Translations under genes and position numbers: made by a program
DNA from: Burkholderiales bacterium
Lineage (GTDB): Bacteria; Pseudomonadota; Gammaproteobacteria; Burkholderiales; Burkholderiaceae_C
Direction: 5' to 3'
DNA: 38,741 nucleotides
Assembly (NCBI GenBank): GCA_016185015.1
Contig: JACPOI010000030.1
Location: forward strand, 1 to 38,741
The notes under the pieces: model-generated
What the model saw: the letters and a program-made list of their open reading frames with translations, nothing else
Database searches by the model: none
Told to the model about the DNA's origin: nothing
Part shown: one piece after another, positions 1 to 38,741 of the stretch
Numbering within the stretch: position 1 is the stretch's first letter
Layout: each line of letters opens with the position of its first letter

Positions 1-71
1 AGGAAAACCTCCCGCCGGGTCTTCTTCCTCTTGCCTGCGTATTCGGCATCGGCGAAACTGATCTGGTCCAT
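1..71 (-). CDS. IS5-family transposase, N-terminal fragment (runs off window)
   Basis: The reading frame starts at the ATG complementary to 69-71 and encodes MDQISFADAEYAGKRKKTRR, then EVFL, before the window ends. An acidic start followed by a KRKKTRRE basic patch and F-L is typical of the N-terminal region of IS5-group DDE transposases. An AAAGGAG ribosome-binding site lies 8 bases upstream. No catalytic residue is inside the window, so activity cannot be assessed. The same 23 codons occur at 38671-38741. Confidence 0.8.
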   Translation of the reverse strand, partial: MDQISFADAEYAGKRKKTRREVF

Positions 72-137
72 CGGTATTACTCCTTTGCCACGATCAACGA
101 TTCAGCGGCTTGATCGGTGGACTTGTTCAGACCTTCC
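1..137 (-). mobile_element. End of an IS5-family insertion sequence (left copy, partial)
   Basis: These 137 bases are the exact reverse complement of 38605-38741. The element's outer end is GGAAGGTCTGAACAAG (complement of 122-137). It contains the ribosome-binding site and first 23 codons of a transposase, then runs off the window. The flanking four bases CTAG (138-141) fit the YTAR-type target reported for IS5-family elements. The family call rests on the transposase N-terminus and the target. The copy continues beyond the window, so its length and state cannot be judged. Confidence 0.9.
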
Positions 138-395
138 CTAGCGGCATTCCAGCACCGCAGAGTAGCCAGGTCCGTGGTGTACGCCCACGAGCAGGAGGCG
201 CCGGCCGAGCTTTCACCGGACGAGCTACGGGAGTTCAAGCGCAACAAGCAGGCCTGGCGCTTCTTCGAGAACAGTCCGCCGGGCCACAAGAAGGTTGTGC
301 TCCACTGGATTTGCGGAGCGAAGAAGCCCGAGACGCGTTACCGGAGGTTCACCAAGCTGTTGGAGTCCTGTGCCGCTGGCCAGCGGCTGCGGTGA
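138..395 (+). pseudogene. YdeI/OmpD-associated family protein, 5'-truncated by IS insertion
   Basis: An open frame enters from the IS end and continues to TGA at 393-395. About 85 residues belong to the original gene. They include ELSPDELREFKRNKQAW, then a PPGHKKVVLHW stretch and an AKKPETR motif. This pattern matches the C-terminal part of the YdeI/OmdA (bacteriocin-protection, OmpD-associated) family. The upstream two-thirds is missing because the IS starts at 137, so the apparent ATG at 117 is inside the IS and is not a native start. The remnant converges with ureG, 12 bp away. It is probably non-functional. Confidence 0.7.
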
Positions 396-407
396 GCCCG
401 CGTTGCT

Positions 408-1070
408 TCAGGCCTTCAGCAAGCCGCGCGTCTCGATGAACTTCACCACCTCGTCCACGCCCGCCAGGGTCTTGAGGTTGGTCATCACGAAGGGTTTGAG
501 GCCTTGCGCGTTGGTGCGCATGCGCTCGGTGTCGGCCTTCATCACGTCCAGGTTGGCTCCCACATAAGGCGCCAGGTCGGTCTTGTTGATCACGAAGAGG
601 TCACTCTTGGTGATGCCGGGGCCGCCTTTGCGCGGGATCTTTTCGCCGGCGGCCACGTCGATCACGTAGATCGTCAGGTCGCTGAGCTCGGGGCTGAACG
701 TGGCGGCCAGGTTGTCGCCGCCGGATTCGACAAACACCACGTCGGCGTTGGGGAAGTCCACCAGCATGCGGTCGATGGCTTCCAGGTTGATCGAACAGTC
801 CTCGCGGATGGCCGTGTGCGGGCAACCGCCCGTTTCCACACCCATGATGCGTTCGGCCGGCAGCGCGCCGCTGACCGTCAAGATGCGCTGGTCTTCCTTG
901 GTGTAGATATCGTTGGTGATCGCCACCAGGTCGTATTTCTGGTGCATAGCCTTGCAGAGCATTTCGAGCAAGGTGGTCTTGCCCGAGCCGACCGGGCCGC
1001 CGATGCCCACGCGCAGGGGCGGCAGGGGTTTGCTGCGGTTCTTGATGTGGTGCAGGGAAGGTGCGTTCAT
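408..1070 (-). CDS. ureG: Urease accessory GTPase UreG
   Basis: UreG is the SIMIBI-class GTPase that, with UreE, UreF and UreD, delivers nickel to the urease active site in the cytoplasm. The 220-aa protein has the family's usual length. A P-loop GPVGSGKT lies at about residues 24-31, the invariant metal-binding Cys-Pro-His occurs in [20 protein letters not shown] sits in the switch region, and NKTDLAP provides the guanine-specificity motif. It is the last gene of the minus-strand urease run, 5 bp after ureF. No hairpin terminator is visible in the 12 bp before the convergent YdeI remnant. Confidence 0.97.
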
Positions 1071-1075
1071 GGTGT

Positions 1076-1786
1076 TCAGGAGCGGAAGAGCCGCGAGTAT
1101 TGAGTTTCGTGCCGGCTGGAGAGGATGGCCAGCATGGGACTGAAGGCCTGGCGGTCTTCGTCGTGCAGGGCCAGGGCGTGCTCGACGGCGAGGGGGATCT
1201 CAGTGGACAGGCGTGCCAGGATGCGCTGACCAGACGTCTGGCCCAGGGGCACGGCCTTGAGCGCGGCCTGCATCATGTTTTCGGCCCAGCCGAAGGCGTA
1301 GCTCAGCAGCACGTCGCGTTCGCCGGCGCCGCTGCCGGCGGCCGTCAGCGCGAACAATACGGGGTAACTCGGCTCCAGCGCGGCGGCAAAGTCCAGGGTG
1401 GCGGGGCTGGCCAGGGGCAGGTTGCGCAGCCACTCGCGCAGGGAACGACCCATCTGCTCGGTCTGCAATCTCAATTCGGCGGTTTCGCGCGTCTGCAGCA
1501 GCCAGGCGTTGAGGGCGCGTACGCGCGCGTGGTCGCCAGCACGCCAGGCGATCAGGGCCTGGGCGATCACGGGCAGGTCGGCGCGCGCCAGCGTCAGGTG
1601 CAGTTGCTGAACCAGCCACTCGGCGGCTGTGGTTTCGTTGCTGACCAGGCCGGCATCGACCGCGGCTTCCATGCCTTCGGAGTAGGAGAAACCGCCCACG
1701 GGCAGGGCCGGCGAAGCCAGCCAGATCAGCTGCAGCAGGCTGGAGGGCGACAGCGGTTCAGTGAGCGTGTTTGTGCGCATGTCCAT
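1076..1786 (-). CDS. ureF: Urease accessory protein UreF
   Basis: UreF bridges UreG and UreD on apo-urease and acts as a fidelity factor in nickel insertion. The 236-aa protein carries the family hallmarks [18 protein letters not shown] near the N-terminus and a helix-rich body. The start at 1786 was chosen because a GGAG lies six bases upstream. An alternative ATG is at 1780. The frame stays open back to 1906, but that extension only reads the His-rich ureE coding sequence out of frame and is Met/Thr-rich nonsense. The gene overlaps the end of ureE by 29 bp, suggesting translational coupling. Confidence 0.95.
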
Positions 1787-2366
1787 GGGAGTCTCCATGG
1801 TCGTGGTCGCAATCGGGACCATGTTCATGGTCGTGCGGATGCTCGTGGGCATGTTCGTGCGCATGACCGTGATCGTGTGCATGCGCGTGGCGATGATCGT
1901 GACCATGTCCGCCCGCGCTGTAGGCGCCGCCCTCGGGTTCGAAGGCCTCCTGCGCCTCGACCACGGTCAGGTGCATGGCGCGCAGCATGTCGGCCAGCAC
2001 GTGGTCGGGTTCGATCTTCAGGTGGTCGGGCTTGAGTTCGATGGGCACGTGGCGGTTGCCCAGGTGGTAGGCCGCGCGTGTCAGGTCGAAAGGTGAACCA
2101 TGCTGGGCGCAGGCCGTGATGCGCAGTACCGCTTGCGGCGCGGCGATTACCCGGATCAGCGAGCCGTCTTCCGCCACCAGCACATCGCCGCCGCGCACCA
2201 GGGTGCCGCGCGGCAGGAAGACGCCGAGCTCACGGCCCAGGGAGTCGGTGGCGGCGAAACGGCTTTTCTGGCGCACATCCCAGTCGAGTTCGACGGTGGA
2301 CGCGCGGCGGACCAACGGGGCAGCCAGGCCCTGGCCTTGGGGGAGCAGTTTGGAAACGGTGATCAT
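1758..2366 (-). CDS. ureE: Urease accessory nickel chaperone UreE, His-rich C-terminus
   Basis: UreE is the nickel metallochaperone of urease maturation. The 202-aa protein has an N-terminal domain with the typical [10 protein letters not shown] segment. The metal-binding domain includes [20 protein letters not shown], the expected UreE region. From about residue 152 the tail is almost pure HxH repeats with a [17 protein letters not shown] end, about 50 residues rich in His. Such tails bind several Ni ions in enterobacterial UreE. The 3' end overlaps ureF by 29 bp, and ureC stops 7 bp upstream of this start. Confidence 0.96.
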
Positions 2367-2373
2367 GCCGAAA

Positions 2374-4092
<1,719 letters not shown>

Positions 4093-4130
4093 AACTGGAC
4101 TCCCGCCGGGCCGCCCCAAGGGAGGCTGCG

Positions 4131-4145
4131 GCCCCCTCGGGGGGC
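4131..4145 (-). other. GC-rich hairpin in the ureB-ureC gap
   Basis: GCCCCC (4131-4136), a short TC loop and GGGGGGC (4139-4145) form a tight stem within the 85-bp ureB-ureC gap (4093-4177). The surrounding gap is G/C-tract-rich and resembles small dispersed intergenic repeats of Comamonadaceae; that likeness is from memory and not tested. It may stabilise or attenuate the message between ureB and ureC. No U-tract follows it on the minus strand, so a full terminator is unlikely. Confidence 0.45.
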
Positions 4146-4177
4146 AGTGAATACACGAAGTGATGAACGTGGGGGCT

Positions 4178-4495
4178 TCATAGCTTCCCCTGCACCAGGG
4201 CGCGGAAGCCGTAGACCTTGCGCTCGCCCGCGTAGTCCACCAGCTCCACCGTGCGCTGCTGGCCGGGCTCGAAGCGCACCGCCGTGCCGCTGGCGATGTT
4301 CAGGCGCATGCCGTGCGCGGCCTTGCGGTCGAAGTCCAGCGCACCGTTGGTCTCGGCAAAGTGGTAGTGCGAGCCGACCTGGATGGGCCGGTCGGCGGTG
4401 TTTTTCACCACCAGGGTCAGCGTGCGCCGGTCCGGGTTGAGCGTATGTGCGCCGTCGTCGATCAGCAGTTCGCCGGGGATCAGGGCGGGGGCCAT
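4178..4495 (-). CDS. ureB: Urease beta subunit UreB
   Basis: This is the non-catalytic beta subunit of the (alpha-beta-gamma)3 urease complex. The 105-aa protein begins [15 protein letters not shown] and holds the family core [18 protein letters not shown] and the ending [19 protein letters not shown], which match UreB along its whole length. It lies between the 54-aa membrane-protein gene and ureC, as a separate subunit gene in the three-subunit bacterial format. The gap to the upstream small gene is 10 bp. Confidence 0.97.
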
Positions 4496-4505
4496 GGGGG
4501 TTGCC

Positions 4506-4670
4506 TTATTTGCGCAGGTGCCAGATCACCATCACGGCCAGCGCGCCGAAGACGACAAAGCCCCAGAGGTCGGTGGCGTGCCAGTGCGCGCTGGTGGCGC
4601 CGTGGCCGTCGTGGGCCAGTGCGGCGCCGCTGATGAAAACAGAGGTGAGGGCGGTGCAGAGCGTGCGCAT
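4506..4670 (-). CDS. Small His-containing membrane protein in the urease operon
   Basis: A 54-aa open frame fills the gap between ureA and ureB, with AAGGA upstream of the ATG at 4670 and a TAA at 4506-4508. It has a hydrophobic N-terminus ([16 protein letters not shown]) that could be a signal peptide. A short His-rich loop [16 protein letters not shown] follows, then a transmembrane segment [18 protein letters not shown] and a Lys end. The His pattern after a signal-like segment suggests periplasmic metal contact, perhaps nickel, but this is inference. I recognise no named family. Position, RBS and codon use make it a real gene. Confidence 0.75.
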
Positions 4671-4679
4671 GGGGTTTCC

Positions 4680-4982
4680 TTAAGCAATGGGTTGGTGCAC
4701 GGTGACGAGCTTGGTGCCGTCGGGGAAGGTGGCTTCGACCTGGATGTCGGGGATCATCTCGGCGATGCCTTCCATCACGTCGCCGCGCTTGAGCAGGGTG
4801 CGGCCCTCGCTCATGAGCTGGGCCACGCTCTTGCCGTCGCGCGCGCCTTCCATCACCGCGGCACTGATGTAGGCCACGGCTTCAGGGTAGTTGAGCTTGA
4901 GCCCGCGCGCCATACGCCGTTCGGCTAACAGCGCGGCGGTGAAGATCAGCAGCTTGTCTTTTTCGCGGGGAGTCAGTTCCAT
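4680..4982 (-). CDS. ureA: Urease gamma subunit UreA
   Basis: UreA is the gamma subunit of urease. The 100-aa length is exactly the family norm. The N-terminus [20 protein letters not shown], the central [23 protein letters not shown] and the C-terminal [19 protein letters not shown] part are diagnostic. The frame stays open upstream to 5138, but the family start is the ATG at 4982. It is the first urease structural gene and has its own sigma-54 promoter motif about 105 bp upstream, so it is probably the start of a nitrogen-regulated transcription unit. Confidence 0.97.
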
Positions 4983-5086
4983 ATCGCTTCGCTCAAATGT
5001 CAGATCTCGCGGCCGCAAAGGCGGGCCGAATGCGGAGAGTGAGTTCCAGGGTGGTGCTGTCTTGTGTCTTGAATTGCTTATGACCA

Positions 5087-5102
5087 TGCAATAGCCGTGC
5101 CG
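5087..5102 (-). promoter_or_regulatory. Sigma-54 (RpoN) -24/-12 promoter motif before ureA
   Basis: On the minus strand the sequence is cGGCACGgctaTTGCA. The -24 GG and -12 GC are separated by exactly ten bases, as in the consensus TGGCACG-N4-TTGCA; only the first T is replaced by C. The predicted transcription start is near 5076, giving a leader of about 95 nt to ureA. The site lies in the 228-bp gap between ureA and the VWA gene. It supports RpoN-dependent, nitrogen-controlled urease expression. Confidence 0.75.
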
Positions 5103-5162
5103 CGTCGGTCGTCCGGCCGGCCGCCCTGGATCGTGCATCCGGCCCCAGCCATCGCCTGTTCA

Positions 5163-5190
5163 TGGTGCAAAACAGGTCGAAATAGCACCA
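5163..5190. promoter_or_regulatory. Inverted TGGTGC/GCACCA half-sites, candidate NtrC enhancer
   Basis: TGGTGC (5163-5168) and GCACCA (5185-5190) are perfect inverse complements 16 bp apart. They lie about 90-115 bp upstream of the predicted sigma-54 start. GCACCA/TGGTGC are the usual NtrC half-sites, and the distance fits an enhancer. The arrangement (TGGTGC first) and the spacing differ from the classical compact NtrC palindrome, so the call is tentative. Confidence 0.4.
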
Positions 5191-5210
5191 GTCATGGGCT
5201 ATCTTGGGTT

Positions 5211-6812
5211 CTAGATGCATGAAAAGCGTGCGTGCAAGGCGGACAGCTGGCGTGGCAGTTGGTCGGGCGTTTCGGCGATCCGGTAGTTCCCGGCACCAAA
5301 AATCCGGCGCGCATAAGCGGCTGCGCCGGCGTCCACGGCCAGGCCGCAGACCGGCAGGCCCAGGCGGGCCGCGTCCTGTACGGCGGCCCGCGCATCCTCG
5401 ACCAGGTAGCGCGCGTCGTGCACGTCCACATCGGCCGGCGCGCCATCGGTCAGCACCAGCAGGGCACGCCGTTCGGCCGGCTCGGCGGCCAGCAGCGCGC
5501 AGGCGTGACGCAAGGCCGTGCCCAGGCGGGTGGACCAGGCGGCCTGTTGTGCCTGCAGCCGGGCTGCGGCCTGCGCGTCCAGCGGTTCGCCGAAGTCGAG
5601 CAGGCGGTGGTAACGCACCTGCGCGCGCGTGTCCGAGCAGAAGCCGTGCAGGGCAATGCGTTCGCCGGCGCCCTGCGCCGAGCGCGCCAGCAGCAGGGCG
5701 GCTTCCTGTTCCACTTCCAGCAGGCTGCGCACCTGCCCGGCGGCGCGTTCACCGGTGGACTGCGAAAGATCCAGCAAGACCAGCAGGCTCAGTGGCCGCG
5801 CCTGCGGGCCCGGGCGCTGGAAGATGCGGCCCGTGGGGGCGCGCTGCAGGCGGCGTTCCACCGCGGCCTCGATGGCGGCGTCCAGGTCCAGCGTGTCGCC
5901 TTCCCACTGGCGGCGCAGGCGACGGCCGTGCTGGGGGCGGACCCGTTGCAGCGGGAGCAGCGGCCGGTGTGCCGGCGGCGGTGCCGTCTGCACTGCGGCC
6001 CCGGGGCGCAGCTCGTACAGCTGGCACCAGTCGGGGCGCAGCACGCCGCTGCGGTAATCCCACTCGGGGTAGGCCAGCGCGGGCATCGTGGTCTCGGTGG
6101 CTGGCACCGTGCTGCCGGCCGGCGGTGCCTGCAGCGTGATGGGCGAGGGCAGGGGCTGGGCCTCGGTTTCGCGCGTGGCGCCGTGCTGCCAGAGGTAGCT
6201 GTTGTCGTCACGGTAGGGCGCGGGCACGGCGTACAGGCGCGGGTCGAAGCGCACACGCATCTGGCCCAGGTCGTTGGCCAGCACCGAGGCCAGGCGGCGA
6301 AAGGCCGTGTCGTCTTCCAGCCCGTTTTCGCGGCGCGCAGCGGCAAAGAGCGTGCGCGCCTTGTCCACCCAGTGGTTGCCGTCGGCGTAGTGCTCGTCGT
6401 GCAGCGCAAGCGCCAGGCGCGAGAACAGGGCTTGCACGCTCAGGCCCTCGGGTTCCAGCACCTGGCGCAGCGGCGCGTCGAACCAGGTCCGCACGCCGGG
6501 CAGGACATGTGCCAACAGCAGCTCCACGCGTGCGTCCTCCACCGCGCCGACCACGGCCAGGCCCAGGGGCTTGAGCGTGGCCGAGGGCTGGGCCGGGCGC
6601 GAGTACAGCAGGTGGGCTGCGGCATGGGCCACGGCGGCGCGTTGCATGGCTATGTCCAGCGCCGGCAGCAGCAGGTGCGTGGCGTCCACGATGGGACGCG
6701 CGGCGGCAGCATCGGGCGCCGCGGGTGCTTGCATCGCCACCTGCAGGCCACGGCCAGCCAGCGCCTGCAGCAGCAGCGCCGGCGCAGCCAGGAGCTCAGG
6801 GGAAACTGGCAT
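5211..6812 (-). CDS. CbbO/NorD-like VWA-domain protein
   Basis: A 533-aa protein of the CbbO/NorD type, partner of MoxR-class AAA+ ATPases that remodel or activate an enzyme (known targets include Rubisco and nitric oxide reductase). The C-terminal third is a von Willebrand A domain with the MIDAS motif DLSQS at residues 348-352 and the later LVLTDGAP segment. The N-terminal part is alpha-helical and Ala/Leu-rich. The start overlaps the CbbQ/NorQ-like ATPase by 17 bp, so the pair is almost certainly co-translated. Its target here is unknown; amidase and urease are the adjacent candidates. No cbb or nor genes are in the window. Confidence 0.85.
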   Translation of the reverse strand: MPVSPELLAAPALLLQALAGRGLQVAMQAPAAPDAAAARPIVDATHLLLPALDIAMQRAAVAHAAAHLLYSRPAQPSATLKPLGLAVVGAVEDARVELLLAHVLPGVRTWFDAPLRQVLEPEGLSVQALFSRLALALHDEHYADGNHWVDKARTLFAAARRENGLEDDTAFRRLASVLANDLGQMRVRFDPRLYAVPAPYRDDNSYLWQHGATRETEAQPLPSPITLQAPPAGSTVPATETTMPALAYPEWDYRSGVLRPDWCQLYELRPGAAVQTAPPPAHRPLLPLQRVRPQHGRRLRRQWEGDTLDLDAAIEAAVERRLQRAPTGRIFQRPGPQARPLSLLVLLDLSQSTGERAAGQVRSLLEVEQEAALLLARSAQGAGERIALHGFCSDTRAQVRYHRLLDFGEPLDAQAAARLQAQQAAWSTRLGTALRHACALLAAEPAERRALLVLTDGAPADVDVHDARYLVEDARAAVQDAARLGLPVCGLAVDAGAAAYARRIFGAGNYRIAETPDQLPRQLSALHARFSCI

Positions 6813-7620
6813 CGACCAGGTCGCGCAAGGCCGCGGCCATGTCGGGGTCGTCGGTCAGGGCGCGGGTCATGGTCATGTCGCAGCTGTCGCGCGGGTCCAC
6901 GCCGTCGCGGATCAGCGTGCCGGCGTAGATCAGCATGCGGGTGGAGGCGCCCTCGTCCAGGCCGCGTTCGCGCAGCGCGCGCGAGCGCCGGGCAATGCCC
7001 ACCAGGCGCGCGGCCAGCTCCGGCGCGATACCGGCCTCGTGCGCGACGATCTCGGTCTCCACCGCCTCGGGCGGGTAGTCGAACTCCAGTGCCGCGAAGC
7101 GCTGACGTGTGGACGGTTTCATGTCCTTGGCACGGCTCTGGTAACCGGGGTTGTAGGACACCACGAGCTGGAAGTCCGGGTGGGCGTGCACGAGCTCGCC
7201 CTTGCGGTCCAGCGGCAGCATGCGCCGCGCATCCGTCAACGGGTGGATCACCACCGTGGTGTCCTGGCGCGCCTCCACCACCTCGTCCAGGTAGCAGATG
7301 CCGCCATGGCGCACGGCCAGCGTCAACGGGCCGTCGTGCCAGGTGGTGCCGCGTTCGTCCAGCAGCCAGCGACCCACCAGATCGGAGGCGCTCATGTCCT
7401 CGTTGCAGGCCAGCGTGACCAGCGGGCGCCCGAGCTTCCAGGCCATGTACTCGACGAAGCGCGTCTTGCCGCAGCCCGTCGGCCCCTTGAGCATGAGGGG
7501 CAGGCGGTGCGCGTAGGCGTGCTCGTAGAGCGCCACCTCGCGCGCCGCCGGCCGGTAATACGGCGGTGTGCGCACGCGGTAGTCGGCCAGCGGATCGGTG
7601 GCGTCCAGGTCGCGCTGCAC
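6796..7620 (-). CDS. CbbQ/NorQ-like MoxR-family AAA+ ATPase
   Basis: An AAA+ ATPase of the CbbQ/NorQ/GpvN group, which forms rings that act with a VWA partner. Walker A GPTGCGKT lies at residues 46-53, Walker B is in GICYLDEVVEA, and VVSYNPGYQ provides the sensor-1 region. With the GTG at 7620 the protein is 274 aa and begins 11 bp after the amidase stop. A GTG at 7677 would add 19 residues overlapping amiE. I prefer 7620 because family members begin shortly before the YY-R motif. P. aeruginosa has an AAA protein, AmiB, encoded after amiE, so this may be the counterpart. Confidence 0.85.
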   Translation of the reverse strand: MQRDLDATDPLADYRVRTPPYYRPAAREVALYEHAYAHRLPLMLKGPTGCGKTRFVEYMAWKLGRPLVTLACNEDMSASDLVGRWLLDERGTTWHDGPLTLAVRHGGICYLDEVVEARQDTTVVIHPLTDARRMLPLDRKGELVHAHPDFQLVVSYNPGYQSRAKDMKPSTRQRFAALEFDYPPEAVETEIVAHEAGIAPELAARLVGIARRSRALRERGLDEGASTRMLIYAGTLIRDGVDPRDSCDMTMTRALTDDPDMAAALRDLVDASFP

Positions 7621-7631
7621 GGTGGCCGGCC

Positions 7632-8669
7632 TCAGCGGTGCGTGGCCGGCGTGTTGGGGATGCCCTCGATCGGGCACTCCGGCGTGCCCACGGTGGAACG
7701 CGTGAAGGCTTCCACCTTCTTGCGCGTGCCCTCGGGGTCACGGATCCACTCGCCGTAGAACTCGTAGGGGCAGGCTGCCACACCGGTATCGCCTTCGCCC
7801 GAGTTGATCTTGCCGGTGTAGCCGCGGTGCACCAGCTTGAAGAGGTGGTTCTCGCTCTGCCCGTTCTTGCGGAAGTCGCGGATCAGGCTCTTGGACAGCG
7901 CCGCGTACTGCACGCCGTACTCCTCTTCGCCGCATTCGCCCAGCGTGCGGCCGTCGAAACCGACGATGGCCGAATGGCCGAAGTAGCTGTAGACACCGTC
8001 CCAGCCCGCCGCGTTGGCCACGGCCACATAGGTGTTGTTGGCCCAGGCCATGGCCTTGGCCATGAGCACCTGCTGGTCCTTGGCCGGGTACATATACCCC
8101 TGGCAGCGCACGATGAGCTCGGCGCCCTTCATCGCGCAGTCACGCCAGATCTCGGGGTAGTTGCCGTCGTCGCAGATGATGAGGCTGACCTTCAGGCCTT
8201 TCGGACCATCGGAGACATAGGTGCAGTTGCCCGGGTACCAGCCTTCGATCGGCACCCAGGGCATGATCTTGCGGTACTTCTGCACGATCTCGCCCTGGTC
8301 GTTCATGAGGATCAGCGTGTTGTAAGGCGCCTTGTTGGGGTGCTCCTCGTGGCGCTCGCCGGTCAGCGAGAACACGCCCCAGACCTTGGCCTTGCGGCAG
8401 GCCTCGGAGAAGATGGCCGTCTCTTCACCGGGCACGGCAGCGGCGGTCTCGTACATCTCCTTGGCGTCGTACATGATGCCGTGGGTGCTGTACTCGGGAA
8501 AGATCACCAGGTCCATGCCGGGCAGGCCCTGCTTCATGCCCACCAGCATGTCGGCGATCTTGCGAGCGTTGGCCAGCACTTCGGCTTTGGTGTGGAGGCG
8601 GGGCATCTTGTAGTTGACGACGGCTACGCCGACGGTGTCGTTGCTACTTGATATATCTCCGTGGATCAT
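7632..8669 (-). CDS. amiE: Aliphatic amidase AmiE (acylamide amidohydrolase)
   Basis: This cytoplasmic nitrilase-superfamily enzyme hydrolyses short aliphatic amides such as acetamide and propionamide to acid and ammonia. The 345-aa protein resembles Pseudomonas AmiE along its whole length, opening [20 protein letters not shown]. The catalytic triad is in place: Glu59 in FPEY, Lys134 in KYRK, Cys166 in [10 protein letters not shown]. An AGGAG precedes the ATG at 8669. It heads a group with the AAA+/VWA pair. The AmiC/AmiR amide sensor-antiterminator pair known from Pseudomonas is absent from the window, so control must differ. Confidence 0.96.
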
Positions 8670-8735
8670 TTCTTTACTCCTGTTAGGTCTTGGATTCGTT
8701 GACTTTTTTTAGGTGAGGTGTATGAGGTTGTTGCT

Positions 8736-9096
8736 TTTCCACCCCCTATCCCCCCCCGCCCCTTCCCACCCTCGCCAGGGCGGGAAGGGGGAGCCGATTT
8801 GGTGGTTGGCGGGTGGATGCGCTTCTACGAGAGTGGCGCCACCACCGCGTTTGGATGGCCTGCATTTCAGGCTGGCGGTCGTAGAGACCGCGAAGGGATG
8901 TGTGCTCGCCTGGCTGACAGCTGCGCGCCAGCGATCGAGCCCTTTACTACGACCGTAGCCCTCTACTCTCGGCGAGAAGAAGCAGGCCGCGACAGTGGCG
9001 CCGTAGAAGCGTAGCCGGCGTGACGAAACAAAATCGGGCTCCCCTTCCCGCCCTGGCGAGGGTGGGAAGGGGCGGGGGGGATAGGGGGTGGAAGAA
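8736..9096. repeat. 361-bp element with long terminal inverted repeats between amiE and fmdB
   Basis: The 462-bp gap 8670-9131 has no convincing gene. Its main content is this structure. The left arm (8736-8800) and right arm (9031-9096) are inverse complements over about 60 bp with only a few differences, one of them in the C-run length. Inside, GCTTCTACG...GTGGCGCC at about 8820-8842 is repeated inverted at about 8994-9012, so the whole unit could fold into a long imperfect hairpin. It carries no transposase. It may be a MITE-like or other dispersed repeat. The remaining 8670-8735 shows only the amiE leader, and I see no clear promoter there. Confidence 0.75.
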
Positions 9097-9131
9097 GAGA
9101 CGTACATAACAAGTACGGCAAAAAAAGAAAA

Positions 9132-9482
9132 TCAGTGACTGATCATCCAAGGCCTCTTCCCCGCAAACGACTTGCTCCCATCCGCCGCCGTCACGGTAGA
9201 ACCACGCTTGCCACTGGTAGAACAACAGCCACACCCCGCCGGATGCTTGAGCCGCCCATACGACCCATCCCGCGACGACCGCGGTGCATGAGAGGCACGT
9301 TCGTTGGTTTCATATGCCTTGCGCGTCTCGCCACTCAGACAGGCCAGGCGCGGTGCGGCCACGAAGACGCGGGTGCTCACGGTGCCGCAGTCCGGGCAGC
9401 TGCAGGGCTCATTGCGCTGCGCCAGGCTGCGCAGGGCTTCGAAGCCCCCGCAGTCCGGGCAGTCGTAGTCGTAGGTAGGCAT
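9132..9482 (-). CDS. fmdB: FmdB-family zinc-ribbon protein
   Basis: A 116-aa protein opening MPTYDYDCPDCGGFEALRSL, with a second CSCPDC motif, so two Cys pairs form the FmdB-type zinc ribbon (CxxC...CxxC). In Methylophilus methylotrophus, FmdB is encoded next to formamidase and was proposed to regulate it. The C-terminal half is low-complexity with a CGCC motif. It starts 13 bp after fmdA ends, with GGAG upstream, and is clearly co-transcribed with it. Its biochemical role is not established. Confidence 0.9.
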   Translation of the reverse strand: MPTYDYDCPDCGGFEALRSLAQRNEPCSCPDCGTVSTRVFVAAPRLACLSGETRKAYETNERASHAPRSSRDGSYGRLKHPAGCGCCSTSGKRGSTVTAADGSKSFAGKRPWMISH

Positions 9483-9495
9483 GCGGGGCTCCTGC

Positions 9496-10728
9496 TTACT
9501 TGACGTCTTGCGAGATCGGCATCTGGATGCTGCCGTCGATCATCTTCACCGGGCCGGCGGCCGTGGGGTTGATGTCGAAGTCGAAGATCTCGGTCGGCAG
9601 CCACAGGGTGGCGCAGGCGTTGGGCACGTCCACCACGCCGCTGATGTGGCCTTGCACCGGGGCTGTGCCCAGGATGGAATAGGCTTGGGCGCCGCTGTAG
9701 CCGAACTTCTTCAGGTACTCGATGGCGTTCAGGCAGGCCTGGCGGTAGGCCACGTTGACGTCCAGGTAGTGCTGCTTGCCGGCTTCGTCCACCGAGATGC
9801 CTTCGAAGATCAGGTAGTCCTTGTAGTTGGGCGTGATGGGGCTGGGCTTGAAGATCGGGTTCTTGATGCCGTACTTGGCCATGCCGCCCTTGATCAGGTT
9901 CACGCGCATGTGCACCCAGCCGGCCATCTCGATGGCGCCGCAGAAGGTGATCTCGCCATCGCCCTGGCTGAAGTGCAGGTCGCCCACGCTCAGACCGGCA
10001 CCGTCCACGTAGACCGGGAAAAACACCTTGGAGCCGCGTGACAGGTCCTTGATGTCGCAGTTGCCGCCGTGCTCGCGCGGGGGCACGGTGCGCGCGCCCT
10101 CGGCGGCCACCTTCTTGGCGGCATCCCCCGTGAGCTTGCCCAGGTGGGCGGTGGCGGCAAACGGCGGGTTGGCCAGGCCGGGCACACGGGTGGGGTTGGT
10201 GTCGATCAGTTCCTGCTCGCGTGCGTTCCAGGCATCGAGCATCTTCTGGTCGGGCAGGCAGCCGATCAGGCCGGGGTGGATCAGGCCGGCGTATTCAACG
10301 CCCGGCACGTGGCGGCTCTTGGTGAACATGCCATTGAAGTCCCAGATGGACTTCTGCGCCAGCGGAAAGTGGTCGGTCAGGAAACCGCCGCCGTTCTTCT
10401 TGCTGAAGAAGCCGTTGAAGCCCCAGGGGCTCTCGTCCTTGGCGCCGATGTCCAGCAGGTCCACCACCAGCAGGTCGCCGGGTTCAGCGCCCTTGACGCC
10501 CACGGGGCCGGTCAGGAAGTGGACGATGGACAGGTCGATGTCACGCACGTCGTCGGCGCTGTCGTTGTTCTTGATGAACCCGCCGGTCCAGTCGTAGGTC
10601 TCGAGGATGAAGTCCTCGCCGGGGTTGACCCAGGCCGCCATGGGGATGTCCGGGTGCCAGCGGTTGTGCACCTGCGGGTTGCTGTAGGCGGATTGCTTGA
10701 GGTCGACTTTGATGAGGGCTTCAGCCAT
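9496..10728 (-). CDS. fmdA: Formamidase FmdA
   Basis: An acetamidase/formamidase-family enzyme converting formamide to formate and ammonia. The 410-aa length and the opening VHNRWHPDIP, GDFHS-type segments and SRGSKVFFPVYVDGAGLSVG region match FmdA of methylotrophs and Burkholderiales. An AGGAG lies upstream of the ATG at 10728. It follows urtE by 43 bp and precedes fmdB by 13 bp, so the amide hydrolase is tied to the urt importer operon. This agrees with reports that Urt-type and FmdDEF-type ABC importers take up urea and short amides. Confidence 0.95.
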   Translation of the reverse strand: MAEALIKVDLKQSAYSNPQVHNRWHPDIPMAAWVNPGEDFILETYDWTGGFIKNNDSADDVRDIDLSIVHFLTGPVGVKGAEPGDLLVVDLLDIGAKDESPWGFNGFFSKKNGGGFLTDHFPLAQKSIWDFNGMFTKSRHVPGVEYAGLIHPGLIGCLPDQKMLDAWNAREQELIDTNPTRVPGLANPPFAATAHLGKLTGDAAKKVAAEGARTVPPREHGGNCDIKDLSRGSKVFFPVYVDGAGLSVGDLHFSQGDGEITFCGAIEMAGWVHMRVNLIKGGMAKYGIKNPIFKPSPITPNYKDYLIFEGISVDEAGKQHYLDVNVAYRQACLNAIEYLKKFGYSGAQAYSILGTAPVQGHISGVVDVPNACATLWLPTEIFDFDINPTAAGPVKMIDGSIQMPISQDVK

Positions 10729-10771
10729 GGTGCTACTCCTAAAGGTCAGGGTGAAAAAAATGGGGGAGGGG

Positions 10772-11461
10772 TCAGACGGACAGGTAGGACTTGATGCGCC
10801 TCACATCGGTCTGGTCGCGCGCGGTCTCGTGCACCAGGCGGCCACCTTCGATGACAAACAGGCGGTCGGCCACGTCCATGGCGAAAGACAGCACCTGCTC
10901 GGAGACCACGATGGTGATCTCGCGCAGCTTGCGGATCTCGTTGAGCGCCTTGGCGATGTCCTTGATGATCGAAGGCTGGATGCCTTCGGTCGGCTCGTCC
11001 AGCAGCAGCACCTTGGGGTCGGTCACCAGCGCACGGGCAATCGCCAGCTGCTGCTGTTGCCCGCCCGAGAGGTTGCCGCCCTTGCGCCGGCGCATGTCCC
11101 AGAGCACGGGGAAGAGCGCGTAGATCTCTTCCGGGATCTGCTTGGTCTTCGAGTTCTCCAGGCCAGTCTGGATGTTCTCCTCGACGGTGAGCGTCGGGAA
11201 GATCATGCGGCCCTGGGGCACGTAGGCAATGCCCTTGGCCACACGCCGGTAGCTCTCGTCCTTCGAGACATCCTGGCCCGCCACTTCGATCTGCCCGGAC
11301 TTGAGCGGCAGCACACCCATCAGGCTCTTGAACAGCGTGGTCTTGCCCATGCCGTTGCGACCCATGATGGCGACCGTCTCGTTCTTGTTGCCTTCGAAGG
11401 AGATCCCGTGCAGGGCCTCGCTCTGGCCGTAGGCCACGTACATATTGCTGACTTTGAGCAT
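10772..11461 (-). CDS. urtE: Urea ABC transporter ATP-binding protein UrtE
   Basis: One of two cytoplasmic ATPases of the branched-chain-amino-acid-type urea importer. The 229-aa protein has Walker A GRNGMGKTT, Q-loop YVPQGR, signature LSGGQQQQLAIAR and Walker B VLLLDEPTEG. The TEGIQPSII sequence after Walker B is typical of UrtE and distinguishes it from generic LivF. The start follows urtD by 18 bp. Five genes urtA-E are in the canonical order on this strand. Confidence 0.95.
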   Translation of the reverse strand: MLKVSNMYVAYGQSEALHGISFEGNKNETVAIMGRNGMGKTTLFKSLMGVLPLKSGQIEVAGQDVSKDESYRRVAKGIAYVPQGRMIFPTLTVEENIQTGLENSKTKQIPEEIYALFPVLWDMRRRKGGNLSGGQQQQLAIARALVTDPKVLLLDEPTEGIQPSIIKDIAKALNEIRKLREITIVVSEQVLSFAMDVADRLFVIEGGRLVHETARDQTDVRRIKSYLSV

Positions 11462-11479
11462 GGTGCTTCTCCTTTGAAA

Positions 11480-12223
<744 letters not shown>

Positions 12224-12248
12224 GGTGGGGCTCCTGCGTGTTCGGGGT

Positions 12249-13451
12249 TCAGGCGCTCTGGCCGCTGACGGAACCGGTCAGCGCGGGCTTGCGGCCCGGG
12301 TTGCCGGTCTGCGTGACGGGCGCATCGGAAGCGGCGTCGGCTTCCACCGCCTTGCGGATCGCCAGGCGCTCGGCCTGTTTGCGCTGCCACCAGGGCTTGA
12401 CCTTCGTTTCCCAGACACCGGCCAGGCCGTCGGGGAAGGCCATGGTCACGCCGATGAAGAGCGCGGCCATCAGGAAGAGCCACAGGTCGGGCAGGCTTTC
12501 GGAGAAGTAGGTCTTGCCGAAGTTCACCAGCAGGGTGCCGTAGACCGCACCCACCAGGCTCATGCGCCCGCCTACCGCGGCGTAGATCACCATCTCGATC
12601 GAGGGCACGATGCCCACGAAGGACGGCGACATGAAACCCACCTGCAGCGTGAACAGCGCGCCGCCGATGCCCGAGAGGGCCGCGGCCAGACAGAACACGA
12701 AGACCTTGAACATGGCCACGTCGTAGCCCGAGAAGCGCACGCGGTCTTCCTTGTCGCGCATGGCCAGCAGCAGGGTGCCCAGCTTGCTCTTCTGCACCCA
12801 CAGGCACAGCGCGATGCTGCCCAGCAGCAGGAAGGTGCAGAGGTAGTAGAGGAGGTACTTGGCGCTGTCGGTGCGGGTGTCCCAGCCCAGCACGGTCTTC
12901 AGGTCGGTCATGCCGTTGACGCCGCCGGTGTAACCCTGCTGGCCGATGATGAGCACCGTGAGGATCAGCGCCACCGCCTGCGTGATGATGGCGAAGTACA
13001 CGCCGCCCACGCGCCGCTTGAACATGGCGTAGCCGATGATGAAGGCCAGCAGCGTGGGCACCGCCACCACCGCGAACAGCGCGAAGGACAGGTGCTCGAA
13101 GGGCTGCCACCACAGCGGCAGGGCCGTGAGCTGGTTCCAGTCCATGAAGTCCGGGATGCCGGGGGTGGACTGGATCTTGGTGGTGATCGGGTCCGAGGCT
13201 TCGAGCTTGAGGAACATGGCCATGGCGTAGCCGCCCAGGCCGAAGAACACGCCCTGGCCCAGGCTGAGCACGCCGCCGTAACCCCAGAGCATGACCAGGC
13301 CCAGCGCCACGAAGCCGTAGCTCAGGTACTTGCCCACCAGGTTGAGGCGGAAGATGTCGAAGACGAGCGGAAAGACGACAGCCAGCAGCACGGCCAGGAC
13401 GAGCACGCTGCCCAGCCCCTTGCTGGCGATCCAGGTTTTGAATTGATTCAT
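12249..13451 (-). CDS. urtC: Urea ABC transporter permease UrtC
   Basis: A LivM-type inner-membrane permease of the urea importer. The 400-aa protein has about ten hydrophobic segments. Diagnostic stretches are LWGYGGVLSLGQGVFFGLGGY and the later GRMSLVGAVYGTLLVN, the EAA-like loop that contacts the ATPases. A charged C-terminal tail (KPWWQRKQAERLAIRKAVEAD) is cytoplasmic. It starts 28 bp after urtB. Confidence 0.95.
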   Translation of the reverse strand: MNQFKTWIASKGLGSVLVLAVLLAVVFPLVFDIFRLNLVGKYLSYGFVALGLVMLWGYGGVLSLGQGVFFGLGGYAMAMFLKLEASDPITTKIQSTPGIPDFMDWNQLTALPLWWQPFEHLSFALFAVVAVPTLLAFIIGYAMFKRRVGGVYFAIITQAVALILTVLIIGQQGYTGGVNGMTDLKTVLGWDTRTDSAKYLLYYLCTFLLLGSIALCLWVQKSKLGTLLLAMRDKEDRVRFSGYDVAMFKVFVFCLAAALSGIGGALFTLQVGFMSPSFVGIVPSIEMVIYAAVGGRMSLVGAVYGTLLVNFGKTYFSESLPDLWLFLMAALFIGVTMAFPDGLAGVWETKVKPWWQRKQAERLAIRKAVEADAASDAPVTQTGNPGRKPALTGSVSGQSA

Positions 13452-13479
13452 GGTGTGACTCCGGAAGTAGGAAGCGGGA

Positions 13480-14394
13480 TCAGCGGCGCACCTTGCTGGC
13501 GAACAGGCCTTGCGGGCGGATCATCAGGATCACGACGATGAGCGAGAGCGTCAGCACCTTGGCCATGGAGCCGGTGATGAAGAATTCGCTGATCGACTGG
13601 GTCTGCGCGATGCCGAAGGCCGAGGCCACCGTGCCCAGCAGGCTGGCCGCGCCGCCGAAGGTCACCACCAGGAAGGAGTCGACGATGTAGAGCGAGCCGC
13701 TGGTCGGGCCGGTGGAGCCGATGGTGGTGAAGGCCGCACCGGCCACGCCGGCGATGCCGCAGCCGATGGCGAAGGTCAGGCGGTCGGTCTTGCTGGTGTT
13801 GATGCCGATGGCGTTGGCCATGGTGCGGTTGCTTACCGTGGCGCGCACCCGCAGGCCCCAGCGGCTCTTGTAGAGCGCCAGCAGCACGCCGCAGGTCACG
13901 AAGGTGGTCAGGCCCAGCACGAAGAGGCCGTTGATCGGGATGTCCAGGCCCTCGTGCGGTGCCCAGGAACCCATCAGCCAGTCGGGCAGGGTGGGGCTCA
14001 CTTCCTTGGGGCCGATGGCGGTGCGAAAGACCTGCTGGATGGCCAGGCTCAGGCCCCAGGTGGCCAGGAGCGTGTCCAGCGGACGCTTGTAGAGAAAACG
14101 GATCAGGCCCCACTCCACCAGCCAGCCCGCGATGAAGGCCAGGCAGAAGGCCACCGCGATAGCGACCAGAAAGTAGTAGGGCATCAGATTGGGGGCGTAC
14201 TTTTCCACCAGCGTGGAGAAGAGGAAGACCGTGTAGGCGCCGATGGTCATGAACTCGCCATGCGCCATATTGATCACGCCCATCTGGCCGAAGATGATGG
14301 CCAGGCCCAGGCCCATGAGCAGAAGGACCGAGAACAGGCTCAGTCCGGCGAAGCCCTGCATGAGGGTGATGTCGACGATTTCCTTGAATTCCAT
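13480..14394 (-). CDS. urtB: Urea ABC transporter permease UrtB
   Basis: A LivH-type inner-membrane permease forming the urea channel with UrtC. The 304-aa protein consists mainly of membrane segments, with the conserved GQMGVINMAHGEFMTIGAY and RTMANAIGINTSKTDRLTFA motifs. It is the short UrtB form, without the large periplasmic N-terminal domain found in some UrtB proteins. A strong stem-loop separates it from urtA. Confidence 0.95.
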   Translation of the reverse strand: MEFKEIVDITLMQGFAGLSLFSVLLLMGLGLAIIFGQMGVINMAHGEFMTIGAYTVFLFSTLVEKYAPNLMPYYFLVAIAVAFCLAFIAGWLVEWGLIRFLYKRPLDTLLATWGLSLAIQQVFRTAIGPKEVSPTLPDWLMGSWAPHEGLDIPINGLFVLGLTTFVTCGVLLALYKSRWGLRVRATVSNRTMANAIGINTSKTDRLTFAIGCGIAGVAGAAFTTIGSTGPTSGSLYIVDSFLVVTFGGAASLLGTVASAFGIAQTQSISEFFITGSMAKVLTLSLIVVILMIRPQGLFASKVRR

Positions 14395-14426
14395 GGCGTC
14401 ACCTGCTTGTCTGTTTGCGTATCGCG

Positions 14427-14461
14427 GGTGGCGGCCCCCGGCTCACCGGTGGGCCGCCACC
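14427..14461 (-). other. Perfect 11-bp stem-loop between urtA and urtB
   Basis: GGTGGCGGCCC (14427-14437) and GGGCCGCCACC (14451-14461) are perfect inverse complements around a 13-nt loop, within the 92-bp gap after the urtA stop. No T-run follows on the minus strand. In operons where the solute-binding protein is needed in excess, such hairpins partly terminate transcription or protect the 3' end of the first gene. That role is inferred here. Confidence 0.7.
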
Positions 14462-14486
14462 TTCCTTCCCTGAGCGAACTAAGGGC

Positions 14487-15755
14487 TTACTGGTAACCCT
14501 TCGGGAAGGGATCGGGTTCGATCAGCTTGGGCGACTCGGCCACCACCTTGAAGGTGCCGTCCTTGTTGCCGATGGCGATGCGCGACTTGCTCCACAGGTG
14601 ATGGTTCTCGTGCAGCTTCACGTAGCCTTCGGGCGCGGTCTTGAGCTCGATGCCGGGCGATGCGGCCACGACCTTGTCCACGTCGAAGCTGCCGGCCTTC
14701 TCGACGGCGGCCTTCCACAGCCAGGGACCCAGGTAACCAGCCTGCGTCACGTCGCCGATCACGGCGTCCTTGCCGTACTTGGCCTTGAAGGCAGCGACGA
14801 ACTTCTTGTTGTTCTCGTTGTCCAGCGACTGGAAGTACTTCATCGAGCTGTAGAAGCCCGTGAAGTTCTCGCCGCCCACACCGGTCATCTCGTCCTCGGT
14901 CACCGACAGCGTCAGCAGGAACTGCTTGTCACCGGTGATGCCGGCGGCCTTGAGCTGCTTGTAGAAGGCCACGTTGGAGCCACCCACCACGGCCGCGAAG
15001 ATGCAGTCCGGCTTGGCCACCTTGATCTTGTTGATCAGGGAGTTGAAGTTGGTGTTGCCCAGCGGGTAGTACTCCTCGCCGACCACCTTGCCCAGCTTGC
15101 CCACGGACTCGATGTGCTTGCGCGCGATCTTCATCGAGGTGCGCGGCCAGATGTAGTCCGAACCCACCAGGAAGAAGGTCTTGGCCTTCTTCTCCTTCGA
15201 ACCCCAGTCCAGGCCGTAGATGATCTGCTGCGTGGCTTCCTGGCCCGTGTAGATCACGTTCTTGCTCTGCTCCAGGCCTTCGTAGAAGGTGGGGTAGTAG
15301 AGCAGGCCGTTTTCCTTCTCGAACACCGGCAGCACGGCCTTGCGCGAGGCGCTGGTCCAGCAGCCGAAGACGGCGGCCACGTGGTCGTTGACCAGCAGCT
15401 TCTTGGACTTCTCGGCGAAGGTCGGCCAGTCGGAGGCGCCGTCTTCCTTGATCACCTTGATCTTGCGGCCCAGGATGCCGCCCATGGCGTTGATCTGGTC
15501 GATGGCCAGCTGCTCGGCCTGGATCGAGCCGGTCTCGGAGATGGCCATGGTGCCGGAAGAAGAGTGCAGCTGGCCCACGATGACCTCGGTGTCGGTCACG
15601 GCCAGCTTGGTCGTGTTGACCTTGGCGGTCGGGAACTGCTGGGCCAGGGCCAGGCCGGGCACGCCGGCCACGGACAGGGCGCCCATGGCCTGCAGGACCT
15701 GGCGGCGCTGCAGACCGGTGGCTAGCGGGTGGGAGGGGGCGGACGGTTTCTTCAT
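14487..15755 (-). CDS. urtA: Urea ABC transporter substrate-binding protein UrtA
   Basis: This is the periplasmic urea-binding protein of the UrtABCDE importer. The 422-aa protein begins with a Tat-like signal (LQRRQVLQAMGALSVAG, cleavage likely after ALAQ). Its mature region includes VGQLHSSSGTMAISE, FGCWTSASRKAVLPVFE and LLYYPTFYEGLEQSKNV, all typical of UrtA. It is the first gene of the operon and diverges from the first transporter-kinase gene across a 221-bp gap, the likely place of its control. Confidence 0.96.
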   Translation of the reverse strand: MKKPSAPSHPLATGLQRRQVLQAMGALSVAGVPGLALAQQFPTAKVNTTKLAVTDTEVIVGQLHSSSGTMAISETGSIQAEQLAIDQINAMGGILGRKIKVIKEDGASDWPTFAEKSKKLLVNDHVAAVFGCWTSASRKAVLPVFEKENGLLYYPTFYEGLEQSKNVIYTGQEATQQIIYGLDWGSKEKKAKTFFLVGSDYIWPRTSMKIARKHIESVGKLGKVVGEEYYPLGNTNFNSLINKIKVAKPDCIFAAVVGGSNVAFYKQLKAAGITGDKQFLLTLSVTEDEMTGVGGENFTGFYSSMKYFQSLDNENNKKFVAAFKAKYGKDAVIGDVTQAGYLGPWLWKAAVEKAGSFDVDKVVAASPGIELKTAPEGYVKLHENHHLWSKSRIAIGNKDGTFKVVAESPKLIEPDPFPKGYQ

Positions 15756-15862
15756 GAGGCACTCCAGTTAGAGGAAGAGGGAACCAGGAAACACCTGCGG
15801 GAGGTGCGGGCAACACCTTGTCACCACGGCCTTGAGATTAGGGAGAGGGGCTGGTTCGGCCC

Positions 15863-15880
15863 ATACGTCAATCAACGTAT
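15863..15880. promoter_or_regulatory. Palindrome in the urtA/sensor-kinase divergent region
   Basis: ATACGT-N6-ACGTAT is a perfect 6-bp-arm inverted repeat centred in the 221-bp gap between urtA and the divergent hybrid kinase. The size and spacing fit a dimeric regulator, for example the LuxR-type response regulator encoded at 19338-20252, but no direct evidence links them. I found no convincing sigma-54 motif in this gap in either direction. Confidence 0.4.
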
Positions 15881-15900
15881 CGCCCGTTTTCGGTGCGGTG

Positions 15901-15911
15901 AGAACAGTTCT
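15901..15911. promoter_or_regulatory. Second short palindrome in the divergent region
   Basis: AGAAC-A-GTTCT is a perfect 11-bp palindrome 20 bp from the ATACGT palindrome. It is also framed by a wider GGTGC (15891-15895) and GCACC (15919-15923) inverse pair resembling NtrC half-sites. It could be an operator for urtA or the kinase gene. Short palindromes arise by chance, so confidence is low. Confidence 0.25.
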
Positions 15912-15976
15912 TGCATGTGCACCTGTATGGGTCCAGGGCACACCAGAAAGAGGCGCCGACGCCCGCACGCACCGAT

Positions 15977-18900
15977 ATGACGAACGCACCGCAAAAAATC
16001 TTCCGCATCCGCCGCGACTACAACTCCTGGGTGGCCAACGAGACCCTGGAGGACTACGCGCTGCGCTACACGCCCCACAGCGCGCGCAAGTGGAGCGAAT
16101 GGCGCGTGGCCAACACCGCCTTCGGCGGCATGTCCTTCCTGGCGCTGGAGGCCATCGGCGGCGCCATCGCGCTCAACTACGGCTTCGACAACGCGCTGTG
16201 GGCCATCCTGGTCATGGGGCTCATCACCTTCCTCACCGGCCTGCCCATCGCCGTCTACGCCGCGCGTTATGGCCTGGACATGGACCTGCTCACACGCGGC
16301 GCGGGTTTCGGTTACCTGGGTTCCACCGTCACCTCGCTGATCTACGCCAGCTTCACCTTCATCTTCTTTGCGCTGGAGGCGGCCATCATGGCGCTGGGCC
16401 TGCAGCTCGTGCTGGACTGGCCGCTGGTGTGGTGCTACGTGCTGTCCTCGCTGGTCATCATCCCGCTGGTGCTCTATGGCATCACCTTCATCTCGCGCCT
16501 GCAGACCTGGACGCAGCCCCTGTGGGCGCTGCTGCTGCTGTGGCCCTTTTTCTGGTTCGCCGTGGCCCAGCCCGAGCTGTACCGCGAATTCACCGGCCTC
16601 TCGGGCCTGACTTCGGGCAGCAGTGGCTTCGAACCGCTGATGTTCGGCGCGGCGGCGGCGGTGGCCTTCTCGCTGGTGGTGCAGATCGGCGAGCAGGTGG
16701 ACTACCTGCGGTTCATGCCCGCGCGCACCGTCGCCAACCGCTGGCGCTGGTGGGCCTGCGTGCTCAGCGCCGGGCCGGGCTGGATCGTGCTGGGCATGCT
16801 CAAGATGTTGGGCGGCGCCTTCCTGGCCTTCGTCGCGCTGCAGTACGGTGCGCTGCCCGGCCACGCAGCCGAGCCCACGCAGATGTACCTGGTGGGCTTC
16901 AACCTCTCGCTGGGCAACCCGATGCTGGCCCTGTGGCTGACCGTGCTCTTCGTGGTGATCTCGCAGGTCAAGATCAACGTCACCAACGCCTACGCCGGCT
17001 CGCTGGCCTGGAGCAATTTCTTTGCGCGGCTCACGCGCAGTCACCCCGGGCGCGTGGTCTGGCTGGTTTTCAACGTCATCATCGCCATGCTGCTCATGAC
17101 CCTGGGCGTCTTCGGCGCGCTGGAGAAAGTGCTGGGCCTGTACGGCAACGTGGCCATCGCCTGGGTTGGCGCGCTGGTGGCCGACCTGGTCATCAGCAAG
17201 CCGCTGGGCCTGAGCCCGAAGGGCGTGGAGTTCCGCCGCGCCTACCTGTACGACCTCAACCCCGTGGGTCTGGGCGCCATGCTGCTGGCCGTGGTGCTGG
17301 CCGGCGTGGCCTACACCGGCGTGCTGGGCGACTACGCGGCCGCTTTCTCGCCTTTTATCGCGTTGTTCACCGCCATGCTGGCCGCACCGCTGCTGGCCTG
17401 GGCCACGAAGGGGCGTTATTACCTGGCGCGCCACGACGCCTCACCCTGGAAACCGGGCGAGGTGGTGCGCTGCAGCGTCTGCGAGAACCAGTTCGAGAGC
17501 GCCGACATGGCCAGCTGCCCGGCCTACGGCGCGCCCATCTGCTCCTTGTGCTGTTCGCTCGAATCGCGTTGCCACGACCGCTGCAAGACCCAGTCGCGCG
17601 CAGCCGACCAGGTGCGCGATGCCCTGGCCGCCTTCCTGCCGGCCGGGCTGAACAACCGTTTCAACTTCCGCGTGGCGCAGTACTTCACGGTCTTCCTGGG
17701 CCTGTCCGCGCTGCTGGCCTTCCTGCTGGGCGTGGTCTATATGCAGGAGAGCCTGCACGCCCCGGCCGACGCGCTGCGCATGCCCTTCATCAAGGCCTTC
17801 TCGCTGCTGGCCGTGCTGGCCGCCGTGTGCGCCTGGTGGGTGGTGCTGGCCAACGAGAGCCGGCGCATGGCGCACGACGAGTCCGAGCGCCAGACCCAGT
17901 TGCTGCAAAAGGAGATCGACGCGCACCAGCGCACCGACGAGGCCCTGCAGGGCGCCAAGGAGGTGGCGGAGTCCGCCAGCCAGGCCAAGACACGCTACGT
18001 GGCCGGCATGACACACGAACTGCGCACCCCGCTCAACAGCATCCTGGGTTACGCGCAGATCCTGCTGCGCGGCAACGAGTTGCAGGGCAGCGCGCGCGAG
18101 ATGGTCACCACCGTCCAGCAAAGCGGCCAGCACATGCACGCGCTGATCGACGGCCTGCTGGACCTGGCCCGCATCGAAGCCGGCCGCCTGCGCCTGGACC
18201 CGGCACCCTTGCCCTTCCCGGAGTTCCTGTCGGAACTCGCACGCATGGTGCAGCCCCAGGCCGAAGGCAAGGGCCTGGCCTTCCGCCTGGAAACCCAGGG
18301 CCGTGTGCCGGCCTGGGTGCAGGCCGACGCCAAGCGCCTGCGCCAGATCCTCATCAACCTGCTGGCCAATGCCGTGCGTTTCACCGACCGCGGCGGCATC
18401 GTCTTTCGCGTGGATTGCCGGCACGAGGTGCTGCGCTTCGAAGTGGAAGACACCGGCATCGGCATCGCCCCGCAAGACCAGGAACGCATCTTCCAGCCCT
18501 TCGAGCGCGGCAGCGCGGGCCGGCGCACCAGCGAGTCGGGCACCGGCCTGGGCCTGACCATCACGCACCTGCTCACCGAACTCATGGGCGGCGAGCTCAC
18601 TCTGCGCAGCGCCGTGGGCGAGGGCAGCACCTTCAGCGCGCGCCTCTATCTGCGCGAGATTGATCCCCCCGCCGTGCCCGCCGTGCGGCACCTGCGGCCC
18701 ATCGTGGGTTACCTCGCGCCGCGCCGCACCCTGCTGGTGGTGGACGACCAGCCCATCCAGCGCCAGCTGCTGGCCAGTCTGTTGCTGCCCCTGGGGTTCA
18801 TCGTGCGCGAAGCCGCCAGCGGCCGCGAGGCGCTGGAGATCCTGCAGCAGCACCCGCCCGACGCCGTGCTGCTCGACATCAATATGGACGACCTCAACGG

Positions 18901-19351
18901 CTGGCAGACCGCGCAACTCATCCGCAATACCGGCACCGCGAGCCTGCCCGTCATCTTCGTCTCGGCCGACCCCTTCGAGAATCGCCCCGAGCTGCTGGCC
19001 GCTGTCGGCGCGCAAGGCTTCGTGAGCAAGCCCGTGATCGAGTCCGAGCTGCTGGACCTGCTGGCGCGCGTGCTGCAGCTGGAGTGGGTGCACGAAACCC
19101 AGCGCCTGGCCGCGTCCCCCACCGCGCCCGACGGCGCCACCGCGCTGCCGCTGCCCGCCGAGCTGCGCCAGAGCCTCATCGCCATGGCGCGCCTGGGCAA
19201 TGCCAGCGGCCTGCGTACCCTGCTGCGCAACAGCGCTCAGGAGGCCCCTGCCATCGCCGACGTGCTGCAGGCCCTGGTGGTGCATGTGGACCGTTTCGAC
19301 TTCACCGCCCTGATCGCCCGCCTGAAAGAGACCGAAGATGAATCCGCCTGA
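15977..19351 (+). CDS. Hybrid sensor histidine kinase with NCS1 transporter-like N-terminus (system 1)
   Basis: A 1124-aa membrane sensor. Residues 1 to about 470 are a multi-helix region like NCS1 (purine/cytosine/allantoin permease) transporters, with LTRGAGFGYLGS and QVKINVTNAYAGSLAWSNFF. An eight-Cys module follows at 499-536, then two helices from about 569 and 608. The HisKA domain has THELRTPLNS (phospho-acceptor His680), then an N-box ILINLLANAVRF, DTGIGIAP and GTGLGLT ATP-binding boxes, a receiver domain (Asp967 in VLLDINMDD) and a C-terminal helical tail. The start at 15977 (MTNAPQK) was chosen because it puts the conserved IRRDYNSW near the N-terminus; a TTG at 15911 adds 22 residues. 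It overlaps the response-regulator gene by 14 bp. The permease half probably senses or transports a nitrogen compound; the ligand is unknown. Confidence 0.9.
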   Translation: MTNAPQKIFRIRRDYNSWVANETLEDYALRYTPHSARKWSEWRVANTAFGGMSFLALEAIGGAIALNYGFDNALWAILVMGLITFLTGLPIAVYAARYGLDMDLLTRGAGFGYLGSTVTSLIYASFTFIFFALEAAIMALGLQLVLDWPLVWCYVLSSLVIIPLVLYGITFISRLQTWTQPLWALLLLWPFFWFAVAQPELYREFTGLSGLTSGSSGFEPLMFGAAAAVAFSLVVQIGEQVDYLRFMPARTVANRWRWWACVLSAGPGWIVLGMLKMLGGAFLAFVALQYGALPGHAAEPTQMYLVGFNLSLGNPMLALWLTVLFVVISQVKINVTNAYAGSLAWSNFFARLTRSHPGRVVWLVFNVIIAMLLMTLGVFGALEKVLGLYGNVAIAWVGALVADLVISKPLGLSPKGVEFRRAYLYDLNPVGLGAMLLAVVLAGVAYTGVLGDYAAAFSPFIALFTAMLAAPLLAWATKGRYYLARHDASPWKPGEVVRCSVCENQFESADMASCPAYGAPICSLCCSLESRCHDRCKTQSRAADQVRDALAAFLPAGLNNRFNFRVAQYFTVFLGLSALLAFLLGVVYMQESLHAPADALRMPFIKAFSLLAVLAAVCAWWVVLANESRRMAHDESERQTQLLQKEIDAHQRTDEALQGAKEVAESASQAKTRYVAGMTHELRTPLNSILGYAQILLRGNELQGSAREMVTTVQQSGQHMHALIDGLLDLARIEAGRLRLDPAPLPFPEFLSELARMVQPQAEGKGLAFRLETQGRVPAWVQADAKRLRQILINLLANAVRFTDRGGIVFRVDCRHEVLRFEVEDTGIGIAPQDQERIFQPFERGSAGRRTSESGTGLGLTITHLLTELMGGELTLRSAVGEGSTFSARLYLREIDPPAVPAVRHLRPIVGYLAPRRTLLVVDDQPIQRQLLASLLLPLGFIVREAASGREALEILQQHPPDAVLLDINMDDLNGWQTAQLIRNTGTASLPVIFVSADPFENRPELLAAVGAQGFVSKPVIESELLDLLARVLQLEWVHETQRLAASPTAPDGATALPLPAELRQSLIAMARLGNASGLRTLLRNSAQEAPAIADVLQALVVHVDRFDFTALIARLKETEDESA

Positions 19352-20252
19352 TGCTCCGCACGCCCCCGCCGTCTCCAGCGTGGTGCTGGTGGTGGACGAC
19401 GCGCCTGAGACCCTGCGCATGCTGTGCGACGCGCTGGCCATCGAGGGCTACACCGTGCTGGTGGCACGCGACGCCATCGAGGCGCTGGAGCGTTTCGAGA
19501 TGGCCGTGCCCGACGCCGTGCTGCTCGACGCCATCATGCCCGGCGACGACGGCTTCACCCTCTGCCGCCGCCTCAAGGGCGAGCCCTCCTGGGCCCACGT
19601 GCCCGTGATCTTCATGACCGGCCTGGCCGAGACCGAGCAGATCGTCGAAGGCTTCGCCAGCGGCGGGGTGGACTACGTCGTCAAGCCGCTCAAGATTCCC
19701 GAGGTGCTGGCCCGCCTGGCCACGCACCTGCGCAACGCCCACGTGAGCCGCCTGGCACGCGAGGCGGTGGACGTGGCCGGCCTGGGCGTGGTGCTGCTGG
19801 ACACGCAGGGCCGCATGGCCTGGCGCTCGCCGCAGGCCATGCGCTGGCTGCAGCAGGCCCTGGGCCCGGAGCAGGACGAGGCGGCGCTGCGGCAGTGGCT
19901 GCAGCGCGTGGTCACCGAAGGCGAGACCCTGGCCGCGCTGCCCGACGGCAGCCAGCTGCAGGCGCGTTACCTGGGCCAGGGCGGCCCCGGGGAAGTCATG
20001 GTGCTGCTGCGCCGTGTCGCGCTGGCGCTCGACCCGGCGCAGCGCCGGCTTTCCGTGGCGGCGCTCACCCCGCGCGAGACCGAGGTGCTCTCCTGGCTGG
20101 CCAAGGGCAAGACCAACCGCGACATCGGCGACATCCTGGGCATGAGCCCGCGCACGGTCAACAAGCATCTGGAGCACATCTTCGAGAAGCTGGGGGTGGA
20201 GACGCGCACCGCAGCGGCGGCGATTGCGAGCAGCCTGTTGCAGGAAGGGTAG
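19338..20252 (+). CDS. LuxR-family response regulator (partner of system 1 kinase)
   Basis: A 304-aa regulator. The receiver domain has an acidic pair in LVVDDAP, the phosphorylation Asp64 in VLLDAIMPG, the Thr in FMTGL and the Lys in VVKPL. A roughly 90-aa linker contains a PAS-like stretch (GLGVVLLDTQGRMAWRS). The C-terminal LuxR/NarL helix-turn-helix runs LTPRETEVLSWLAKGKTNRD to LGMSPRTVNKHLEHIFEKLG. The gene overlaps the kinase by 14 bp, so they are a pair. Candidate targets are the divergent urt-fmd operon and its own kinase gene. Confidence 0.92.
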   Translation: MNPPDAPHAPAVSSVVLVVDDAPETLRMLCDALAIEGYTVLVARDAIEALERFEMAVPDAVLLDAIMPGDDGFTLCRRLKGEPSWAHVPVIFMTGLAETEQIVEGFASGGVDYVVKPLKIPEVLARLATHLRNAHVSRLAREAVDVAGLGVVLLDTQGRMAWRSPQAMRWLQQALGPEQDEAALRQWLQRVVTEGETLAALPDGSQLQARYLGQGGPGEVMVLLRRVALALDPAQRRLSVAALTPRETEVLSWLAKGKTNRDIGDILGMSPRTVNKHLEHIFEKLGVETRTAAAAIASSLLQEG

Positions 20253-20305
20253 ACTGGTGTTTCGCAGCGCACGCTAACAAGACCCGCGCCGCCCGGAGCC
20301 ACCCC

Positions 20306-20944
20306 ATGATTCCACCTGCCGATCTGCTGATGTTTGCCGGTGCCGCACTTCTGATGGTGCTTACGCCCGGCCCCAATATGGTCTACCTGATCTCGCGTTC
20401 CATCTGCCAGGGGCGCAAGGCCGGGGTGATTTCGCTGTTCGGTGTGGTCGCGGGTTTCCTGATCCACATGCTGGCCGCGGCCGCCGGCCTGACGGCCCTG
20501 TTCATGGCGGTGCCGCTGGCGTATGAGCTGCTGAAGTGGTTCGGCGCGGCCTACCTGCTCTACCTCGCCTGGCAGGCGGTCCGGCCCGGCGCCCGTTCGC
20601 CTTTCGAGGCCCGGCAACTGCCCGAGGACCCACCGCGCAAGCTCTTCCTGATGGGTTTCCTGACAAACCTGCTGAACCCGAAGATCGCGGTGTTCTACCT
20701 GTCCATCTTTCCGCAGTTCGTCTCCGCCGAACATGGCTCGGTGTTCACGCAAAGCATCGTCCTGGGCCTGACGCAGATCACCATCAGCTTCAGCGTCAAT
20801 CTCTGCATTGCCCTCTTCGCCGCCAGGATGGCCGCGTGGTTTGTCGGCAATCCGCGCTGGCTGGCGGCGCAGCGTTACTTCATGGGCTGTGTGCTGGCGA
20901 CGTTGGCGGTGCGTCTGGCGGCCGAACAACGCCGTACGGCCTGA
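20306..20944 (+). CDS. LysE/RhtB-family amino-acid exporter
   Basis: A 212-aa inner-membrane protein with about six hydrophobic segments. The family signature is MVLTPGPNMVYLISRSICQG near the N-terminus, and LMGFLTNLLNPKIAVFYLSIFPQF is the conserved central motif. LysE/RhtB proteins export amino acids or related metabolites by proton antiport. The ATG at 20306 has GGAG seven bases upstream; the frame is open further upstream, but only as a shadow of the response regulator. It lies 53 bp after the regulator gene, so it could be co-transcribed. The substrate cannot be told from sequence. Confidence 0.9.
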   Translation: MIPPADLLMFAGAALLMVLTPGPNMVYLISRSICQGRKAGVISLFGVVAGFLIHMLAAAAGLTALFMAVPLAYELLKWFGAAYLLYLAWQAVRPGARSPFEARQLPEDPPRKLFLMGFLTNLLNPKIAVFYLSIFPQFVSAEHGSVFTQSIVLGLTQITISFSVNLCIALFAARMAAWFVGNPRWLAAQRYFMGCVLATLAVRLAAEQRRTA

Positions 20945-20962
20945 GGCCGGGTTGACTCAGGC
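20939..20962 (+). terminator. Hairpin at the end of the LysE-family gene
   Basis: GCCTGAG (20939-20945) and CTCAGGC (20956-20962) are perfect inverse complements with a 10-nt loop. The stem covers the stop codon. No U-tract follows, so intrinsic termination would be weak. It also marks the boundary to lower-GC accessory DNA. Confidence 0.35.
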
Positions 20963-21033
20963 GCGACAGGGCCTGGGCATGCCGAGGAATGGCTGATATA
21001 TAACAGCCACCTAGACCACATCACGGAGGAGTC

Positions 21034-21087
21034 ATGAACTTTGTGATGCCGACAGATTTGCGGCCTATATCAAGTTTGACGCCATGA
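21034..21087 (+). CDS. Possible 17-aa leader ORF with strong RBS
   Basis: ATG at 21034 follows a GGAGGA three bases upstream and encodes MNFVMPTDLRPISSLTP. Its TGA (21085-21087) overlaps the ATG at 21084 of the next gene in an ATGA arrangement, which would couple translation. The next gene has no obvious Shine-Dalgarno of its own, which supports a leader role. The frame is too short to rule out chance. Confidence 0.35.
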   Translation: MNFVMPTDLRPISSLTP

Positions 21088-21488
21088 TGATTGTTCGCTG
21101 CGTGCTCTTGTCTCTTGCGCTTATCTCTAGTGCAGTAGTTGCAAAGGATCAAAACTTTGTCGGCTGGCTTATCTATCCAACTCAGGCGGGGAGCCCAAGC
21201 ATTGAGTTGCCTACTGAAAGAGGACCGTGGAGACTGTTGCGTCCTGATGGGTCACTCATAGTCGAAATGACACAACCACGATTGAAGCCAGGTTACACCT
21301 TCAATTTTGGTGAGTGCCGCATTGGTGGTGTTATCCGCCATGACCTGGTCGCAATGGTTCGCCACGTAAATGCACGCGAATGGTCGAAGGAAGTCGAGGC
21401 CGTATGGATCGCAGATCCAGAGGCGAGACACTTCATTGCCCAATTTGGAAAAAACATTGAGTGCAGAAATGAGGGCTATGGTGTCTAA
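21084..21488 (+). CDS. Hypothetical secreted protein (cassette-like, low GC)
   Basis: A 134-aa protein of unknown function. Residues 1-21 (MMIVRCVLLSLALISSAVVA then KDQ) look like a Sec signal peptide, so the mature protein is probably periplasmic. A second ATG follows directly at 21087. The mature part has no recognisable motif; it holds PWRLLRPDGSLIVEM and ends with a Cys-containing tail (NIECRNEGYGV). Base composition is clearly lower in G+C than the neighbours. The stop codon lies inside an attC-like sequence, so the gene may be a former integron cassette. Confidence 0.65.
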   Translation: MMIVRCVLLSLALISSAVVAKDQNFVGWLIYPTQAGSPSIELPTERGPWRLLRPDGSLIVEMTQPRLKPGYTFNFGECRIGGVIRHDLVAMVRHVNAREWSKEVEAVWIADPEARHFIAQFGKNIECRNEGYGV

Positions 21489-21541
21489 CCTTTCGGTCAA
21501 GCGCTCGCGCGGAAGCGCGCGGCTGAGCCGAGACGCTTGGC
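21483..21541 (+). repeat. Degenerate integron attC-like site
   Basis: The 59-bp stretch starts with a perfect inverse-core GTCTAAC (21483-21489), overlapping the stop of the preceding gene. It then reads TTCGGTCAAGC, a GC-rich imperfect hairpin, and a GGCTGAG...GACGCTTGGC end. The order matches attC sites of the aadA type as I remember them. The right core GCTTGGC departs from GTTRRRY by a C and a T, so the site is probably dead. No integrase gene is in the window. Confidence 0.45.
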
Positions 21542-21559
21542 GTCCAAACGGAGGCAAAC

Positions 21560-22219
21560 ATGACACGAGTGCGCGTTGAAGGTTTCACCATTTCGCTCGA
21601 CGGCTACGGCGCCGGCCCGGATCAGGACCTCAACCATCCGCTGGGCATCGGCGGGACGGATCTGCACCAGTGGTTGTTTCCGACACGCACGCTGCAGCGC
21701 GCCTTGTTCGGCAAGGACGGTACGACCGGGGTCGACGATGATTTCGTCGCCCGTGGCTTTCAGAATGTCGGGGCCTGGATACTGGGGCGGAACATGTTCG
21801 GGCCGGTACGCGGCGCTTGGCCCGACAACAACTGGAAAGGCTGGTGGGGCGACAGCCCGCCTTATCACGTTCCCACGTTCATCCTGACCCATCACGCGCG
21901 CGAGTCCATCGTGATGGAAGGCGGCACGACCTTCCACTTCGTCACGGGCGGCATCCACGAGGCGCTGGACCGGGCGCGCGAGGCCGCCCAGGGCAAGGAT
22001 GTGCGCATCGGCGGCGGGGCCCACACCATCCAGCAATATCTGCGTGCGGGCCTCATCGATGAGCTGCACATCGCCATCTCGCCGGTTCTGCTGGGCGGGG
22101 GAGAGCGCTTGTTCGAGGGGCTGGACATGCGCGCTCAGGGCTACGAATGCGTGCAGTTCGTCGCGTCGGAGAAGGCCACGCACGTTGTCCTTCGGCGCCA
22201 GGGGCGCACAGGCGCCTGA
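21560..22219 (+). CDS. Dihydrofolate reductase/RibD C-terminal-like family protein (cassette-like)
   Basis: A 219-aa protein of the DHFR/RibD-C superfamily (YyaP/YwjB-like). FTISLDGYGAGPDQ at the N-terminus is the typical first strand and loop, ILGRNMFGPVRG the next conserved segment, VRIGGGAHTIQQYLRAGLID the NADPH-binding glycine motif, and ELHIAISPVLLGGGERLFEG the end. Members reduce NADPH-dependent substrates, but most have no known substrate and are not folate enzymes. A GGAGG lies 6 bases upstream of the ATG. It lies between two attC-like sequences. Confidence 0.85.
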   Translation: MTRVRVEGFTISLDGYGAGPDQDLNHPLGIGGTDLHQWLFPTRTLQRALFGKDGTTGVDDDFVARGFQNVGAWILGRNMFGPVRGAWPDNNWKGWWGDSPPYHVPTFILTHHARESIVMEGGTTFHFVTGGIHEALDRAREAAQGKDVRIGGGAHTIQQYLRAGLIDELHIAISPVLLGGGERLFEGLDMRAQGYECVQFVASEKATHVVLRRQGRTGA

Positions 22220-22266
22220 CCAGCGCTTGCAGCGGGCGGCGCTGTCGCTGAACCGGAGCGTCAGCC
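22214..22266 (+). repeat. Second degenerate attC-like site
   Basis: GCCTGAC (22214-22220, one base from the core GCCTAAC) overlaps the stop of the DHFR-like gene. Inner arms CAGCG and CGCTG follow, and it ends AACCGGAGCGTCAGCC, close to the frequent AACGGGCGTTAGGC end of attC sites. The outer cores pair as GCCTGAC/GTCAGCC with one mismatch. It lies after its gene in the same orientation as the first site, as in a cassette array. Both sites are degenerate. Confidence 0.35.
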
Positions 22267-22332
22267 GCCTAAGAGAAGTGCCGTAGCGCCGGTGTGGAGA
22301 AACGGGAATTTCTGTCGCAAAGGAGAAGTGAC

Positions 22333-22818
22333 ATGCTGACACCAGCAAAGAACAGGATCTGCCTTTGGTACAACGGCGGCGCCGAAGAAGCGGCACGGTT
22401 CTACGCCCGTACATTCCCCGACTCCTCCGTCGGCGCCGTGTACCGCGCGCCGGGAGACTTTCCGTCGGGGAAGCAAGGCGATGTGCTGACCGTGGAGTTC
22501 ACGGTCATGGGGATCCCCTGTCTCGGGCTCAACGGAGGGCCTGCCTTCACGCACAGCGAGGCGTTTTCTTTCCAGGTGGCGACCACGGATCAGGCCGAAA
22601 CGGATCGTTACTGGAACGCGATCGTGGGCCATGGCGGCCAGGAAAGCGCTTGCGGCTGGTGCAAGGACAAGTGGGGGTTGTCGTGGCAGATCACACCGGT
22701 GGTTCTGACCCGAGCCATCGCTGACCCCGACCCGGCTGCTGCCAAGCGCGCCTTCGATGCGATGATGGAGATGACAAAAATCGACATCAGTGCCATCGAG
22801 GCGGCGCTACGCGGCTGA
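22333..22818 (+). CDS. VOC-superfamily (PhnB/3-demethylubiquinone methyltransferase-like) protein
   Basis: A 161-aa protein of the VOC (glyoxalase-fold) superfamily, PhnB-like group. NRICLWYNGGAEEAARFYARTF, FTVMGIPCLGLNGGPAF and SEAFSFQVATTDQAETDRYW are the usual strand-helix pieces, and the segment CGWCKDKWGLSWQITP is the conserved family ending. The start at 22333 has AGGAGA 6 bases before it; a GTG at 22294 is less likely. Such proteins are frequent cassette or accessory genes, and most have unknown substrates. It may be part of the cassette-like group upstream. Confidence 0.88.
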   Translation: MLTPAKNRICLWYNGGAEEAARFYARTFPDSSVGAVYRAPGDFPSGKQGDVLTVEFTVMGIPCLGLNGGPAFTHSEAFSFQVATTDQAETDRYWNAIVGHGGQESACGWCKDKWGLSWQITPVVLTRAIADPDPAAAKRAFDAMMEMTKIDISAIEAALRG

Positions 22819-22908
22819 GCGGCGGCTGCCATACGCCGCAGGGTGGCGCCCCTGAGAGGCCACGCCCCCAGCTTTAACACCAGGCAGTTTCCGCCCCAGC
22901 CCGGGGCA

Positions 22909-22924
22909 TGGCACGGAATCTGCA
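22909..22924 (+). promoter_or_regulatory. Sigma-54 promoter motif before the second sensor kinase
   Basis: TGGCACGgaatcTGCA has a perfect -24 element TGGCACG and a -12 with one change (cTGCA for TTGCA), with GG and GC separated by ten bases. Transcription would start near 22935, only two bases before the ATG at 22937. The message would therefore be leaderless, or translation would begin at a later start such as GTG at 22997. Confidence 0.6.
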
Positions 22925-22936
22925 CTCTCCCGGGGC

Positions 22937-25900
22937 ATGGACGCCCCGGCCCGCCCTTCCGCTGACCTTGCTGCGCCGCCGCATGCGCCGGCGGCTGTGC
23001 AGTCCATCGTCAAGATCCGGCGCGACTACAACAGCTGGGTGGCGCGCGAGACCATGGAGGATTACGCGCTGCGCTACACGCCGCAGCGCTTTCGCAAGTG
23101 GAGCGAATGGCGGGTGGCCAACACGGCTTTCGGCGCGGCCTCCTTCCTGATCCTGGAGGCTGTGGGCGCCACGCTGCTGGTGCAGTACGGCTGGGCCAAT
23201 GCCTTCTGGGCCATCCTGGCCACGGGGCTCATCATCTTCCTGGCGGGCTGGCCCATCAGCGTCTATGCCGCGCGCTACGGCGTGGACATGGACCTGCTCA
23301 CGCGCGGCGCGGGTTTCGGCTACATCGGCTCCACCATCACCTCGCTGATCTACGCGAGTTTCACCTTCATCTTCTTCGCGCTGGAGGCCGCCGTCATGGC
23401 CTATGCGCTGGAGCTGGCCTTGGGCATCCCGCCCAGCTGGGGTTACCTCATCTGCGCGCTGGTGGTCATCCCCCTGGTCACGCACGGGGTCTCGGCCATC
23501 AGCCGCTTGCAGGTCTGGACGCAGCCGCTGTGGCTGCTCATGCTGGTCGTGCCTTTTGCCTTTGTGCTGGCGCTGGACCCCGCTGCGTTTTCGGGCATCG
23601 TGCACTACAAGGGGGAGAAGGGTCAGAGTTCGGAGTTCGTCCTGCCCCTGTTTGGTGCCGCCCTTACGGTGGGCATCGCCCTCATCACCCAGATGGGCGA
23701 GCAGGCCGACTACCTGCGTTTCATGCCGGCCCAGACCGCCGCCAACCGCAAGCGCTGGTGGTTCGGTGTCATGGCGGGCGGCCCGGGCTGGGTGCTGCTG
23801 GGCGTGGTCAAGATGCTGGGCGGGGCGCTACTGGCCTATCTGGCCATCACGCATGCCGTGCCCATCGAACGCGCGGTGGACCCGAACCAGATGTACCTGG
23901 CCGCCTACGAATACGTGTTCCCGAATTACGGCTGGGCGGTGGCGGCCACAGCCTTGTTCGTGGTGATCTCGCAGCTCAAGATCAACGTCACCAACGCTTA
24001 CGCGGGGTCGCTGGCCTGGAGCAACTTCTTCTCGCGCCTCACGCACAGCCACCCGGGGCGAGTGGTGTGGGTGGTTTTCAACACCCTCATCGCCTTCATG
24101 CTCATGGAGATGAACGTCTTCCAGGCCCTGGGCGACGTGCTGGGCCTGTACAGCAACATCGCCATCGCCTGGATGATGGCCGTGGTGGCGGACCTGGTCA
24201 TCAACAAGCCCCTGGGCCTGTCGCCCAAGGGCATCGAGTTCAAGCGCGCGCACCTCTATGACATCAACCCCGTGGGCGTGGGCGCCATGGTGCTGGCCTC
24301 CATCCTCTCGGTCACGGCACACCTGGGCCTCTTCGGTCCGCTGGCCCAGGCCTTCTCGGCGCTGATCGCGCTGGGCACGGCCTTTGTGGCCGCACCGCTG
24401 ATCGCCTGGGCCACCCGCGGGCGTTATTACATCGCGCGGCAGAGTGAGCTGGTGGCGGACACCCAGGCCAACGAAGGCCCCTATGCCCGCTACGGCGTGC
24501 GCCGCTGCGTGATCTGCGAGGGCGAGTACGAAGGGCCGGACATGGCCCATTGCCCGGCCTACCAGGGCCCCATCTGCTCCCTGTGCTGCACGCTGGACGC
24601 ACGCTGTGGCGACCTGTGCAAACCGCACGCCAGCCTCTCGGCCCAGTGGTCGGGGGTGCTGCAGCGCCTGCTGCCCAAGAGCCTGCGGCCCTACCTGGAC
24701 ACGGGCCTCGCGCATTTCCTGCTGCTCATGCTCATCATCGTGCCATTGCTGGCCGGCGTGTTCAGCCTCTTCTACCAGCAGGAGCTGCAGGGCCTGGCGC
24801 TGGTCTACGCCGACAGCGAATTGCCCGCTTTTGTGCAGGCCGCTCTGCGCGGCGGCTTTCTGAAGACATATATGGCCCTGCTGCTCCTCGCTGGCATGGT
24901 GGCCTGGTGGGTGGTGCTGGCGCACAAGAGCCGCCAGGTGGCGCAGGAAGAATCGAATCGCCAGACGGCCCTGCTAATGCGTGAGATCGAACTGCACCAG
25001 CAGACCGACGCCGCCCTGCAGGACGCGCGCCGCACGGCCGAGCGCGCCCAGCACCAGGCCGAACAGGCCAACCAGGCCAAGAGTCGTTACATCAGCGCCA
25101 TCAGCCACGAGCTGCGCACGCCGCTCAACAGCATCCTGGGTTATGCGCAGCTCATGGGTGAAGACCCGCAGGTGCCGGCGCACCGCAAGCACGCGGTGCA
25201 GGTGATACGCCGCGGCGGCGAGCATCTGCTGACGCTGATCGAAGGCACGCTGGATCTGGCGCGCATCGAATCGGGCAAGCTCACGCTGGAGCTCAAGCCC
25301 ATGGACTTCGCCGCCTGCGTGCACGAGCTGGCCGCCATGTTCGAGCTGCAGGCCGCGGCCAAGGGCCTGGCCTTCAACTTCACGCCGCTCTCCGTGCTGC
25401 CCGAGCGCGTGCGCGCCGACGAGAAGCGCGTCCGCCAGATCCTCATCAACCTGCTGGGCAATGCCATCAAGTTCACCGCGCAGGGCGAGGTGACCTTCAG
25501 CGTGCGCTACGCGCGCGAGATGGCACACATCGACATCCGCGACACCGGCCCCGGCATGACCCTGCAGGAGACCGAGCGCCTGTTCGAGCCCTTCACGCGC
25601 GCTGCTTCCTCACAGGGCACCCCCGGCGCCGGCCTGGGCCTGACCATCGCCAAGATGCTCACCGACCTCATGGGCGGCGAGCTCACCGTGCAAAGCACGC
25701 AGGGCCTGGGCTCGGTCTTCCACGTCAAGCTCTTCCTGCCCGAGGTGCATGCCGCGCAGCCTTCGGCCAAACCCGTGGCCGCCAAGCCACCGCGCCGCGG
25801 TTACGCGGGCGCACGCCGCCATGTGCTGGTGGTGGACAACGAAGAGCCCGACCGCGAGATGCTCACCCAGCTGCTCGTGCCCCTGGGCTTCGTGCTGCGC

Positions 25901-26440
25901 ACCGCCGCCAGCGGCCACGATGCGCTGGACCTGCTGGCCGCGGGCTACCGCCCCGATGTGGTCTTCATGGACCTGGCCATGCCCGGCATCGACGGCTGGG
26001 AAACCATACGCCGCCTGCGTCGCTTGAACGGCCTGGCCAAGCTGCCCGTGGCCGTGGTCTCGGCCAACGCCTTCGACCAGGGCCTGGAGAACGACGCCGG
26101 CATCACCCCCACCGACTTCATCACCAAACCAATACGCCACAGCGAGCTGCTCGACTGGCTGGAGCGCCGCCTGCAACTGCAGTGGACCGTGCGGCCCGAG
26201 CCGGTGGTCGCGCCCGCGCCGCCGCCCGGGCCCGTGCTGCCGCCGCGCAGCGAGCGCCTGGCCGAGCTGCGCGAACTGGTGGTGCTGGGCTATTACCGCG
26301 GCATCGTGCGCCTGCTCGACGAGATCGAGGCGCAAGGCCCCGAGCACCACGCCTGGGTCGAGCAGGTGCGTGTGCTCACACGCGCCTACCGCTTCGACGC
26401 CATCCTTCCCTTGCTGGAACCGAACGCCGAGACGCCATGA
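22937..26440 (+). CDS. Hybrid sensor histidine kinase with NCS1 transporter-like N-terminus (system 2)
   Basis: A 1167-aa paralogue of the kinase at 15977-19351. The shared opening is IRRDYNSWVARETMEDYALR, followed by the same permease-like region to about residue 495 (LTRGAGFGYIGS, QLKINVTNAYAGSLAWSNFF). The eight-Cys module lies at 524-561, two membrane helices follow, then HisKA with SHELRTPLNS (His724), HATPase (ILINLLGNAIKF, DTGPG, GAGLGLT) and a receiver with Asp1012 in VVFMDLAMPG. A coiled Gln/Ala-rich linker precedes HisKA. Whether the ligand differs from system 1 is not visible. The gene overlaps its regulator by four bases (ATGA). If the upstream sigma-54 motif is real, GTG 22997 may be the true start. 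Confidence 0.9.
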   Translation: MDAPARPSADLAAPPHAPAAVQSIVKIRRDYNSWVARETMEDYALRYTPQRFRKWSEWRVANTAFGAASFLILEAVGATLLVQYGWANAFWAILATGLIIFLAGWPISVYAARYGVDMDLLTRGAGFGYIGSTITSLIYASFTFIFFALEAAVMAYALELALGIPPSWGYLICALVVIPLVTHGVSAISRLQVWTQPLWLLMLVVPFAFVLALDPAAFSGIVHYKGEKGQSSEFVLPLFGAALTVGIALITQMGEQADYLRFMPAQTAANRKRWWFGVMAGGPGWVLLGVVKMLGGALLAYLAITHAVPIERAVDPNQMYLAAYEYVFPNYGWAVAATALFVVISQLKINVTNAYAGSLAWSNFFSRLTHSHPGRVVWVVFNTLIAFMLMEMNVFQALGDVLGLYSNIAIAWMMAVVADLVINKPLGLSPKGIEFKRAHLYDINPVGVGAMVLASILSVTAHLGLFGPLAQAFSALIALGTAFVAAPLIAWATRGRYYIARQSELVADTQANEGPYARYGVRRCVICEGEYEGPDMAHCPAYQGPICSLCCTLDARCGDLCKPHASLSAQWSGVLQRLLPKSLRPYLDTGLAHFLLLMLIIVPLLAGVFSLFYQQELQGLALVYADSELPAFVQAALRGGFLKTYMALLLLAGMVAWWVVLAHKSRQVAQEESNRQTALLMREIELHQQTDAALQDARRTAERAQHQAEQANQAKSRYISAISHELRTPLNSILGYAQLMGEDPQVPAHRKHAVQVIRRGGEHLLTLIEGTLDLARIESGKLTLELKPMDFAACVHELAAMFELQAAAKGLAFNFTPLSVLPERVRADEKRVRQILINLLGNAIKFTAQGEVTFSVRYAREMAHIDIRDTGPGMTLQETERLFEPFTRAASSQGTPGAGLGLTIAKMLTDLMGGELTVQSTQGLGSVFHVKLFLPEVHAAQPSAKPVAAKPPRRGYAGARRHVLVVDNEEPDREMLTQLLVPLGFVLRTAASGHDALDLLAAGYRPDVVFMDLAMPGIDGWETIRRLRRLNGLAKLPVAVVSANAFDQGLENDAGITPTDFITKPIRHSELLDWLERRLQLQWTVRPEPVVAPAPPPGPVLPPRSERLAELRELVVLGYYRGIVRLLDEIEAQGPEHHAWVEQVRVLTRAYRFDAILPLLEPNAETP

Positions 26441-27438
26441 ACGACACCCTGGACCAGGCCCTGAACCGCGCGCACAGCGACGTGGTGCTGATCGTGGACG
26501 ACGTGCCCGACAACCTCTCGCTGCTGCACGACGCGCTGGACGAATCGGGTTGCACCGTGCTGGTGGCGCTGGACGGCGCCTCGGCCCTGCAGCGCGCCGC
26601 GCAGGCGCGCCCCGACATCGTGCTGCTCGACGCCATGATGCCGGGCATGGACGGCTTCGAAGTCGCGCGCCGCCTCAAGGCCAATGCTGCCACCGCCCAC
26701 ATCCCCATCATCTTCATGACCGGCCTGACCGAGACCGAGCACCTGGTGGCTGCGCTCGAAGCCGGCGGCACCGACTACGTGACCAAACCCATCCGACCGA
26801 AGGAAGTGCTCGCCCGCATGCAGGTGCACCTGCAGGGCGCCCGCGAACGCCGCCAGGCCCGCAACGCGCTCGACGCCTTCGGGTACGCCAGCATCACCGT
26901 GCGCCTGGGCGACGGCCGCCTCATGTGGCAGACCCCGCTGGCGCGTGAGCTGCTGCAGCGCTACTACGGCGCCAGCGGCCCCAACGTGCCCGAGCCCGTG
27001 CTGGCCTGGCTGCACCGCAGCGTGGCCCATCTGGCCGAGGTGCAGGCCCGCGGCGAGTCCCTGGCCGAGCCGCCGCGCCTGTCGCTGGAGCACGGCCCCA
27101 AGCGCCTGACCTTCCGCCTGCACCAGCGCAACGACGACACCGGCGCACCCGACACCGGCGGCGACTGGCTGCTCATCATGCAGGAAGCCTCAGACGAGTC
27201 CGTCATCGAAGCCATCTCCCTGAGCTTCCGCCTCACGGCCAAGGAGGCCGAGGTGCTCTACTGGGTCATCAAGGGCAAGATCAACCGCGACATCGGCGAC
27301 ATCCTGGGCAGCAGCCCCATGACGGTCAAGAAACACCTTGAGCGGGTCTACGCCAAGCTGGGGGTGGAGACGCGCACGGCGGCGGCGGCGCTGGCCTTGG
27401 GGCGGATACGGCAGTTGCATCCGCAGTTTGAGGGTTGA
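26437..27438 (+). CDS. LuxR-family response regulator (partner of system 2 kinase)
   Basis: A 333-aa regulator whose ATG lies in ATGA with the kinase stop. The receiver has LIVDDVPDN, phospho-acceptor Asp65 in VLLDAMMPG, FMTGL and YVTKPI. A linker of about 130 residues precedes the LuxR-type helix-turn-helix (LTAKEAEVLYWVIKGKINRD to SSPMTVKKHLERVYAKLG). The domain layout and the helix-turn-helix resemble those of the regulator at 19338-20252, including the ending KLGVETRTAAAA, so the two systems are duplicates and may share DNA sites. Confidence 0.92.
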   Translation: MNDTLDQALNRAHSDVVLIVDDVPDNLSLLHDALDESGCTVLVALDGASALQRAAQARPDIVLLDAMMPGMDGFEVARRLKANAATAHIPIIFMTGLTETEHLVAALEAGGTDYVTKPIRPKEVLARMQVHLQGARERRQARNALDAFGYASITVRLGDGRLMWQTPLARELLQRYYGASGPNVPEPVLAWLHRSVAHLAEVQARGESLAEPPRLSLEHGPKRLTFRLHQRNDDTGAPDTGGDWLLIMQEASDESVIEAISLSFRLTAKEAEVLYWVIKGKINRDIGDILGSSPMTVKKHLERVYAKLGVETRTAAAALALGRIRQLHPQFEG

Positions 27439-27453
27439 AGGCTGTGGTGGGGG

Positions 27454-27500
27454 GACCCTTTTGGGGGATAGGCAGTGGGTGTGATGTTGGCTAGGATGTG
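27454..27500 (+). repeat. 47-bp direct repeat, copy A
   Basis: This segment matches 30422-30468 in 39 of 47 positions without a gap. The two ends are the best conserved: GACCCTTT with GGGGGATAGGC at the left, and TGTGATG then GCTAGGATGTG at the right. Both copies sit directly after an ordinary high-GC gene and shortly before a low-GC orphan gene. The TAGGAT could be a -10 element, or the unit may be a dispersed repeat. Confidence 0.65.
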
Positions 27501-27527
27501 GCGCAACATGACGTTCGATGCTCACCT

Positions 27528-28247
27528 ATGACGTTTATTCGAAATCTTTCAGTGGCTACGGCGCTATGCATGCTGGCTGGCTACTCCGGCGCCAGTAACG
27601 ACATTGATGTGCGCATTCAAGACCGGCGCAAGAAGTGTGAAGGGGCTGGCAAATCTGATTGCTGGAAAAAACTTGAGCGTGAGGCCATTCGAGTGGTCAA
27701 GGATGAAGTGCGGCGTCAGGGTGTTGTTCTTACGATCCAAACAAGAGATCGTCAAATCGTTTTTCGATCTATCCCTGATTCATCGCCAGAGCCAACCAGC
27801 TACTACTACATTGGTGACTACGCTGAGATTGGATATCACCTGGTTGAACGTTGGAAGTACTTCGAAGATCTGAGTTACTTGCTGATCTCTAAGACCACAG
27901 GGAAAACTACGGTCTTGCCAGAGATTCCGCATGTGTCACCTTCATCAAGGCATGTCGTTGTGGTGCATGGGTCGGAGGGTGCCGGTGGTTCGCCCAGTCA
28001 AATAGCGATCTGGAGTGTCGATCCTGACCGCTTAACCGAACAGTATCGTTATCTGCCCAAGGAGTATTTCCTTCCTTCTTTTAAGAGTTGGGAAATTGAC
28101 GATGAAGTCACTCTTTCCGCGTATACCTATAGCTGGGCGGGACGGCAATGCAAGTCGCTGGGGCTGGTGTGGTACCAATTAAGGAAAAGTGGCGCTAGCT
28201 GGAATCTGACTATCGACCCGAACAAGGCGTTGCCAGAGTGCAAGTAG
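27528..28247 (+). CDS. Hypothetical secreted protein (low GC)
   Basis: A 239-aa protein of unknown function. The N-terminus MTFIRNLSVATALCMLAGYS looks like a signal peptide, possibly followed by cleavage near GASND, so it should be periplasmic or surface-exposed. The mature part contains CEGAGKSDCWKKLEREA, giving two early Cys residues, and two later ones (GRQCKSLG, PECK). Aromatic and charged residues alternate without a known motif. A start at 27498 would add ten residues. Base composition is below the island average, suggesting later acquisition. No partner gene is evident. Confidence 0.7.
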   Translation: MTFIRNLSVATALCMLAGYSGASNDIDVRIQDRRKKCEGAGKSDCWKKLEREAIRVVKDEVRRQGVVLTIQTRDRQIVFRSIPDSSPEPTSYYYIGDYAEIGYHLVERWKYFEDLSYLLISKTTGKTTVLPEIPHVSPSSRHVVVVHGSEGAGGSPSQIAIWSVDPDRLTEQYRYLPKEYFLPSFKSWEIDDEVTLSAYTYSWAGRQCKSLGLVWYQLRKSGASWNLTIDPNKALPECK

Positions 28248-28303
28248 TTGAATCAATCTCAACGTGAGATGACATATATTCCTTTGCGCTGGAATTTCTT
28301 CCT

Positions 28304-28864
28304 ATGAAAACCCAGTACTACACCGCCACCAGCCTCGATGGCTACATCGCCACCGAAGACAACTCCCTGGAGTGGTTGTTCCCTTTGGGCGACGTGAACG
28401 ACACCAGCTACCCGACCTTTATCACCGAAGTCGGCGCCCTGGCCATGGGCTCGTCTACCTACGAATGGATGTTGCGCCATGCGCAGACCGTCACGGCCGA
28501 GACCGGTTCGCCCTGGCCCTATACCCAACCCGCCTGGATCTTCTCCAGCCGCAAGCTGCCAGCCATCCCCGGTGCGAACCTGCATTTCGTGCAGGGTGAT
28601 GTGCGCCCCGTGCACGCGGCCATGTTGCAGGCATCCGGCGGCAAGAACCTCTGGGTGGTGGGCGGGGGCGATCTGGCGGGGCAGTTTTATGACGCGGGTT
28701 TGTTGGACGAGATGATCGTCCAGGTCGGCTCAGTCACGCTGGGCCAAGGCAAGCCCTTGTTCCCGCGCCGGCTCACCAGCCCGCCGCTGAAGCTGGCGTC
28801 CGTGCGCCAGGTCGGCACCGGTTTTGCCGAGCTGCGCTACACGGTGCCCAAGCCTGCTGCCTGA
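28304..28864 (+). CDS. Dihydrofolate reductase/RibD-like family protein
   Basis: A 186-aa protein of the DHFR/RibD-C superfamily. YYTATSLDGYIATEDNSLEW is the N-terminal strand-loop, ALAMGSSTYEWM the second conserved motif, KNLWVVGGGDLAGQFYDAGL the NADPH-binding glycine segment, and LDEMIVQVGSVTLGQGKPLF the end. It is related to, but clearly distinct from, the 219-aa protein at 21560-22219. Its codon use is native-like (high GC), in contrast to the flanking orphan gene. Substrate unknown. No attC-like sequence follows it. Confidence 0.88.
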   Translation: MKTQYYTATSLDGYIATEDNSLEWLFPLGDVNDTSYPTFITEVGALAMGSSTYEWMLRHAQTVTAETGSPWPYTQPAWIFSSRKLPAIPGANLHFVQGDVRPVHAAMLQASGGKNLWVVGGGDLAGQFYDAGLLDEMIVQVGSVTLGQGKPLFPRRLTSPPLKLASVRQVGTGFAELRYTVPKPAA

Positions 28865-28915
28865 GCCGGGCCGTGCGGCACCGGGTGTCATGCGACCGAG
28901 GCACAATGTTTCCGT

Positions 28916-30409
28916 ATGCACCACCTCCCGCCCCTGATCGCCCCGCAAGAGTTCACCGACGCGGCCGCCGCCCTGGCCCATGTGCGCCGCATCTATGACA
29001 GCAGCATCGCTCACCTGCGCGCGGGCATGCAGCGTTTTGTGGCCGGGGACGACAGCGCCGGCCCGGTGCGCGCCTTCTACCCTCTGGTGCGCATCCGGAC
29101 CGAGACCGTGCTGCGCCAGGCGGCCGGTGCACAGGAGCGACTGAGCTACGGCTTCGTGGCGGGGCCGGGCGTGTTCGAGACCACGCTCACGCGGCCCGAC
29201 CTCTTCAACAACTATTACCTGGAGCAGTTCCGCCTGCTGCTGCTCAACCACGGCGTGACGCTGGAGGTGACCACCAGCAAGCAGCCCATCCCCGTGCATT
29301 TCTCCTTTGCCGAGAACGAGCACATCGAAGGCAACCTGGCCACCGAGCGCCGCCAGATGATGCGCGACTGGTTCGACCTGCCTGACCTGGGCGCCATGGA
29401 CGACGGCATTGCCAACGGCACCTACGAGCCGCAGCCCGGCCGGCCCTGGCCCCTGTCGCTGTTCACGGCGCAGCGCATGGACTATTCCCTGCACCGCCTG
29501 CGCCACTACACGGGCACGGTGCCCGAGCACTTCCAGAACTTCGTGCTCTTCACCAACTACCAGTTCTACATCGACGAGTTCATCCGCCTGGGCCACGAGC
29601 TCATGCAGGACGCCAAGAGCGAGTACGCCGCTTTCATCGAGCCCGGCAATGTGGTGACCCGCCGCGTGGGCGATGCCGCGCAGGCCGGTGATGCGTTGGG
29701 CAAGGCCCCGCCCAGATTGCCGCAGATGCCGGCCTACCATCTGGTGCGTCCAGACGGCAACGGCATCACCATGGTCAATATCGGCGTGGGCCCGGCCAAC
29801 GCCAAGAACATCACCGACCACATTGCCGTGCTGCGCCCGCACGCCTGGCTCATGCTGGGCCACTGCGCCGGTCTGCGCAACGGCCAGCAGCTGGGCGACT
29901 ACGTGCTGGCCCACGCCTATGTGCGGGAAGACCATGTGCTGGACGAAGAGCTGCCCCTTTGGGTGCCCATCCCCGCGCTGGCCGAGGTGCAGGTGGCGCT
30001 GGAGCAGGCCGTGGCCGATGTGACGCAGATGCGCGGCGCCGCGCTCAAGCAGATCATGCGCACCGGCACGGTGGCCACCACCGACAACCGCAACTGGGAG
30101 CTGCTGCCCGACAACCAGCCCCAGCGCCGTTTCAGCCAGAGCCGCGCCGTGGCGCTGGACATGGAGAGTGCGACGATTGCCGCCAACGGCTTCCGCTTCC
30201 GCGTGCCTTATGGCACCCTGCTGTGCGTGAGCGATAAACCCCTGCACGGCGAGATCAAGCTGCCCGGCATGGCCAACCATTTCTACCGCGAGCGTGTGGA
30301 CCAGCACCTGCGCATCGGCATCCGCGCGCTGGAGCTGCTAAGACTGGCCGGCATGAACCAGCTGCACAGCCGCAAGCTACGGAGTTTTGCGGAAGTGGCG
30401 TTTCAGTAA
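28916..30409 (+). CDS. amn: AMP nucleosidase
   Basis: Amn cleaves AMP to adenine and ribose 5-phosphate. The 497-aa protein is colinear with E. coli Amn: HYTGTVPEHFQNFVLFTNYQ, MVNIGVGPANAKNITDH, LGHCAGLRNGQQLGDYVLAH, AVALDMESATIAANGFRFRV and PYGTLLCVSDKPLHGEIKLP, the conserved active-site blocks of the nucleoside-phosphorylase-like C-terminal domain. The N-terminal regulatory domain is also present. It is a core metabolic gene and may mark chromosomal backbone between the accessory parts. Released adenine could feed purine-nitrogen recycling, but no link to the island is visible. Confidence 0.96.
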   Translation: MHHLPPLIAPQEFTDAAAALAHVRRIYDSSIAHLRAGMQRFVAGDDSAGPVRAFYPLVRIRTETVLRQAAGAQERLSYGFVAGPGVFETTLTRPDLFNNYYLEQFRLLLLNHGVTLEVTTSKQPIPVHFSFAENEHIEGNLATERRQMMRDWFDLPDLGAMDDGIANGTYEPQPGRPWPLSLFTAQRMDYSLHRLRHYTGTVPEHFQNFVLFTNYQFYIDEFIRLGHELMQDAKSEYAAFIEPGNVVTRRVGDAAQAGDALGKAPPRLPQMPAYHLVRPDGNGITMVNIGVGPANAKNITDHIAVLRPHAWLMLGHCAGLRNGQQLGDYVLAHAYVREDHVLDEELPLWVPIPALAEVQVALEQAVADVTQMRGAALKQIMRTGTVATTDNRNWELLPDNQPQRRFSQSRAVALDMESATIAANGFRFRVPYGTLLCVSDKPLHGEIKLPGMANHFYRERVDQHLRIGIRALELLRLAGMNQLHSRKLRSFAEVAFQ

Positions 30410-30421
30410 GTGTGTGTTGAT

Positions 30422-30468
30422 GACCCTTTGGGGGGATAGGCGTGCGCTGTGATGGTCGCTAGGATGTG
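30422..30468 (+). repeat. 47-bp direct repeat, copy B
   Basis: This is the partner of 27454-27500 (39 of 47 identical). It starts 13 bp after the amn stop codon and ends 26 bp before the next small gene. The central part (positions 21-26 of the unit) is the variable portion. Its location just ahead of another low-GC orphan is the same as for copy A. Confidence 0.65.
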
Positions 30469-30494
30469 ACGGTCTAAGTGACATCGGCGGTGCA

Positions 30495-30770
30495 ATGACA
30501 CATATTTGGTTTTCTGTACGTTTTCTTTTTTGCGTTATCGCCACCTTGCTTGTTGCCCTTGCCTGCGCTGCACTGGCTGTCGAGGCCTACTACCAGTGGG
30601 TGATGTGGGAAGGTGGAATTTCCGATCGGAGTGAACTTTCCGAGGCGTACGGAAATGCTTTTTTTGGGCTTCTCTATGGCGCAGTAACGTTTTTCATTTC
30701 GTTGCCCATTGCGGGGTGGGGGCTGTGGCGCTTGTTGAAGCTCAGCGGCCCAAATTCGATGGATGGTTAG
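30495..30770 (+). CDS. Small hypothetical membrane protein
   Basis: A 91-aa protein with two strong hydrophobic segments, FSVRFLFCVIATLLVALACA at about residues 6-25 and a second about residues 55-77 (FFGLLYGAVTFFISLPIAGW). A short acidic loop (GISDRSELSEAYG) lies between them. Both termini are probably on the same side. No known family is recognised. The gene is low in G+C for this genome and has only a weak ribosome-binding site, so it may be transferred DNA. Confidence 0.6.
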   Translation: MTHIWFSVRFLFCVIATLLVALACAALAVEAYYQWVMWEGGISDRSELSEAYGNAFFGLLYGAVTFFISLPIAGWGLWRLLKLSGPNSMDG

Positions 30771-30826
30771 CAGATCGGTTAAGCGCTATCTCTGAGCTCT
30801 AGCCAACATAGTCCACATATCGCCAT

Positions 30827-31183
30827 ATGTACGCATGCCCGTCTTGCCAAGCAATGAGTATCAGCTTCTTCCGCAAGTGGCTGTCCTCCCCTGTGCTCCC
30901 CGCCAGCTGTTCCGCGTGTGGACGCTACTCCTATGCGCATCGTTCCTCTGGCGGGGTAGGCGTGGTCGTTGCCGCATTCGGAATCACGGCCAGTGGTTTT
31001 GCGGCCTCGGCGTTGCAGGCGTTTTGGCCCCTTCTGTGCGGCGTTGTTGCGGCGATGGTCTTTTACGTTTGGCATTGGCACCGGACCCGGCTGGAGACGC
31101 TGGCACCAGAGTTGGTATCGCGGGCTCGAAAGACGGAGGCCATGGGTGCCTTGGCCGTGCTGATCGCTTTCTTCCTGAACTGA
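30827..31183 (+). CDS. Hypothetical membrane protein with zinc-ribbon-like N-terminus
   Basis: A 118-aa protein. CPSC at residues 4-7 and CSAC about 20 residues later (ASCSACGRYSY) form a two-pair Cys pattern like a zinc ribbon. Two hydrophobic segments follow (GVGVVVAAFGITASGFAAS and PLLCGVVAAMVFYVWHW), and the protein ends with another short hydrophobic stretch, AMGALAVLIAFFLN. Small zinc-ribbon membrane proteins of this layout are common hypotheticals in betaproteobacteria. It follows the 91-aa protein by 56 bp and could be co-transcribed. No function can be given. Confidence 0.6.
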   Translation: MYACPSCQAMSISFFRKWLSSPVLPASCSACGRYSYAHRSSGGVGVVVAAFGITASGFAASALQAFWPLLCGVVAAMVFYVWHWHRTRLETLAPELVSRARKTEAMGALAVLIAFFLN

Positions 31184-31250
31184 CATCGCTTGCCGCATGC
31201 GTGCGTGAGCGCCTTCCCCCTGTCTTCCTGATTGCATCTGCCCGCCTTGT

Positions 31251-31268
31251 TCTTGTTTTCATACAAGA
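31251..31268. promoter_or_regulatory. Operator-like palindrome upstream of atzF
   Basis: TCTTGT-N6-ACAAGA is a perfect 6-bp-arm inverted repeat, 27 bp before the sigma-54 motif. A related imperfect palindrome CATGTATACAAG lies at 31317-31328, downstream of it. The CTTGT/ACAAG arms resemble operators of GntR-type regulators, though no GntR gene is in the window. The TetR gene at 35793-36467 is the only local candidate. Confidence 0.4.
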
Positions 31269-31294
31269 CGAACGGCAAAACCATCTGCGTTCAT

Positions 31295-31310
31295 TGGCAT
31301 ACATGTTGCA
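31295..31310 (+). promoter_or_regulatory. Sigma-54 promoter motif before atzF
   Basis: TGGCATacatgTTGCA matches TGGCACG-N4-TTGCA well, with GG and GC ten bases apart and a perfect TTGCA -12 element. Transcription would begin near 31322 and give a leader of about 22 nt to the ATG at 31344. It supports RpoN control of the allophanate hydrolase and ABC importer operon. Confidence 0.7.
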
Positions 31311-31343
31311 TTGCTACATGTATACAAGACCGAATGCAGCAAG

Positions 31344-33083
31344 ATGGTGCAACCCACAAACCCAGTTCCCGGTGCTCAAGAGCAGGCCCAGCCCGTTGGC
31401 GCGGCCCAGGCCTGGATCTCCCGGTATGAGACGGCACTGCCGGGTGGGGCAGGGCCGCTGAGCGGTCTGCGCTTTGCCGTCAAGGACAACATCGACGCGG
31501 CCGGTCTGCCCACCACGGCGGCCTGCCAGGCCTTTGCGTTCCAGCCCGCCGCGCATGCGGCCGTGGTGCACAGGCTGCTCGCCGCTGGTGCATCGCTGCT
31601 GGGCAAGACCAACCTGGACCAGTTCGCCTGCGGCCTGAACGGCACGCGTTCGCCCTGGGGGCCGGTGCCCAATGCATTTAACGCCTTATATGTCTCCGGC
31701 GGTTCCAGTTCCGGTTCGGCCTATGTGGTGGCCACGGGGCAGGCCGATTTCTCGCTGGGCACGGACACGGCGGGTTCGGGCCGCGTGCCGGCGGGCCTGA
31801 ACAACATCGTCGGGCTCAAACCCTCCAAGGGCCTCATCAGCACACGCGGTGTGCTGCCCGCGGCGCAGAGTGTGGACTGTGTCTCCATCTTCGCGCGCAG
31901 CGTGGGCCTGGCGGCGCAGGTGCTGGAGGTAGCACGCGGCTACGACCCCCTGGACCCGTACTCGCGCGAACTCGACATGGCCTCGCAGCCTTTCCCGGCG
32001 GCCTTCCGTTTCGGTGTGCCGGACCAGCTGGCGTTTTACGGCGACGCACTGGCCGAGGCGGCGTACAAGGAAGCGCTGGCACAACTGCGTGCGCTCGGCG
32101 GCGTGGAGGTGCGCATCGACTTCTCGCCGTTTTCACAGGCCGCCACGCTGCTCTATGAAAGCGCGCTGGTGGCCGAACGTTACGCGGCCATCCGCACCTT
32201 CTTCGACGCGCACGAAGGCGAGGTCATGGAGCCGGTGCGCAGCATCATCGGCAAGGGCAAGGCCTACAGCGCGGCTGATCTGTACGAAGCGCAGACGCAA
32301 TTGCGCGCCCTGGGCCAGCGGGCTGCCGAGGTCTGGAAGGGCATGGACCTGATGTGCGTGCCCACCGCCCCCACGCACTACACCATCGCGCAGATGCAGG
32401 CCGACCCGGTGGTGCTCAACCGCAACCTCGGTGCCTATACCAACTTCGTCAACCTGCTGGACTACGCGGCGCTGTCGGTGCCCAGCTGCATCCGCAAGGA
32501 CGGGCTGCCCTTCGGCATCACGCTGATCGGCCCCTGCGGCAGCGACTGGCAGCTGGCCGAACTGGGCCAGCGTGTCCACTCCGCCACCGGTATCACGCAG
32601 GGCGCCATCGGAGAGCGGCTGCCAGCACCCGTCGCCATCCCCGGCATCCGCCCGCGCGCCACGGTGAAAGTGGCCGTGGTGGGTGCGCACCTTTCGGGCA
32701 TGCCGCTCAACAGCCAGCTCACCGAGCGCGGCGCGCGCCTGCTCGCGGCCACCGAGACCGCGCCCGACTACCGTTTCTACGCCCTGGCCGGCACCCTGCC
32801 ACCCAAACCCGGCCTGCTGCGGGTGGCGCCGGGGCAGGGTGCACGCATCCAGCTCGAACTCTGGGAGATGCCCGTCGAGCACTACGGTTCTTTCGTCGCC
32901 CTGGTGCCCGCGCCGCTGGGCATCGGCACGCTGGCGCTGGCCGACGGCAGCAGCGTGCAGGGTTTCCTGTGCGAGGCGCAGGCCCTGCAGGGCGCGCTGG
33001 ACATCACGCATTTCGGCGGCTGGCGCGCCTACCTGGCTTCGCTCCAGGTGGCCCAGGCCCCTCACACCCATCCCTTCCCTTAA
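31344..33083 (+). CDS. atzF: Allophanate hydrolase AtzF
   Basis: AtzF hydrolyses allophanate to ammonia and CO2, the last step of biuret, triuret and cyanuric acid degradation. The 579-aa protein has an amidase-signature domain with Lys47 (AVKDNIDAAG), the SGGSSSGSAYVVATGQ serine pair and GTDTAGSGRVPAGLNN nucleophile region, and a C-terminal domain (VAVVGAHLSGMPLNSQL to GGWRAYLASL) typical of AtzF, involved in decarboxylation or assembly. A TTG at 31311 would add 11 residues; the ATG at 31344 was preferred. Urea carboxylase is not in the window, so allophanate more likely comes from biuret than from urea. Confidence 0.93.
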   Translation: MVQPTNPVPGAQEQAQPVGAAQAWISRYETALPGGAGPLSGLRFAVKDNIDAAGLPTTAACQAFAFQPAAHAAVVHRLLAAGASLLGKTNLDQFACGLNGTRSPWGPVPNAFNALYVSGGSSSGSAYVVATGQADFSLGTDTAGSGRVPAGLNNIVGLKPSKGLISTRGVLPAAQSVDCVSIFARSVGLAAQVLEVARGYDPLDPYSRELDMASQPFPAAFRFGVPDQLAFYGDALAEAAYKEALAQLRALGGVEVRIDFSPFSQAATLLYESALVAERYAAIRTFFDAHEGEVMEPVRSIIGKGKAYSAADLYEAQTQLRALGQRAAEVWKGMDLMCVPTAPTHYTIAQMQADPVVLNRNLGAYTNFVNLLDYAALSVPSCIRKDGLPFGITLIGPCGSDWQLAELGQRVHSATGITQGAIGERLPAPVAIPGIRPRATVKVAVVGAHLSGMPLNSQLTERGARLLAATETAPDYRFYALAGTLPPKPGLLRVAPGQGARIQLELWEMPVEHYGSFVALVPAPLGIGTLALADGSSVQGFLCEAQALQGALDITHFGGWRAYLASLQVAQAPHTHPFP

Positions 33084-33102
33084 CCCCTAGCAGGAGCGCT
33101 CC

Positions 33103-34119
33103 ATGAAAGACCAGTCCCTCACTTCCCTGTCCGCCACCCCGACGCGCCGCAAGCTCATGCAGGTGGGCGGCGCCGGCCTCGCGCTGGCCGCGCTGGGCGC
33201 ACCGGCCCTGGTGCGCGCGCAGGGCGGCCCCAAGATCCGCATCGGCTACTGGCCCATCGCGGCCGGCCTGCCGTTTTATGCCGCCATCGAACTCGGCTAC
33301 TTTAAGGATGCGGGCCTGAACGTGGAGCCCCTGCGTTTCGCCGCGGCCCAGCAGGTGATGGAAGCCGTGCTGGCCGACCGCTCGGATGGCACCGCCAATG
33401 GCACGGGCTCGGCCAATATCGCCATCGGAGAACTGGCCGCGCCCGGCACCTTCAAGATCTTCTGCGCCAACCCCAGCAACGTGAAAGACGTGCTGGACGA
33501 GATGATCGTCCCGGTGGCCAGCACGGCCAAGACCATGGCCGACCTCAAGGGCAAACGCATCGGTTGCGGCCCCGGCATCCAGAACGTCACCCTGGCCAAG
33601 ACCATCCTGGAGCGCGGCGGCGCCACCGGCACCACCGTGGTGGAACTGCCGCTGGGCCAGCATGTGGCCGCACTCGCCGCGGGCCAGCTCGACGGTTGTT
33701 ACACCCTGGAGCCGGTGGGCACCATCGGCCGCCTCAATGGCACCACGCGTGTGCTCGAAGCCGGCGTGATCTCGAAGTATGTGCTGGGTGACCCGATGGC
33801 ACCCTGGTTCGGCGGCTCGGCCTCGCTGTCCTCGACCTTCATCAAGAAGCACCCCGAAGAGGCGAAGAAGTTCATCGCGGCGTATGCCAAGGGCGTGGCC
33901 TATGTGCGGGCCAAGAACGTCGAGGCGCGCCAGTACCTCAAGGGTTACACCGCGATCGAAGGCGCGCTGACCGCCGAGGTGCCGCTGGCCGCCTACACCA
34001 TGTACAACGAGTTCAAGCCGGCCGACATCGCCCACTTCCAGAAGTTCTTCGACCTGTTCTCGGAAAAGGGCATCTTCTCCTCGCGTCTCATGGTCGACAC
34101 CATGATCTACAAGGGCTGA
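33103..34119 (+). CDS. ABC transporter substrate-binding protein (NitT/TauT/SsuA-like)
   Basis: A 338-aa periplasmic binding protein with a Tat-type signal (TRRKLMQVGGAGLALAALGA, mature end near VRAQ). The mature start IRIGYWPIAAGLPFYAAIEL and LGYFKDAGLNVEPL is that of NMT1/SsuA-like proteins; LKGKRIGCGPGIQNVTL is the typical hinge motif. Relatives bind nitrate, sulfonates, thiamine precursors or other small solutes, so the ligand is uncertain. Its position between atzF and the permease makes a nitrogen-rich substrate such as biuret or triuret plausible. It starts 19 bp after atzF, with AGGAG upstream. Confidence 0.9.
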   Translation: MKDQSLTSLSATPTRRKLMQVGGAGLALAALGAPALVRAQGGPKIRIGYWPIAAGLPFYAAIELGYFKDAGLNVEPLRFAAAQQVMEAVLADRSDGTANGTGSANIAIGELAAPGTFKIFCANPSNVKDVLDEMIVPVASTAKTMADLKGKRIGCGPGIQNVTLAKTILERGGATGTTVVELPLGQHVAALAAGQLDGCYTLEPVGTIGRLNGTTRVLEAGVISKYVLGDPMAPWFGGSASLSSTFIKKHPEEAKKFIAAYAKGVAYVRAKNVEARQYLKGYTAIEGALTAEVPLAAYTMYNEFKPADIAHFQKFFDLFSEKGIFSSRLMVDTMIYKG

Positions 34120-34123
34120 TGGC

Positions 34124-34960
34124 ATGAGCGAGCCTACCTCCGTCACAGCCACGGCATCGGCCGTGCCCTGGGCCCCCCCGGTCGCCGTGGCCAGCGTGCC
34201 GCGCAAGAGCAGCTGGGGCCGCGCCCTGCCTTTCATCGGGCCGGTGCTGCTCTTCATTGTCTGGGACCTGGCGGTGCGCCTGGGCTTCATCAAGGCCCTG
34301 CTGCTGCCGCCCCCGGCCGAGACCGTGACCCCCCTGATCAACGGCCTGGCCGGCGGCCCGCTGCTCAAGGACTTTGCCGTCACGCTGTGGCGCACCGCGC
34401 AGGCCTTCCTGATCGCGGCCGTGGTGGGCGTGCCCCTGGGGGTGGTGCTGGGCAGCGCGGAGAAAGCCTACCGCAGCGTGGAGTTCCTGATCGACTTCTT
34501 CCGCTCCACGCCATCCTCGGCGCTGATCCCGCTGTTCCTCATGATCTTCGGTGTGTCGGATATCAACAAGGTGGCCATCGCGGCCTTTGGTGCGCTGCTC
34601 ATCGTGGTGTTCAACAGCGCCTACGGCGTGATCAACGCGCGCAAGCAGCGCGTGATGGCGGCCAAGGTCATGGGCGCTTCGCGCTGGCAGATCTTCAAGG
34701 ACGTGCTCGTGTGGGAGAGCCTGCAGCCCAGCTTCGTGGGCCTGCGCTCGGCGGTGTCCATGGCCTTGGTGATCGTCATCGTGGCCGAGATGTTCATCGG
34801 CTCGGACAGTGGTTTGGGTAATCGCATCATCAACTCGCAGCAGGTGATGAATGTGCGCGACATGTACGCGTCCATCCTGGCCGCGGGTGTGCTGGGTTAC
34901 GCGCTGAATATCTTGTTCCTGGTCGCTGAACGCCGCATTGTTCATTGGAGCGGAAGATGA
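34124..34960 (+). CDS. ABC transporter permease (NitT/TauT/SsuC-like)
   Basis: A 278-aa inner-membrane permease with about six membrane helices. The conserved cytoplasmic EAA-type loop is in VMGASRWQIFKDVLVWESL. AEMFIGSDSGLGNRIINSQQ is the usual SsuC-family segment before the last helices. A 40-residue Pro/Ala/Ser-rich N-terminal tail precedes the first helix. It starts 4 bp after the binding-protein gene and overlaps the ATPase gene (ATGA), so the three components form one unit. Confidence 0.92.
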   Translation: MSEPTSVTATASAVPWAPPVAVASVPRKSSWGRALPFIGPVLLFIVWDLAVRLGFIKALLLPPPAETVTPLINGLAGGPLLKDFAVTLWRTAQAFLIAAVVGVPLGVVLGSAEKAYRSVEFLIDFFRSTPSSALIPLFLMIFGVSDINKVAIAAFGALLIVVFNSAYGVINARKQRVMAAKVMGASRWQIFKDVLVWESLQPSFVGLRSAVSMALVIVIVAEMFIGSDSGLGNRIINSQQVMNVRDMYASILAAGVLGYALNILFLVAERRIVHWSGR

Positions 34961-35778
34961 GTGCAGTCCTGAACGCCCCCGTGGTGGCCGACATCCCGGT
35001 GCCGCCCTTCAAGCCCGGCCCGGCCGGCACCCACATCACCATCCGCGGCCTGACCAAGTATTTCGCGGGCTGGCCCCTGTACGAGAACTTCGACCTCGAC
35101 ATCCCCAAGGGCAAGATCGTGTCGGTCTTCGGGCCCAACGGCTGCGGCAAGTCCACGCTGATCAACATGATCGCGGGGCTGGTGCCCATCGACAGCGGCG
35201 AGATCCTGTTCGACGGCAAGTCGCTGAAAGACACCAAGATCGGCTACGTTTTCCAGAACTACCGTGAGGCCATGTTCCCCTGGATGCGCACCATCGACAA
35301 CATCGCCTATCCGCTCAAGCTCGAAGGCAAGAGCAAGGCCGAGGTGGACCGTCGCATGGCCGAGCTGGTGGCGAGCTTCGACGTCAAGTTCGACCTGAAC
35401 CGCTACCCCTACGAACTCTCGGGTGGCCAGCAACAGACGGCCTCGATCATGCGCGCCCTGGCGCCCAAACCCGAGGTGCTGTTCCTGGACGAGCCTTTCT
35501 CGGCGCTGGACTTCGAGATGACGCTCTTCATCCGAGAGAAGCTGCAGGAGGTCTTCATGCAGACGGGCACCACCATGCTGCTGGTCTCGCACGATCTGGA
35601 AGAGGCGGTGTACCTGGCCGACCAGGTGCTGCTGCTGACCAAGCGGCCCACCAAGGTGGCGGAGATCCTGCCCTACAACGATCCGCGGCCGCGCACCGTG
35701 GAAACGCTCTCCGAGCCCAGCTTCATCCGCACCAAGAAGCTGAGCCTGGAAATCTTCCAGCGCGAAGTGAGGCGCTGA
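34957..35778 (+). CDS. ABC transporter ATP-binding protein (NitT/TauT/SsuB-like)
   Basis: A 273-aa ATPase of the nitrate/sulfonate/taurine type. Walker A GPNGCGKS, Q-loop YVFQNYREAMFPWM, signature LSGGQQQTASIMRAL, Walker B VLFLDEPFSALD and the switch His in LLVSHDLEEAV are all present. The ATG at 34957 is shared with the permease stop; a start at 34945 would add four residues. It stops 14 bp before the end of the convergent TetR gene, leaving no room for a separate terminator. Confidence 0.93.
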   Translation: MSAVLNAPVVADIPVPPFKPGPAGTHITIRGLTKYFAGWPLYENFDLDIPKGKIVSVFGPNGCGKSTLINMIAGLVPIDSGEILFDGKSLKDTKIGYVFQNYREAMFPWMRTIDNIAYPLKLEGKSKAEVDRRMAELVASFDVKFDLNRYPYELSGGQQQTASIMRALAPKPEVLFLDEPFSALDFEMTLFIREKLQEVFMQTGTTMLLVSHDLEEAVYLADQVLLLTKRPTKVAEILPYNDPRPRTVETLSEPSFIRTKKLSLEIFQREVRR

Positions 35779-35792
35779 TGTCCGTCGCCCGT

Positions 35793-36467
35793 TCAGTCGT
35801 CGGGACTGAGGTAAGCCTCGACCATGGCGCGGGTGAGTTTCAGGTGCGCGCGTTGCCAGCTCGGTTTCTGCAGATCCTTGTTGAAGATGCGCGTGAGGGT
35901 AAAGGCATGGGCACGGCCGTAGTAGGACAGGCTGACCATGGCCACGTAGAGCTGCAGGGCGTCCACGCCCTGGCGCACTTCGCCCGTGGCCGCGCCGCGC
36001 GCCAGCAACTTGCGGATCAGGTTCAACACCGGCGTGGCCATCTCCGGTATCCGGTCCGAGCGCGCCAGGTGCCGCGCTTCGTTGAGGTTCTCGAAGGCCA
36101 GCAGCTTGCGCAGCTGCGGGTGGGCGGCAAAGTGGCCGGCCACGAAATCGAAGATACGCAAGAGCCCTTCCATCGGGGGCAGGGCCGTGGTGTCGAGTTG
36201 CAGTTCGTCGTGCCGCAGATCGGCCAGCACCGTCTCCAGCACCACGACGTAGAGATCGTCCTTGCCGCCGAAGTAGTGGTAAAGCATGCGGATGTTGGTG
36301 CCGGCCTGCTGCGCAATGCGCTCGGTGCGCGCGCCGCTGTAGCCGTGCGCCGAAAACTCGTCCACGGCGGCCTGCAGCAGGCGCGCGCGTGCGGCCAACG
36401 GGTCCCGCCTGGCGGGCGTTTCCTTGCGGGCCGGCGTGCGGCCAGGTGAACACGATGTCACAACCAT
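35793..36467 (-). CDS. TetR/AcrR-family transcriptional regulator
   Basis: A 224-aa regulator. The N-terminal helix-turn-helix is LLQAAVDEFSAHGYSGARTE then RIAQQAGTNIRMLYHYFGGK, a clean TetR signature. The C-terminal domain is mainly helical and its ligand is unknown. The start ATG at 36467 shares one base with the TGA of the amidase gene (TGATG). As the last gene of the hydrolase-amidase-regulator operon it probably autoregulates. Candidate operators are the AAGTAA/TTACTT palindrome at 38571-38590 and the TCTTGT/ACAAGA palindrome at 31251-31268. Confidence 0.9.
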   Translation of the reverse strand: MVVTSCSPGRTPARKETPARRDPLAARARLLQAAVDEFSAHGYSGARTERIAQQAGTNIRMLYHYFGGKDDLYVVVLETVLADLRHDELQLDTTALPPMEGLLRIFDFVAGHFAAHPQLRKLLAFENLNEARHLARSDRIPEMATPVLNLIRKLLARGAATGEVRQGVDALQLYVAMVSLSYYGRAHAFTLTRIFNKDLQKPSWQRAHLKLTRAMVEAYLSPDD

Positions 36468-37645
36468 CACTCCTTTGTGGGCGAGAGCGCCAGGGCCAGG
36501 TTCAGCAGGCGCTCGTCCTGCCCGGGGCCGGCGATGAAGGAGAGACCCACGGGCAGGCCATGCACCTGCAGCAGCGGCAGCACGATCTGCGGCAGGCCCG
36601 CGTGGCCCGCCAGGGCGCCCAGGGCCAGGGCGCGTTCATAAAAGGCACCACGCTGTTCGCCGCTGGCCTCCAGCGGCAGGGCCAGACCGGGTGCGGCGGG
36701 CAGCAGCCAGGCTTCGTCGGGCCCCAGCTTCGCCACGAGTTCGCGCCGCATCTCTTCACGCCAGCGGCGCCAAGTTGCGTCCAACGTGGGGTCGAGCGCC
36801 AGCGCGCCGGCGAAGCGCGGTGCGATGGCAGGCCCGAAGGTCGGCCGCCGTTCGCGGATCCAGGGACCCAGGGCCGCACAAATCTCGAGCCCCTGCAAGA
36901 CCGAATAAGCCTCCTGCACTTCGCGCCAGGGCCGCACAAAAGCCTGGCGTTTTTCCGTGATGCCGTTCGCCTGCGCCCAGGCACGCAGGGCCTGCGCCAC
37001 CGCGGGTTCGGCCAGGGCCAGGGCGTCTTCGGCCATGCACAGGCGCAGGGGTTGGGCATCGGCATGGCGTCGCGTGCCGAGCAGCACGTGGCCGGCGGCG
37101 CGCAAGAGCGTCGCATCCCGCGCGAACCAGCCCACGGTGTCGTAGCTCTCGGCGAAAGGCAGCACGCCCGTCAAAGAGATACGACCATGGGTAGGGCGCA
37201 TGGCATGTACGCCGCAGAAGGAAGCGGGCACACGCACCGAGCCACCGGTGTCGGTGCCCAGGGCGAGATCGGCTTCGTGCCCGGCCACGGCCACGGCGGA
37301 ACCGCTGGAAGAGCCACCGGGCAGACGCTCGGGTGCCGCCGGGTTACGTGGGGTGCCGTGGAAGGCGTTCTCACCTTCCAGGCTGAAAGCCAGTTCGTCG
37401 GTGACCGTCTTGCCGACGATACGTGCGCCCGCGGCACGCAACATCGCCACGCAGGCAGCGTCTTGCGTGGGCACCGCATGGCTGGCCGCCCAGTCGGGGT
37501 TGCCGCAGGTGCTGGCCGAGCCGGCCACATCGATCAGGTCCTTGACCGCGACACGCAAGCCGTCCAGCACCCCCGTGCCCGTGGGCTCGCGCAAGGCGCG
37601 CGGCCCGGGCACGAAGGCACCGGAGAGAGATGACGATGCGTTCAT
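36467..37645 (-). CDS. Amidase-signature family hydrolase
   Basis: A 392-aa amidase-signature protein with the Ser-Ser-Lys catalytic triad elements: Lys in VAVKDLIDVAG, PGGSSSGSAVAVAGHE and the nucleophile region GTDTGGSVRVPASF. It hydrolyses an amide or a carbamoyl-type bond; the substrate is unknown. It is shorter than AtzE (about 457 aa as I recall), and no small AtzG partner is seen, so an AtzE assignment is not justified. Translation is coupled to the hydrolase (TGATG at 37643-37647) and to TetR. The context suggests a step in degradation of a nitrogen-rich compound. Confidence 0.88.
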   Translation of the reverse strand: MNASSSLSGAFVPGPRALREPTGTGVLDGLRVAVKDLIDVAGSASTCGNPDWAASHAVPTQDAACVAMLRAAGARIVGKTVTDELAFSLEGENAFHGTPRNPAAPERLPGGSSSGSAVAVAGHEADLALGTDTGGSVRVPASFCGVHAMRPTHGRISLTGVLPFAESYDTVGWFARDATLLRAAGHVLLGTRRHADAQPLRLCMAEDALALAEPAVAQALRAWAQANGITEKRQAFVRPWREVQEAYSVLQGLEICAALGPWIRERRPTFGPAIAPRFAGALALDPTLDATWRRWREEMRRELVAKLGPDEAWLLPAAPGLALPLEASGEQRGAFYERALALGALAGHAGLPQIVLPLLQVHGLPVGLSFIAGPGQDERLLNLALALSPTKE

Positions 37646-38442
37646 CACTTGGGCAGCGCCTGCAGCACCTGCGTGGAGTTGGTCACGAAGCCGAAGCACT
37701 TCTTCACGTTCCAGACGGTCGCCTCGGCGCAGAAGGCCGGCGAGCTGGTGGCGCAGCAGTCTTCCAGCATGACGCAGCCGTAGCCCAGGAAGTTCGCATC
37801 GGTCAGCGTGTGCAGCACGCATTGGTCGGTGTTGCAGCCCGCGAACAGGATGCTCTTGATGCCCAGGTTCTTGAGCATGCTGTCCAGCGGCGTGTCCCAG
37901 AAGCCGCTGATGCGGTGCTTGTCCACGCGGTAGTCGCCATCGACCGGTTTGAGCTCGTCGATCACGGCCGCAGCCCAGGAATCTTTCTCCAGCACATTGC
38001 CGCCGCCACCGGGCAGCGGGTAACCCAGGCCCACGCCGGCACCGCCGTTGTCGTAGAGATGGATCTGGTTGGGCGGCATATTGGCCAGGTCGGGCCGGTT
38101 GCCCCAGTTGACCCAGATCACCGGCACGCCGGCCGTGCGCAGCGCGGGCAGCAGCTTCTGCAAGGGCTCGATGGGCGTGCGGTCGGCCGTGTAGTCCAGG
38201 CCCAGCGAATCGACCCAGCCGCCCTTGGCGCAGAAGTCGTTCTGCAGATCGATGATGACGATGGCCGTGCGCCGCAGATCCAGCACCACATTCTGCGGCT
38301 GCGCCGCGATGCGCGCGGGCACCGGTGCGGGCGGAGCGATCGACATGTCCACTTCATGCGCGTTGGCAACCCAGTAGTACTGGTGTCCGAGTCCGAGCGC
38401 CCCTGGGGGCCGGGGGTCGGGCAGGTAAGGGTGACGTTTCAT
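37645..38442 (-). CDS. Isochorismatase-family cysteine hydrolase, biuret/triuret hydrolase-like
   Basis: A 265-aa cysteine hydrolase. The catalytic Asp lies in AIVIIDLQNDFCAKGGWVDS, a Lys in YRVDKHRISGFW, and the nucleophile Cys in LFAGCNTDQCVLHTLTDANF. The overall layout, including LEDCCATSS near the end, resembles BiuH/TrtA hydrolases of biuret and triuret. Substrate is inferred: the atzF on the other strand provides the next step from biuret to allophanate. An AGGAG precedes the ATG at 38442. RutB and other isochorismatase-like enzymes remain alternatives. It is the first gene of a three-gene operon. Confidence 0.87.
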   Translation of the reverse strand: MKRHPYLPDPRPPGALGLGHQYYWVANAHEVDMSIAPPAPVPARIAAQPQNVVLDLRRTAIVIIDLQNDFCAKGGWVDSLGLDYTADRTPIEPLQKLLPALRTAGVPVIWVNWGNRPDLANMPPNQIHLYDNGGAGVGLGYPLPGGGGNVLEKDSWAAAVIDELKPVDGDYRVDKHRISGFWDTPLDSMLKNLGIKSILFAGCNTDQCVLHTLTDANFLGYGCVMLEDCCATSSPAFCAEATVWNVKKCFGFVTNSTQVLQALPK

Positions 38443-38542
38443 GAGGACTCCTGTTGTGTGCGTTACAAGGGCATGCACTGCTGCATGCTGGTGCGCACGC
38501 ACCGTTTGCGCGCGCGCAGGCGGCAAAAAACGGCTGTGGCAC

Positions 38543-38558
38543 TGGCATCTTTATTGCA
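38543..38558 (+). promoter_or_regulatory. Sigma-54 promoter motif pointing into the right IS copy
   Basis: TGGCATctttaTTGCA has the ten-base GG/GC spacing and a perfect -12 element. Transcription would start near 38570 and run rightwards, away from the hydrolase. The IS begins at 38605, 35 bp later, so no native gene follows in the window. Confidence 0.65.
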
Positions 38559-38570
38559 GGACATGGTCGT

Positions 38571-38590
38571 AAGTAATCAGTTATTTACTT
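38571..38590. promoter_or_regulatory. AAGTAA/TTACTT palindrome, candidate TetR operator
   Basis: AAGTAA-N8-TTACTT is a perfect 6-bp-arm inverted repeat, 20 bp long. It covers the predicted start of the rightward sigma-54 promoter, a position where a repressor would act, and lies about 130-150 bp upstream of the hydrolase start. TetR proteins often bind sites of this size and layout. The gap 38443-38570 contains no gene. Confidence 0.5.
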
Positions 38591-38604
38591 CCCTCCACCA
38601 CTAA

Positions 38605-38741
38605 GGAAGGTCTGAACAAGTCCACCGATCAAGCCGCTGAATCGTTGATCGTGGCAAAGGAGTAATACCGATGGACCAGATCAGTTTCGCCGATGCCGAA
38701 TACGCAGGCAAGAGGAAGAAGACCCGGCGGGAGGTTTTCCT
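38605..38741 (+). mobile_element. End of an IS5-family insertion sequence (right copy, partial)
   Basis: This sequence is identical base for base to the complement of 1-137. The outer end is GGAAGGTCTGAACAAG, and the flanking four bases on the inner side are CTAA (38601-38604), a YTAR target different from the CTAG of the left copy. The element is cut by the window end at the same base as the left copy, which looks like an assembly boundary at a repeat rather than a natural end. Confidence 0.9.
38671..38741 (+). CDS. IS5-family transposase, N-terminal fragment (runs off window)
   Basis: Twenty-three codons start at the ATG at 38671 with AAAGGAG upstream. The sequence is the same as in the left copy. 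The transposase reads rightwards, downstream of the sigma-54 motif at 38543-38558, so read-through from that promoter could reach it. Confidence 0.8.
   Translation, partial: MDQISFADAEYAGKRKKTRREVF

Follow-up and report, generated by a model that had tools for sequence, protein, structure and literature searches.

Two paralogous hybrid histidine kinases with an NCS1-like membrane half and a predicted urea or short-amide ligand in a Burkholderiales bacterium

Cytoplasmic regulators are known for urea and short amides, namely UreR and AmiC-AmiR. At the membrane, the closest described sensors to those discussed here are the SLC5-STAC kinases CbrA, CrbS and RpuS, in which, according to passages of PMC13022988, a linker connects a secondary-transporter domain with a histidine kinase controlling the use of nutrients. 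A transporter-fused sensor kinase for nitrogen is described in part of PMC5764959, where the ammonium sensor of Kuenenia joins an Amt domain to a histidine kinase. The window analysed here comprises positions 1 to 38,741 of contig JACPOI010000030.1 of a Burkholderiales bacterium. It encodes two kinase-regulator pairs, HK1-RR1 and HK2-RR2, which are interpreted as paralogous two-component sensors with an NCS1-fold input domain for urea or a short amide. Ligand, transport and DNA binding are predicted, and the reading as a whole is given a probability of about two in three.

Architecture of the two kinase-regulator pairs

HK1 (15977..19351, plus strand; ATG at 15977, stop codon ending at 19351; 1124 aa) comprises an NCS1-like transporter domain, a cysteine motif, two transmembrane (TM) helices, and HisKA, HATPase and receiver domains. 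Its paralogue HK2 (22937..26440, plus strand; 1167 aa) is 51.6% identical to it over 1064 aa. Pfam locates the HisKA, HATPase_c and receiver domains at 17984..19060 in HK1 and 25076..26158 in HK2 (both plus strand), with HisKA at aa 670-736 and 714-780, HATPase at aa 784-892 and 828-934, and the receiver at aa 920-1028 and 963-1074, respectively. These coordinates bear out the common domain order proposed in an earlier sequence-only reading, and the shared opening IRRDYNSWVA that it pointed out lies near the N terminus of both proteins. An HELRTP box is also common to the two. Each kinase gene overlaps a plus-strand gene in which Pfam detects a receiver and a GerE (LuxR-type) domain, RR1 (19338..20252) by 14 nt and RR2 (26437..27438) by 4 nt, and the two regulators are 45.9% identical over 305 aa. 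Open reading frames, Pfam matches and identities thus establish two paralogous hybrid kinases (HisKA with H box, HATPase and receiver), each overlapping its own LuxR-type regulator, as had been claimed. Their kinase and receiver part resembles NahK/ErcS and other hybrid kinases, although the best 25 NCBIfam matches of each kinase were all below cut-offs and lay in the C-terminal half.

The N-terminal half of both kinases had been called NCS1-type, and the evidence supports a remote branch of NCS1 that curated models hardly reach. An AlphaFold model of HK1 aa 1-680 (pLDDT 82.3, pTM 0.79) was used as the Foldseek query, and rows 1-5 were CodB and Mhp1 (best E 1.1e-9, TM 0.72 by target), which gives the predicted model a LeuT-type fold. 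By AlphaFold, Foldseek and hhalign, the NCS1-like domain of HK1 covers about aa 1-490 (15977..17446, plus strand). Profile comparison with hhalign gave 98.9% against a four-sequence NCS1 alignment and only 53% and 32% against single CodB, whereas the SLC5 decoys PutP and ActP reached at most 0.35% and 20 shuffled CodB sequences at most 0.56%. Neither Foldseek nor the profile comparison placed this half outside NCS1, and the Foldseek ranking and the PutP and ActP scores speak against an SLC5 domain. At a threshold of E ≤ 1, Pfam returned no match in the N-terminal half of either kinase, PF02133 (Transp_cyt_pur) included, and a PDB sequence search with the N-terminal half gave no match. PF02133 was matched by one of ten family members tested; the standalone relative L048 passes its cut-off.

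The NCS1-like half is closed by a cysteine motif, located at aa 499-536 in HK1 (17471..17584) and, by alignment, at 24506..24619 in HK2 (both plus strand). In the AlphaFold model of HK1, helices follow at 564-592 and 597-678, placing the additional TM helices between motif and kinase at about aa 564-625 (17666..17851, plus strand; the end of the second is approximate). The modelled region consists of a beta/cysteine motif and TM helices, and the Pfam scan detected no STAC domain in HK1 or HK2.

Gene neighbours and the candidate ligand

HK1 diverges from urtA (14487..15755, minus strand), as the earlier reading held. The minus strand also carries urtB-urtE (10772..14394; open reading frames whose names come from reading and from the gene order conserved in relatives), the formamidase gene fmdA (9496..10728), an aliphatic amidase gene (7632..8669) and urease genes (408..4982; ureC by profile, ureA, E, F and G by reading), the last about 18 kb away from HK2. 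NCBIfam cut-offs were passed by UrtA (TIGR03407), FmdA (NF045496), the aliphatic amidase (NF009802), allophanate hydrolase and urease alpha. An AMP nucleosidase gene is also present in the window.

Of 150 genomes sampled from the family of the window, 85 gave matches, two of them with remote permeases only; at the level of the phylum, 52 of the 398 sampled genomes did. The search for further NCS1-HisKA fusions, with neighbour genes assigned by tblastn, yielded a fusion clade. At least one urt, ure or fmd gene is present within 6.5 kb in 177 of 200 distinct relatives (two proteins fetched twice within the 202 clade rows were left out of this count) and none in 16, the other 7 being on short contigs. 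The proposed link to nitrogen metabolism is thereby strongly supported, and the neighbours are not consistently unrelated to it. The HK1 clade (support 96) is located at urt-formamidase loci, with 40 of 41 relatives urt-linked and one on a short contig, and the HK2 clade (support 97) at urease loci, with 36 of 39 urease-linked and three without any marker. An adjacent RR1/RR2-type gene is missing in 17 of 181 testable proteins. In one relative, L177, the same input module is joined to a PAS-GGDEF-EAL output.

Permeases of this family that stand alone branch separately from the clade of fusion proteins (support 99) and are found in urease operons, beside ureG, or directly before fmdA. This placement points to urea, formamide or another short amide as the most likely ligand and, together with the gene context, supports the sensing of urea and amides suggested earlier. 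The transport partner differs by locus, being UrtABCDE, an NCS1 permease or AmiS/UreI (six loci, one by Pfam and five by tblastn).

The purines and allantoin-like compounds suggested alongside fared differently. It appears improbable that the domain recognises one of the classical NCS1 substrates (cytosine, uracil, hydantoin, allantoin or a purine) as an indicator of nitrogen-rich compounds, the urea genes then acting on downstream products. The AMP nucleosidase and allophanate hydrolase of the window would fit such a cue, and the substrates of functionally characterised NCS1 members are mostly nitrogen heterocycles, as portions of PMC13390362 and PMC9379551 indicate. However, no nucleobase, allantoin or hydantoin gene was recognised in the 40 commonest other neighbour clusters (mostly by eye; three Pfam-checked), and purine and allantoin were set aside as ligands on this content. 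Furthermore, Gln105 and Trp108 of CodB, cytosine contacts according to part of PMC9379551, are not kept: they align with Thr127 and Phe130 in the sensor domain, the same letters as in the ureG- and fmdA-linked permeases. MetT, in a passage of PMC13390362 or PMC9379551, is an NCS1 protein able to take a non-cyclic substrate. At the CodB sodium site, to which part of PMC9379551 assigns the following residues, Thr278/Thr279 align with Asn337/Ala338, and Asn275 is kept as Asn334.

Comparison with the permeases also bears on whether the sensors still transport. A full transceptor, in which the domain moves urea or amide and the kinase is driven by cycling or by flux, an idea discussed for CbrA, seems unlikely, even though many positions are invariant across fusion proteins and permeases alike and passages of PMC7096432 and PMC13022988 treat CbrA as transporter and kinase at once. 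The two groups differ in TM1. At position 57, 12 of 13 permeases have Asp, where the 197 fusion proteins all have Leu, Met or Ile; at position 54, Tyr in 12 of the 13 permeases contrasts with Phe in 197 fusion proteins, and at position 58 Gln or Phe contrasts with Glu in 197 (13 permeases were kept; the remote L231 and the incomplete L290 and L297 were left out). In addition, the sensor genes usually have a dedicated importer close by, with urtA inside 6.5 kb in 138 of the 202 clade rows. The sensors have presumably lost transport.

The cysteine motif, which may hold a metal, retains six of its eight cysteines in 197 of 197 fusion proteins and the other two in 196 each. Urease requires nickel, and 20 urease-linked loci have a HupE/UreJ cluster nearby. 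These observations would suit a motif that is itself the sensor, of zinc, nickel or redox state, with the NCS1 part as a membrane scaffold. Yet the motif also occurs in the standalone permeases, where all eight cysteines are present in just 7 of 13, and proteins of formamidase-only loci carry it as well, which makes this a poor prospect beside an NCS1-fold pocket for urea or short amides.

Predicted operators, promoters and mechanism

A predicted RR1 operator, CCATACGTCAATCAACGTATCG (15861..15882, no strand assigned), scores 29.3, and the best of 20 shuffled windows scores 11.8. The palindrome TACGTCAnnTGACGTA is found between urtA and the kinase gene in 105 of 108 loci at a score of at least 15, with a matrix partly built from these 108 intergenics themselves; 20 of 1090 random segments from the same loci reach this score. 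Its core, TACGTN6ACGTA, occurs once in the 4.02-Mb genome of the window, at 15864-15879; a reversed control pattern also has one match there. The operator also lies 80-140 nt upstream of fmdA in 17 cases. Exact TACGTCAnnTGACGTA has four sites in three of the 150 family genomes, three in HK-urtA or HK-fmdA intergenic regions and one elsewhere; a further pattern count (0 of 26) used a pattern that does not fit the site in the window and so carries no information. A palindrome was also looked for beside urease-linked kinases but is not common there, most such loci, and HK2 in the window, being without a clear operator.

A diverged palindrome, TACGCCAnnTGGCGTA, was located before a second urtA. 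With 20 exact sites spread over 18 of the 150 genomes, versus 15 control matches in 13, it is too near the control for number to count as evidence, and it is location that supports a second operator: 18 sites have a locus, and a UrtA match (one weak) lies just downstream in 16 of these (two of the three sites in genome G080 are without a locus and were left out). In the window's own genome the site TACGCCGTCCGGCGTA, with two mismatches, likewise precedes a second urtA on another contig (C64); across that genome, 12 sites at up to two mismatches compare with 50 for the control. RR1-clade regulators have R272 and N275 in 34 of 34, and RR2-clade regulators (n = 32) have A (19), M (7) or R (6) at 272 and K275 in 26.

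Judged from these sites, the likely target of RR1 is the operator between urtA and HK1, and that of RR2 the diverged palindrome before the second urtA, unlinked in this genome, with urease as a target in relatives. The suggestion that both systems control the island is thus likely to hold for HK1-RR1, whose operator core occurs nowhere else in the genome; for HK2-RR2 the unlinked second urt operon is the better prediction.

A sigma-54-like -24/-12 site, TGGCACGGAATCTGCA (22909..22924, plus strand), confirms the motif reported before HK2, at 20.5 of 21.5 on a self-made score from the consensus. No strong site precedes HK1 in the window (best 15.5). A score of 18.5 was reached by none of seven formamidase-only and four of 16 unlinked relatives. 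Such promoters often precede the kinase genes, so the sensors would be made under nitrogen shortage.

In the proposed mechanism, the input domain would have been captured, probably once, from an NCS1-fold permease for urea or short amides. Binding of ligand in the transporter-like pocket would be relayed by the cysteine motif and the pair of additional TM helices as far as the dimerisation/His domain, and phosphate would pass to the LuxR-type regulator encoded in overlap, which would bind a palindromic operator. RR1, paired with TACGTCAnnTGACGTA, may activate its own operon, the divergent urtABCDE-fmdA-amidase(-urease) run, or both, and RR2 may act on TACGCCAnnTGGCGTA-type sites; pairing and direction of regulation are both presumed. 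A fuller history is offered tentatively, with doubt slightly outweighing confidence: one capture from this NCS1 branch, duplication into two insulated lines (Urt1-formamidase-amidase and urease-Urt2) with operators differing at one symmetric base, sensors left transport-dead by loss of the permease TM1 Asp, and a module also joined to other outputs.

Comparison with known systems

If this reading is right, HK1 and HK2 represent a widespread type of membrane sensor that responds to urea and short amides, and they suggest a way in which bacteria may perceive such common sources of nitrogen. Pairs of transporter and sensor from the same family provide a means to ask what makes a carrier a receptor, and the named operators and target genes are open to direct test. 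CodB and Mhp1 share a predicted fold and remote profile similarity with HK1 and HK2; they and MetT are NCS1 transporters without a kinase, and no NCS1-type kinase was found in the open-access papers that were searched. The Amt/Rh domain of the Kuenenia sensor is unrelated to the input domain of HK1 and HK2. Compared with CbrA, CrbS and RpuS, HK1 and HK2 are NCS1-like rather than SLC5, are accompanied by an overlapping LuxR-type regulator gene and are located at urea and amide loci; where CbrA has STAC, the model of HK1 shows the cysteine motif and two TM helices. The NCS1 fold would join SLC5 and Amt among transporter-fused kinases.

Two sensor-regulator pairs with a permease-like input half

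The window encodes two hybrid kinases, HK1 (15977-19351) and HK2 (22937-26440), which overlap the LuxR-type regulators RR1 (19338-20252) and RR2 (26437-27438), respectively, as the sequence-only reading had described. Pfam assigns HisKA, HATPase_c and receiver domains to both kinases and receiver and GerE domains to both regulators. Sequence identity is 51.6% between the kinases (1064 aa aligned) and 45.9% between the regulators (305 aa). The minus strand to the left of HK1 carries urtABCDE (urea ABC importer), fmdA (formamidase), an aliphatic amidase gene, genes of MoxR/VWA type (assigned by reading) and the urease genes. NCBIfam cut-offs are exceeded by four of the products (UrtA, FmdA, the amidase and UreC) and by an allophanate hydrolase encoded at 31311-33083.

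The N-terminal half of the kinases, earlier proposed to be of NCS1 type, gave no Pfam match at E ≤ 1 and none against PDB sequences in single-sequence and profile searches. The NCBIfam cytosine permease model matches six of the ten members of an alignment of the family, HK1 at 1.7e-4 (20.5 bits; cut-off 326), and PF02133 is passed by one standalone relative (a permease without a kinase) that is 45-47% identical to the window domains. Comparison of the alignment with four NCS1 proteins by hhalign gave 98.9% over 401 columns (53% and 32% with CodB alone), against controls of ≤0.35% for the SLC5 proteins PutP and ActP and ≤0.56% for 20 shuffled CodB sequences. An AlphaFold model of HK1 residues 1-680 was built from the two window sequences and 38 relatives from genome contigs (pLDDT 82.3, pTM 0.79), and its first five Foldseek rows were CodB and Mhp1, followed by SLC5 and other LeuT-fold proteins. 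Because profile comparison and Foldseek with the predicted model agree, the proposal is borne out in the form that the domain is, judged by sequence and model, a remote branch of NCS1.

In fusion proteins, where this domain is joined to a signalling part, the transporter helices are followed by the motif CxxC-x11-C-x7-CxxCC-x5-C-x3-C. Of the eight cysteines, six are invariant among the 197 fusion proteins aligned (HK1, HK2 and 195 fetched sequences), and the remaining two occur in 196; Pfam offers an insignificant hint of Prok-RING_1 (E 0.96), and the AlphaFold model predicts two more transmembrane helices between motif and kinase. Neither the motif nor this helix pair figures in the sequence-only reading. 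One of the 197, L177 (7341-11009), pairs the NCS1-Cys module with PAS-GGDEF-EAL and no kinase, so the module may be a general input module.

Distribution and gene neighbourhood

Of 150 genomes sampled from the window's family, 85 gave matches, two of them with remote standalone permeases only. Class-level sampling gave 19 of 369, a figure that includes three rows short of a full fusion, and phylum-level sampling 52 of 398 (E ≤ 1e-30). A scan of genome contigs confirmed at least 552 relatives, and the best 80 of these, which were kept, include Bradyrhizobium, Pseudomonas, Burkholderia, Variovorax, Marinobacter and one cyanobacterium. In genome G049 (contig 1, 1577399-1580541) a sensor relative is split into two matches, the first interrupted by two stop codons.

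Flanks were fetched for 117 places, of which 52 belong to a set of 60 selected from the 150-genome family scan, in addition to 80 named loci skewed to close relatives. Labelling by tblastn markers within 6.5 kb, short-flank loci included, gave for 217 distinct proteins: urt+fmd 91, ure (urease) 33, urt 23, distant urt 16, fmd 14, distant urt+ure 8, urt+ure+fmd 1, none 16 and short contig 15. In a FastTree phylogeny of 223 rows, 202 fetched rows and the window's two formed one fusion clade (support 99) containing no complete permease. The neighbour mapping proposed in the sequence-only reading links 177 of its 200 distinct proteins (two are present twice) to urt, ure or fmd; 16 are unlinked and 7 lie on short contigs.

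Within this clade, 40 of 41 HK1-clade relatives (support 96) are urt-linked, the remaining one being on a short contig, and 36 of 39 HK2-clade relatives (support 97) are urease-linked; the three unlinked ones include L057, a Hylemonella relative of the window's HK2, which itself lies ~18 kb from urease. As both clades come mostly from one bacterial family, their rows cannot be counted as independent events. An RR1/RR2-type gene adjoins the kinase in 164 of 181 testable proteins, and 4 others have no room for one. Shorter kinases of 882-921 aa without such a gene sit at five formamidase and AmiS/UreI loci (L217, L226, L263, L267, L270). Among the other recurrent neighbour clusters, Pfam confirmed HupE/UreJ, AmiS/UreI and a zinc-ribbon protein that reads as FmdB-like.

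Predicted operators, regulator specificity and sigma-54-like sites

An unguided inverted-repeat count found TACGT-N6-ACGTA in 43 of 81 non-redundant regions upstream of urt-linked kinases, against top counts of 2-3 in five shuffled sets. In the window, the palindrome with this core lies between urtA and HK1 (15861-15882) and is the predicted RR1 operator; the core is unique in the 4.02-Mb genome, where the reversed control pattern likewise occurs once. The urt, fmd, amidase and urease genes (408-15755) are all on the minus strand, downstream of it. Of 108 HK-urtA intergenics open to scanning, part of which had supplied sites to a 71-site matrix, 105 scored ≥15 with that matrix; among 1090 segments drawn at random from these loci, true sites not excluded, 20 did. 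With a matrix from 16 alpha- and gammaproteobacterial sites alone, the window site still ranked top (20.3). Second was a weak operator-like site at 28258-28279 (17.6; full matrix 11.9), 5' of a reductase-like gene at 28304. In 17 cases the palindrome also stands 80-140 nt upstream of fmdA, and the permease-fmdA loci have it between kinase and permease.

A variant palindrome, TACGCCAnnTGGCGTA, precedes a second urtA. Its count, 20 sites in 18 of 150 genomes scanned, is itself near that of the control (15); a UrtA match lies directly downstream of 16 of the 18 sites with a locus, fifteen being 37-44% identical to the window's UrtA and one weak (24%). Seventeen of the 18 genomes belong to the 85 family genomes with sensor matches. 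In the window's genome, 12 matches were found at ≤2 mismatches against 50 for the control, one being TACGCCGTCCGGCGTA, a perfect inverted repeat 5' of the second urtA on contig C64, whose product scores above the TIGR03407 cut-off.

The regulator comparison covers 33 of the 41 HK1-clade and 31 of the 39 HK2-clade relatives. The recognition helix carries R272 and N275 in 34/34 RR1-clade regulators, whereas in the RR2 clade position 272 is A, M or R (19, 7 and 6) and position 275 is K in 26/32. Such residue differences fit different operators, and gene position predicts a pairing of RR1 with the first palindrome and RR2 with the second.

Sigma-54-like sites scoring ≥18.5 precede 57/109 urt-linked kinases (random segments 2.4%), 27/55 urease/second-urt-linked (2.9%), 0/7 formamidase-only (5.0%) and 4/16 unlinked kinases (3.1%); 29/55 of the urease/second-urt-linked group also have one in the opposite direction. 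The window has such a site before HK2 and none before HK1 (best 15.5).

Transport partners, predicted ligand and known systems

In seven genomes, all of one family, a standalone permease adjoins ureG (L284-L290, of which L290 is incomplete). In six (G410, G902, G903, G890, G897, G900) one lies directly 5' of fmdA and divergent from a kinase, and in one case (L307, genome G902) one stands beside an AtzF-like gene. L307 is the most divergent of thirteen standalone permeases compared. An AmiS/UreI gene is present at six loci (Pfam on L267, tblastn on the others). The transport partner thus varies between ABC importer, NCS1 permease and channel-type protein while the urea and amide genes persist, and mainly for this reason a urea or short-amide ligand is predicted. 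Of the candidates named in the sequence-only reading, urea and amides are thereby favoured; for allantoin-like compounds and purines, no nucleobase or allantoin genes were recognised among 40 neighbour clusters, mostly judged by eye.

Residues E134, Q236, E239, Q240, N334 and N337 are invariant across the 13 permeases and 197 fusion proteins, and T127 is shared by all but two fusion proteins. In TM1, position 57 is Asp in 12/13 permeases and in no fusion protein, and position 54 is Tyr in 12/13 permeases versus Phe in 197/197 fusion proteins; these differences may reflect sensors that have lost ion coupling. Residue roles in CodB and information on MetT were taken from PMC9379551 and PMC13390362, respectively.

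The open-access literature searched yielded, among the papers listed, no description of this family, whether as NCS1/cytosine-permease kinases or in two-component control of urtA/fmdA. A LuxR-type two-component pair beside urtABCDE is reported in PMC13296017, in passages that do not describe the sensor. HK1 and HK2 are a variation on the transporter-fused sensor kinases, for which gene context and palindromes are well supported and the ligand is predicted. The literature already describes transporter-fused kinases bearing SLC5-STAC (PMC13022988) or Amt domains (PMC5764959), whereas the HK1/HK2 family has an NCS1-like domain instead.
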